Shown: positions 1 to 64,000 of the stretch, piece by piece
Numbering within the stretch: position 1 is the stretch's first letter
How the letters are laid out: every line of letters begins with the position of its first letter
Source of the DNA: Bolinopsis microptera
Lineage: Eukaryota > Ctenophora > Tentaculata > Lobata > Bolinopsidae
Direction: 5' to 3'
DNA: 64,000 nt
Assembly: GCF_026151205.1 (NCBI RefSeq)
Contig: NC_087076.1
Coordinates: 10,020,902 to 10,084,901 of the forward strand
Position numbers and translations under genes: made by a program
Notes under the pieces: model-generated
The model's database searches: none
The model's input: only the letters and a program-made list of their open reading frames with translations
What the model was told of the DNA's origin: nothing

Positions 1-447
1 ACGCCACTGTTTTCCCGCCTGGTATCTTAGTAGCATGTTTGTTTGACCCACATACCGCTATTATAGTTGGATTTGTCATTAAATGCCCGGTTTTATTCCT
101 TGATTCAGGAAAATTCCATCACCATATGTTATCCTCTCATCGGCTTTAATACTCTATTTTGCAAGTAAATAATCTCCGAATGTTAGAATCTCAAAAATCC
201 AGCACTGAAAGTTCAAAAAAGGAAAACATTCGAATATTTAGAATATTTCGTTAATTTTCGACCATACAAGCTGCCCGGAATATCACCAATAGCACGTGCT
301 AATTTCAGTCACGTGACCCGTCTAACTTAGACAAATATATACCAGGATAAATATATAGTATAAATATAGCACTAGCAGCGAGCTATCAGCACTACGGTAA
401 CTTCGTCAGATATCAACTACCCTACACATGATTGATAGGAAGCCAAT

Positions 448-487
<40 letters not shown>

Positions 488-1310
488 ACTTAGTAATTTG
501 TGTGTATCTTATTATTACAGTTGGGGTATATTTGTACAATATCTTGTAGTTGAGGTTACAAACTCCACTTCTAGTTCACACTTCGACTTTCTGCCAGCTT
601 CATGGTACGTGGGATGTCACCTGATCTGGGTGGTATCTTGTTGTAGTGTTAGCACTGTCTGATGTAACGTTTTATCTGCCTGGATATTATCACGTTTTGT
701 TGGGCTGATAACACCTGTCTTATTCTCACTTATTACTCGTCATTTTGACTCCGATATACTGTCATTTTGACACTTTAACAGCGAATAGCGATCACCTCAT
801 GTCTTTTCATTCGATCCCTTTTCGTATTGTCAGTCTTGTGATTGATCGGCTGGGATTTCTAGTACATAAATTTACTTAATAGGCTAACATGCACTTCATG
901 ATATGACGTATACTATAATGATAATATGTATAATGGTAACTTTCAGTCGTTAAATTCTACTGATATAAGTAAATAGTAATTGGTGGCCTCCCTGCTTGTG
1001 AAACATGTTTCTTCTCATAGGACATGATGGGAAACACATATTTGTTCTGAGGTGAATCACATTTTGTTATGATTAAAACCACATTTGTTCGATCAGATAA
1101 ATGCCATCATCATGTACAATATACATGCCATCGTCAAATACACATTTTTTATAAGTGCCACACGTACTGCGGCTGCTAGGATTTGCCAAGCAAATATGTA
1201 TCGCCTCCTTTAAATAAGCGACGCTTTCGTCTTCTCGAAAATTATTTGTTTTTCTTCATTTTATCTTAAACTTTGCTAATCAGCATTTTCCACTCTTAGA
1301 AGGTTGCTAT
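1..1310. other. Upstream non-coding stretch with TC microsatellite
   Basis: I see no convincing exon here. A (TC)n microsatellite lies at about 451-484 and produces a spurious Leu-Ser-rich reading frame. The promoter of the gene beginning near 1311 should lie here, but I could not pick out a specific promoter element. Confidence 0.5.
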
Positions 1311-3326
1311 ATGAGTTCATGTTCAGGGCCGTCGACTTCGAGTATGTTTTCGATTGTCCGACAGTGCAAGGTAAGCATGATAAACATCAAGCACACAGGG
1401 GAGAAGGAGTGGAAGGGGGGGGGGGGGGGGGGGGGGAAGGGGGTCACAAATCACAACGTTATGTTATTGGAAGTGGGGGTGTCATTATTGCCACATTATC
1501 ATTCACTCCTAGGGGAGTAAGGGTTGTTCACATATTACGTAATCACTGAGGGGGAGGGAGTTTCAAAATGATTACGCTAGTGTAAATTTTAGCACAATAG
1601 CTTTGTGTAAAAAGGGAGGGTAACGTTTTGCCAAAAAGTGATTACGTAATATGTGAACCCTAACCCAAAAGTAGGTGGCAAAAACAGTGACACTGCGTCC
1701 TGCATACACACTATCACGCTTTCATCACTTCGGTTCAGTCTGCAATCTCAAAATATAGCATTACGTTTTCTGAGAGTTAGTGAGTGTCATTGTGAATATT
1801 TGCAATATGTTGAATATTATGAAGCTCCTGGTCAGCTGTAGGAAATGAAATTTAATCGTTATTTGTAAGCGGGTTTTACCTGATTTTATAGAATTATAAA
1901 TTTCTTCCAAGTCTTTAGTTCATTACGTTATTGGTCACTTATAAGATCAAAAAGTATTATTTCTTGCCACGAAATTGGTCATTATCCCAACGAAAACATT
2001 CTTGCGATCAATACAAGAAGCACGTGCAGCGCGGCTCAAGAAGCTATACTTCCTTTGCCAGAAATCATAAAAAAGATGAAACTTGTTTATGTCTGATGGG
2101 ATATGTTTTCTCAGCGGAGCAGTACGTAAGACAAACTAGACGAACTCTGATGCTAGACGGCCTAAGTGACAAATGTGAGTGCACTATTACGGATAATGAT
2201 GACGGTGAAATCCAGTTCTCGTGTGTTTTAAGTCAAGAGGGAATTGTTTGTAGAAACTACAGGTAAATCATACCAATTTTACACGTGAATTATTGATCGG
2301 TTTACAATTTGAAGGATCAAATTTTGTGTCGAAATCGAATAGAATAATTGATATAATGAATCCGTTTTTTATTAAAGTAACTTGGTGTTCATGTGTGTTC
2401 AGAAATGTAACACTAAAATACTGACTGGTCCCCCCTGCCACAGGTCAATGTTAGACATCGTGAGTATTGGGTCTATACAAAATTTAGACGATGATGACCC
2501 TATTGGTATCTACTATACAATAGAGGGCTTTAAAGATGGCCAGATAGCTAGGATTAGGAAAGGAAACACCTTTAGCAGGTAATTCTAGATTATAGTTATT
2601 GATCACTCTAACACTGATTTTCCCCATAATATAAAATGTACATGGTATACTTTCAAGTCTTGAATAGCTAATTGCCATATTTTGATGATGGTGATTGATA
2701 AATCCATCATTCAGTTTCGTTTACTGGGACCAGGCTTTATATCCCCAGCCACTTTTTAGTATACCACCATAGTCGATTAATATGCCACAATTTCATATCT
2801 TTTTATTGAAGCATATGCCAGCGGTTACTAAGTGTTTCCAAACAACAACTGCAGAAGTATCAGCTAAATCTAATTACTGTACTACCCCAGGGTAAAGTAC
2901 CAGCTGAGTCTGGTGACACCAGAAGACCAGAAGATGGTCCTCTCCCTTCCCAACAACACACACTCCCCCAACTCACCACTCCCCATCCTCAAACAGTCCC
3001 TGGTAGTTCACCGGGAGTGGGGCAACATCCTGAAGATCAGAACCAAAACCAGCAACTTTCCAATCGCCACTATTCAGAAAGAAATGAACTCTATGAGATA
3101 TTGGTTACACCTGGAACCTAATGTGGACTCATGCTTCGTGTCGGCTATTGCAGCTTATGTTTTAAGAAAGAAGATATTCGGTGACAAGCTCCCCAAAGTT
3201 TTGAAGACTCAGAATAATTTGGCTCGTAGAGCTAGGAGACTGAGTATATCGTTTAGACGGAGAAAGAAACCACGGCCACTCCGGGAAAACCTGGGTGGGA
3301 CTGCCGCAACTTCTTCAACATTGTGA
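1311..3326 (+). CDS. Unassigned four-exon gene, possible LURP-one/tubby-like barrel protein
   Basis: The proposed exons are 1311-1370, about 2030-2262, 2444-2578 and 2891-3326 (stop included). The last three join perfectly: both introns are phase 2, with donors at 2263 and 2579 and clean pyrimidine-AG acceptors before 2444 and 2891. Exon 1 (20 codons from the ATG at 1311, donor GTAAGC at 1371) is in phase with an acceptor before 2030, but that acceptor has a weak pyrimidine tract, so the 5' end is tentative. The product is about 287 aa with no signal peptide. The first half has clustered cysteines (CLCLMGY, KCECTI). The last exon has alternating strand-like segments, including REWGNILKIRT and YWLHLEPNVDSCFVSAIAAY, and a basic tail (RRARR, RRRKKPRP). 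The VDSCFVSAIAAYVL segment and the strand pattern resemble LURP-one-related or scramblase-like members of the tubby C-terminal superfamily. That assignment is inference by eye; the exon chain is firmer than the function. Confidence 0.6.
1416..1440. repeat. Poly-G run
   Basis: A run of more than 20 G residues lies inside intron 1 of the first gene. Runs like this are prone to length error in assembly. Confidence 0.8.
1520..1663. mobile_element. MITE, GGGTCGTTCACA family (copy 1)
   Basis: The ends are exact inverted repeats: GTTCACATATTACGTAATCA near 1528 and its reverse complement near 1639-1658, with GGG/CCC tips. The flanks read TAA on both sides, which suggests a 3-bp TAA target duplication as left by PIF/Harbinger-type transposases. 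The element is about 140 bp, non-coding, and lies in intron 1 of the first gene. Related copies occur at 17.46 kb (complete) and 28.23 kb (one end only). Confidence 0.75.
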
Positions 3327-3794
3327 GGCAGAGTTTTAATGGGCTATCAATGATGATAAGCCATCTAGATTCTGGATTGTAAGATTTGCTTGCTCATTTA
3401 TTTTGATACTGGAGCAGAGTGTTTGACTTTTAAAAAGTCTTCGTGCCAGGGAGGCTGCTAGGGAGGTTGCCAGGGAGATGGACATTGAAGTTACATCCCA
3501 GCTTGTATGAGGTTCTCGCTTATCATGAGAGAAGGATGAAGCTGTGGAGTTGGCTATTTTTGATCGTGTTCAATTCTGGTTTTTTTAAATAGTTGTAGGA
3601 ATCAAATCATTATTGACAGAGAACAGTTGAGAAGAGATAACCGTGAAGAAAATAGCAGCCCAAACTTTGATAATCATAATCTCGAATACAGGCTAGATTC
3701 ATATCACATATTATGTCATACAGACAAACTTTCATGGATCATAATGAGGATTTCTTGTAAAAAAATTAAGCTTATTAAAATTCCTAGAAACTAC
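3327..3794 (+). other. Likely 3' UTR of the first gene, 5' part
   Basis: No second coding exon is evident after the stop at 3326. The nearest good AATAAA on the plus strand is near 4312, so the foldback element at 3799-4167 probably lies in the 3' UTR. This is inference from signal position only. Confidence 0.35.
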
Positions 3795-3798
3795 CGTT

Positions 3799-4167
3799 CA
3801 CAGGAGGGGCTAAGTGCAAATAAACTGCTGCTCACTGCTGCTCACTGCTGCTCACTGCTACTAACTGCTGCTCACTGCTGCTGTCGCGCGCGCGCCCATA
3901 GCAGCAGTGAGCAGCAGTTAGTAGCAGTGAGCAGCAGTGAGCAGCAGTGAGCAGCAGTGAGCAGCAGTTGCGCGCAGCGTGCGTTGCCCAGTAAAGACAC
4001 GCATATAACTGCTGCTCACTGCTGCTCACTGCTGCTCACTGCTGCTCACTGACAGCAGCAGTGAGCAGCAGTGAGCAGTAGTGAGCAGCAGTTAGTAGCA
4101 GTGAGCAGCAGTGAGCAGCAGTGAGCAGCAGTTAGCAGCAGTTTCTTTGCACTTAGCCCCTCCTGTG
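3799..4167. mobile_element. Small foldback transposon with internal short tandem repeats
   Basis: The termini are 22-bp exact inverted repeats beginning CACAGGAGGGGCTAAGTGCA. They are flanked by CGTT at 3795-3798 and 4168-4171, a probable 4-bp target duplication. Between them the sequence is built from a ~10-bp unit (TGCTGCTCAC) in alternating orientation: forward, reverse, forward, reverse. There are two arm pairs around a GC-rich centre (GCGCGCGCGCCC) and a second spacer near 3970-4010. The element encodes nothing; the Ser/Gln-rich frames are artefacts of the repeat. A CAC tip with a 4-bp duplication would fit a CACTA/Chapaev-like mobiliser, but that is inference. Confidence 0.8.
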
Positions 4168-4171
4168 CGTT

Positions 4172-4969
4172 GCTTACTTAATTTTTATATTTTGTTGTTC
4201 GTTTGTGTATCTAGGTTCTTGAAATTTAATTAGGATTCCCAGATAGAATACCGTTGAATAATTGGAACAGAATTTAGTTCACCGAATTTGAAGATTGTGT
4301 CTTGTAAAATTCGAATAAATTTGAGTTTGAATTTCTGTAAATTGTCTTTTTCCCTTCTTTTACCAAAATGATGAATATTAATTCTGATAAAAATTCATCG
4401 AAAAATTAAAACAATGAGATGAGATAGGAAATAAGGACACAATACGATACTAAATACATAGTTGATACATATTATTACACATTGTTCAGTGTACAGTGTA
4501 CAGTGTACAACTACAATGTACACTTCTTCTATTCGTAGATGATAATCAATCGACCACGTATCCATAACAATAGTCAGTACCTACAATATAACACCTTTCA
4601 GTTTTCACATGTGGTTTTTCTCTTTTCTCGTTCGGGGACGTACATAGCTACCGTTATTGCCAACATGTATGTAACAATACAATATACTGAATGTACTGTA
4701 ACAGTACATTATACAGGGTGGGCCAAAAGTCATTGTGCAAACGTTGGGTCCTATACCTCCGCCGTGTTTTATATTTGAGAGCTGTTGCTTTGCAGATGGC
4801 ATACTGTACTTACTGGTTCGAGGATTCCGTCGTCAAAATTCGAATATTTTAGACCACGCCCATTCAATATTAAAACACCTATATTGTTTTCTCTGAACAT
4901 GCTGAACGCCTAATTTTTTCAGAGACGGTAGATTATCAAATGTTGCATATGATCTGAAAACATGAGGCA
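4172..4969. other. Non-coding stretch with GTACA repeats and a mariner-like end
   Basis: AATAAA near 4312 is a candidate poly(A) signal for the first gene. Around 4486-4525 there are tandem CAGTGTACAGTGTACA units. At about 4713 the string TACAGGGTGGGCCAAAAGTC resembles the terminal inverted repeat of mariner-type transposons. I did not find its partner, so this is at most a solo end. Confidence 0.4.
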
Positions 4970-5640
4970 AAACGGATTAGAAATGACGAAGTTATCAAGC
5001 ATTTTGTGTATCTCGTTAACAAAATTGACTGGGTGATTATGTGACACCGTGCAACGACGCCTTAATTGGGCACCCTTAACCTAAGATGAGAAGTACGAAT
5101 GAGTCGGACTTTTCAATTTACTCGTATCGTACGTACTTTTCAATTCTACTGAAAAGTTCTCCTTCTAGAAATTAATGGAAGAGTTCTAAATCGCAAGTTA
5201 CGGACTTATATTGAGCGTTTTCAAAACAGCTTTTAAACAAGCTGTTTGAATAAGTAAATTGTCTAGTAATTTTTGTTTTACTTTTAAATTTAAATGCCTG
5301 CCTGATCTAAGAATTGTGTGTTCAATTTGTTCGCGAACGGCATATTTTCTCTAACATCGGCAAACAATTACATTTACATTTTACAACGGCCCTGATGATA
5401 ATAATTCAAAAACAAAAAAATTCTATCTTAATCGTACGTCGTATGAGTCGGACTTTTCAAAGTTGCGTACAAGTACGTACTTTTCCCCCTAAACGAGTCC
5501 GTACTTCTCATCTTAGCCCTTAACAATTCCCATAATGTTTAACGGGGTAGTTAACGGGGTCACCTTATCACGTGATTAGGTAAACCAATCACCTGATCAC
5601 ACGTAATGAATAAACTCGTTATGCTTCATATCTCGGTCAT
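4970..5640. repeat. Older dispersed repeat, interrupted by a MITE
   Basis: The segments on both sides of the 5081-5516 MITE match a stretch at about 28075-28225. Shared strings include AATGACGAAGTTATCAAGCA, GGGTGAATAAT-like and AATTCCCATA-like blocks, in the same order. The 28-kb copy lacks the MITE and so acts as an approximate empty site. Confidence 0.6.
5081..5516. mobile_element. 436-bp MITE with 8-bp target duplication
   Basis: The element begins CTAAGATGAGAAGTACG and ends with the reverse complement. CCCTTAAC is present exactly on both sides (5073-5080 and 5517-5524). A second inverted pair, GAGTCGGACTTTTCAA, lies just inside. There is no coding potential. An 8-bp duplication is typical of hAT or P-type transposases, so a non-autonomous hAT-like element is the likeliest class. 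Confidence 0.88.
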
Positions 5641-8600
5641 CTGAGAAGCTACAGTTCTAATTCTTTCAGGACAGACGTAATTTGAATGGCCAAACACAAT
5701 TCAATAACATTTAGCTTGATCCGACTATCCAAACTATCAAATAAATGTGAAAATGTATGTTTTGGTCTTTACTTGTATTTGTGTCGAGCTGTTTAATTTA
5801 AGGTCAATTACCGAGCTCCTCTACCATTAGCAACGTCTGAAGACTGATCATTCTCAATTTTACAAAAAGAAATGTCTAGCAATAGACATTAACAATAGCC
5901 TAAGCCAATACAATATTTGGCTCCATATAACTTCATTTCTGAGCTGCTGGACTGCCGGAGGGCGTGTGGCGCCAGCAGACCCACTTGATGGCCACACCAA
6001 CCTCATTTAATGGGTCCAAGTTTATCAAACCATTTCCACGTCGTCATTGTGTAGACGCATTGGCGGACGGGATGGTTGAACGCTCTCGCGTGTGCCGTCA
6101 TCAACTGCAGCACTTATATTGATGGATTTCCCAACCTCGTCTTTGTTTTGCCATTTTATCTTCTAATCCGTGTGATCGGCGACAAATGAGATCTCATGCC
6201 AAGCTTTAGACCACTGACCAAGATCATTGATTATTCTGTGTTACAATCCGACTCAATAAGCACTAGCTCCATTCGATTCTAGACGTCCCTCAAACTTATC
6301 ATTGTTCCTGTTCATCCATGTGACCCTTAATGAACGACTAGTGCTGCCATGCCAATACTCATTTTCTTGTCCACTAACCGACTTATTTCTCAACTCAAAT
6401 CAGATCACCACAGCCAATCCAGGATCATTATTCGTGTATCAGCCACTGAGGATGCTCAACTCCCGTCACGTGGTTCCTTGCGCAACACTCGGGCTACAGA
6501 TCGAGGCAACCTCAACTTTCATGCGTATGTTGATCTGTGTGTAAGTGTAAGTGTACGTTAATCGTGATGTTGTATAGCATATAGATCCCGCCATAAAATT
6601 GTGGTGTATAATATTTATTATTTAATGTTGTAGTTTTTGTTGTGGAGCTTTTGAATCTTGGTAATGTATTGTTTTGTTTGACAAAGAGCGTCGTACTCCG
6701 ACTCGTAGCTTAATATAAAGTTTTGGAGCGTTTGTCATTGCTAATTAATGCTGATGCTCCCTTTGAGCCGCGCTGCACGTGCTATTGATACTATCACGTT
6801 GCTTGGCGGTACGCGCTGCGTGAAAAGTGAGACATGAAATTTTAGTTAGTTCAAAATGTTCTTTCTAATTCGTTTCACCGTCCCTGCGCTTCGTTATCCG
6901 ATATCTACTTGTTCATAAAATTATTCTTCAGTTCATGATTACAGATGTAAGATGAATTTACTGTGTAATTGTAATTGTATTCCGCATTAAGATTTATTTT
7001 ACCCGAAATTTCACTTTCAAGTTTTAGTATATTGAGCAGTGTTCTGTTTTAGCTAGTTGATTAAAGCCAAAATCTCGCTTACCCCAGATTTTCTAGCTGC
7101 CATAGCTCAAGGTTATAAGTAAACAAGTTTCCCATTCTCACGATGTGTGTACTACCTGTCCTAACCTTATTCGAGGTCTTACTCTTGATGTTGTCTTGTG
7201 TTGATTTATAAATATAACGTCAGTTGCAAAGCTATCTTCGCGTCAGGTAAATTTTTACCGTGTATCGAAATAACATTAACAATGAACATATTTGGAAGCT
7301 TATCTTAATTCAAACATTTTCGATTATAATTATTTAAGCGAATTTCAAAGCGATAGACCGATGTGAAGTTGCTTAGGCGATGGTTGTGGAATTATATAGC
7401 TTCAGTTGACTGAAATTTAAAAAAAGGAGAAAACGTGCAGTTTCGTTAGATTTCAATATTTTCATAATTTATACCCTTGATTCTGATCCATCAAACAGTC
7501 CATCATCAATGACTAGTGGCTACGCAGTTTAGACATTCTGGAACTTAATTCTTGGTCGAATGTTCGTTGTATGCTCTGAATGAAGTAAAAGCAATAATAT
7601 AAATGTACTATACCTAGGCACTTTCTCAAAGAATTTCTCTCTTTCTAGTTTTCCCACGGTCTCTATAGCCAGTTCTAATTCAATACCTTCAACCTTGGTA
7701 ATTAGGAGTTAGGAATTGCTGTAAATTTAAGTATAAGTTTATGTTATACGTGTTTGTTACCAAGGTTGCAGTCTCATATCCTACTCCCTAGAGAACCTCC
7801 CTACAGAGCTGTCTACTACTGTATATCATTAGTAATAACCCACACTTGTAGCCAGACTCCCACCAATCCACCAACTTCATATAACTGCAACACTTGTACA
7901 ATCCGCACTATAAGCACTATTAACTCCAGGAGTTACTTCTTAATAATAATATAGTTCTCTGCGGCTCTCACCAAAGATCAGGAAGTGTGCATATACTTAT
8001 ATGTATAACTCGGTGCTAATATACCAACCATGATGCTAGACGTTCTTATACCAACAGAGCTGGTGGGTTGTCTCTGGTATCTAGGTTACAATACCTTCTT
8101 TTAGCACATAAAGTGTGCACTGTGCATGCGTGTAATATGTAGATAATTGTGCATGGTCCTTTTTAATTGTCCAAATATTGTATTGCTGTAAGATCAAATT
8201 GAGATGAGATTTGAATTGTTATGCATGGCTTAATCTCGTTCTCTGTCGATTACAGGCATATTCAGTTTCACTGATCTATATCTGTTCCTGCGAAGCTGCG
8301 TAACTTCATGACGATCAATAAGATTACATACCGTGCGGCTAGCATCATTTCAAAGTAAAACCGATGCTGACATTGTTCATGACGTCGTATCACGGTATCC
8401 GCGCAGATACCTTTCTATACAGTTATTATTTCGAGTTAGTTGTTGCATCATCAGTCTTAATACCTTTGCAGACAAATCAATATCCGTACCTTCGTCCTCC
8501 TCGTCACTTGTTATATCACTACTCGTCCCACGTTTTGCTGTCACTACTCACTTCTAGAGATTGCCTGAAGTATATAATGGGACCCTGCAGATTCCTAAAA

Positions 8601-11600
8601 TAGTCCTCTAATTCGTGTATATATCTGAGGAATGAGACCTCATCACATGTCTCATCTTCTTTCTGTCAGTTCCCTGCCAGCTCTGAAATGTAGGAATATT
8701 TAGACCCCCAGTTCCCTGCTACTGGTGGGAATATGTAGAATATGTAGAATATGCAGACAGCTGTAACCCAGAACAGTGCTCGGCAGCAGCTCTCTTATCA
8801 AGTTATACTAATAAGAAGCAGCTCAACTGGTATCAGCGCTGGTTAATCAGCACTTACACCTCGACTACCAGTCTATCCAGAAGTGCTCGTACCACGCTAC
8901 TTCTGCACTGGTATCCTGCAGATACTATCTCGTAGATACTATCTCGTGCTACGTAGGGGGTTGTTCCGGTGTATGCTAGTTGGCGGTGTGTTTAACTTGC
9001 GAGTTTGTCGCGCACACACGTATAGGTTCTGGTGCGTCTTTCATCGCCACGCTTCTTGTCCTTGCTTTTAACATTTCGATAGGAAAACGTGGCTAATAAA
9101 GTAATATCACCAGTACAGGGTAGTACTAGTCATGATGGTGATAGTTTTGGGTGGCTTCCTCGCTAACCGTTACGTCTCCACCCTCCGTAACCATACGATA
9201 ATCTGATCCGTGGAATGGTGATTATCTCTTGTTAAATCTCACCACCACCCCAGTCATACGGTGTAGACAGTAGCCTGACTTGATGTACGGCTCATTTCGT
9301 TTGTCATTGTATTCATCCTTTCACGTGCAGATCCGTTTTGTGGCAGTTTTTCGACTTTCAAACTCTATTAACTATCAATCCGAATGTTAAACTTTTTCTC
9401 TGGAATTAGTTCATGCAAGATGTGTTTGTTTGGGGAGTTCACCAGAGGTAAACTCGGCACTAACGCCTTAAAAGTTTTATTTACATCAATCATAGAACAA
9501 TATAAAAACATACAAAAAACATAAATATGACGTACAAAAATGGTGAGTGGGGAGTACCCCTGGCGACTTCATGGTGGTTTGACAACAGGTCTTAGTGCAC
9601 TACACTTATAGTGTCTACCAACATGGCAGCCTACTAAGTAAACCCTGATCACTTCTAGTTCTACAACGCTATTTGGGAAATATCCAACTCCTTCATCACA
9701 TTGCATGGAGTGTTGGTCAGCAATGTGAGCTGTTGGTGAACAAAATGAAATGTTAGTGAACAAATTTGGACTGCTGGAGAGCCTTTTGCGGTGGTTAGTT
9801 CGAGTTAAACCGTTCATCAAGAGATCAAGAATCTATTGTCCTCTAGCTAGCTCAAAGTTACATCCCCATATTATGATCATGATTAGCCCCTGCATCTTTT
9901 ACATGTACATAATCGCTCACTTTAGCCCACGTAAATGTTAACATTAATACAAGTGATCACCAATTCAGTGACCAATAGGAGGAACCTTCTAATACAACGT
10001 TTAACAGTACATTTATTGAACCTAGTATAGTACAGTCCACCACTAATATATAAGTAAGTATCCCATGTGAGGGGTATTAAGTGTGGGGCCCTTGCTCAAT
10101 TTTACACCTCATTAAATCCAACTTCCGGCTCTCGAAGTACACCGCTGTCCTGAGTGGGGCCGGAGAGGTGCCCGCGTATTTTAATACATACTTTTTAGAG
10201 CTAGCTGGAGAGTTGCCCATATTTTTAGTACTTGCTTTTTACTTTTTTAGAGTTATCCGAGGGATTTTGTGTATTTTACATAATTTGTAGACTTAGGACC
10301 GCGTTAGTAACTAAACCTGCTGGAGGATGGAGAGACTAGAGATTCTTGAGTCGTTTTTAGTTGGCGAGTGTTTATCTTACTTTGTTATCATTAGATCGTT
10401 TTAGCTTATCCAGTGTTATCAGTGATGTTGAGACTCAATGTTGAGGTTTTTTAATGATAATTCATAATAGACATGGATTACCTGATTTAAAAACGCGTTC
10501 CTCAGCTTTTTGACTGCTCATCAGAAAGTTTCAGTTAAAGTTTAATTAATACTTTTTATTTCAAAAAGAATTTAAATTTTAGCTGTCAGCTGTGCATCGA
10601 TCATCGACCACACTATGCCCGACGCCCGTTCATATCTTTGGATAGAACAGATTGACCAGACCGCAGATCATATTGAAGACTGATGATAAAGACAGCTGAG
10701 AGTGCACAAGAGTGATGTCGAGACTAACTGATATCCGCCGTTTTTCACTTTCAACAATTGATCAGTCAGTCAGTTGATGACTTAACATCTGAGCGTGTTG
10801 ATTTCTAAATGCTAGCATCTCTATTTCAGTATTCTGATTCCGGAAAGATTTAAAACTAACAGTCAAGTCTACGATTCGCGTAGTAAACCAGTAAAATAGG
10901 CGTACTTATAACCTGGTACATGCCATGTTTTGCTGACATTATTGGTATTGTGCACGCTTAACACTACACAGTGTGGCCACTCAGCACTAAACTTGAATGG
11001 TTGCCAGCGCAAAAGTTGATTCGCTATATTTTCCTGTGTTTCAACCCTGATTTTCTGCAACGCGTGCCCACCTTCCTTCCCATTGGTTGTGCCCTGTGAC
11101 GTCATCAGAAATACTGGCCTCTGATTGGTTGTTGGTTGTATCGTCATCGTGTTGAGTTACACGGTGTTGTGCGATCCCACGAATCAGCCGGAAACCACTC
11201 AGAGTTCTTTAATTGGCCTGTAACCAGCCACTCCTAATTCGACTATATACTACGATTAATCTCCGTCAGGGTCTAAATCCTGGAAATTAGTAAATCCAGA
11301 TGGTATTGTTTAATTTTGCTTAGTATTTTTTGACGGTTTTAGAAAATCATGTCTATTTCTGCGCTACAAGGTTTTAATGTTAATCAGAATCTTCACGAAG
11401 ATTGTCTAAAAAGCCAAAAGTCTGGTTGGACGACATATTACTGATATTTGATCACGAGTATTTATATTCTTGGCAGTGTCCTTATCTTTTCGTCCCTCAG
11501 TGGCAGGATTGGTGTTAGAAGTTTTTAGTCTCACAACATAACAAGTATGATGTTCCTCTAAAATCACCAAATGGCCTGTATCAGCCACGTGACCAGCTAC

Positions 11601-14552
11601 TCGACAGCTGATTGGTTGCCAGTACTTCAGCCATCACGGCATCACATGGAAATGTGATGTTAATTACGAGGGGTGGGTTTGTTTAACAGATAGGATTTCG
11701 CCACTAGGCTACTACTTGTACACCACGGTTCTGCTGCATCAACAGCTGCCTCTGTTACTGTTCCCGTTTCACACTTACAGAGGGAGTCCACACCGTTGCT
11801 TTCTTCAGGTTTAACTTTTCAAACCCCTTTATTTGTGGCCTTTATTTGTGGCCTTTATTTGTAGCCTTTATTTGTGAATCTTATTGCTCGTTTAAACTTT
11901 AATGTTCATTTATGAAAATCATACGTGATGCAATGGTCACCAAGAAACAGAGCACATTTTGCCACTTTATATCAAGATCATAAGATCACTGACTCACCTT
12001 CATTATCTAATTCCGTTTACAAAAAATGTCAAAATGCGAATAAAAAATCAGTTTTAACAGGCTGTATTCACTGATGTCTGAACATGTGGTTTGGAACTGG
12101 GCCTGTCCTTGTTGAGGAAAAGCAGTGTTTCTTTACGCACTAATTAACTGATTATGGCAAAGCTTCCCATTTGCAAAGCTAGCGAGCAAAAATTTGTCTC
12201 TTCTCTTTTACATATGCCTTTTGTTTGAGAGGTGATAATCTCGAATTTTCCTGCAGCAATTTGCTTGTCTGTTTGGTCCAATAAGGTGCTGTTCACATAA
12301 GTGGATCGACTTAGCGCGATACCTTGTGCCTGATACCATCCGACCCACTTTGATGTGTCACCAGATCACACCTGCCTGAATAGTGAATACAGACGAACAG
12401 TCAGTTGTTGGCAGACCGTTTTTGTGTCACTGCCGTAATGATAAGAAAAGTGCTGTGGTTGGAAAGGTTTCTTAGACTCATGGACATGACAGGATAACTA
12501 GCTCGTATCACACAACCTTGACACAAAGTGTGTGTCTAACACGAGATACTTGGGTGTGGCATACGCCTTCTTTATTAATCTGAGGTTTTTTATTAGTCAA
12601 ACGTATTACATTTTAGACTCTTAAATGTAATAAATTAGACTTATATGTTTCAAGATCCAGAATAATAAATAACTGTCTTTTTTCTGGAACCTTTGACAGC
12701 ACCTATTTAGGAGCGAGATTTTAATTTGAACCCAGGAAAATGCTGTCCTGGTTTATTTGATAATCGTAGTTGTACTTGTAGAGTGTCTAATTTGAACTAC
12801 CAAGATTATGTCATTGCTATTCCACAATACAATTAATTGATTAACGGAAAAAGTTTTGATGGCTTCCGGTTTCTATCTTATTTACAGTTTACAGTCGCTG
12901 ATTTACTACCTCTTTTATAACAAAGTTTGAAATGAACTGACCTGTGACCATGCGTCCGTGTTAAGCGTTATTTTTCAATGCAATTAGCTTAAAAATCGAT
13001 TAACGCTGATATTTTATCGTAAGCCGATCGGGTTGATTGATTGAAAAACTGCCACGACTGAATTATCTATCTCGAGTTTTATTTTACATAGATTTTAGTT
13101 TTCGCGGTAAAATTACTGATTTTATTGCATCCACTTAAGCCTCCGCTTAACCAAATTTCTCAATCAGCTTTTTGAATTGTCTATTTAATAAAAACTTCCT
13201 TTAATGCAACGCAGGATATACCCTAAAGAATATAATACCCGCCATGATCTGGAGCTCTAATACATGGATTTCTCTAGAACCGGGGAGGTACTCTCCCAAC
13301 CTCATTAGTTCATTACGAGTCTAAATCTCCGTTCATTGCAAGATTTAACTTCCCCTCTTTCCCTCGACACACATTCACATTTGTTTAATTAGCTCGTTAG
13401 CTTAATGAATCAAAGTAATGACTTGCACTCCTCAGTACGGAGCTAAGTAAATTGGATAATTTTTCAGTAGGTCTGACTGGTTTAATGGCTTCACTCCTTC
13501 TGTATGTATTGTACCAAGATGGGTTGCAGCCTGGAGAGTACAGTTAGTAAGCTTGGAGAGCGCCTTTAGCTTGCCTAATAATGCTAACATAACCTTTGTA
13601 AGGTACTCTTGATACCTTGAAGAAACTCGTGCTCGTACAGATTGTGATAACTTAATGATATTGCGTTTTAAAACTTGAATTTTTCATTTTGTATAAGGTT
13701 GATGTGAATACTAATACAGCGGCACTATATACCCGCATCATGCTTGTTCAACTTTTAGACTCTCACACAATGCATATTGCATAATGAATTAAGTTGATCC
13801 TCAGCATCGTACCCATTGGCCAATCTCTTTGTTCAACAATACGATCTTAGACACAATATACTTGTGATAAGGTACAGACGGATTGAGTTGTCGTGTCTGA
13901 GTAATACAACCCCGATAGTATCCATTGATTACCCATTATCATGATTATACGAGACCCAAGGTACTCTTATCGGCCCTGATCTACATAAATAATTGTCCGC
14001 TCCTCCGTTGCTATAGATATATATCGGCTGGAGCTGATGCTTTGGACAATACAATTTACAGCACCGTCAGTTTAAACGCCCCAATCTCTCTCCCGGGCAC
14101 GCGCCACTACCTGTCATCGTCACCACAATAATACTGGTCCCTGATTGGTTAACATCCCTCCCCAGCTCAACTCTGATTGGGTAGTTTCATCACGTGGTCG
14201 AATACCGGCCGCTGATTGGTCCTCGTAGTTTGTTTGTTTTAAACTTATATAAGCTGTCAACGTTTGTGATCCCCGAAAGATCAGGGAATTAATTTCCGAG
14301 CAGTTAAGCTGTGCCCTCATTACCTATTAGAGACGCATCATGTATTGTTTTGTTGTGTGGTCGAAGTGTGTGGTCACATTATCATGTTAACATGTCATCT
14401 TAGCACGTGCTGGGGACTTAGCACGTGCTGGAGAGAGAACTATACTGCTTCTCCTCCACCCTAGTCTCAACCAATTGCAGTAAATATTCCGTTTATACTA
14501 TCAGTTATACTGGTTCACTTGTGCGAGATACGTGTTGTTTAGTGTTTCTATT
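5641..14552. other. Long stretch without a supported gene
   Basis: Only short, unrelated open frames occur here; none joins to a neighbour by splice phase or resembles a known domain. Minor features: a 14-bp tandem repeat (CCTTTATTTGTGG) at about 11823-11878, and an AATAAA on the minus strand near 9478 that could end a minus-strand transcript I cannot otherwise see. Short exons could have been missed. Confidence 0.4.
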
Positions 14553-14743
14553 TCAAGCTGGAAAGCTCCGGACCTTAATTTTCTCACCCTCCAGAGTTCT
14601 GATATGGCTTTCTCGGCCTGTCACACCCACTAGATTTACAGATTGGCTGAGCTCCGTGTTTTCGGGGATTGTGAGGTCAAGAGAGAAGCCTGTCAGAATC
14701 ATGCTCCTCTGCTTTCTCACGAATATAGACATCTCAGAGGTAC
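14553..14743 (-). CDS. Possible terminal coding exon, function unknown
   Basis: On the minus strand a pyrimidine-poor but usable acceptor (ATTGCTCAG) leads into about 60 codons ending in TGA. The peptide contains EMSIFVRKQRSMILTGFS, LDLTIPENTELSQSV and LVGVTGRESHIRTLEGE. Its composition looks like globular protein and its codon use is balanced, unlike the surrounding AT-rich frames. I do not recognise the family and cannot identify the upstream exons. The overlapping plus-strand frame has weaker composition. Confidence 0.3.
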
Positions 14744-14759
14744 TGAGCAATGTTTAAAA

Positions 14760-16675
14760 CCCTAAAATTCCCTAATTTTTTCATAGACATGACGTGATTT
14801 AATAGCAGATCTCTTGAATGACTGGGTTTTTTCTTGTGGCGCGGACCTGAGTGGATTCTGTTGACGAATCTTCTTTTACAGTTCTGAGTTTTAGTTTGCT
14901 ACAACAATCTTGCAATTGCCAATTTATAGTACTACTCATTTTCTACCAATCTGTAATACGATGAACTCAGCATCTTAGTGAAACTGTATGTAAACAGTTT
15001 CTTATTACGAGTTCCTCATTAAATTTAGAGTACTTACTGTGGTCTGTGTCTCAAAGAGCTACACAACCAGTAACTAACCAGTAACTAACCAGTAACTAAC
15101 AATTTAAAGTCAACTTCACACTCAGTAGTCAGATCGACTCCAGTACTTACATCAATTTATACACCAGGCCTTTGTTAGAGACCGTTCAAAACAAGACTAT
15201 TGTTATTACCATTGTTATCAACATCATTCAGACCACACGCTGACATATCATCAGATCATCAGGGAGCAATAGACACGTGCTCTCTTCATCTCCAATCAGA
15301 TGAACGGAGGGTTTGGGTTATAATTATCTAGCAATCAAGAGCCGGACAATAGCTTGTAGATCTGGGTTGTATTATAATGAGAGCGCTGGTGACACGACCA
15401 CCACAAGTTAGACTGACAATGATTTACACAGCTCTCCTCATTTACATTGAAGATTTAGTAAATCGGGGATCTATTATAACTCCGCGTTGTTCGACCTATA
15501 TCTTTACCTCCGGCCATTGTGTTGCTTAATTAATATTAAAATCCAGCCACTTAAACCCACCTCTCACCGTATGATATTGACGGGTATATTACCCATTAAG
15601 TGAAGTCCTCGTAATTAATTTATTGGAGCTCTCATACCCCACCTCGGGGGTCGTGGGCCCGGGAGATGCTCCAACGTAATTACACTTTGCTCGCTCTAAC
15701 GTGTATATCTTTATAACAAGTTGAGTTTACAGTTCACATCACATGACTGTTGTTCAGCTCTTTTATTAGCTGAGGACCTCCTTGTAGGTCACGTGACAGG
15801 TTTCAAGCTTGTTTATTGGCTGAAGACCCCTTTGTAGGGCAGCACTGGCGGTCTTTCACGCAGGTGTTCACTATATCATTATCCTATATTTAGTTAACCG
15901 TCACTATACACTATACCTACATGGTTCCCCTTTTAAACAGCTTTTGTCTTTGCAGTTTGCAGTTCAGGTGTGTCTCTTGATCGAGTTTAGTGCTTTTAGA
16001 AACGTTTGTCTTAGTAGTGAAATTACGGCCCAGGGTTTGCATCTTTGCTTGGTTTTAAACTTAAAGGGGGATCATTCACGGTTCTAATTTATTTAAGCTG
16101 TTTCAATCTTACACTTTGTAGTTGTATGAGACCCCTTGAGTTTGATGAACGTGATGAACGTGATGATGATTGTAGTACTAAGAAACCCGATCTTCACCAA
16201 CTTGGACTGTTAAACATCCAGATTGTGAACACACCAGTAGTGCTAACCATCACATGATCGTTCTAGAAGGTTCATCTGTACGGCTAATTACTGTGAGGAG
16301 ACTCTTTTCTCAATATAACTCACAATGCCGTTACTATTCAGCTAAGGACACCCGGACTCCACATGGAGTTGCGATGAAAACAATAATTCTCGCTCTCTTT
16401 TCTGTTCGATTATTTAACAGGGGTACTTCTAAATGTGTAAGTGTAGAAGAGATGTTTTTGATGAGTTCTCAACGCGCCTCGGAGTTTCTATTATAATCGA
16501 TCTTTAAAAGCTTTTAGTGTAGCTTTGGAACTTTTTGATGCGTTACATTGTATAGTATTGTACAGATGCAAGTCAAGAAAACTAGGAATTTAAGCCTTTC
16601 GATTGTCGATATTTTTATTTTGTTTATAGAAAATTTGTTATTTACTTATTACTAAATATTGACTCTGTTTTAGAA
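14760..16675. other. Non-coding stretch before the neurexin-like gene
   Basis: No exon is supported. Three tandem copies of an 11-bp unit (CAGTAACTAAC) lie at about 15068-15101. The promoter of the gene starting at 16676 should be here. Confidence 0.4.
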
Positions 16676-19600
16676 ATGATCATTAGAACGCCATGTATCT
16701 CTTCACTAGTCTTCATCGGACTGGTGATAGTTCTGGTTCGCAGCGAATGTGAGTTTAAAACTGAAATTTGAACTTCTGATTTTGTCAAGGGTTGAAACCT
16801 ATGCTTTTCGCCGATCTGAATTTACATTCTTATTTAGGTTTAGGTGCACGGATCAATATTTAGCTATCTCCGTATTTCTTAGACACTGAGGAGACCACAT
16901 AAATATGGATAAAGATGGGAATTTGACACAAGTTTGTTTAGACACTTGACTGGCGAGTGGCGGCCTATATTGGCCGTCTATTAATGCAGACAGCCTCTTC
17001 ATGTCCAACCACTGTCACGTTACAAAACAAACGTGCGCCTCCCCAATCCCACGTTTACCTAACTCTTCACTTCCACAGTACTGCCCTCCCTGGAACTCAA
17101 ACCCACCGGCTACGTTAACTTCAAGAACGAGACCAAGACCAAGACGGCTAGGAACTGCTTCTCCCTGTATCTTCAGCTTGATGATGAGGTTCAGGACAAG
17201 CAGCATATCATCAGTATCAGAAGTGAGAGTAGGACTGAACAGGTTAGTTTTTATATACATTAACATTAATACGTTTCTTAAAGTTGGTTATTTTTTACAG
17301 ATATCTCTAACTGTCTGTTTTATTTAAATCTATCTTTTAGATGGATCTAATCTCTTCACCTAAATATGAAATAATTGGATCATGATAATTTGAGTCATGT
17401 TAGGTTTTCAATTTGAAATTCAGTCATACCCAGGGGTTATCTTAAACTACCAGATAGGAGTCGTTCACATATTACGTAGCAACGTAACAGTTTTACACAG
17501 CTATTGTGTCGAAATTACACTAGCGTAATCATTTGGAAACCCCCCTCCCCCTCGGCTGATTACGTAATAATATGTGAACGACCCCATAGTATTAGTACAG
17601 TAGATTCTACAGTAGAACCTTCTGGCAACACTGTACAGTGTACACGGCGAACCATTGGATATCATATTCGGGATTAACTTGCTATGCCAGATATTCTGAA
17701 TAAAGGAACAGAACATATTACCAGGGACGACTAATTTTCTTGGTCTTTTGTCTTAAAGGGGAACAAAGGCTTAAGACTTGGTCTAATCAACCCTATCATA
17801 AAATCATAATGTATACTCATATGAAAATCTTAATGAAATTAAAGTTTTAATGGGTTGAGCTTCTCACTGATTAAACGTTCACCTCATTAACAATTATTAT
17901 ACCTCTTGGCCTCATTTTATCTTTCAAGTTTATTCACCCAATTAATATCCACCTCCCTCAGTTTATCAAGGTATCACTGATACAGATGAGGCTGTCAGTG
18001 CTGGCTAACTTGAGACACCCTGCAGTCAGCCGGTGGTTCATGGTCGGCAAGGAATTCGTCCCTAACGAGGTAATTACCCAATCAGTTTCCCTAATTAACC
18101 CTCAGGGTATTCTCCAGCCATGTTCTGGTATACACATTCACCATTATTGTAGCAACTTACGAATAATGAGGTACGGAATCACGTCAATTATTTTTTAAAC
18201 GTTCTTTCTCGCCATGATCTCAGTAACACGACCTACTGGCTACTTGGTTTTGAGACTGAAAATTATTTTAGTATTTTCACACTTGGACCGAAGCCAAACA
18301 GAGAATTTAAACCTCCGACAATGACTTAATACAAATGACCTAATATTCACGTGCTGAAACTGAATTCCTGTACTTTAGTTTTTTAAATATTCTCATCAAA
18401 GCATACTGTTTTAAGGTGTACTACATAAAGATAGATCAGAACGGCACAGATATCCACATTACAATAAACAATGTGACTACTAGTGAGAGTTTGGAAAGTG
18501 TGGAGGATTTCATATACCCTGCTGAGATCGTCATAGGTTTGTGATCCCATTATTTATCTTCTTCCGTTTAAATAATAATTTTTAGGAGCATTCTCATCTA
18601 TTTGGAAGGCTTGAGTATCTGTAAACTTTCCACAAAAAGTAAAACCTATTTCTTTCTTACACAAATCCAGAACATTAATCATGCGATATTCACTCAAATA
18701 GTACGTTAAATTAAACCAGACTTCTGTCCAGGAAATGCCTCGCCAACCCGGGGAGTTAACGGCTCTATAGCTGGTCTGGTGTACAACGGTGTGAGTACCC
18801 TGACCAGCTACCTGAGAAGAGATGATGACTTTAGGAATGTGGCCGTTCAAATGGGAGGCGAGGTAACCGTCAAGGAGAAGGACTGGATTACTATCGACGA
18901 AAGTGAGTTGTTTTGTATTTTTCTTATTTTGGACAAGTGGACGGTAAATCAATAATTTTTTTCTCATTAACTAGATGCGTCATAAAGATTATTTTTAGTT
19001 CGTGATCTGGACTGTAGCCAGCAGTCTAACAAATGTAGCGGGAAACTGTACACGAATATTGGATAGTGACTTAACACAAGTTAGACAATAGACTATTATA
19101 GTTCAGAATTAAATATACAGTTTTAAGTCGAAATGTCAAACAATATAGAGGCTTCTATACTTTATTGCCTATCTTCCGATCTTTCGAGTTTCTTCCTTTT
19201 ATCGACCCCATTGTTTCTTCTCTCTTCACCTCCTATCTGTTACATATGAAATTAAGTTTCATTGATCGTTCTAGTATTACTGTTTATTCACATTTTATTT
19301 ACACAACAAAAATGTTACTTTTGATCACTTGAGCGCGTCGGAAATTTTGTATTACAATCTAACCTGTGACCTGGACTAATGCACTCCCATGTAGAAGTCA
19401 AGTACTTTTCTATTCCAATGCAAGGATCACCAAATAAACTGTTTGTTGCATTTGTTGCACAGGAATACTTTCCATCGCATCTCTCTTGCATCACCTGAGT
19501 TTGTATCTCAACTGATCGAAAATGCACATAATATAGTATATTTAGCACCAATAAAAGATCAATTTTATTGTAAGTAAAATTATTGCCAATGTCATGATAC

Positions 19601-22600
19601 CTCAAGTGAAGATTCAGAAAGGCAGTGTCCATCGTAAGAAAGTCCGCAAGTGTTATCATTGGAGTAAACACCATAGGCTGCATGCTTGATATTTATCACA
19701 TTCTCTCCACAATCCATTGACAGAGGAGCTCCACTGTGTTCACATGTCTCCGCTGTGTCCGGACCTGGATCAGTTTTTCAACTCTATGTTCTGTCGTGTG
19801 TTTCGATTAATGCTAGTAATGGCTTCAATTGCAAAAACTTTATCATGAAGTGAATAGATTCACTGAGAATGCATTATTGACTCTTGTATCGAGTACAACA
19901 AGTTTTATACTTGTTCGAAGATAATATTCGTAATAGCTCAAATACTTGCACAATGCACAATCTTACATCGTGGTAACTAATTGTGATGTTCATTACCTTT
20001 ATCCAAAGCTGCATGTCTCAGTTTAACAGTGCTAAAATCAGGCATGCACTCTTCGTTACAGTGCAGCACGCACTCTTCCGTTCTACATTCATATGCTGTC
20101 ACGCAACGCTGCATACAAACTTTGCCTTTCATCAGTTTTTCCAGATTCTCTGTTGTTTCATTCTTATTCCAATCTCCCCTCTTTTTGCCACCTCTTTTCT
20201 CCCCTTCTCTTTCCCGGTTGCGACCAGAATTGCGGCCAGGCATCTCGTTACGTCCAGCCATGCAGTCTTCTTTACAATGAACAACACACTCTTCCGTTTT
20301 ACATTCATTTATCTCAGTGCAATGCTTCATACAATCTTTACCCCTAACCATTCTCTCGATCATTGCTCGTGCACTTAATATGCATTTGGTTTTACATTGT
20401 GTATAGCACACGTTTCCATAGCAGGTCTCTTTCGCCATACAAAACTCTATGCATCCTTCAGTTGCTTCCTCGAGTCCAATTGCACCGGTACTGTTCGTGA
20501 GGAAGGCTGCTAGAACTGTGACAAAACTAATCATAGCTTTAACAATTAGCCGGATAACGTAAATGCTGAAAGCTCTGAAAATAATGAAAATGGATCAGCA
20601 AACTCGCTATTTAAATATGAAATTCTTGTTACTATTGATGTTATACAGTTTCAAGAAGAGTGGTTATTGCGACTGTTCCTGTGCGTCACATCAAAATTTT
20701 ATGATTAAAATTTAAAACCAATTTTAGGAAACGGCTATGAAGCCATTTCAGCATACGAATATATACTATATAAAGACATTTTGTCACTTATCTATTTTGA
20801 AGAATAAATCAGAAAATGTCGCTTTTCTTGCCGTTGTTTATTTGAGGTTGTACGACCAAACCATTGCAACGACTAAATTATTTCAAACATCTTGGTAAAG
20901 AAAGTCAGAATTGTCTCGAGATTAATGGTAACATATTCATTCAACCTAAATTAAAATGATTTCATGTCTAGAACATCATGTAGCCTATGAGTCTGACGTT
21001 AAAATTGAAACCTATTTTATTTTACTGTTAAAGCACTCATTTAATAGTATTTGATAGATTTAAGGAGTTATTTATAAATTGCATGCAAAAGTCGTCACTG
21101 AGCACATTGAAAAATTTAACTAATATGCCTTGTGACGGTTATTGTGCGTCAAATCACAATTTTATGATTACAAAATTTAAAAGCGATCGTAGGAAGACCT
21201 TTCAGTATACAAATAAAAATTATATAGAGACATTTTGTCACTTATCTAATGATATCTATTCTGAACTAAAAGTCAGAAAATTCGAGCTTTCTTGCTGTTG
21301 CTTCATTGAGATTGTGAAATGTACGACCGAACCATTCCAATGACTAAAGTATTTCAAAAATGTTGGTAAAGAAAGTTGGGATTTGCTCATGAACTAAAAT
21401 TCATTACAGTTATCTATTTCAGCAAACATCGTCTGATTTAACATCCACTAACAGAACTTACATTTCCAGGAAACAAGAAGTACTGTTCACACACGAACCA
21501 CTTCCCCAAAAGTGAGGTCGGAACCGAGATAACGCTGGAAAACTGCCAACAAAACATCGCACGTGCTATCTGCGGGGAAAACCAGATCTGGCTGGTGGAG
21601 AAATGTAACGAAGATGGCAAATGTAAGAAGTCATTGCAGACACTGTATATATATCTGATAGTTTGAGACACTTCGTTTCTTCGTTTTCTTTTACTGTAGA
21701 TTCTCGTTGGCAATCATTCAAACACATCATTTTACACTTTCAAATTTCATTATTGTTATAACGACATGGAAATTAGCAATAAGCATCAAATCTATGGAGA
21801 ACACATTGAAATACTGATGAGGACACGAGGAGCTGTTCTGGCAACTCTTGAGAAACTCTCAACATTCAACAACCCCTCACAATATTACATTTCAGCAGTG
21901 AAGGGCCGGTCAGAGGAGGAGGAAAACCCACAGCAGAAATCGGAGAGATTTCCTAAAAAGTATCTTATAATTTACATTGGAGCTGGCGCGTCAGCTATAC
22001 TCTTCATTACTATCATCATAATAGCCGTGCTCGTTAAGTAAGTATAATACACGATATACATTATACAGTGTATGTCGATCTACAGTGTGATTACCTAATG
22101 CACTGGTTTAGAAATCTGTCATAATTCCACTTTATACTAATACTAAAAATACTAAAATTAAAGCTCAGTGATAGTTTCAATATTCACGGTATCTCTAGAA
22201 ACCAATCTCAGGCGCAGTAGGCGGAATAAGGTACACCGATACAAAATGGCTAAGAATGTGGACTACCGGGACGACTACAATCCCGCCAACTTCCCAAACC
22301 GGTTAAACGGGATCTCAACCCTCCCCGCACTCAAACACGACTCTCTGACCACCAAACCCCGGCCCAGCTCCATGGAGATCTCCTGTTCCACCCTGGACAA
22401 CCCCGCCAGTGACATCATGGACAACAGAATCCCGGTGTTTGCAGCCACCACTAACCCGCTCAGCAAGCCCGAGGACTTGTACCCAGTCTACCTGACCAGC
22501 GAGCCTAACCCTGAGCGAGACTCGGACATTATCAGCACTATTCTGGGCGAGAGAGCCGAGAGGAACTATACAAACCAATTCAACAACGCTAGCCTCATGC

Positions 22601-22665
22601 CCAACAGTTTGTTGAACTCCAACTCCGGGCTTAACTCTGAGATGAGCAGTTGGCAGGACGTTTGA
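16676..22665 (+). CDS. Neurexin-like single-LNS transmembrane receptor, eight exons
   Basis: The exons are 16676-16748, 17079-17242, 17962-18069, 18416-18536, 18732-18902, 21470-21622, 21896-22037 and 22212-22665. All introns are GT-AG, every phase matches, and the summed length (1386 nt) is a whole number of codons, giving 461 aa. Residues 1-24 are a signal peptide. Residues ~27-200 form a laminin-G/neurexin/sex-hormone-globulin (LNS) fold: strands ELKPTGYVNF and FSLYLQL, then VYYIKIDQNGTDIHITI, and the hallmark G-fold end NGSIAGLVYNG at 165-175, close to the last LNS domain of neurexins. Exon 6 (~213-263) adds a four-cysteine module that I do not recognise. Residues 286-310 are a transmembrane helix followed by a basic stop (KRSRR). 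The ~150-aa cytoplasmic tail ends SSWQDV, not the EYYV-type PDZ ligand of neurexins. A role as a cell-surface adhesion or synaptogenic-type receptor is inferred from the family. It could instead be another LNS receptor. Confidence 0.72.
17463..17586. mobile_element. MITE, GGGTCGTTCACA family (copy 2)
   Basis: The inverted ends read GAGTCGTTCACATATTACGT and GGGGTCGTTCACATATTATT (reverse strand) around a ~75-bp non-coding centre. The insertion is in intron 2 of the neurexin-like gene. The internal block TTACACTAGCGTAATCATTT matches, in inverted orientation, the centre of the copy at 1.5 kb, so they are one family. Confidence 0.75.
19315..20534 (-). CDS. Secreted cysteine-repeat SUEL lectin, nested antisense gene
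   Basis: Three minus-strand exons, 20534-19997, 19764-19601 and 19494-19315, join by GT-AG introns in phases 1 and 0 to encode 293 aa. The whole gene lies inside intron 5 of the neurexin-like gene. Residues 1-18 are a signal peptide. Three copies of C-x3-C-x5-C-x4-C-x3-C-x3-C follow at 28-51, 68-91 and 140-163. A highly basic, Arg/Gly/Lys/Glu-rich linker (about 94-125) separates copies 2 and 3. Residues ~185-272 are a galactose/rhamnose-binding SUEL lectin domain: CEHSGAPLSMDCG, then CDGKYSC, FGDPCIGIEKYL and the closing WEC, with the family's normal length and cysteine order. SUEL domains bind rhamnose or galactose, so the likely role is an extracellular glycan-binding protein, perhaps for defence or adhesion. 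The function of the cysteine repeats is unknown to me. Confidence 0.82.
20600..21420. repeat. Imperfect direct repeat within intron 5
   Basis: Two similar stretches, about 20640-20895 and 21060-21370, share blocks such as GTAAAGAAAGT, TTTATGATTA, GACATTTTGTCACTTATCTA and TTCTTGC. This suggests an old local duplication upstream of the nested lectin gene. No exon is supported here. Confidence 0.45.
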
Positions 22666-23039
22666 GAGGGAGAGAAGGGGGTGAGACACCCTGTTATGTT
22701 CAGTTAACTTGTGATAGTGTGTAGAGTTCTGAGGCGAAAGAACAAGCAGTAAAACATTATCAGAGAAAATTGATGTTTTGTGTTCAAGTTGCGTGTGAGA
22801 CTGGATTGAGGCAATGCCGAGTTGCTGACAAGTAGAGAATGATGATTCAGCTCTATGATAAAATCAGAGGACTCTTTCAGAACGTTAATGTTGAGACCCA
22901 ATATGAATGATTGGGACATTGTCTATTAGCGAGACCAGTGTATGAAGAATAATTTATTATGTGCACACTAACAGAGCTGTCTTCATAACTATAGGTATAT
23001 TCCTAAGACCCACTGGTTATGAAATACCAAAATAATAAA
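22666..23039 (+). terminator. 3' UTR and poly(A) signal of the neurexin-like gene
   Basis: The stop codon ends at 22665, and the first good AATAAA follows at about 23034-23039. That gives a ~370-nt 3' UTR, which is a normal size. Confidence 0.55.
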
Positions 23040-24727
23040 GCTGTTGAGAATTAACTTGTAGTGATGATCACTGTACAACTATAATCTGTAATTAATTTCA
23101 TGGCTTTTGCTCTCTTGCTTTCGGTTTGAACTCATTTAGAAGGGCTTTTCTTTTAAATGCCATTGCATAATGCATATATCATCTTTATTCAAATTCCAAT
23201 TTTTATACTTCAGATTGTAACAATTTCTGTGTTTAGCTGCGTTAACAAAAACGAAATAATCATGCGGTTATAAATATTTGCTCATTAAATATACATCAAA
23301 TTAAAACATCAAACAACCTAATTTACAAATGTTACACTATCAACATATCATCTACACTCTATAATATGTATATAGGTCATTTCCCCCGTTATAATATCCA
23401 TGTCCAAAAAGGTATTTTCTTGGGCAAACTCTGAAAATCACTGTTTGTACTGTTTATCGCCGGACAACTCTTCTTGCAGTGATGTTCCTGAGAAAACATG
23501 GCATGTTAATCAGGGCCCCTAACAACTTTATAAATATCAATCTGCTTCAACTTTCTGGTATGTGTTCCCATACAGTTCCTGTCGGTTTAGAAGCACTCTT
23601 TCCTTTTCGATAGTAAAATTAAATGTTGTTGCAGGAGTCAACGCAGACATTCGAAAACGATATTACTACCTGAAGATATTTACTGGGCCGCGCTCAGCCT
23701 GTCATTCCGCCTAATATGTTTATGATTATGAACATGATAGCCTGAGGTCCCCAGGTAAGAAGATATCCACTTTGGTATCTTTATCTACACATGCACTTGG
23801 TTGATTGTATTGTAGATACCACTTGCTTTGCTAGCCATAGAAACTCCAGAATCCAGATGTTAATTTGTAATTGCCGGATAGCCTTTTTTTATGCGATGCC
23901 GAATATTTTCAGCCATTCTAAACTTATGGTTTGATCACCTGTAGAGTTTCATCATCTTTACTGAAATAGCAACTTTCTTACTTCAGATTTAATTCAGTGT
24001 TGACAAATAATCACACAGGTATAAATAGTTATTAAATGATAACAAATAAAAAGATATTAAACAAATAATTTGTAAAGTTAACATCGACCACACTCTATGA
24101 TTATTATGACTTAAAGATCATCGCGCGAGATCCAATTTTTAACTGTCATCTGTTTAGAAACTTTTATTCGTCAGTGAATGATTTTGAAGAAAAAATGTGG
24201 AGTTTAGTCAGTTAAATGACTGTACACAAAGAGTATTTCGGAAGTAATGATAATTGAACACCTTGATAGGATTAAGGTGCATGGTTGATGGTTACAATCG
24301 AGCGAATTGTATGCGACAAAGATTTTATTAGCAGCGCGGACGAGTCCGATTGCTTGCAGCGCACCCCAACTGATGCCAATTTTGTTATCTTATCTTAACC
24401 CCAGGTTAAATTTGGGCTTTGGTTTCTATAACAACATGATCTAAATATGGGCATGCGCGGCTCAATATTTCATAATTTTGCGCTATAAGATGTAGCAAAA
24501 TCTCGTTTGTCGTTAGCGCCCCAGGAATAAGCAGAAGACGTTTCCCTGAAATGTGTAGTGGATTTTGTAGTGGATTTTGCGCGCCGCACGTACGTTACAA
24601 TATTTATTATTGTAGAATCTACGACGGTAGCCGTCAGAGTTCTCAATAAACTGCTCGTATTTTTAGACAATAAGATATGAATAACGTAATAACACATCCA
24701 ACCCCATTCAGCTGAATGGATCAGGCC
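23040..24727. other. Non-coding stretch and left flank of the satellite region
   Basis: I see no exon. At about 24540-24580 a block (ACGTTTCCCTGAAATGTGTA then GTGGATTTTGTAGTGG) recurs in inverted orientation at about 32140-32195. The flank repeat thus mirrors the one beyond the far end of the satellites. Confidence 0.5.
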
Positions 24728-27700
24728 GTCCATCCCAAAATAGCTGAAGTCCCCTAAAATACAGACTGAGAATCTTTACTCCTGTAGGGGATTTGTGTTT
24801 CTGGGTTTATGGAACATTTTCGGTGGTTAAATAGGAAGTACCTGTCACAAGTCATCAGAAAAACCAAGTTTCAACCTCCCAACCCACTCAGGCCACTCCC
24901 AGGGGCCACACCCATCCCAAAATTACTGAAAATTAGGTAAAATCAAGACCGAAAATCTTTACCCCCGTAGTGCATTTATGTTCCAGGGTAGGTGGAACAT
25001 GTTTTAGTGGTTAAATAGTTAGTACTTGTCCCAAACCATCAGAAAAACCGAGTTTCGACCTCCCAACCCACTCAGGCAACTCCCAGGGGCCACACCCATC
25101 CCAAAATTACTGAAAATTAGGTAAAATCAAGACCGAAAATCTTTACCCCCGTAGTGCATTTATGTTCCGGGGTAGGTGGAACATGTTTTGGTGGTTAAAT
25201 AGTTAGTACTTGTCCAAAACCATCAGAAAAACCGAGTTACGACCTCCCAACCCACACAGGCCATTCCCAGGGGCCACGCCCATCCCAAAATTACTGAAAT
25301 CACTGAAATTACTGAAATTACTGAAAATTAGGTAAAATCAAGACCGAAAATCTTTACCCCCGTAGTGCATTTATGTTCCGGGGTAGGTGCAACATGTTTT
25401 GGTGGTTAAATAGTTAGCACTTGACCCAAACCATCAGAAAAACCGAGTTTCGACCTCCCAACCCACTCAGGCCACTCCCAGGGGCCACGCCCATCCCAAA
25501 ATTACTGAAATCACAGAAATTACTGAAAATTAGGTAAAATCAAGACCGAAAATCTTTACCCCCGTAGTGCATTTATGTTCCGGGGTAGGTGGAACATGTT
25601 TTGGTGGTTAAATAGTTAGTACTTGTCCCAAACCATCAGAAAAGCCGAGTTTCGACCTCCCAACCCACTCAGGCCACTCCCAGGGGCCACGCCCATCCCA
25701 AAATTACTGAAAATTAGGTAAAATCAAGACCGAAAATCTTTACCCCCGTAGTGCATTTATGTTCCGGGGTAGGTGGAACATGTTTTGGTGGTTAAATAGT
25801 TAGTACTTGTCCCAAACCATCAGAAAAACCGAGTTTCGACCTCCCAACCCACTCAGGCCACTCCCAGGGGCCACGCCCATCCCAAAATTACTGAAATCAC
25901 TGAAATTACTGAAATTACTGAAAATTAGGTAAAATCAAGACCGAAAATCTTTACCCCCGTAGTGCATTTATGTTCCGGGGTAGGTGGAACATGTTTTGGT
26001 GGTTAAATAGTTAGCACTTGACCCAAACCATCAGAAAAACCGAGTTTCGACCTCCCAACCCACTCAGGCCACTCCCAGGGGCCACGCCCATCCCAAAATT
26101 ACTGAAATCACTGAAATTACGGAAAATTAGGTAAAATCGAACCGAAAATCTTTACCCCCGTAGTGCATTTATGTTCCGGGGTAGGTGGAACATGTTTTGG
26201 TGGTTAAATAGTTAGTACTTGTCCCAAACCATCAGAAAAACCGAGTTTCGACCTCCCAACCCACTCAGGCCACTCCCAGGGGCCACACCCATCCCAAAAT
26301 TACTGAAAATTAGGTAAAATCAAGACCGAAAATCTTTACCCCCGTAGTGCATTTATGTTCCGGGGTAGGTGGAACATGTTTTGGTGGTTAAATAGTTAGT
26401 ACTTGTCCCAAACCATCAGAAAAACCGAGTTTCAACCTCCCAACCCACTCAGGCTATTCCCAGGGGCCACGCCCATCCCAAAATTACTGAAATCACTTAG
26501 ATTACTGAAATTACTGAAAATTAGGTAAAATCAAGACCGAAAATCTTTACCCCCGTAGTGCATTTATGTTCCGGGATAGGTGGAACATGTTTTGGTGGTT
26601 AAATAGTTAGTACTTGTCCCAAACCATCAGAAAAACCGAGTTTCGACCTTCCAACCCACTCATGCCACTCCCAGGGGCCACGCCCATCCCAAAATTACTG
26701 AAAATTAGGTAAAATCAAGACCGAAAATCTTTACCCCCGTAGTGCATTTATGTTCCGGGGTAGGTGGAACATGTTTTGGTGGATAAATAGTTAGCACTTG
26801 ATCCAAACCATCAGAAAAACCGAGTTTCGACTTCCTAACCCACTCAGGCCACTCCCAGGGGCCACGCCCATCCCAAAATTACTGAAAATTAGGTAAAATC
26901 AAGACCGAAATTCTTTACCCCCATAGTGCATTTATGTTCCGGGGTAGGTGGAACATGTTTTGGTGGTTAAATAGTTAGTACTTGTCCAAAACCATCAGAA
27001 AAACCGAGTTTCGACCTCCCAACCCACACAGGCCATTCCCAGGGGCCACGCCCATCCCAAAATTACTGAAATCACTGAAATTACTGAAATTACTGAAAAT
27101 TAGGTAAAATCAAGACCGAAAATCTTTACCATCGTAGTGCATTTATGTTCCGGGGTAGGTGGAACATGTTTTGGTGGTTAAATAGTTAGTACTTGTCCCA
27201 AACCATCAGAAAAGCCGAGTTTCGACCTCCCAACCCACTCAGGCCACTCCCAGGGGCCACGCCCATCCTAAAATTACTGAAAATTAGGTAAAATCAAGAC
27301 CGAAAATCTTTACCCCCGTAGTGCATTTATGTTCCGGGGTAGGTGGAACATGTTTTGGTGGTTAAATAGTTAGTACTTGTCCCAAACCATCAGAAAAACC
27401 GAGTTTCGACCTCCCAACCCACTCAGGCCACTCCCAGGGGCCACGCCCATCCCAAAATTACTGAAATCACTGAAATTACTGAAATTACTGAAAATTAGGT
27501 AAAATCAAGACCGAAAATCTTTACCCCCGTAGTGCATTTATGTTCCGGGGTAGGTGGAACATGTTTTGATGGTTAAATAGTTAGTACTTGTACCAAACCA
27601 TCAGAAAAACCGAGTTTCGACCTCCCAACCCACTCAGGCCACTCCCAGGGGCCACGCCCATCCCAAAATTACTGAAATCACTGAAATTACTGAAATTACT

Positions 27701-27990
27701 GAAAATTAGGTAAAATCAAGACCGAAAATCTTTACCCCCGTAGTGCATTTATGTTCCGGGGTAGGTGGAACATGTTTTGGTGGTTAAATAGTTAGCACTT
27801 GACCCAAACCATCAGAAAAACCGAGTTTCGACTTCCCAACCCACTCAGGCCACTCCCAGGGGCCACGCCCATCCCAAAATTACTGAAAATTAGGTAAAAT
27901 CAAGACCGAAATTCTTTACCCCCATAGTGCATTTATGTTCCGGGGTAGGTGGAACATGTTTTGGTGGTTAAATAGTTAGTACTTGTCAAC
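24728..27990 (+). repeat. Satellite A, forward block, about 17 units
   Basis: The tandem unit is about 184 bp and contains ACCGAAAATCTTTACCCCCG, GGTAGGTGGAACATG and CCAGGGGCCACGCCCATCCC. Seventeen phase marks (CTTTAC) can be counted. Several units are 200-210 bp because they carry one to three extra TGAAATTAC/TGAAATCAC steps before the GAAAATTAGG motif. The first unit is strongly diverged, as is usual at array edges. There is no coding potential. Confidence 0.92.
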
Positions 27991-28260
27991 CAAATTAGTC
28001 ACGAAAGGGAGCACTTCAGGGTATGATTTTATTCGAATTAGTATTACTTACTGCAGAAGTCCGCAAAGGGATTAAAAATGACGAAGTTATCAAGCAACCT
28101 GTTTATTTTGGTATCGAATTGGGTGAATAATCATGTGATAGCGTGCTAAGATACCGTAATTGGGCTTTCTGCACGATTCCCATAGGGCGGATCTAGTCTC
28201 AACCCAATAAACTGATCGCACGTACGCGTAAGGGTCGTTCACATATCATATAATCGATAT
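27991..28260. repeat. Spacer with old dispersed repeat and a solo MITE end
   Basis: About 28075-28225 matches the repeat around 4970-5600. It is followed at about 28229 by AGGGTCGTTCACATAT, one end of the MITE family seen at 1.5 and 17.5 kb. No partner end is present. Confidence 0.6.
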
Positions 28261-28605
28261 TTTGGCAATCATCCTCGATACGTACCTCTGAAGGCAGGGC
28301 TCCCGCTCCCGAGCTCGCACTGCAAAAGGGAGGCCTGTCTTCCGAGATCACATTACATGGGGGATCCCTCGAGTCCGAAATCGCATATCGAAGGGTAGGT
28401 CCGGACTTCGAAAATCGAAGAAATATTTTCGGCTAATAATGATCAAGGTAGCATGAATCGTGAATAAAAGTAGTTTCCAGAAAAACTTTGAAAATATTTA
28501 GACTAAGAAAATTTTCGGTCCGAGTCATCCTCGATACGTACCTCTGAAGGCACGGCTCCCGCTTCCGAGCTCGCACTGCAAAAGGGAGGGCTGCACTCCT
28601 TGAGT
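28261..28605 (-). repeat. Satellite B, reverse-oriented units
   Basis: About 1.4 copies of the unit described at 28803-29508 lie here in the opposite orientation. Shared text includes CTCGATACGTACCTCTGAAG, GAGCTCGCACTGC and GAAAATTTTCGGTCC. Confidence 0.75.
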
Positions 28606-28802
28606 AATTCTCCATTTTATGCCATTGCCCCCCCCCCCCCCCCACACCAGCCATACTACACTGATCGTTTATATTGTATATGATATGAGCCAAAAATATT
28701 TTGTCTGGGCCCAGGGGTGTAGGAAGCGGGGGGGGGGGGGCATCGCTTCCCCCATGAAATCCGGGCAAGGGGCCAAAAAGGGCCAACTTTTTAATTTAGG
28801 TT
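28606..28802. other. Centre of the mirrored satellite structure
   Basis: About 200 bp with a poly-C run (near 28627-28643) and a poly-G run (near 28729-28741). The string AGGGGTGTAGGAAGCGGGGG resembles the tip of some hAT-like elements. This is a likely spot for assembly error. Confidence 0.5.
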
Positions 28803-29508
28803 TCTAAAAATTTTTCCCCGAAAATTTTCAAAGTCAAAAATTTTCAAAGTTTTCTTGGAAAATACTTTTGTTCATGTTTCATGCTACTCTGATCATTCTG
28901 AGCCAAAAATATTTTTTTCGGTTTTCGAAGTTCGATATACGATTTTGGACTCGAGGGTTCCCCTTTGTAATACGATCTCGGAAGGCAGGGCTCCCCTTCG
29001 CAATACGAGCTCGGAATTGGGAGCTCTGCTTTCAGAGGTTCGTATCGAGAATGACTCGGACCGAAAATTTTCAAAGTCAAAAATTTTCAAAGTTTTCTTG
29101 GAAACTACTTTTGTTCATGTTTCATGCTACTCTGATCATTCTGAGCCAAAAATATTTTTTTCGGTTTTCGAAGTTCGATATACGATTTTGGAATCAAGGG
29201 TTCCCCTTTGTAATGCGATCTCGGAAGGCAGGACTCCCCTTCGCAATACGAGCTCGGAAGCGGGAGCTCTGCTTTCAGAGGTACGTATCGAGAATGACTA
29301 GGACCGAAAATTTTCGAAGTCAAAAATTTTCAAAGTTTTCCTGGAAACTACTTTTGTTCATGTTTCATGCTACTCTGATCATTCTGAGCCAAAAATATTT
29401 TTTTCGGTTTTCGAAGTCCGCACTTACCCTTCGATATACGATTTTGGACTCAATGGTTACCCTTTGTAATGCGATATCGGAAGGCAGACCTCCCCTTCGC
29501 AATACCGA
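28803..29508 (+). repeat. Satellite B, forward units (about three, period 243 bp)
   Basis: The motif CCGAAAATTTTCAAAGTCAA recurs near 28818 and 29061, and near 29304 with one change, giving a 243-bp period. Units contain GAGCCAAAAATATTTTTTTC, GGTTCCCCTTTGTAAT and GGGAGCTCTGCTTTCAGAGG. The last unit is cut short and fuses directly to satellite A at 29508. The long open frame through it (about 28868-29551) follows the repeat and is not a gene. Confidence 0.88.
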
Positions 29509-32120
29509 AAATTTAACCACCAAAACATGTTCCACCTACCCCGGAACATAAATGCACTACGGGGGTAAAGATTTTCGGTCTTGATTTTTACTGGATTTCA
29601 GTAATTTTGGGATGGGCGTGGCCCCTGGGAGTGGCCTGAGTGGGTTGGGAGGTCGAAACTCGGTTTTTCTGATGGTTTGGGACAAGTACTAACTATTTAA
29701 CCACCAAAACATGTTCCACCTACCCCGGAACATAAATGCACTACGGGGGTAAAGATTTTCGGTCTTGATTTTACCTAATTTTCAGTAATTTTGGGATGGG
29801 CGTGGCCCCTGGGAGTGGCCTGAGTGGGTTGGGAGGTCGAAACTCGGTTTTTCTGATGGTTTGGGACAAGTACTAACTATTTAACCACCAAAACATGTTC
29901 CACCTACCCCGGAACATAAATGCACTACGGGGGTAAAGATTTTCGGTCTTGATTTTACCTGGATTTCAGTAATTTTGGGATGGGCGTGGCCCCTGGGAGT
30001 GGCCTGAGTGGGTTGGGAGGTCGAAACTCGGTTTTTCTGATGGTTTGGGACAAGTACTAACTATTTAGCCACCAAAACATGTTCCACCTACCCCGGAACA
30101 TAAATGCACTACGGGGGTAAAGATTTTCGGTCTTGATTTTACCTGGATTTCAGTAATTTTGGGATGGGCGTGGCCCCTGGGAGTGGCCTGAGTGGGTTGG
30201 GAGGTCGAAACTCGGTTTTTCTGATGGTTTGGGACAAGTACTAACTATTTAACCACCAAAACATGTTCCACCTACCCCGGAACATAAATGCACTACGGGG
30301 GTAAAGATTTTCGGTCTTGATTTTACCTAATTTTCAGTAATTTTGGGATGGGCGTGGCCCCTGGGAGTGGCCTGAGTGGGTTGGGAGGTCGAAACTCGGT
30401 TTTTCTGATGGTTTGGGACAAGTACTAACTATTTAACCACCAAAACATGTTCCACCTACCCCGGAACATAAATGCACTACGGGGGTAAAGATTTTCGGTC
30501 TTGATTTTACCTGGATTTCAGTAATTTTGGGATGGGCGTGGCCCCTGGGAGTGGCCTGAGTGGGTTGGGAGATCGAAACTCGGTTTTTATGATGGTTTGG
30601 GACAAGTATTAACTATTTAGCCACCAAAACATGTTCCACCTACCCCGGAACATAAATGCACTACGGGGGTAAAGATTTTCGGTCTTGATTTTTACTGGAT
30701 TTCAGTAATTTTGGGATGGGCGTGGCCCCTGGGAGTGGCCTGAGTGGGTTGGGAGGTCGAAACTCGGTTTTTCTGATGGTTTGGGACAAGTACTAACTAT
30801 TTAGCCACCAAAACATGTTCCACCTACCCCGGAACATAAATGCACTACGGGGGTAAAGATTTTCGGTCTTGATTTTACCTAATTTTCAGTAATTTTGGGA
30901 TGGGCGTGGCCCCTGGGAGTGGCCTGAGTGGGTTGGGAGGTCGAAACTCGGTTTTTCTGATGGTTTGGGACAAGTACTAACTATTTAACCACCAAAACAT
31001 GTTCCACCTACCCCGGAACATAAATGCACTACGGGGGTAAAGATTTTCGGTCTTGATTTTACCTGATTTTCAGTAATTTTGGGATGGGCGTGGCCCCTGG
31101 GAGTGGCCTGAGTGGGTTGGGAGGTCGAAACTCGGTTTTTCTGATGGTTTGGGACAAGTACTAACTATTTAACCACCAAAACATGTTCCACCTACCCCGG
31201 AACATAAATGCACTACGGGGGTAAAGATTTTCGGTCTTGATTTTACCTAATTTTCAGTAATTTTGGGATGGGCGTGGCCCCTGGGAGTGGCCTGAGTGGG
31301 TTGGGAGGTCGAAACTCGGTTTTTCTGATGGTTTGGGACAAGTACTAACTATTTAACCACCAAAACATGTTCCACCTACCCCGGAACATAAATGCACTAC
31401 GGGGGTAAAGATTTTCGGTCTTGATTTTACCTAATTTTCAGTAATTTTGGGATGGGCGTGGCCCCTGGGAGTGGCCTGAGTGGGTTGGGAGGTCGAAACT
31501 CGGTTTTTCTGATGGTTTGGGACAAGTACTAACTATTTAACCACCAAAACATGTTCCACCTACCCCGGAACATAAATGCACTACGGGGGTAAAGATTTTC
31601 GGTCTTGATTTTACCTAATTTTCAGTAATTTTGGGATGGGCGTGGCCCCTGGGAGTGGCCTGAGTGGGTTGGGAGGTCGAAACTCGGTTTTTCTGATGGT
31701 TTGGGACAAGTACTAACTATTTAACCACCAAAACATGTTCCACCTACCCCGGAACATAAATGCACTACGGGGGTAAAGATTTTCGGTCTTGATTTTACCT
31801 GGATTTCAGTAATTTTGGGATGGGCGTGGCCCCTGGGAGTGGCCTGAGTGGGTTGGGAGGTCGAAACTCGGTTTTTCTGATGGTTTGGGACAAGTACTAA
31901 CTATTTAACCACCAAAACATGTTCCACCTACCCCGGAACATAAATGCACTACGGGGGTAAAGATTTTCGGTCTTGATTTTACCTAATTTTCAGTAATTTT
32001 GGGATGGGCGTGGCCCCTGGGAGTGGCCTGAGTGGGTTGGGAGGTCGAAACTCGGTTTTTATGATCGTTTGGGTCACGTACTACCTATTTAACCACCAAA
32101 ACATGTTCCACCTACCCCGG
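29509..32120 (-). repeat. Satellite A, reverse block, about 14 units
   Basis: This is the same 184-bp unit as the block at 24.7-28.0 kb, in reverse orientation (TGCACTACGGGGGTAAAGAT recurs every ~184 bp, 14 times). Units are nearly identical and uniform in length, unlike the forward block. The last unit is degenerate and passes into the mirrored flank repeat. Confidence 0.92.
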
Positions 32121-32354
32121 AACACAAATCCACTACACCTGTGAAATCCACTACAAATCCACTACACAAATCAAGGAAACGTGCTCTCGGAATAAGCAAC
32201 TATTTCTTCAGTGTTCGTCGATTGATTATCTTTGGCGGCAAATGAAGCGATCTTGCATGTGAAGCAGCCATAATCCGATCTATCCTCGACAATTTCCAAC
32301 ATGTTAAGCGTTACCCATCCAAGACAGACGACTTTCTTGACTCCTCGCTGTTTG
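32121..32354. repeat. Mirrored flank repeat of the satellite region
   Basis: About 32140-32195 is the inverted counterpart of 24540-24580 (TGTAGTGGATTT steps next to ACGTTTCC). Beyond it lies unique sequence leading to the 3' end of the ABHD8-like gene. Confidence 0.5.
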
Positions 32355-35300
32355 TCATGTCACTTCTTCTTGTGGCTTCTGTAATTATGAATAAATCATT
32401 GCGAGTACCACGTCCCATATTGATAAAACTGACATTAAGTTGACATGTTGTCATAAATTATTATTTATGGGCGTGTAAGAGCATCCTTGCTACTGCAAAG
32501 CGAGAGGCCATAGCGCATTAAGTTCAATTAATGTATTTTCCGTAAGTACAATAACTGAATAACTCTCGTATATGCCAAGAAAAATATATATAATTACCTT
32601 AAAAATAGTATTCTCGTGCAACTTGGAATGAACATCAAGATCATTGATAAGAAACGAAGTGATGATGTCATTGACTTCATCAGAACAGTCAATTGGTAGC
32701 ATATGTCCACCTTCTAAAACATGAAGCACCGACCTGAAATACAAGGAGTTAAACAAATTGTTATTCGTTAAAAGAATAATACTCCCACTATACTACTACA
32801 AACACTGAATTTGTTGATAATTGGTCCCCCCCCCCGGCCATCATGATTCACAGTAAGTCAAGTTTAAGTGTTGTCGGCTGAGTTGTCTCGGATACCAAAA
32901 GTATAAGTGTTTGAATTTTAACATGATTGATTAAATTACCATCAAGTAATAACAATCTTTCTAGAAGTATGGAGTATTATCGAGTAGTCGTCATAGAAAC
33001 TTAACAACCCGAATTACTGTATATTACACTGTAGAAATGATCTGATATTATATGAGCGCTGAGCAGCTCCTAATTTATAAATTAAGGCACAAATGACCAA
33101 GTTTTAAATTATGCTTACAACTCACACAGCACTGCAGTAGTACACCAAAATATCGGAATGTACAAGAAAAGCTTTATTGTCAGAAGTTGGGAAAGTAAAA
33201 CTACACTCTCCAGTATTTTCCATCAACCGAACGTTTCTAGGTGTTTAGATTGGCACTTAGCTACGTTCACAAAAAGCTGGCCCCTAAATTGCAACCAACT
33301 TATTCAACAGATTCAATTTTAGTTTTAATTTTGGTAATTCTTTAAAGAAGTATACATGTTGACAAGGAATCCTATTATTGAGGGGCCAGCTTTTCGTGAG
33401 AGGGTTGCAGCGTCACAAACTGTATATCTTAATACACTTACACAATATAACATTACAATATCTGCATTACCATAAATACATTACTGAACATTTTGTCTCA
33501 ACAACAAAGCAGATAGTATACATTCTATTTATATAATGTTATATATATAATGCTACGACATCTTAACACTGGAAACGCTGCATACAACACCTAGTTCCAA
33601 CAAAAAAAACATAATATGAACAGTATGAAACTCTTCTTTTTCCCTTTTTTAAAGAAGGAAAAAAGAAGAGAATAAAACTCACTGTGATATAACAAGGTTC
33701 ATGGTCATCTCATCTGCCAGCGGTATAAACTTGTCATGCCGCCCCACCAGCAGCAGGACTGGACAGTTTATTAGAGCGTGGTACGCCTCATCTCCCTCGT
33801 CCCACTTCTGTCCTCTCATCACTTGCTGTAAGTTTCCTATTTCTATACTTAGTAGCTCCGAGTTGGGAACTGACGACTTCTTTACTGGCGAGTGGAAACA
33901 AACCTGAGTGTTTGTAAGATTAGCTGGTTTTATTTGGCTGGATTGTGTTTTAATAATTTAAGATAATAGTTAACGGGTTTAATTGCGCTTGGGGAGTATT
34001 AATAATTATATAGTTTACTAGTTTGATATATGGGAATACTGATATACACCCGAGTATTTTTTAAGTTTAATGGTTTAGTTGGAGTTTGTTTTAATATTGA
34101 GATGTTAAAAACGTATTGTCAAGTATTTAGGTGACCTCCCAATGGGTTATACAATGGCGTACAATTTAATGATTGATTAGACGGAGTCAGAATATAAGAA
34201 GTACACATTACACAGTGGGTGTGGTGGTGAAGTGAAACAAGTTCAGTGGCAGATACTGAGTGTGTGTTATGTACAGTCTTATATGTTTAGCACGTGTTTA
34301 GCATGTGTGTAGCACGTGCTTAGTACGTGTTTAGTACGTGTTAAGTACGTGTTTAGTACGTGTTTAGTACGTGTTTAGCACGTGTTTAGTACGTGTTTAG
34401 CACGTGTTTAGTACGTATTTAGTTAGTGTTTAGTACGTGTTTAGTACGTGTTCAGTACGTGTTTAGTACGTGTTTAGTACGTGTTTAGTACGTGTTTAGT
34501 ACGTGTTTAGTACGTGTTTAGTACGTGTTTAGTACGTGTTTAGCGCGTGTTTAGCATGTGTTTAATTTTACATCAAAAATGATGTAAAGTTTTTAATATA
34601 AAATTTTAAGGGGGCCGGGGGGGGTCTTCATCAAAATTCTCTCGAAATTGACTTTGTAGTTGTTTCTGATGGAGGGGAGTGATATCTATCAGCTGTTTTT
34701 GGTCCCATGGAAAATTATTGTTCCTAGCCGAAATTATTGCCGGTCAAAGGTCAGCGCTTATGTGTAATTGTATTGCGCGAGCGATTTTCAATTGCGCGCC
34801 CTGATAATCGAGTCTAAAATCTATCTTCTCCTACATTTTTTGAGCAATCACCCTGCAACTTTCAGGATATGTTCTAAGGACCATTTAGAAGAGATTGTCG
34901 GGCCAGAATTTTGAGATAGGCCTTAGAAAATTTTTTATTCGATTTTGAAAATCTTGGACCTGAAAAAATCATCAAAAATCATCCAAGATTTTCAAAATCG
35001 AATAAAAAATTTTCTAAGGACTATCTCAAAATTCTGGTCCGACAATCTCTTCTAAATGGTCCTAAGAACATATCCTGAAAGTTTCAGGGTGATTGCTCAA
35101 AAAATGTAGGAGAAGATAGATTTTTAGACTCGATTTTCAGGGCGCGCGATTGAAAATCGCTTGCGCAATACAATTACTCATAAGCGCTGACCTTTGACCG
35201 GCAATAATTTCGGCTAGGAACAATATTTTTCCATGGGACCAAAAACAGCTGATAGATATCACTCCCCTCCATCAGAAACAACTACAAAGTCAATTTCGAG

Positions 35301-37687
35301 AGAATTTTGATGAAGACCCCCCCCCCCCCGGCCCCCTTAAAATTTCCGTACAGCCTAAGTATGCTCTTTTGAAAAACTATGAACATGCTAGCTTTCTTTA
35401 TTTTATTAGTCGGCCGACATCTTGGGTTGTACTGGACCGAACAAGTTTATTATCGGATGTCTACTTACATTTATTATGTTTTACTAAAAATAAGTGATTA
35501 GTACGTGTTTAGTATGCGTTTAGTTCGTGTTTAGTACGTGTTTAGTACGTGTTTAGTACGTGTTTAGCACGTGTTTAGTAGGTGTTTAGTAGGTGTTTAG
35601 TAGGTGTTTAGCACGTGTTTAGTAGGTGTTTAGTAGGTGTTTAGTAGGTGTTTAGTAGGTGTTTAGTAGGTGTTTAGTAGGTGTTTAGCACGTGTTTAGC
35701 ACGTGTTTAGTAGGTGTTTAGTAGGTGTTTAGCAGGTGTTTAGTACGTGTTTAGTACGTGTTTAGTACGTGTTTAGTACGTGTTTAGTACGTGTCACATG
35801 TTAGAGTAATAATGTTATTTCTTTTAGACTAACACGTATCTATGGATACTAGAAGGGAGGAATGATTAGCCAGTCAGCTTCCAGTATTGGCCAATCAAAA
35901 CCGATAATCACTGTCACGTGTCAAAACAAATACCGTACATCTACCTCAGCAGATCTACAGTATGTACGCTATGCTTCCAGGTCAATAATCAAAGCAATTT
36001 GAGCTGTGAGTGATCGATAATTAGTTGTCAAGCAAACTACAAATATTCGAGTAATGCTCGGTGTGCTACGAATTGTCGAATATTTTCCGACAACTTATAA
36101 GTTATAATCTTACATTCCGACTTTGAGACTAGCTACCATTCAAATAAGAACATAGTTTCAAATCAACGGCTCGAGTTTCAGTTTAATAGTTACAGCAATC
36201 TCTGTCATATCATATTTGAGGTCGACTAATAACTCAACAACTATTAACACAACAAGACAATACAACAAATAGGACAAACAATATTGTGTTAAGTTGGTGA
36301 AAATTCAGCTCAACAAACAGTTAATATCTTCGGCTTTGTCTAAAAAGAAACGCAATTAAAAAGAGTCCTTAAATTTCACGACTTCTTACATTTCTGCCTA
36401 ATGTTTCGGTCAAACCCTAATTTCTAATCATTTACGAAGTTATACAAATTCTTTATCATACCATCTGTCATATGATAAAGAAATGAAACCAATTTTGCCC
36501 ATCATCGGATATGTCATCATCCACAATACGTAATTAATCATACACACATACATGATTAATCGATGACTAAAACAGTTGTTTTACCTCCTTGAAAACTTTT
36601 AATATGAGAGGTTTAAAGCAAGAGAGCAGAGAGGCAGGTAGAGAAAACAGAGAGAAGTCTTCGGGAGCTAGAGCAAAAGGTCCTCCTCCGCTTATCAGGA
36701 TCAGCTTCTTCACCTTGCTTTGTCGCTCGTTGTACACTAGAGTACACAAACTGAAACGCATTGGTTTCTTCAGTTTACACAGTTTGGTCATGTTTGTCAT
36801 GATTATCCAGTATTCACTTAATTTGTTATATTATGTCTAGATGAGGTATTAAACAAATTCTTCAACAATGAAGTTACAAATGATTACTGTTTTTTATTAC
36901 AGTGAATTATATGATTTAGATTAGAGGCAGCCGCAAAGTATTGATAATTGGATATTTTAACATGGGTCAACATATTCTTCAGCTTTAAAGCATACTGTAG
37001 AAGAATATGCGGCTAAAAATATTTAGTAAACACACCTAGTACCATACGAGTGTCCAATCAGAACATTATGATTATTCACACTGTATCTGTCAAACAGCCT
37101 CAAAGCATCATAGCAGTACTGCTCAAACGTGAACATGTAATTCTCCGGACGTGCTGGGCACTTGCTCTTGCCATGAGCGAACATGTCACATGTGACCACT
37201 CGGTAACCAAGCCTCAGTAGGTGGGATATCTGACTTTTAAATTGCTTGTATGTTCCTCCCGCTCCATGGTAGAAAAACAGGGTTGTGTTGTTGTAGTTTT
37301 CAGGAGATCTGAAGTGGGGGGAATGTTTTTAAAGGCTTGGAGGTTGAATTTGTAAGGTCGTCAGTAGTCTTTGTTTAAGTTACCTTAGTATGGAATCTTT
37401 ATATTTAAACAAAATTTCCAACACGAAACTTTGTTAGCTTGGTCAATGGTCACTGGTCAGGGAGAGTTTACATGAGAAGTCACTGTAATATTATAACAGT
37501 ATTTGGCTCAATAAGCATACAATACATAATCAGTAAACATTTGTTCCATGGTTAAACCACTCCAGCATATCATGTAACTTACTAGTTCTTACCTTTCATA
37601 CACCACAACGTTTCTTCTCTTCCTAATCTCAGTTAGCTTTTCATGTTGGGTGTAATTATCATAGTTCGGTGATACTTTATAGGGCAT
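32355..37687 (-). CDS. ABHD8-like alpha/beta hydrolase, six exons
   Basis: Minus-strand exons are 37687-37593, 37308-37036, 36750-36585, 33903-33683, 32733-32598 and, more tentatively, 32378-32355. All phases match, and the total of 915 nt gives 304 aa. The alpha/beta-hydrolase signatures are complete: oxyanion motif HGAGG (46-50), nucleophile elbow GHSYG (Ser119), acid in GRHDKFIP (Asp235) and catalytic His in GGHML (His262). LILISGGGPFALAP and WDEGDEAYHA are close to vertebrate ABHD8, as recalled. The start is the first in-frame ATG after a stop. A short overlapping ATG lies 5 nt upstream in another frame. The protein lacks the longer N-terminal extension of vertebrate ABHD8. The last exon adds only seven codons; otherwise exon 5 would read on to a stop at 32490. 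The substrate is unknown, and ABHD5/ABHD4-type relatives are less likely. Confidence 0.8.
34285..34565 (+). repeat. 11-bp minisatellite TTTAGTACGTG, left block
   Basis: Roughly 25 tandem copies of TTTAGTACGTG with variants TTTAGCACGTG lie in intron 3 of the ABHD8-like gene. The same repeat continues in the same orientation at about 35495-35795. Confidence 0.9.
34598..35346. mobile_element. 750-bp perfect hairpin (foldback) element
   Basis: Two arms of about 360 bp (34600-34961 and 34984-35345) are almost exact reverse complements around a ~22-bp loop (CTGAAAAAATCATC...). The tips are AAATTTTAAGGGGG, followed by poly-G on one side and poly-C on the other. It lies between the two blocks of the 11-bp minisatellite. 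It encodes nothing. I see no clear target duplication, so the class is unknown. Confidence 0.85.
35495..35800 (+). repeat. 11-bp minisatellite TTTAGTACGTG, right block
   Basis: About 27 copies, with runs of the variant TTTAGTAGGTG not seen in the left block. It appears continuous with the left block apart from the hairpin element and its flanks. Confidence 0.9.
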
Positions 37688-38317
37688 ACCATGTGTCTTG
37701 CTACTTTTTTAAACACGTTCACTCTGTTATCTTATGTGTACAAGTAAATTGAAATAAAATAGAGCTACTGTAACAGGGCAAATTGTAACATTATGCCACA
37801 ACTTATATAGCCCTACTTGAAGAATTATCTCCAAAGAGAAGGGGAATTCAAGTTTCTGAGTCTCTGCTCAAGAGTTTTAATTGTTTTATGCTGGTAAGTG
37901 GTGAAACAGACTGAGCTGGATAAGTGTGACTAAAGTGTAGTGCAAAGTGTGGCCCTTGCTACCCTCTACTGAAGTTGCTGAAATGCCGTCATAGGTCACA
38001 CAAATATCTTTTTTGCAACTTAACCCACCATCAGGCATATAATTGTAATCAGCCATATTTTTATAATTATACAATTTTACTCATTCTGGGCATGTTACCT
38101 ATATTATCATACTACAAGTATTTCTTCAGGTCTGTCTTCTATAACCACGATGAAAAGAAAAGCTGGGCGAAAACATTTGAGACTGCAGAACTGGAACACT
38201 CTTTATATTTGAATACAGTGACTGCTGAGCTGTATCAAATCTATCAGCATCATTGCAACTTCGATCAGGAACATAATTTAAAAACTATGGCAACGGAAGT
38301 CAGCCGATGTCAGAGTA

Positions 38318-38418
38318 AAAGCCAGCCGAAGTCCTAGGGTTGTGAAGTTGGCATAAAGGGTAGGCAGCTGCAGCTCTCCTAGCATCCTCCAGCTTGTCTG
38401 GGGTCTTAAACTTCTCAA
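38318..38418 (-). CDS. Possible terminal exon or retroelement fragment, unknown
   Basis: On the minus strand an acceptor (CAATTACTAG) leads into about 40 codons ending in TGA. The peptide contains LIEKFKTPDKLEDARRAAAA, YPLCQLHNPRT and SAGFYSDIG. Its composition is protein-like, but I do not recognise it. It may be a host exon or part of the retroelement debris to its right. Confidence 0.28.
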
Positions 38419-38689
38419 TCAGGCTAGTAATTGAATATAATCCATTTTAGATTCACATTTTACCTTATAACTTTATATTTTTATCATTGATCCATTCTCT
38501 CCCTCTGATCTTTATTGGTACTTAATTTACCCCCAGACAAGTTTTACTCCCCTCTGCCCGTCTCTATTTTCAGGCCGTTACATTCCATTTTACGGGGAAT
38601 GTCTGATGACTGCTGCCTAGTACCCTGATTGCCATCCTGATCATCTGGTGTAACACTAACTTTGTCCATTGATGCAAGCTAACCCAACC

Positions 38690-39505
38690 CCACTTCTACC
38701 TACCTTCATCACTGAATTTCTTCTCAGTGCCTCCCAAGAGCAGAAATTTACATTCTATCCCTCATTAATGACAATGAAGAAGACTTCAAAGATGCCATTG
38801 AAATCATTCTGGAAGATCATCCGACAGAGCCCCTTATCACTCCCTCTACAGAGTCCTTTATCACTCCCAAACCTATATCACCGTCAACTTCTCCTCAGCC
38901 TAAGCATTTTTGGATCTTGTGAATCACATCCAGCTTGAATTTCCAGAGCCCCTGGTTGATGGGGTAATGAAAGAACTTATAACGATGAAGACCGCACAAC
39001 AGTAAAGAAAGTAAAGACCTTGTGGCTGATTCCCCGCAATGATTCGTATAAGTATGGAAGTGTGGTCAACTAGCCCAAGCCGATCAACAAGTTCCCCAAA
39101 ATTGTCGAGCTGATGAACTTTGTTAACAGCAATAAGGCCACCTCTGGAAACATGACAGCCTGTCTCACTACCATGACGACAACGAACCATTGATTGATCA
39201 GGACAGTGACATTTGTACGGTGTCGTTCGGTGCAGCAAGAAAACTGGACTTTATAAGGAACGACAACAACCCTTCAGGCAGGAAAGGTACCCCTTCTCCC
39301 CCAGAATTCTCTGTGCCAGCGACAGACAAGTCTCTCAATATCATGAAGGCTGGTTGTCAATCCAGACTACTGCATAGAGTTCCTCCGGGCCCTGAGAGTG
39401 GTGTTAGATACAGTCTTTCCTTTAGGAACCTAACTGACCCACACCATCTTCTTCGTAGGGGGCAGTGGTCTTTACTACTAAGGAATAGATCAAAACCACT
39501 ATAAG
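38690..39505 (+). pseudogene. Decayed retroelement piece with AlkB-like dioxygenase domain
   Basis: Reading across several frames gives an acidic, Pro/Thr-rich stretch (NDNEEDFKDAIEIILEDHPT), then YKYGSVVN (stop) PKPINKFPKIVELMNFV, then HYHDDNEPLIDQDSDICTVSFG, and finally KSLNIMKAGCQSRLLHRVPP with RYSLSFRNL. These are the landmarks of AlkB-type Fe(II)/2-oxoglutarate dioxygenases: the HxD pair, the distal His (LLHRVP) and the closing Arg (RYSLSFR). At least one stop (near 39072) and one frameshift (near 39170) break it, so it is dead. AlkB domains do occur in some retroelements and RNA viruses, and the neighbouring fragments suggest a retroelement here. Confidence 0.6.
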
Positions 39506-39815
39506 ATAGAGCATTGAAGCCCTGTGCTTACCCCGGTAAAGTTAATCTGTGCAGAAAGCAAGGTTAAGCCTTGTCCTCTCCACATTTGGTAAAACGTTTT
39601 GTTGCTTGTATAAAGCCGATGATCCTTGGTAATGAGAACTTGTCCACTATAATAAAACAAAAGTTAATAAAACAAAAGTTAAATTTATTACCAATTATTC
39701 AATCAATACATATCATAAATTCTAATATTGGAAACACAATGCAAAATGGATGTCTTAAACTATAATTTTGTTGTGACTAATAATCTATTGACTTTCAAAG
39801 TTGAATTTTAGTTAA

Positions 39816-42800
39816 GGGGGGGGGTGACATGTCTCCAATGTCTCCAATGTCTTTTGTCTTTTTTGAAAAGATAGGGTGCAGAGACATGTCCTGGAGACAT
39901 TGGAGACATTGGAGACACAGCTTTTGGAGACATTGGAGACATTGGAGACATTGGGGACATTGGAGACATTGGAGACAAAGCTTTTGGAGACATTGGAGAC
40001 ATTGGAGACACTGGAGACGTAGATGTATGATTGGAGAAGGAGGAGGATCTAGGAGGAGGATGACCCAGGAGGAGGACTCAGGAGGAGAAGGAGGAGGATG
40101 AGGACTCAGGAGGAGGACTCAGGAAGAGGACTGAGGAGGACTGAGAAGGAGGAGGACTGAGGAGTACTGAGGAGGATGGCTGAGGAGGATGGCTGTGGAG
40201 GATGGCTGAGGAGGATGACTGAGGAGGATGACTGAGGAGGAGGACCTAGGAGGGGGAGGACCCAGGAGGAGGAGGACTCAGGAGGAGGAGGACTCAGTAG
40301 GAGGACTCAGGAAGAGGACTGAGGAGGACAGAGAAGGAGGAGGACTGAGGAGTACTAAGGAGGATGGCTAAGGAGGATGACTGAGGAGGATGACTGAGAG
40401 GTAGGAGGAGGAGAACAATGACTGAGGAGAAGGAGAAGGAGGAGGACCTAGGAGGATGAGGACCCAGGAGGAGGACTCAGGAGGAAGAGGAGGAGGAGGA
40501 TTCAGGAGGACTGAAAAGGAAGAGGACTGAGGAGAACTGAGGAGGAGGAGGACTGAATAGGAGGAGGAGGAGGGGGACTGGGGGAGGACTGAGCATGAAG
40601 AAGACTGACGAGAAGGATGAGGAGGAGGACTGAGGACTGAGGAGGATGAAGAGGAGGAAGACCCAGGAGGAGGAGGGATGAGGACTGAGTAGGACTGAGG
40701 AGGAGAAGGAGGGGGACCTAGGAGGAGGAGGACCCAGAAGGAGGACTCAGGAGGAGGAGGAGGAGGAGAACTCAGGAAAAGGACTGAGGAGGACTGAGAA
40801 GGAGGAGGACTCAGGAGTACTGAAGAGGATGACTGAGGAGGAGGAGGAGGAGGAGAAGGACTGAGGAGGAGAAGAAGAAGGTGGAGGAACTAAGAGGAGG
40901 ATGAACCAGGAGGAGGACTCAGGAGGAGGACTCAGGAGGAAGAGGAGGAAGACTTAGGAGGAATGAGAAGGAGGACTGAGGAGAACTGAGGAGGACTGAA
41001 TAGGAGGAGGAGGAGGAGAAGGACTGAGGAGGAGAAGGAGAAGGTGGAGGAACTAAGAGGAGGATGAACCAGGAGGAGGACTCAGGAGGAGGACTCAGGA
41101 GGAAGAGGAGGAGGACTCAGGAGGAATGAGAAGGAGGAGGACTGAGGAGAACTGAGGAGGACTGAATAGGAGGAGGAGGAGGGGGACTGGGGAGGACTGA
41201 GGAGGAGGACTGACGAGAAGGATGAGGAGGAGGACTGAGGACTGAGGACTGAGGAGGAAGAGGAGGATGAAGAGGAGGAAGAGGACAAAGGAGGAGGAGG
41301 ACTGAAGAGGACAATGAGGATGAGGACTGAGGAGGAGGAGGAGGACTGAGGAGGATGGCTGAGGAGGATGACTGAGAGGGAGGAGGAGGAGGACTGAGGA
41401 GGAGGAGGAGAAGGACTGAGGAGGAGAAGGAGGAGGACCTAGGAGGAGGAGGACCCAGGAGGAGGACTCAGGAGGAGGACTCAGGAGGAGGACTCAGGAA
41501 AACTGAGGAGGAGGAGGAGGAGTGAATAGGAGGAGGGGGAGGACCTAGGAGGAGGAGGACCCAGAAAAAGGACTGAGGAGGAGGAGGAGGAGGAGAACTC
41601 AGGAAGAGGACTGAGGAGGACTGAGAAGGAGGAGGACTGAGAAAGAGGAGGACTGAGGAGTACTGAAGAGGATGACTGAGGAGGAGGAGGAGGAGGAGAA
41701 GGACTGAGGAGGAGAAGGAGAAGGTGGAGGAACTAGGAGGAGGATGAACCAGGAGGATGACTCAGGAGGAAGAGGGGGAGGACTCAGGAGGAGGACTTAG
41801 GAGGATTGAGAAGGAGGAGGACTGAGGAGAACTGAGGAGGAGGAGGAGGAGGACTGAATAGGAGGAGGAGGAGGGGGACTGGGGAGGACTGAGGAGGAGG
41901 AGGACTGACGAGAAGGATGAGGAGGAGGACTGAGGACTGAGGAGGAAGAGGAGGAGGATGAAGAGGAGGAAAAGGACCCAGGAGGAGGAGGACTGAAGAG
42001 GAGGATGAGGATGAGGACTGAGGAGGAGGAGGAGGACTGAGGAGGACTGAGGAGGATGGCTGAGGAGGATGACTGAGAGGGAGGAGGAGGACTGAGGAGG
42101 AGGAGGAGGAGGAGAAGGACTAAGGAGGAGAAGGAGGAGGACCTAGGAGGAGGAGGACCCAGGAGGAGGACTCAGGAGGAGGACTCAGGAGGAGGAGGAG
42201 GACTCAGGAGGAAGACTCAGGAAAACTGAGGAGGAGGAGGAGTGAATGGGAGGAGGAGGGGGACTGGGGAGGACTGAGGAGGAGGAGGACTAAGGAGAAG
42301 GATGAGGAGGAGGACTGAGGAGGAGGATGAGAACTGAGGAGGAGGACTGAGGAGTACTGATGAGGATGGCTGAGGAGGACGGCTGAGGAGGATGACTGAG
42401 GAGGATGACTGAGGAGGATGACTGAGAGGGAGGAGGAGGAGGAGGAGAAGGACTGAGGAGGAGGAGGAGGAGAAGGAGGAGGACGTAGGAGGAGGAGGAC
42501 TCAGGAAGAGGAGGAGGACTCAGGAGGAGGACTCAGGAAGAGGACTCAGGAGGAGGACTGAGAAGGAGGAGGACTGAGGAGGACTGAGGAGAACTGAGAA
42601 GGAGGAGGATGAGGACTGAATAGGAGGAGGAGGGGGACAGGGGGATCGGGAGGACTGAGGAGGAGGAGGAAGACTGACGAGAAGGATGAGGAGGAGGACT
42701 GAGGAGGAGGACTGATGATTGAGGAGGAAGAGGAGGAGGATGAAGAGGAGTAGGAGGACTCAGGAGGAGGAGGACCCAGGAGGAGGAGGACCCAGGAGGA

Positions 42801-43154
42801 GGACCCAGGTCCCAGGAGGAGGACTCAGGAGGAGGAGGAGAACGACTGAGGAGGACTCAGGAGGAGGAGGAGGAGGAGGAGGAGGAGGAGGAGGAGGAGG
42901 AGGAGGAGGAGGAGGAGGAGGAGGAAGAGGAGGAGGAGGAGTCTCCAAAAGCTGTGTCTCCAATGTCTCCAATGTCTCCAATGTCTCCAAAAGCTGTGTC
43001 TCTAATGTCCCCAATGTCCCAAATGTCCCCAATGTCTCCAATGTCTCCAAAAGCTGTGTCTCCAATGTCTCCAATGTCTCCAATGTCTCCAATGTCTTTG
43101 TCTTTTTCGAAAAGATAAGGTGCGGGAGACATTGGAGACATGTCACCCCCCCCG
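39816..43154. mobile_element. 3.3-kb foldback element with TTAA duplication and polypurine core
   Basis: TTAA flanks both ends (39812-39815 and 43155-43158). The inverted termini read GGGGGGGGTGACATGTCTCC on the left strand and its complement at the right. Inside come 9-bp repeats (GGAGACATT) on the left and their reverse complement (TCTCCAATG) on the right, with a shared KAFGD-like spacer motif AAAGCTTTTGGAGACA. A single block of TTTTGAAAAGATAGGGTGC-type sequence lies at each end. The core, 40020-42940, is an almost pure polypurine minisatellite (GGA, GGACTGA, GGACTCA). TTAA duplication is the signature of piggyBac-type integration, but the GGG tip is not the usual CCY, so the class is tentative. 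All open frames inside are low-complexity artefacts. Confidence 0.85.
40020..42940. repeat. 2.9-kb polypurine GGA/GGACTGA minisatellite
   Basis: The plus strand is overwhelmingly A and G with regular ACT/ACC steps. It ends in an uninterrupted (GGA)n run at about 42860-42930. Higher-order repetition is visible: blocks of several hundred bases such as GAACCAGGAGGAGGACTCAG recur. It forms the core of the foldback element at 39816-43154. Confidence 0.92.
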
Positions 43155-43159
43155 TTAAG

Positions 43160-44320
43160 TATGAAATGCCACCACATCATAGTTAGGGTAAAATGTTATT
43201 TTTAAATTTTAAAATTGAGAAGATTGCTCTATGACTTAAAATTTAAAATTCTAGCAAAAGATATCTTTTTTTAAATAGTTCGTTACAGTTTATGACAGTA
43301 CTGGCATGACTAGTTTTATTGTGGCTGGTAAAAGGACCCAGTTGCCTGTAAGGGCTTTACCGAACCCCAGGGGACCACAATGTGATAAGATCAGGCCAGA
43401 TGTTTCTATGTAGAGCAATTTATTTATTTTGGAGCTATGGTTACGTCGCGTGGTATAGGTGGTGGTCATGTTTAAAGGTCAGTTTATCCTTGTGTGCTAA
43501 TTATCCATCCAGATGCTTAGTGATGTGGGTAAATCATGCCCTTCTACGATATATAATGTTTGACCATAAATTTGTTTTTACCACATAAACTGTGGCACTA
43601 ATGTCAATTAACAATATTTACATTCATTGATATTTAAAGCGTGTTTTTTCCCCAGCACTACTACACAACAAAAACCTGTCGGCCCACCGAGGAAACACGG
43701 TCGCAGAACAAAGAGCCCAATTGTGCTCTTCTATTCTGTGATCGTGTGTATCTACTATAAACTAGCTAAATATACTAAGAAAATTTAATGGAATCATTAC
43801 AGTCGTTTGATAAGTTCACGTGTCAAAGTAATGTTCATGGTGATCATATTTTTTGATCCCCGGTGGGCAAACACTCGTCCGAAAGGTCAAGGCAAACCTG
43901 TCGATGTTTCACCATACGAAGTAAGGCGATTTGAACATATACTCAGCTTACAACTCAACCCATGGGACGAGACGTCGTGAGCCTCAAAATTCTTCAAAAT
44001 ATACAGCACATACCTAGTTAGCAAACACTAAACACAACATACATACGATACCAAATAATGTATAATGCCATTACTAATTCGAAAGAAAATATATCTGCTA
44101 TCTAATTTAAAAAATTGAAGAATAAACCTGAAGAAAGGAGAAGGAGAGGGGTTTGGGAGAGGCAGAGTAGGAAAACAACAGGATCCTGTGCCGCAGGATT
44201 TTAAAATTTGTTGTATGATGATTCGTTTTGTTTCGTCTCTTAGATTAATATAGGTCTGATACCCTTGTCATGGTTCTTTGCAATAACACCGTGGTTTACT
44301 CATATGATTAAGTTTAGTTA
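43160..44320. other. Stretch without a supported feature
   Basis: AT-rich sequence with no joinable exons or recognisable domains. Confidence 0.4.
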
Positions 44321-44326
44321 ATTGAC

Positions 44327-44928
44327 CTATTTCAATGATAATTCATTTGCATCAAAGTTGTAACTGCACCATAGTTGTCTGTCATATTTAGATTGTAGTT
44401 CTAACAAAGCTTTCTTAAGATTATTCTTGAATATACTGATAGGAGTGGAGAAGTCTATTTCACTCGTTGACTTACGGCAGTGATTCCAAATACTGGTTGA
44501 TTGGTAGATGAATAGTGAGGACGGAGTGGGTGGGATGAAGTAGTTGTCTCGTCTTGGTGACCTGTTGAATAAAGAGAACATTGAGACTGGTGATTGGAAC
44601 TTATTAATTTTAAACATTTCCAGTAAACAGTGCAACTTATGAAGATTGTGGACACACTGAGGTAGAAGGAGTCAAAGTATCCTCCTCGCTGGTAAGACCA
44701 TTTCGGGCACTGACCAATAAAGTGGTTCATTGTCTCCTCTTCCATGAGACAGTGTGGACAGGTTTTAGGGACAGTTGTCGGCTTGTACTTATTGATGTGA
44801 TAGTTTAATTCACAATGTCCCGTGAGGAATTGTGTTGCTGTTCTTGTGCTCTCTTTGCCAAGTTTCGGGATTGATCTGGCGAACTGACCCACACCACTTC
44901 TACCTCTTCTCCTCCTTCTCCTCATCAT
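44327..44928 (-). pseudogene. LINE RNase H C-terminus and zinc knuckle fragment
   Basis: The minus-strand frame contains QFLTGHCELNYHINKY and then CPHCLMEEETMNHFIGQCP. This is the end of an RNase H domain followed by a CCHC-type knuckle with the spacing found after reverse transcriptase in several non-LTR retroelements. The N-terminal part of the element is absent, and a low-complexity Arg/Gly run precedes it, so this is a truncated fragment. Confidence 0.65.
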
Positions 44929-44989
44929 CCTCCCCCTCCTAACACTGGCCTCCCGTTAGCCCCCCAAAGAAGAAGAAGATCATACTACT

Positions 44990-45216
44990 CGCTCGGTTTT
45001 TATCAATAAACCGGATCCCCCAGACAACCATAACACGAGGTCAACGAAAATATGGAATATAATAACCCCTAACCTTAAAATCTTTGATTGTTCTGTTAGT
45101 ATTTCTTGCCTGAAATCCAAACTGAAATCTTCACTACTTTCCAACCAGCATTGTCATGCCGTGTATGACTGGACAAATAAAGACTTTGATATTTGTAACC
45201 TTAAATTTTCGTAGGC
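44990..45216 (+). pseudogene. Retroelement C-terminal tail fragment (plus copy)
   Basis: The plus-strand reading contains PDPPDNHNTRSTKIWNIITP, then KLKSSLLSNQHCHAVYDWTN. This matches, in the opposite orientation, the frame at 46008-46295 (DNHNTRSTKIFNILTP, KLKRALLANQHNHALLDWT). NHNTRS followed by a Leu/Lys-rich segment is typical of the last residues of animal non-LTR reverse transcriptases. Confidence 0.6.
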
Positions 45217-45329
45217 TCCTGCAGGGATTCCACCTGACCTCCAAAATTACATGAACAAATCGACTTACTCTGCCAGTGTATTCCTCTGTCAAGTTAAATG
45301 TGATGTGTGAGTGAGTAAGTGTAGTGTAA

Positions 45330-45655
45330 AGAGATCCTATTTTTCAATGAAACAAGAAATTTTTTCAATGAAACAAGAAATTTTTTTCAATGAAACAAGA
45401 AATTTAATTTTAGCACATTTTACAGAATAAAAGATGTAAAACAATTCATAAAATATAATGCCCATTTGGTGTATGACTTTTTGTCCTTGACTGCTTGTTT
45501 GGTTTTGGAAGGACAGGTTACTAACGGGGCAAGGAATGCGCGTGCCTGGGAGCTTTTGCACACACCAAAACGCTAGTTCAGTTAAGTTTTTAGAGACAAG
45601 GCTCAAATTAGGACTATAAGAAAAATTGTTAGCAGACATTGGGGGTTCTGTTTAA
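45330..45655 (+). repeat. ~300-bp dispersed repeat, copy 1
   Basis: It begins with tandem TTTTCAATGAAACAAGAAAT units and contains CGGGGCAAGGAATGCGCGTG and CTTTTGCACACACCAAAACG. A second copy lies at about 46905-47170 (same orientation) and a partial inverted copy at about 46735-46900. It is probably part of the surrounding retroelement family. Confidence 0.65.
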
Positions 45656-46007
45656 AGTTTTTACTATCTAGGTTGCAGTCTTGTTGTGACAAAAAGTCTA
45701 CACTAAAACATGTTTGATTTTATATTGTGTAGTTCAAGGATTAAAAATGCACCTTCAAGGTGGATATTGGAGAGCAGGCGAAAAATTATGGCTTAAATTT
45801 ATCAATGGTTATAATAAGCTATAAATATTTTAAACTATACAATGCTAATTAAAAATTTCTTTATACTTCATTCTCAAATTAAAATTTAAAAATTCAAAAA
45901 TATACATTCATTTTATTAAAACTTTCTCACACATACTTTACTCACAGGACAAGACTTGGAAAACAGTAGCCTAGGGTAATTTAATTTAGATGTGTGTGAC
46001 CAGCCAG

Positions 46008-46295
46008 TTATAATGTTTGGAAAATAATATTTGTGCAGTCAAAGTCTTTTACGGTCCAATCAAGCAGCGCGTGGTTATGTTGATTAGCTAGTAGCGCACG
46101 TTTTAGCTTTCCTCGCAAGCACATTACACTAGTAGTAAAATCAGTCATTCTGAACTTTGGGGTTAAAATGTTAAAAATTTTGGTTGATCTAGTGTTGTGA
46201 TTGTCAGGTGGGTCTGCCTGACAGATTAGAAGGCAGGGTTTCCTTGATGAACATGTGTAACCCTCATGTAAGGATATTGGAGCACGGAATTTCAT
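46008..46295 (-). pseudogene. Retroelement C-terminal tail fragment (minus copy)
   Basis: This is the inverted counterpart of 44990-45216. It contains CQADPPDNHNTRSTKIFNIL and LRGKLKRALLANQHNHALLD and ends in a stop. It is slightly longer at its N-terminal side (YTCSSRKPCLL). There is no catalytic domain in front of it. Confidence 0.6.
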
Positions 46296-46734
46296 TATCT
46301 TGTAGAGCTCCAGGTAACTGTGGTATGTATATAGATTTTGTACAGCTAGAATATTATTATGCTTGAATATCGGTTTGGTGTGCTCTTTTATGAAGAATTT
46401 TTGGTCTAGTTTCTGGTGTCCTATAGGCCTAGTACGTATCCAATTTGAATTCTAATAAAGACCCTAAGCATTATGATCAAATTTTTAGTACAATAGTTAT
46501 ATCAGGGTTGACATCTATGATTAATATTATAACCCAATATTCATTTCTTTTTCTCCCTTAAATTTAAACCCCCGGCCCCCACTTAGACATTTAGCCATGA
46601 TTTAGTATTGAACACCCAAAATACTTACTGTCCTTAATAATCGTAAAGACCATTTGTTACAAAATAGCTGCTAGAATAATGCATGCCAAATATTCCCTCT
46701 TACACCCACAAATTATAATGCCTTCCTATCAACG

Positions 46735-47170
46735 CCTCTAATTTGGTCACTAATCAACCAGACTAGCGTTCTGGTCTGTACAAAAGCTACCAGCCAGTAC
46801 ATTCCTTGCCCCGCTAGTTGATTGTCAAAAAATCATACAGCTCAGAACAAACGGTCATTTACCACTAAGAGCATTATATGTTTTCATTTGTTTAAATTTT
46901 ATGCTGTAAAATCAATGAAACTAATAAATCAATGAAACTAATAAATCAATGTTTTAGCTCATTTTACAAAGTCAAATATTTAAAACAATTAAAATTGTAT
47001 AGTGCTCAATTTGTAAATGACTAGTTGATCTTTGCTATTGGAAGTTTGTCAAGGACTGGCAGCTAGCGGGGCAAGGAATGCACGGGCTTAGGGGCTTTTG
47101 TGCACACCAGAACACTAGCTCGGTAGATTTTTGGAAACTAGAAGGACTAAAAACTAAAATTGTTTTTGAT
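46735..47170. repeat. ~300-bp dispersed repeat, copies 2 and 3
   Basis: An inverted partial copy (CATTCCTTGCCCCGCTAGTT near 46798) is followed by a forward copy (AGCGGGGCAAGGAATGCACG near 47067) of the repeat at 45330-45655. Identity by eye is moderate. Confidence 0.6.
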
Positions 47171-47459
47171 GGAGGCTGAGGCATGTTTTTGAGAGGGACG
47201 GTATAATAGCTTGTGGTAACAACTGGCCTTTACTTTAATAGGATGAAGTTTTAGTTTTAGGACAGGAAGAAGGCATTAAGAAGATTTGCTCTTTGTTTAC
47301 AAGGCAGAATATAAGCAATGTTGGTTATAATATGTATCAATATCTAGATCTTCGTTTATCAATTTTCACTAAATGGGTTTAAAATTTTAATAGGGAGGGA
47401 AATTCATCAACTTTATAAAAAATGTGCTAAAACTTTAATTATTTGTTTAATTGATTATT

Positions 47460-48080
47460 TGTTTAATTGAGATACTTTGAGCGACTGGAAATAGAAAAAC
47501 TGGCCAAGGCCAAGGGTAAACAGACAGTTTTCAAAGTCGCTATAAAGGGTGGTCGCAAGATTGATGCTGTATTACACTCAATCGAGCAATTTGTGAGAGA
47601 CCACCGGCCACCCTGATTTAGAGATTAAGAAACTGTTTGTGTGTGTAGGGACTAACGACATACGATACTGTCAGACTGGCATTATAAGATTATACAGGTC
47701 TTAAAAGCCCTCTGCAGAAATTTATGTCCAAAATTAAAACCTTAGCTCCCTCAGCAAATATCTTTGTCCAGTCCCTCCTCCCTATACCTGCTAATGGTAA
47801 CCCCAAAGGAGAACAAAATTAAATGTGGTCTTTATGAACAAATTACTCTTTAGTCTTTGTTCCAAATTTAGATTATTTTACCTTGATGTCTTTAGTTTCC
47901 TTAGTTCATGGGGCAACAGGAACTACCAGTTATTTCCTAATTATAGTCTACACTCGAAGAAGTGGGATATTCACCCCAATGATAGGGGTATGGGTGTGTT
48001 AGCAAGACACTGTATCAGGTATCTTTCTCATTCACTCAACATGGTTTACTCCGTTGGGTTACTGAGATCGGTATAAGTAT
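47460..48080 (+). pseudogene. Decayed retroelement ORF with SGNH esterase domain
   Basis: Across frames one reads KKLFVCVGTNDIRYCQ, then FMSKIKTLAPSANIFVQSLL, and finally SKKWDIHPNDRGMGVLARHC. These are the central and C-terminal blocks of an SGNH/GDSL hydrolase: GTND, the QSLLP strand and the catalytic D-x-H in DIHPN. SGNH esterases are known in the first ORF of CR1/L2-type LINEs. Frameshifts and stops near 47615, 47670 and 47815 show that it is a relic. Confidence 0.65.
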
Positions 48081-48084
48081 GATT

Positions 48085-48900
48085 CATATTTTTTAGATAA
48101 ATTATCTAAATGATGTATTAAAAAGTAAATTCTGAGTGATAGACACCTGGGTAAAACACGACCGTGACATTACTACACATGGGAATAAATGACCAGCAAC
48201 ACTGCATATGAACCGGGAAGTTTAATTCTGTTGCTCGAAAAGTTTGTGGTAAAAGAGAAAAGTCTGCATGCTACGTGTCTGTGTTGTCCAAGTTATGTTC
48301 ACCCATTGGATTATTTGTCAGTTCACTAATTGTAGATATCATACTAACCTACATAAGTTTAATTGTCTCGCAGTCTCGTGTGTAAACGAGGATTTGATTA
48401 GGAAAACTTATACGAAGGAGATATAGGTCATGAATTAATATGATTATGAATATATTACACGTCCTCTTAATTTAGGTAACACGACATCTGTCCAACAGTA
48501 CTATTTTCTTGTGTTTGAAGTAATATCTCAAATTTGGCACATAGAAACTCGCTCAAACTTACACAGATTATCCGTCCTAAAACCACCATACTTTATGGAA
48601 AGTTTCCAGAAAATCGTACAATAGGATACGAATAAACTATTGTCAGAATAACCTATTTTCTGAGTCGGACAGATGTTGCCTAATCAGTTTAATGTGGTTA
48701 CCGTCTCTAAAGTTGACACGAGAGTTATTTATAATCTCCTATCTAATATTATTCAAAGTCAATCCTGTAAACTGATACTCCTTTTTTAGTAATTTGTACA
48801 TGTGTTGTCTCCTTCTGATTTCCAGACTATTACCGGTCACGCTAAATTATAATGACATCATTGTGTCTAAAGAAATCGCTGGCATCACTCAGTAAGCTGC
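48085..48900. other. Stretch without a supported feature
   Basis: AT-rich, with no recognisable exon, domain or repeat boundary. Confidence 0.35.
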
Positions 48901-50046
48901 GCGTCTTTGGTGCGTGTCTTGTTGGAATGCATCAATCCGTATGCAGATCGGCGAGATGCGAAGGATTGACATCGTGAATCAAACTTTTATATTGTACATT
49001 AATTCTTTCGAGTGAAAAGTTTGGAGGACTTCGCTGCTTCGACGCGCCGCGCAAACTAGCATTCTTGCTTCGCAGAGCAACGATCTGGAAGGGTTGACAT
49101 CGTCAATCAAGTTAATGGGTGATACTCGTAAAATATTTGTTCCATATGTTTGACCGTCGACGAGTCCAACTCGGCGCGCGTCCTGGTAGGTTGTAAACCT
49201 ACAACAATCAAGTGAAAAGTTTGTAGCGCGATGTGTTACTGTGCTGCGCCGCGCACTCAATGAGGCTTCACTCGCTAGATCGGCGAGTTTGGTTACTGTG
49301 CCGCGCCGAGCTGCGATGAATTGACATCGTCAATTAAGTGAAAAGTGTGACTGGAAAAAGTCACACTTACATACTATGTTTTTAATGAATGAGTAAGATT
49401 CGCGCATGGTAAAAATTGATGATTTATTTGCCCAACGTAGCGCCGCGCGCATCACCAATAAATGAATCCAGAAAATTGCGGAAAATAACTTTGCGAAGGA
49501 GGAACTTCACTATAAATAATTAACACATGGCTATCAACGGGTGATACTCGTAAAATATCTGTTCCATATAATGTGCCTCATATTTTGGAGGACTTCGTAT
49601 TTTGGAGGATTTCGCCGCGCCGCTTCGACGCGCCGCGCAAATTAGCATTCTTGCTTCGTTTCGAAGCAGTGCATCGAAGCACTGCTTCGGTCGCGCTAAA
49701 TCACTCTACAGTCGATTCTCTTATTTTCATCACTTTTAGTTTCGCATTGGATAGAGCACATGTTATACGCGCGCGTTACGTGTGATCATATTTGATTCAC
49801 GATGTCAATCCTTCGCATCTCGCCGATCTGTGGTTGCGAGAAGCATTATTTGATGCGCGCGCGACCCAGTAGTGCATCGCGCTACAAGATCATATTTGAT
49901 CCTGATTTCCTTAATTGTCGATGTCATCTCATGGCAGCTCGGCGCGGCACAGTAGCGCATTTTGCCGATCTAGCCAATGTCGCTGTGAGAAGCCTCATTG
50001 AGTGCGCGGCGCGGCACAGTAACGCATCGCGCTACAATGATTTCCC
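48900..50046. repeat. GC-rich mosaic repeat with inverted and direct blocks
   Basis: Blocks recur in both orientations. CGGCGAGATGCGAAGGATTG (near 48950) returns inverted near 49815. TTCGACGCGCCGCGCAAA recurs directly near 49038 and 49624. GGGTGATACTCGTAAAATAT recurs directly near 49119 and 49539. TACTGTGCCGCGCCG blocks at 49220-49330 return inverted at 49925-50030. A further fragment (AGCAACGATCTGGAAGGGTT) lies at about 60229. It is locally far more GC-rich than its surroundings and non-coding. Confidence 0.7.
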
Positions 50047-50050
50047 AATT

Positions 50051-50678
50051 GGCCCCACAAGTAGGAAGTAAAATAAGGACCTCTGTTCAAATCAAAATAG
50101 ATTCAAAATAGTCGGACAACTCAAAATAATAACGTGACTGTGCGCGTCCAATGGACGTAATGAAGGAAATTTGTTATGGTTATCGCAGGAGCAAGGAGAG
50201 ATCACGTTTAGAGTGCGTCTCTCTGATTAGCCCACGTCACTGCACACGTGACTCAGTGACTGTGCAGAGCCAAATATAATAGGGTGCTATGTAACTTGTG
50301 TAAGGTGTGTAAGGTGCGTGTAAGGGACATCTAATTTACTATTAAACACAGCTGGCCGGCAGAGAATTGAAAATATAAGGATTTTTTATGGATGAAATCG
50401 AAGCGAAAACCTTGTAACCCTATGTTTTAGAGTACACTGAACAAGATTAAACTGGTTATAATTATCATACTCAAGGGCAAATTGCTTTAAAATGTACTTG
50501 AATGTCATAGATGCTATTATACGCTTTAACCGGCTTATCGAGTGGCACCAGTCTCTCTCGCCAATATAGTTCTCAGCTTAATTATTATCGGGCTCGTGAA
50601 GGAAAGATCTCGAGTTCATAGGACGAAAACCCTTTTCCCAATTATTTGCTAACATTAACGAATACGTATATTAACCAA
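50051..50678 (+). repeat. Left inverted terminal arm of the Penelope-containing element
   Basis: This arm is uninterrupted and contains AGTGCGTCTCTCTGATTAGC, CCGGCAGAGAATTGAAAATA and GAACAAGATTAAACTGG. It pairs with the broken right arm and serves as the empty site that defines the insertions there. A degenerate partial echo (GACTGTGCAGAGCCAATGCA) lies just inside at about 50855-50890. Confidence 0.85.
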
Positions 50679-51180
50679 TATCAAAAAGGACTACCAAAGA
50701 TTGTATCGGTACTTCTATAGTATAAGCAGTATAAGCGGTATTTCTAGTCCGCAGTTTTATTCATAGAGGTTTTATGATGAACTAATTATTATCATATGAC
50801 TGTGTTAGGGCTACTTACAGATTGGTTGACGCTCCTGTTAGCGCACATCACTGCAAACGTGACTGTGCAGAGCCAATGCAGTGCCGTGTGTGTAAGGAGC
50901 GTCTATCCTGCATCATACCAACTCCCTAGGGACCACGCTTTCATTACAGAATGGAAACTATGAGAGTAATAGGTGGGTTTGCCGTTTATACAAGAGAAAT
51001 TCCTGTTCGTTTGTAACAATCTAATAATATAGCAGTTTGACAAAAACCTTTAAGTTAAGTTTTTTATAATTTAGGCGTTCATGTATGTTTCCTTGGATAT
51101 AAGTGGATACATTTTTGATAACTGAATACCGGTCTTCGTTTGCATCTAATGCTGGAAGTCAGTAGCAAAACATAAAATCA

Positions 51181-52378
51181 TTAAAATCTAAGGAATCTGA
51201 ATTAAAATTTCTCCCAGCCGATAAGGGCAACGCCACTGTGGTGTTAACCCACGAACAATACATAAATAAAGTTAATGAACACTTGACCTCAGGTAGCTAC
51301 ACCCTTTTGAACAAAGACCCCACACAATCCGTCACCTCCAAACTGCACAAAGTCCTCAAGAAACTTCACAATGACAAAAAAGATCACCACAGACCAACTC
51401 AACAAGATGCAGAACCTTCACCCTAGATGGCCTCAACTCTACGGACAACCTAAGATCCATAAACCTGGCGCACCCATCCGTCCCGTAGTTAGTTTTTACA
51501 ACACTCCCCTTCAAGCGCTCCACAAAGTCCTTGCCACAGTCCTCAAACCCCTAGCTCAGAATTCCCTACGCCTTAAAGACTCCTCAGACTTCAAGCACCG
51601 ATTCGACTCCTCCCTCAACCCCTCATACTCCTATCACTCCTCTCTAAACGTTAAGAGCCTCTACACCTCCTGTGACATGCGCCTGGCCCTTAAAACAATC
51701 ATCACATCCTACGAGCAAAAACCCACTCTCCTCCCCTCCAACCTCACCACCACCACCATAGGATCGCTCATCAACTTTTGCCTCGACAACTCCTACCTAG
51801 AATTCAACGGCTCCTTTTACTCCTAAGACGAAGGTGGCACCATGGCCTCCCCCCTCATCGTAGAACTAGCTGAAATACATCTCGCAGAAATAGAATCCTT
51901 AGCCCTCTCCTCATGTCCCGACCCTCCTCATACCTACGCCCACTTCGTTGACGATGGCCTCGGATCCTTCAGAGACAAACAGCACGCAGAATCCTTCCTC
52001 ACTTTCCTCAACTCGCTCACCGAAGACCTCAAATTCACTCAAGAACACCCTTCGTCTGACGGAACCATACCTTTCCTCGACGTCCTCATCCACCCTGACA
52101 AGTCCACCTCAGTCTACAGAAAACCCACCCACACCAACCTCTACACCAAGTATTCATCCTGCACCACAAACTCCTCCAAGAACGCCGTCATCCGATCCCT
52201 CACCAGAAGAGCTTACAACATCTGTTCACCTCGACACCTCGAAGACGAACTAAAGACTGTCAGACACGTTTGCCTTCAGAGCGGCTTCCCACCCCTCCGC
52301 ATCACCACCATCAAGGACGAAGTTCACCGCAAGTTCACCAACCCTCCCCGACATCAATCCTTAGCCTCATTCTACTGA
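51181..52378 (+). pseudogene. Penelope-like reverse transcriptase, inactivated
   Basis: The frames in order give FLPADKGNATVVLTHEQY (RT motif ADKG), PQLYGQPKIHKPGAPIRPVV, LNVKSLYTSC, EGGTMASPLIVEL, then YAHFVDDGLGSF (the RT catalytic VDD) and FLDVLIHPDK. This order and wording are characteristic of Penelope-like element RTs, not of LINEs or LTR elements. Damage: a frameshift near 51370-51420, a stop at about 51823 just before DEGGT, and Asn in place of the expected first catalytic Asp in the motif normally reading D-V-x-S-L-Y-T. The copy is therefore dead. Codon use is strongly C-rich compared with the flanks. Confidence 0.85.
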
Positions 52379-52950
52379 CAGACCAGAGATCACGCAATCA
52401 GCGTTTCCCTTCCTTTCCATCCCTCACTCTCCAAACCCATCTCCAAGATACTCGGACAACACGACATCAAAGTGACCCACTCATCAGCCACTACTCTCCG
52501 CAACCTTCTCACCAAGACGAAGACCACACCCCCCACTCAACTCACCCCCAACACCATCTACGAGATATCCTGCTCACAATGTCCCTCCAAGTACACTGGA
52601 CAGACCTACAGACCCCTCATCCAACGAATGAAAGAACACGAAAGATGCTACAGACTCAACAATGCCTTCGACGAAACCACAGACAGGATCAAATCCGCCC
52701 CCGCCCATCATGCCCTAACCACTGGACATTCCATCTCCTGGAACAACATAGAAGTCCTTAAATCACTCACCACACGATCTCAACTTGACTGACAGAACAT
52801 GCTGCTATCCAGATAAGACAACCCTCCATGAACCGTACTGATCGTGCCCCTAAATGTAGCTCACTATGGGACCCCATCCTTCCCAAGATCGCTTCATCCC
52901 TCAAGACCAGGCCATCTGGCATTTCCTTTTCATCTATCTCACAAGCCTAG
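52379..52950 (+). pseudogene. GIY-YIG endonuclease domain of the Penelope-like element
   Basis: In frame with the RT but separated from it by a stop at 52376-52378, the reading gives TIYEISCSQCPSKYTGQTYR, LIQRMKEHER and HHALTTGHSISWNNIEVL. This covers the GIY and YIG strands (YEISC, YTGQT), the conserved Arg and the H-x-n-H-x-I-x-W end of the Penelope GIY-YIG nuclease. After another stop near 52790 a shifted frame continues EHAAIQIRQPSMN and SSLWDPILPKI, the usual Penelope C-terminus. In the intact family this enzyme nicks target DNA to prime reverse transcription. Confidence 0.82.
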
Positions 52951-53060
52951 TTTTTTAATGTTATTGTAATGTAATCTGAACACTTTTTCCACCCTCACCA
53001 TTCCACCCTTTCACGTCACACACCACTCATCATTGACAGCACTACATCATATATAATCAC

Positions 53061-53613
53061 CAGAGCTCGACCGGGATTTGGCGATTTTGTCCCGGTCCCG
53101 GTCCCGGCCGGGATTTTGTTTTTAGCCGGGATTTTAGCCGGGATTTTTCCAAAATAAAGTCGGTTTTTGAGCGTATATTTGAGCCCGAATTTCACGAACC
53201 TGTGAACATTTTCCGAAAAGTTTTATTACAACAGTGCTCTACAGTGCTTCTTAATAGTTAGATCATTTCACTTTCTCGTCGCCAAAAGTTTATTGAAAAT
53301 TCAACTTTCAAGTCTTATGTGAAATGTTTATGTTACATGATCAAAATTCTATGAATTTTGATCAATGGTAGTTGGCAAATTTCAAGTCAAACAAAATTGA
53401 CTAATGTTCAAAATTAATTATATGTTCAACTGTTCACTTCATGAGTAACAAATTACAAAATGTTAGAAGAAAGCTGAAGTCCAAACAAACTTAGAAATAC
53501 TCAAGAGTCAGGGGCCTCGCCCTCATCAGCTTCTTCATCTGATGAAATAACTATGTCCACATTGATTTCGCGCTCTCTATCTCAGAGATAAAGAGAGAGA
53601 TAGAGAGAGAGAT

Positions 53614-53656
<43 letters not shown>

Positions 53657-53937
53657 AAGATAGAGAGAGATAGAGATTAGAGAGAGATAGAGTAGTTACT
53701 ACTACTTACTGTCAATTTTAACTTGACATACCTCAGTTTGTTCTGGAAGATTTTATTTAACATATAACACTGTTTCATTTTAACTGAGATTGAGAAATAT
53801 TGGAATAATCCCGGTCCCGGTCCCGGTCGGGATGAGGCTAATCCCGGTCCCGGCCGGGTTTTCATTTCGATCCCGGTCCCGGTCCCGGTCCCGGCCGGGA
53901 CTAAATTTCGATCCCGGTCGACCACTGATAATCACCC
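53061..53937. mobile_element. hAT-type non-autonomous element, 877 bp
   Basis: ATAATCAC occurs exactly on both sides (53053-53060 and 53938-53945), an 8-bp target duplication. The ends are CAGAGCTCGACCGGGAT and CAGTGGTCGACCGGGAT (reverse strand), with subterminal CCCGGTCCCGGTCCCGG steps in both. CAG tips with 8-bp duplications are the hAT pattern. A (GAGATA)n microsatellite occupies about 53576-53695. No transposase remains. Confidence 0.88.
53576..53695. repeat. GAGATA microsatellite
   Basis: Imperfect tandem AGAGATAG units inside the hAT-type element. Confidence 0.9.
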
Positions 53938-54068
53938 TTCACAACATCATCCCCAGTTGAAAACGATTTACACAAGTATTTTGAAAGCTCCTGCTAATAC
54001 AATCTTTCGTATCACTTATATGTTTTAAATATCCCCCTCCAGGTTGGTTAATATACGTATTCGTTAAT

Positions 54069-55712
54069 ACTTACTTGTACTTGATTAGGTCTCCTCAATC
54101 ATTCGAGTGGCCTGCACCAATGAACTCCCGTTTGTGACGTATCATCTCCCTCCAAAGTTTTCGGTCACTAGCCATCTCGCTCGCTCCTTCTAGGTCTATG
54201 TCTGTGTTTCCTGTAAACGCTGCAGCATCTTCCAGCAAAAATTTCCTCCAGTTCTTTCTTGGACGGCCCCTAGATCTTCTTCCATGCGCAGGGGTCCAGT
54301 TAAGCAGGTACTTAGGAAGCCTAGTGTCTGGCATTCTGGTGACATGGCCAAACCACCGCAGGCGGTTTGCTCCTATGAACGTCTCTACTGGATTTATCTT
54401 TGCACGCTCCAGCACTTCAGTGTTTCTAACCCGATCGAGCCATCTTATCCTAAGTATTCTCCTCAAGCAACGCTGATGGAACACCTCAAAGCGATGTAGC
54501 TGCTTTTTGGCTGTGTTCCAAACCTCACTACCATATAACAATATTGTCAAAACCGCTGCCTTATAAATCCTGATCTTTGTATAAGACTGGATGTTGCGGT
54601 TTTTCCATATATTACTCAGTTGATTGAAGGCTCCGGAAGCTTTCTGAATCCTAGCTGACAGCTCATGGTCGATAGTACCGTCGCTGGAGATAATTGTACC
54701 TAAGTACGTAAAATCACTAACTTGCTGCACTGGCGTGTCTTCAACAGTGATGTTCACTGTGGCTTCTTTCGTGTATGGCCGTTGAGAGGTTGCTTTACCA
54801 ATGACCATAGCCTCAGTCTTTTTTACCATTGAATCTGATACCTCCCTGGGCACCATACATACACAAAAGGTCAGTTGTTTCTTGAAGACCTTCCTCGCTG
54901 TTATCCAGTGCAGCCATGTCATCTGCATAGTCTGTATCTAACACAGTGATATCATCAACAAGCGGACTGATAGATCTTTGAAGAACCACTCCGTGGGACA
55001 CCACTTTGTTGCTTTCTGTTCTCTCAGCAGCCACATTGAGGCAGACATTAAAAAGTGGGGGACCCTGAATGTATCCTTGGCCACTGCCTGAACTTACTTC
55101 AAACCATTCTCATAGTTCACCATTGTGTCTAACAGCACTGACAGTTCCATTAAAGAATGCCTGTATTATTCGAATGTATTTACATGGCAGGCCATAATGA
55201 CTGAAAGCTTTCCAAATATAATTCCTGTCGATAGAATCAAAAGCTGCCTTGAAGTCCACAAAATTTACATACTGCAGGGGGAGATTATATTCAATGCAGT
55301 TATGTATAATAGTGCGGAGTGAATAAATCTGATCAATGCATGATCTTTTCTTTCTAAACCCACACTGATTGTCTCGTAGCAAACTTTCTAAACCGTCACT
55401 CATGCGTTGTAATATGATGATTTGATACAGTTTAGATGCTGTAGATCTTAGAGTGATCCCCCTATTATAGGAGCAATGAGAGGTATCACCCTTCTTTGGT
55501 ACAATTATCACGATGCCTTTCAACCAGTCGTCAGGCACTGCTTCTGAATTCCAAACTTTTGAGACAATTTCTCCATCCTATCCACAAGACCACTTGCCCC
55601 ATACTTTAACTGCTCATTAGAGATTTCGTCAATCCCAGCACTTTTGTGGTTCTTTAATTTTTTGAGACAGTTTAAAATCTCAAGTCTAGTGAGACAGTTC
55701 CTTAATCCCAAA
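54069..55712 (-). pseudogene. 5'-truncated LINE reverse transcriptase copy
   Basis: The copy is flanked by TATTCGTTAAT at 54058-54068 and 55713-55723, an 11-bp target duplication. The minus-strand frames give KNHKSAGIDEISNEQLKYGA, VPKKGDTSHCSYNRGITL, FVDFKAAFDSIDR (first catalytic Asp present), DTDYADDMAALDNSEEGL (catalytic YADD) and then the long C-terminal part DFTYLGTIISSDGTIDHELS, LYGSEVWNTAKKQLHRFEVF and RLRWFGHVTRMPDTRLPKYL. Frameshifts or stops near 55540, 55095 and 54840 inactivate it. The apurinic endonuclease part is missing. The 3' end (CAAGTACAAGTAAGT on the minus strand) looks like a short tandem tail rather than poly(A), as in RTE-type LINEs. The wording of the C-terminus is that of the widespread craniofacial-development-protein-2-like group. 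Confidence 0.88.
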
Positions 55713-56292
55713 TATTCGTTAATGTTAGCAAATATTTGGGAAAAGGGTATTCGTCTTCTGAGCTCGAGATCTTTCCTTCACGAGCCCAATAATAATTAAG
55801 CTGAGAACTATAGTGGCGAGAGAGACTGGTGCCACTCGATAAGCCGGTTAAAGCGTATAATAGCATCTATGACATTCAAGTACATTTTAAAGCAATTTGC
55901 CCTTGAGTATGCTAATTATAACCAGTTTAATCTTGTTCAGCGTACTCGAAAACATAGGGTTAGAAGGTTTTCGCTTCGATTTTCATCCATAAAAAATCCT
56001 TATATTTTCAATTCTCTGCCGGCCAGCTGTGTTAAATAGTAAATTAGATGTCCCTTACAAGCACCTAGCGTACACACCTTACACAAGTTACATAGCACCC
56101 TATTGGCTCTGCACAGTCACGTGTGCAGTGACGTGGGCTAATCAGAGAGACGCACTCTAAACGTGATCTCTCCTGCGATAACCATAACAAATTTCCTTCA
56201 TTACGTCCATTGGACGCGCACAGTCACGTGCGGGCAGTCACGTGCAGCGTGACTGCCAATCAGATTTTGTTATTATTTTGAGTTGTCCGACT

Positions 56293-59200
56293 TAGTCAGG
56301 GACGAAACGGAATCTCGTTAGCTTTTCGTGTTAAAAGCGATTTCTCGACGGTTATCACCTCTCTAGATGATTCTTAAAACATTTGGACTTCATTGCATTT
56401 TTGAAATAAATGCAATGAGGGCGTTTTCGGCCACACCCTTTTTCAGTGTTTAGCGGTCACTCGAATTTTTGTATTTCGGCCCAGGAAGGTCTTAAAGACT
56501 ATTCCGATACACCAAAATGTGCCTAATAGCCCCATTTATATACAACTTATGAAGCAACTTATACCTTAAAATGGATCGTTTCGGAAATATGGCCGAAAAA
56601 CGGTTTTTGGCTTGACGCAGTTCATAATTTCCGTGATTTTTGGCATTTCCGAATAGGAAGGTCGTAGAGACTATTCTGATACACTAAAATGTACATAATG
56701 GCCACATTTATATACAACTTATGAAGCAACATATACCCTAAAAGGCTAATTTTCGGCAACGTGGCTGAAAAACGGATTTTTGCCTAGCGAACAATGACAG
56801 TATTCACAAATGGGCTATTGGACTGTTAACTAGAAAGGTCTTAAAGACTCATGAGCAACATAACATTTGTCACAAGATGTAAGATGACTCACTTTGTGTC
56901 CAGAAACACCTACAAAAATTGGAGAATGATCTACTTTATTGGGCATCTCTCTTAATGGGCCAGGCCAGCAGCATACTTGTGTCTTACGAAAGGGTAATTT
57001 TTCAAAATTACGGTTTTTTTAGTGAAGGTCAAAGTAAAGGTCAAAGGGTCAGTTGCTAACAGCAAATTGTTTGCAATTGCCGACTCATGAACATCATATA
57101 CTCAAAAACGTTCAATTTAGGAGTGATTAGTAAATAAGTTTAACTACTGTACTGCATGATTTGTGAAAACTCCAACAATTTTTCATTGGCACCAATTTAG
57201 CCAAAATGTAATTCAACTTTTAATTTATTCATTCCATAAAACCATGATATGTACTAAGACTCTTAGAATACCGGACCTAAAATAATTCGGCACTGGATCC
57301 GGACCCCACTTTATAATTATAATTGACTTCACTGCCTCGACCAATATTGGTCTGTAATCGCTGGATTGAGATCTGTTGGCTGCAGTTTAATTTAGCTCAT
57401 TTACCATAATAGTAATACCGCTGTGGTTTGGTTCGCATAGATTTTCCCATCATATGATAATGTGTGTCATTCCCTCGTTTTTTAATCAAGTGGTTACTTA
57501 TAGCTAGTTTTTTTGTTATTACAGGCACAGCTGCCTCGAGATCTTATCTAGGGCACTAATACATTAGTACTAGAACATTAGAACTGTAATTCTAGAACTT
57601 CAGATTAAGATTACTTGGCTGAATGGCAGGGTTCGAGATTCGACTCTAAAACACTCAGTTTAGGAGTGATTAGTAGATTTTACTACTGCATGATATGCGA
57701 AAACTCCAACTAGACAAGGATCATGCTTAATCAAAGTGTTCCTCGACTTGAACTTAAGTCTTGTAACCTACTGGAGTTTGGGCCACTGAATCGAATACGA
57801 CCTGATATTAATTTTAGGATGTCGGGAAATTCATTAAGATTTTTATTCTTTGGTTTTTCAATTGTGCTACGAATCCGAGTTTGAGTTGATAACACCGAAT
57901 TTCCTGTTTGACTCTCAAAGAGAGGAACCAAGGCTTAGGTTCCTCTTTTTGGCTCTGAGATCCAACTTTAAGATCGGACTTCGGAGATCCTCGCGTCGGA
58001 GATCATGTAAGTGTAACATCAGTACCGGAGATCAGACTTTTTTGCTTGATATTGGACCTATAAATCTAATTATATATTCGAAACAGCACGGGATGTAACC
58101 AAGGTTAATTTAGATAAGATATACCAGCTTTCGGGGTTGCAAGACCCCATGAAAGGCAGCTGCCTGCCGGCAGGCAGAGCATCCTAAATCCTCATGCTAT
58201 CCTCACGTTGACCATCTAGGTCCATACCCCAGCCTCTCATTAAAAAACAGCTATTGGGCCCGATATCCGTCCCTTGTCCCGTAGTGCCCCGTAAGTAAGA
58301 AATCGTTCAGATTTTGGTCATTTAGACCCCCTCCCCGATCTAAAATCCACTTTACCCAAAGCTGGAAAAATTTCACATGTGAAACCTAAATAGCTAAATC
58401 AGCATCTCGAGACCTTCTATTATATAAACCCCGTGATCCTACTATAAGCTTATAACTTATTAGGCATTGCATGCCGAAATTAAGATTCACCTCAACTGGT
58501 GACATGAACCTGGTATGTTACCTGAATGCCCTCAGTCAAATCTCGAACCCTGTTAATGTTATTCTGCCAGGTAACCTTAATCTAAGGTTCTAGAATTACA
58601 GTTCTAATGTTCTAGCATTAGTGCCCATGCCCCAGATAAGATCTCGAGGCAGCTCACAGCTGTAATAACAGAAGAACTAGCCAGTCACCACTTGGTTAAA
58701 AAACGAGGGAATGACACGCATTATCATACGATAAGAAAATCTATGCGACTGAAAAAAAGAATATGGGGTCATTCTTAAGTGGGAACCAAACCACTGCGGT
58801 ATTATAGGAAATTAGCTAAATTAAACTGCGGCCAACAGATCTCAATCCAGGGATTACAGATCAATATTGGTCGAGGCAGCGAAATCAATCATAATTATAA
58901 AGTGGGGTACTGGTCAGCGGTCAAGGAACAATCTGGCCCGGATCCAGTGCCGATTTATTTAAGGTCCGATATTCTTGGTACATATATCATGGTTTTATGG
59001 CATGAATAAATAAAAAGTTTGAAGTTGAATTTTGGTCAACACATTTTATTTAAGTTGGTGCCAAGGAAAAATTGTTGGAGTTGTCACAAATCATGTAGTA
59101 GTTATTTACTAATGACTCCTAAAGTGAGCGTTTTTGAGTATATGATGTGTATGAGTCGGCAATTGGGAACAATTTGCTGTTAGCAGCCGATCCTGTGACC

Positions 59201-59938
59201 TTAAGAAATCGTGATTTTAAAAATTGCCCTTTCGTAAGACACAAATGTGCTGCTGTCCTGGCCCATTAAGAGAGATGTCCAATAAAGTAGATCATTCTCC
59301 AATTTTTGTAGGTGTTTCTGGACACAAAGTGAGTCATCTTACATCTTGTGACAAATGTTATGTTGCTCATGAGTCTTTAAGACCTTTCTAGTTAACAGCC
59401 CAATAGCCTATTTGTGAATACTGTCATTGTTCGCTAGGCAAAAATCCGTTTTTCAGCCACATTTCCGAAAGTAAGCCTTTTAGGGTATATGTTGCTTCAT
59501 AAGTTGTATATAAATGTGGCCATTATGTACATTTTAGTGTATCAGAATAGTCCCTACGACCTTCCTAGGCGGAAATGCCAAAAATCACGGAAATTATGAA
59601 CTGCGTCAAGCCAAAAACCGTTTTTCGGCCATATTTCCGAAACGAAGCATTTTAAGGTATATGTTGCTCCATAAGTTGTTTATAAATGGGGCTATTAGGC
59701 ACATTTTGGTGTATCGGAATAGTCTTTAAGACCTTCCTGAGCCGAAATACAACAATTCGAGTGACCGCGAAACACTGAAAAAGGGTGTGGCCGAAAACGC
59801 CCTCATTGCATTTATTTCAAAAATGCAATGAAGTCCAAATGTTTTAAGAATCATCTAGAGAGGTGATAACCGTTGAGAAATCGCTTTTAACACGAAAAGC
59901 TAACGAGATAGCCTTTTAGAACGGTTGGGATCCGACTA
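56293..59938. mobile_element. 3.6-kb foldback element with ~1.4-kb arms
   Basis: Long inverted arms at about 56308-57655 and 58505-59920 share blocks such as CTCGTTAGCTTTTCGTGTTA, AATGCAATGAGGGCGTTTTC, TATATACAACTTATGAAGCA and GAGATCTGTTGG. The tips read TAGTCAGG and, on the reverse strand, TAGTCGGA. ACT stands on each side. The uninterrupted left arm of the host element reads GTCCGACTATTTTGAATC when inverted, which fixes the insertion point and a 3-bp ACT duplication. A centre of ~850 bp is single-copy. No transposase is seen, and the short frames inside are not conserved between arms. Confidence 0.85.
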
Positions 59939-60004
59939 ACTATTTTGAATCTATTTTGATTTGAACAGAGGTCCTTATTTTACTTCCTACTTGTGGGGCC
60001 AATT

Positions 60005-60895
60005 ACGTTGCAGCTTACTTTGGATTTCAAACTTCGAGTTTTCGTCAACAGTCAATAATTATCCATGATTCATCTGCATCAGTGCCACTTGTGTTATACC
60101 TTATATGTAGTTATAATCCTATAAGTTTAATGAATAGCGGTTAAAAATATTTATCCTCATTTGCTGCATTTTTGCTCGCAGGTGTACTGACATATGTCAG
60201 GTACAAATAGAATTGTTTGCTGGATCAAGAGCAACGATCTGGAAGGGTTGACATCGTCAAATTTCAACTATATTTTGCATATATTTATTATTCAAACCCG
60301 ATTACGATCGATTACTTATTTTTACGACCTTTTTGCCTTCGGCCCATTTGCCCTGCACCACTTTTGTGTTTTCTGCGCTGATTTTATTATCTTCCTAGTT
60401 CTCTAGCTGTGAAGTACGATCCTGCCTCAACAAATTAAAATTAAGTCACGTTAGTCGCATATTATATACACTTAGCAAACCTTACCGGCTGGGGTTTATC
60501 TCCAAAAGTAAAATAGATAGAACCTTCCGGTTTTCAACCAAATTTCCGTCTCGTAAATTTAAAGTTAGCTCCCGGCCCCAGGAGCCAAATTTGGGACAAC
60601 TTAGATTCTGAATTAAACCGAAAAGTTTGATTTTGGGCTAAATAAAAGATCACAGCTTTTAAACTTTGCAAAGTAATGTCGTTGTCATGACTACTAGGCT
60701 AAACGCAGCGTGCGAAAGGTAAACTTGATGTGACGCGCGACGACAAACGTGCTGTTGAAAATCTATCACCTCTAGCGAGCCCGTCGGCGGTAAGGTTTTC
60801 TGGGCAATATTAATATACACACAATGTGATGGAATCTTATTCTAATGTTGTAATCTTCTAAAATTTACTTCAATTATGTTCTTTACCAGCTAAAT
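60005..60895. other. Stretch with one repeat fragment
   Basis: A short fragment of the GC-rich repeat of 48.9-50.0 kb lies at 60228-60260 in direct orientation. I see no supported exon in the rest. Confidence 0.4.
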
Positions 60896-60908
60896 TATAT
60901 TTCTTCTA

Positions 60909-60955
60909 GTGTACAGTAACCCGTGCCATGCCTACGGCCGGGACTTCACCATCGC
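60909..60955 (+). CDS. Possible small internal exon
   Basis: A good pyrimidine-AG acceptor (TATATTTCTTCTAG) and a donor (GCAG then GTGAAT) bound an open stretch reading YSNPCHAYGRDFTIA in one frame. No neighbouring exon could be linked to it, so this is only a candidate. Confidence 0.2.
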
Positions 60956-61414
60956 AGGTGAATTGCAAAAGAATATTGCAATTATAAACAAACAAATTTA
61001 TTCAGACAAAAAGTTAAGGTTTTCTTAACAAAGTTTTATTTGCCGAACCTTTATGTTTACAATACCAGTTTTAATGTTTTATACTGATCGGGTAGTATAT
61101 AGTTCGGTTTCTATAGGGGGTAATTAATTACTATTAGGTATAAACTACAATACAACTGTACTTACACCCACATTCCACATTCTTACTTCTTACTTATGTG
61201 ATGCTTTAGCTGCGCTGCGGCAGGGCCATCAAGTGAAATGACCACCCTTATGCTTTACTTCGGACAACCATGGCTTTATAGTCACGGCATGTAACCGGCA
61301 CTTACAGGAAACCGAAGGATCAAGTCTAACTCCAGCGACGGTTAAGGTATTATACCACACTTTCTTCGCCCGAAGCTTTGCTGTATTGATCATGTACAGC
61401 TCCTCATTTAACCC

Positions 61415-61615
61415 TCACACACGATTTCTCGAGCATTCGGCTGAGTAGACCGGGGGGCTGCATAGGTCCAACGGAACCCTTAGCAGAGCGTCAACGACGC
61501 TCACCCCATGGCTAGCGGCACAGACGGCTGACGGGAATCGAACCTGGGACCCTGTGAATGCGAGGCATTTCACAAGCTCAGGCCGACTAACGAACTGCGC
61601 CACATAGCCATTCAC
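61415..61615 (-). mobile_element. tRNA-derived SINE
   Basis: On the minus strand the head reads TGGCGCAGTTCGTTAGTCGG (A-box-like) and, about 50 nt on, GGTTCGATTCCCGT (exact B box), so an internal pol III promoter is present. The sequence then runs on for ~110 bp of non-tRNA body (AGCGTCGTTGACGCTCTGC, CAGCCCCCCGGTCTACTC). A functional tRNA is unlikely because the acceptor and D-stem pairings are poor and the sequence does not end after the T arm. Confidence 0.55.
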
Positions 61616-61745
61616 AAGCATGCAAGCTCACCTAGCTGGTCCAATGAGCGGGAAACTGAGAACAAGGTCTGGTGACGTCATAGTCACATGACCTCAGGCT
61701 CATAATCACGTAACCTCAGACCCAATCAATTGGGTTCTGGCCTGA

Positions 61746-62000
61746 GGGTCCTTTCCGAAACGGCATTTAAGTCAAAAATGGTACTTAAGTAAAAAGTTAA
61801 GCAAAAAGTATTTTCGAAATGAGACTTAAGTGCAAAAAATTAAGTCATAATCATATTTCGCACTTAAGTATTTTTACTTAAGTAGAGAATTTTACCTAAG
61901 TACGTACTTAAGTGCGGTGTTCTTCACTTAAAATGTAAGTATGGTCTAGAGGTTACTTAACTTTAAGTGCCTAAAGTGTAACTCTAACTCATGAAAATAT
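61746..62000. mobile_element. Probable Harbinger terminus with ACTTAAGT subterminal repeats
   Basis: GGGTCCTTTCCGAAACGGC at 61746 looks like the terminal repeat of a PIF/Harbinger element. It is followed by many ACTTAAGT or near-palindromic variants over 250 bp, just downstream of the transposase exon. No matching right end is visible before 64000. Confidence 0.55.
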
Positions 62001-62103
62001 TAAAAGTAAAACAAGTTTTTGAAAGGTTGCAAACTAATAGTATAATTACAGAATTAAATAAACTTTAAAAAAATTTTATGGTACAAAAAATTGTCTAATA
62101 ATT

Positions 62104-62652
62104 TTATTTCGTTGATCTTTTCCTTTTTTTTAAAAGAACACGAGCTTTCTCATTTTCGTCGTGGTGTCTCACTGACTCGTCTCTGTCATTGAGAATATGA
62201 GGCAATATGTTATACGGCAACCTCCTCCTTATGCAATAGTTGTGTAATATGATACACGCTCCAATTACTTGGCAGGATACTTCTGGAGTGAACTGAAGTC
62301 CCCCTGTGTTGCTGGAATCCAGGCATCGCCACCTGGATTTTAACACTCCAATTGTTCTCTCGACAACCGATCTGCACCTCTTCAATGACTTATTGAACTT
62401 CTTTTCCCCTGTGGCGGTTGGATTGTTGAACGGGACCATTAGTTTCTCCCTAAGCGGATAACCACTGTCGCCTATCAGCCATCCATTGTAGCCGCGGTTT
62501 AACTGGGAGCAAATTGTGCTATTGTTCCATATCGTGCTGTCGTGTACCAAGCCGGGCCAATTCACTGTGCATGACTTAATTTCCTGATTCATCGAGCATA
62601 TCAGCTGTACGTTAATTGAATGATATCCTTTGCGATTCACATAAATCTCCTG
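62104..62652 (-). CDS. PIF/Harbinger (HARBI1-like) transposase, C-terminal exon
   Basis: The minus-strand exon begins after an acceptor (AATTAGTTGATCAG) near 62653 and reads EIYVNRKGYHSINVQ, VNWPGLVHDSTIW, WLIGDSGYPL, FNKSLKRCRSVVERTIGVLK and CIILHNYC to a stop at 62104, about 182 aa. These are the second half of the DDE_4 nuclease of Harbinger transposases. The second catalytic Asp (GDSGYP) and the catalytic Glu (VVERTIG) are present. The first Asp (in the usual A-x-D-x-T-H) would lie in an upstream exon, which I do not find between 62653 and the window end, so the copy is partial or extends beyond it. The exon itself is open with no frameshift, so the copy is young or the gene has been domesticated. 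Catalysis is cut-and-paste transposition with 3-bp TWA targets. Confidence 0.85.
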   Translation of the reverse strand, partial: QEIYVNRKGYHSINVQLICSMNQEIKSCTVNWPGLVHDSTIWNNSTICSQLNRGYNGWLIGDSGYPLREKLMVPFNNPTATGEKKFNKSLKRCRSVVERTIGVLKSRWRCLDSSNTGGLQFTPEVSCQVIGACIILHNYCIRRRLPYNILPHILNDRDESVRHHDENEKARVLLKKRKRSTK

Positions 62653-62659
62653 ATCAACT

Positions 62660-63810
62660 AATTAAAAAAAATTAAAACTTAAGTTCATAATGCTTTATAA
62701 CATGCATGTGCATATTAAGATGAAAAGACAATTAAACAATTTTTTTTAAATAACTGATAACCTGTAAATAAGATATTTACGTAAATTATTTTAAAAACTG
62801 GAAAGGCCGGAAAGTAAACTAGTTAACACATAACAAAGTTTAAAAATTATCGCGAAGTTTAAATATTCACAATACAAGAATGAATGATTTTGTAAAACGA
62901 TACAGATTACAGAAACTAAAAAGTACAATTAAGAAAAGAAGCAAAGGATCAAAAAAGTAGTTACATTATACAATGGGTGCAGTCCAGCCGAGTTCAAATT
63001 CTTAAATAAAAATTTAACCTGTCTCTCTTATCTCGGGAAACGTCGTTTATTTATCTCAACTAAAAACTGTGAATTAGAAATCTCCTTCAGAAGCTTTGTG
63101 TCAGTGAATAGAAGGTCCAACCTTGTCAAGGACAAGAGGCTGTACATAAAATGTTTTCGTAAAAGCTAGGTCTCTCGTGGAAAGACAGAAATGTCCGATA
63201 ATATAATATGAGGGTCAATACATATGATTATGAGGGTAAATATCATCATAACTTATAAGAAGTAAACGACTTATATTAAAGCTCCCAAATCATAATTCGC
63301 AATTGTTTTTATGGGGTTGGTGACTTCTAAACTCCCATCAGGATTCAGGAGCCGAGAAACGGGGATTTCACCAAATCACGTATCGCGAGTCGGATTCCAC
63401 ATGGCCAAGTCCTGTGTCTTAACGTTGCCTATTGGTGCCCCCGCTAAAAAAGGGCCCACCTCTTGGAACTCAGGCTATCATGTTCATTAACCCCTAAGTT
63501 CCATACCCGAATTTTCACTCAAATTTTTCACCCAAATAAAATTTGCCCGAATTTTTAACCCAAATTTTTCGCTTCGACTGAAATATTCGGGCTAAAAAAA
63601 TTCGTGAACTTGCGCACGAATTTTTTTATTTCATTCAAATAATATAGTCGCTGCGGTTGTAATCAATACTATAATTGCATTTTGTTATCCTAAATGTTTC
63701 TGGGATTACCTAACGCATATCATCATAACACTATAAATGATTTTACCAAAACCCATAATCATGGGTAGAGTGGACCGCTGCCAGTGTCTCTCTTTCCCAA
63801 ACAAAAGGAA
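62660..63810. other. Stretch without a supported gene
   Basis: AT-rich sequence. Around 63500-63640 there are several CCGAATTTTT/CCAAATTTTT steps of low complexity. The missing first exon of the Harbinger transposase was looked for here and not seen. Confidence 0.4.
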
Positions 63811-63813
63811 ATG

Positions 63814-64000
63814 ATATTAATTTGATTGACCGTTCTCAAATGCAAAATGATACCGAGAATGAAATCGGTCGCTCGCTTTTCCCCCACAGATGCCTTTGGG
63901 TAGTTCTTCTTAATCTATTACAATTGTAAATGAATGGGAAAAGCGAGGGACCGATTTCATTCTCGGTATCATTTTGCATTTGAGAACGGTCAATCAAATT
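63814..64000. mobile_element. MITE with ~65-bp perfect inverted ends, cut by window end
   Basis: AATTTGATTGACCGTTCTCA near 63817 and the following ~45 bases (through ATACCGAGAATGAAATCGGT) return exactly inverted at about 63936-64000. The centre is ~55 bp. The right boundary and target duplication lie at or beyond the window edge. Confidence 0.82.

Follow-up and report, generated by a model that had tools for sequence, protein, structure and literature searches.

A mirrored satellite structure in the ctenophore Bolinopsis microptera is very probably a foldback DNA transposon, with a GC core recurring outside its left end

Introduction

How could tandem satellite arrays come to face each other as mirror images within one short stretch of a ctenophore chromosome? 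Ctenophores are a proposed sister lineage to all other animals. The window considered here, a whole stretch of 64 kb, holds such a structure. A sequence-only reading described two unrelated satellites, A and B, and an outer flank repeat, all mirrored about one centre; it proposed either a giant foldback element carrying satellites or an inverted duplication that was later expanded, and held that it would be overturned if the assembly had produced the inversion by a join at its poly-C/poly-G centre. We argue that the structure is very probably one copy of a dispersed, apparently non-autonomous and non-coding foldback DNA transposon with satellite arms.

Results

Borders, arms and parts of the window copy

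The mirror structure has exact borders (24532-32188). Its arms are inverted arrays of satellite A, with units of about 184 bp, and the best local inverted match (29594-31263 against 27073-25315) reaches 92.8% over 1,759 columns, which bears out the mirrored A arms first described. The right arm counts 14 units, as in the sequence-only reading; by one fuzzy anchor the left arm counts 16, where 17 had been given. The outer flank repeat is indeed inverted, with CAGAAGACGTTTCC at 24532 and GAGAGCACGTTTCC on the other strand, ending at 32188. A target duplication, one of the checks that had been proposed, was found as an exact 8-bp GGAATAAG on both sides. Scans of the 64-kb window for tRNAs and against Rfam at its gathering threshold found nothing, and a Pfam search with the frames of 168 and 247 aa that run across the B repeats gave no match either. 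The parts are collected in Table 1.

Table 1. Parts of the window copy and of its flanks (positions in the window)
Feature	Positions	Strand	Description and basis
Target-site duplication, left copy	24524-24531	.	GGAATAAG; identical to 32189-32196
Target-site duplication, right copy	32189-32196	.	GGAATAAG; direct repeat of 24524-24531
GCGC core in left flank	24480-24483	.	centre ~50 bp outside the element; sequence and family-wide peak
Additional left-flank GC cores	24455-24459 and 24516-24519		sequence
Left terminal domain	24532-24740	+	CAGAAGACGTTTCC end, 12-bp GTAGTGGATTTT repeats x2, GCGCGC at +48 (24579-24584)
Left arm, satellite A	24741-27985	+	16-17 units, each 184 bp or longer by multiples of 9 bp; TRF, anchors
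Central non-satellite segment	27986-28268	.	common to the five closest copies
Old reverse fragment of hAT-type B element	28269-28599	-	331 bp, ~1.3 units
Spacer with poly-C run	28600-28711	.	present again in sister copies
Truncated hAT-type B element	28712-29510	+	CAGGGGTGTAGGAAGC terminus followed by ~2.8 units of 243 bp (forward B at 28712-29505); other terminus absent
Right arm, satellite A	29511-32136	-	14 near-identical 184-bp units; TRF 98% matches
Right terminal domain	32137-32188	-	12-bp repeats and GAGAGCACGTTTCC end

Satellite B belongs to a separate element

The supposed second mirrored satellite did not survive closer inspection. What had been read as a reverse B array is a 331-bp fragment of about 1.3 units, 80-85% like forward B; it matches the forward B of the same element at no more than 84.8% and standalone copies at up to 88%. 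Since the fragments are unequal and the forward one starts with the hAT-type terminus CAGGGGTGTAGGAAGC, B is not a mirrored array of single origin. Satellite B occurs alone elsewhere with CAGGGGTGTAGGAA inverted ends, and among 25 sampled loci exact 8-bp duplications flank 17 of the 20 with two ends, the duplication sequence being common to the members of each of two pairs. Elements of the hAT type have CAGGG-type inverted ends and an 8-bp target duplication, and standalone B shows both. Satellite B thus consists of two pieces, unequal in size, from a separate hAT-type element in the middle of the structure.

A family of dispersed copies

The genome holds 169 left and 151 right termini at no more than one mismatch, and at least 40 matches to window positions 24541-24740. 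The search for other copies with the same ends, likewise proposed at the outset, was made by pairing the first 100 exact left and the first 100 exact right termini listed. Among these, and within 30 kb, 69 left-right pairs face inward at 0.2-21 kb, and six left-right neighbours are otherwise arranged, four of which belong to elements lying side by side with 27-42 bp between their ends. On each side 31 ends are unpaired, and left-left neighbours within 30 kb number nine.

Target duplications were compared for 21 of 22 listed pairs, and exact 8-bp duplications were present in 16 of the 21 copies with both ends read. The other five differ in their fates: one, a copy of ambiguous pairing, has an exact 7-bp match, another an 8-bp match once the border shifts by one base, a third has its right flank inside the terminus of another element, and two have no match at all. 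Five joined flank pairs were searched for empty sites. One of them, from the copy at C6:6158811, matches C8:12391844-12391962 and C2:10470261-10470379 at 100% across the junction, both sites being paralogous and uninterrupted.

Four other copies, on three chromosomes, share the whole arrangement of the window copy including the poly-C/poly-G centre at 94-96% identity, each with its own, different exact target duplication; their existence shows the mirror arrangement to be more than a chance event. Left and right satellite A units in the five closest copies number 16/14, 25/11, 20/21, 6/4 and 11/20 by one anchor, and in the family a single arm can have 46 units or more. Between copies the units are on average 97-98% identical, a figure that covers units matching at least 170 profile positions, with left units bearing 9-bp inserts under-represented.

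A probable foldback transposon rather than a local duplication

These copies show asymmetric ends (CAGAAGACGTTTCC and GAGAGCACGTTTCC), 8-bp target duplications, inverted arms of variable unit number and a variable centre, which in the subfamily of the window copy has hAT-type fragments nested within it. The features by which a foldback element is recognised are all present: long inverted arms of tandem repeats, a target duplication together with dispersed copies sharing their ends, and arm lengths that change from copy to copy around a variable, usually non-coding centre. The proposal of a giant foldback element carrying satellites is supported by the defined ends, the 8-bp target duplications, the dispersed copies and a sister copy's empty site.

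Local inverted duplication of ordinary satellite arrays, followed by expansion without transposition, would also give highly similar inverted arms and unit numbers differing between copies. Such an origin is nevertheless very improbable, as it leaves the 8-bp duplications unexplained, including the exact one of the window copy, and it has to contend with dozens of dispersed copies with identical ends among the listed termini and with one copy's uninterrupted empty site. An artefact joining two haplotypes or repeat copies head-to-head, to which the homopolymer runs of the centre might lend themselves, is very unlikely and indeed scarcely credible, because the same centre is found in five copies at different sites, and the exact target duplication differs from one copy to the next. 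We therefore take the mirror structure to be real.

For the foldback transposon, movement would be by cut-and-paste, with a transposase supplied from elsewhere acting on the ends. Unequal exchange or replication slippage in their tandem repeats may lengthen and shorten the arms.

Superfamily and transposase

No transposase of the foldback element was found in the interiors covered, which include a minority of those longer than 3 kb. None of 88 MULE-domain matches lies inside the 69 pairs obtained from the 100 ends listed per side, and the open reading frames of six arm-poor left-end loci include no transposase recognisable by eye. The part of an 18-kb copy examined for one is nearly all satellite A; 9.7 kb of that copy holds a single frame of at least 90 aa, mainly satellite. 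Genome searches for P-type (PF21787) and KDZ transposases gave no match, the control being likewise silent in each. As to the host, a sea anemone was considered and set aside: a STING search gave no match, its control being silent too, and an iGluR match fitted a ctenophore, another iGluR being closest to kainate receptors and uninformative.

Target duplications of the Mutator (MULE) superfamily span about 8-11 bp, a range that includes the 8 bp of the foldback element, a length not exclusive to MULEs. The 7 bp of Galileo, in the P superfamily, differ from the 8 bp found here. Target duplications of hAT elements are of the nTnnnnAn type; among 16 duplications of the foldback element, T stands at position 2 in three and A at position 7 in five, and a hAT-type target preference was rejected on this count.

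A GC core outside the left end

On another aspect, the left ends show a pattern in their surroundings, noticed post hoc. Of 42 non-duplicate left flanks, 31 have a GCGC/CGCG core at 44-53 bp from the element (background 1.8%), and 23 have the longer CGCGC/GCGCG there (window background 0.9%, binomial 3e-36). The set of 42 was reached by removing seven of 49 flanks as more than 70% alike, leaving flanks of less than 70% ungapped identity; copy L076, whose left end is that of L067, was left out. An earlier set of 40 flanks lost one as a duplicate, and L085 showed no left end there. At the same distance GCGC/CGCG occurs in one of 25 right flanks, there inside a neighbouring element's own end, and in none of 40 flanks of the hAT-type B element. 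These right flanks were kept without a likeness filter, and L081 and L098 lie inside the ends of other elements.

The cores peak at 46-49 bp, and no CGCGC/GCGCG lies at 25-39 bp. Ten of the 42 left flanks, including that of the copy with an empty site, have no CGCGC/GCGCG within 80 bp, and the window copy has only GCGC at about -50. All ten follow-up left flanks carry the motif within 81 bp, five of them having one flank in common and one repeating an earlier flank; in the five independent ones, CGCGC/GCGCG stands at 44-53 bp in two and GCGC/CGCG in four. Inside the element, 25 of 30 left ends carry GCGCG(C) at +48, and none of 25 right ends does.

Discussion

The sequence pattern suggests that insertion is oriented and takes place at a fixed distance, about 48 bp, from a GC core. 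The left end would settle with GCGC/CGCG some 48 bp outside, mirroring its own GCGCG(C) 48 bp inside. On the likeliest reading, both cores would be contacted by a single GC-binding part of the transposition complex or by a GC-motif protein of the host. We put forward only tentatively, at somewhat less than even confidence, a DNA transposon family with oriented, fixed-distance integration in which the same module or host architectural protein reads the outer GC core and the inner GCGCGC.

It is possible, though on balance doubtful, that the core reflects a host factor instead of the transposase, insertions being drawn to promoters or chromatin-loop sites where a GC-motif protein binds, for instance the ctenophore proteins CTEP1/CTEP2. 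In the ctenophore Mnemiopsis a GC-rich motif with two CpGs is reported at more than 75% of loop anchors and bound by CTEP1/2 (PMC12221973). The cores described here also contain CpGs, a likeness by description only, and in left flanks they recur at about 18, 48 and 62-79 bp, as a host factor might have it. Regional preference alone, however, would produce neither the peak at 46-49 bp nor the one-sidedness nor the CGCGC/GCGCG gap at 25-39 bp, although these could still come from a host protein whose footprint is fixed. Improbable, by comparison with the data, is a core that is no targeting signal at all and either belongs to a composite unit that was amplified or results from selection acting after insertion. 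Five short copies do share nearly the same 80 bp of left flank, and two others are near-identical; yet the 42 counted flanks were filtered to less than 70% ungapped identity, and the 25 right flanks covered have no core at that distance, save the one inside a neighbouring element.

Oriented insertion beside a GC core, the reading we prefer, can be set against known systems. Sea urchin TU and Drosophila FB are modular elements with outer short tandem repeats, TU having 8-bp duplications. The 12-bp outer repeats and modular structure found here resemble them in general description. The sea urchin is also listed among foldback hosts in the work on Tetris (PMC4079207).

Tetris of Drosophila virilis, studied with the MITE DAIBAM, is very close in architecture, according to the available part of its description (PMC4079207). 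It too has no conserved coding frames, a variable middle and no transposase found; its arms hold internal tandem repeats of about 220 bp in variable number, as with the 184-bp satellite A, and its target duplications measure 8-10 bp against 8 bp here. A MITE with common ends and satellite arrays growing inside the element are further likenesses. On the other hand, an arm of 46 units or more and hAT-type fragments in the centre set our element apart (the two being likened by description, not sequence), as do left ends that keep a set distance to a GC core, a target rule not seen for Tetris in that portion of the source.

Tm1, a Mutator/Foldback family of root-knot nematodes, shares composite inverted ends that contain tandem repeats in variable number, short outermost motifs that differ between the two ends, and MITE-like short members (PMC3169594). 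Its target duplications are 8-10 bp, mostly 9, and its authors saw no consensus among them; it differs in repeat units of about 14 bp against 184 bp and in a known group encoding a putative transposase. Galileo, of the P superfamily in Drosophila, likewise has long repetitive arms that change length independently, but 7-bp target duplications against 8 bp and a known P-type transposase (PMC3573991).

Among the open-licence papers listed in our searches, neither a foldback element of ctenophores nor a GCGCGC target rule appeared. Dada is reportedly the name of a target-specific DNA transposon superfamily. A target-specific superfamily (PMC3706591) and Pokey (PMC3849761) are likewise eukaryotic and have a target preference, directed at particular multicopy genes, whereas here it would concern a short motif lying to one side at a set distance.

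Satellite-armed foldback transposons have already been described in flies. With that architecture known, what looks new is the insertion pattern. In a ctenophore, a foldback family carries tandem arrays, some with tens of units, to many chromosomal places. If the proposed integration holds, each insertion would create a near-symmetric GCGCGC-48-junction-48-GCGCGC unit joined to a satellite-armed hairpin, and promoters or chromatin-loop sites of the ctenophore may be where this happens. Among animal DNA transposons such a fixed-distance targeting habit would be out of the ordinary. Should the GC core be a true targeting rule, it would offer a handle, from sequence only, on how an animal DNA transposon chooses its site and orientation, and the use of ctenophore loop GC-motif proteins by mobile elements would become testable.

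A transposon with two unlike ends

The mirror-image structure is a transposon. The sequence-only reading had offered a foldback element as one of two alternatives, and this is borne out by the ends, the 8-bp target duplications and an empty site for one copy. The window corresponds to C5:10020902-10084901 in an assembly of 264.65 Mb and 232 contigs; in the sections cited, PMC10232365 gives Bolinopsis microptera an estimated 254 Mb and 13 chromosome-scale scaffolds. A ctenophore host is well supported by an iGluR ligand-binding frame of this genome (L107), for which the best match among solved structures is the Mnemiopsis receptor ML032222a at 120 bits, the next molecule scoring 92. The borders of the window copy are exact at 24532 and 32188, with GGAATAAG as a direct repeat immediately outside both.

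A genome search allowing one mismatch found 169 sites for CAGAAGACGTTTCC, the left terminus, and 151 for GAGAGCACGTTTCC, the right one (reversed-pattern controls: 54 and 25, respectively). Among the first 100 exact matches listed per end, 69 inward-facing left–right pairs were separated by at most 30 kb and spanned 218 bp to 21.1 kb. The same matches included six other left–right neighbour arrangements (four being adjacent ends separated by 27-42 bp), nine left–left neighbours within 30 kb, and 31 left and 31 right ends without a partner. Exact 8-bp target duplications flank 16 of the 21 family copies with both ends read. The remaining five comprise one copy of ambiguous pairing whose flanks match exactly over 7 bp, one that matches over 8 bp after a 1-base border shift, one whose right flank lies within another element, and two without any match.

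The joined flanks of five copies were matched against the genome. Those of the copy at C6:6158811 met two uninterrupted places with 100% identity over 119 bases spanning the junction and two further places at 89-91%; this is an empty site, within a repeat. For the other four flank pairs the genome search returned no empty site, only their own two halves. Elsewhere, two family members lie 28 bp apart (C5:4517910-4523862 and C5:4523891-4528322, stretch G000), and each is flanked by an exact 8-bp target duplication of its own.

Arms and centre

The inverted satellite A arms (units of ~184 bp) were rightly recognized, with 92.8% identity in the best local match over 1,759 columns. Of the 17 left and 14 right units claimed, the right-hand count stands and the left-hand one becomes 16 when counted by one anchor. 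Five copies form a close subfamily with ends, centre and poly-C/poly-G stretch in common at 94-96% identity, and their left/right units number 16/14, 25/11, 20/21, 6/4 and 11/20 by one anchor. Satellite A units average 96.8-97.8% identity between copies (left-left, left-right and right-right), and right-arm units are most often closest to one from the right arm of another copy (46/72). Given these shared ends and centre, the varying unit counts and the likeness of units between copies, the arms are carried along by the element and their length changes. Left arms contain, besides units of 184 bp, longer ones whose excess is often a multiple of 9 bp; in right arms the units of the window copy, and most of those in sister copies, measure just 184 bp. 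An 18-kb copy carries 46 left-arm units in the 9.7 kb read.

In the centre, forward satellite B opens with CAGGGGTGTAGGAAGC. Elsewhere satellite B stands alone as an element of 1.05-2.2 kb that has inverted ends and, in 17/20 two-ended loci (25 loci examined; within each of two pairs of loci the duplication sequence is identical), exact 8-bp duplications. From its ends and duplications we take it to be of the hAT type. The forward B of the window has no far end, which was lost at the right-arm junction. The reverse piece (28269-28599) reaches 88% identity at most to standalone copies against 84.8% at most to the adjacent forward B, and its greater closeness to some standalone copies suggests an older fragment of separate origin. 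The claimed second satellite mirrored about the same centre is thus two nested hAT-type B remnants and no part of the element's design. The hAT-type B family (loci L014-L038) has internal 243-bp tandem repeats in varying number, making it the second DNA transposon of this genome seen to carry satellite-like arrays.

Other repeats in the window

At 39820-43120 lies a second mirror-image structure, probably another foldback-like transposon: GGGGGGGGTGACATGTCTCC forms its inverted ends, 9-bp repeats of TGGAGACAT its arms, and 2.9 kb of GGA-rich simple repeat its centre, with GTTAA at both sides.

Further repeats and coding frames of the window
Feature	Position	Orientation	Remarks
11-bp unit arrays (TGTTTAGTACG)	34284-34564 and 35494-35794	like orientation	~25 copies each, 0.9 kb apart
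Four short 10-bp unit arrays (ACTGCTGCTC / AGCAGCAGTG)	3824-4142	alternates	
Frame matching DDE_Tnp_4 transposase	62104-62661	-	from another mobile element
Frame matching reverse transcriptase	55110-55577	-	from another mobile element

A GC core beside the left end

While the flanks were being read, GCGCGC was noticed beside left ends, so that the counts which follow are post hoc; they cover 42 of 49 left flanks, near-duplicates having been removed. CGCGC/GCGCG occurs within 80 bp in 32/42 and is centred 44-53 bp out in 23/42 (window background 0.9%; binomial 3e-36), with lesser groups at ~18 bp and 62-79 bp and none in the 42 flanks at 0-9 or 25-39 bp. The looser core GCGC/CGCG lies at 44-53 bp in 31/42 left flanks (background 1.8%) and in 1/25 right flanks, where it comes from a neighbouring element's left end. 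In control flanks of the hAT-type B element from the same genome, a GC core was found in 0/40 at 44-53 bp and 2/40 within 80 bp. Against the pattern, ten left flanks, among them that of the empty-site copy C6:6158811, are without CGCGC/GCGCG within 80 bp, and the window copy shows GCGC alone, at about -50.

Ten extra left flanks, fetched as a check, all carry the motif within 81 bp; five of them share the same flank, and another duplicates a flank read before. At 44-53 bp, CGCGC/GCGCG and GCGC/CGCG occur in 2/5 and 4/5 of the independent extra flanks and in 21/37 and 27/37 of the first set. The element's own GCGCG(C) begins 48 bp inside the left end in 25/30 copies, which share ancestry, and is absent from the first 110 bp of all 25 right ends.

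Five short copies (L108, L109, L110, L112 and L117; 426-794 bp) have a nearly identical left flank of ~80 bp, with 5 bp differing beside the element in L110, and may therefore have been amplified with it as a composite unit.

Known relatives and proposed mechanism

None of 88 MULE-domain matches falls inside the 69 pairs among the first 100 ends listed per side. A hAT identity for the foldback element is disfavoured by its target duplications. The same architecture is described for Tetris of Drosophila virilis, whose arms are tandem repeats of ~220 bp in variable number, with target duplications of 8-10 bp, a MITE sharing its ends and no transposase identified in the sections cited (PMC4079207). 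According to the parts of the respective accounts cited, the outermost motifs of Tm1 are asymmetric and its duplications mostly 9 bp long (PMC3169594), and Galileo has repetitive arms, as here, but 7-bp duplications (PMC3573991).

We propose that a transposase made elsewhere would cut and paste the element, the tandem arms lengthening or shortening by unequal exchange or slippage. A GC-binding component, either the transposase or a host protein, would touch the core at the target as well as its counterpart within the left end, and this double contact would set the distance and orientation of insertion. In the passages cited from PMC12221973, the ctenophore Mnemiopsis has, at its loop anchors, a GC-rich motif that contains two CpGs and to which CTEP1 and CTEP2 bind; in placozoans, a Mutator transposon has the loop-anchor motif in its inverted ends. 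The possible likeness of such a motif to the GC cores is a lead only.

The architecture of the element is that of a known foldback kind, of which it is a new member. What would set it apart is the putative oriented GC-core rule, which is worth testing.
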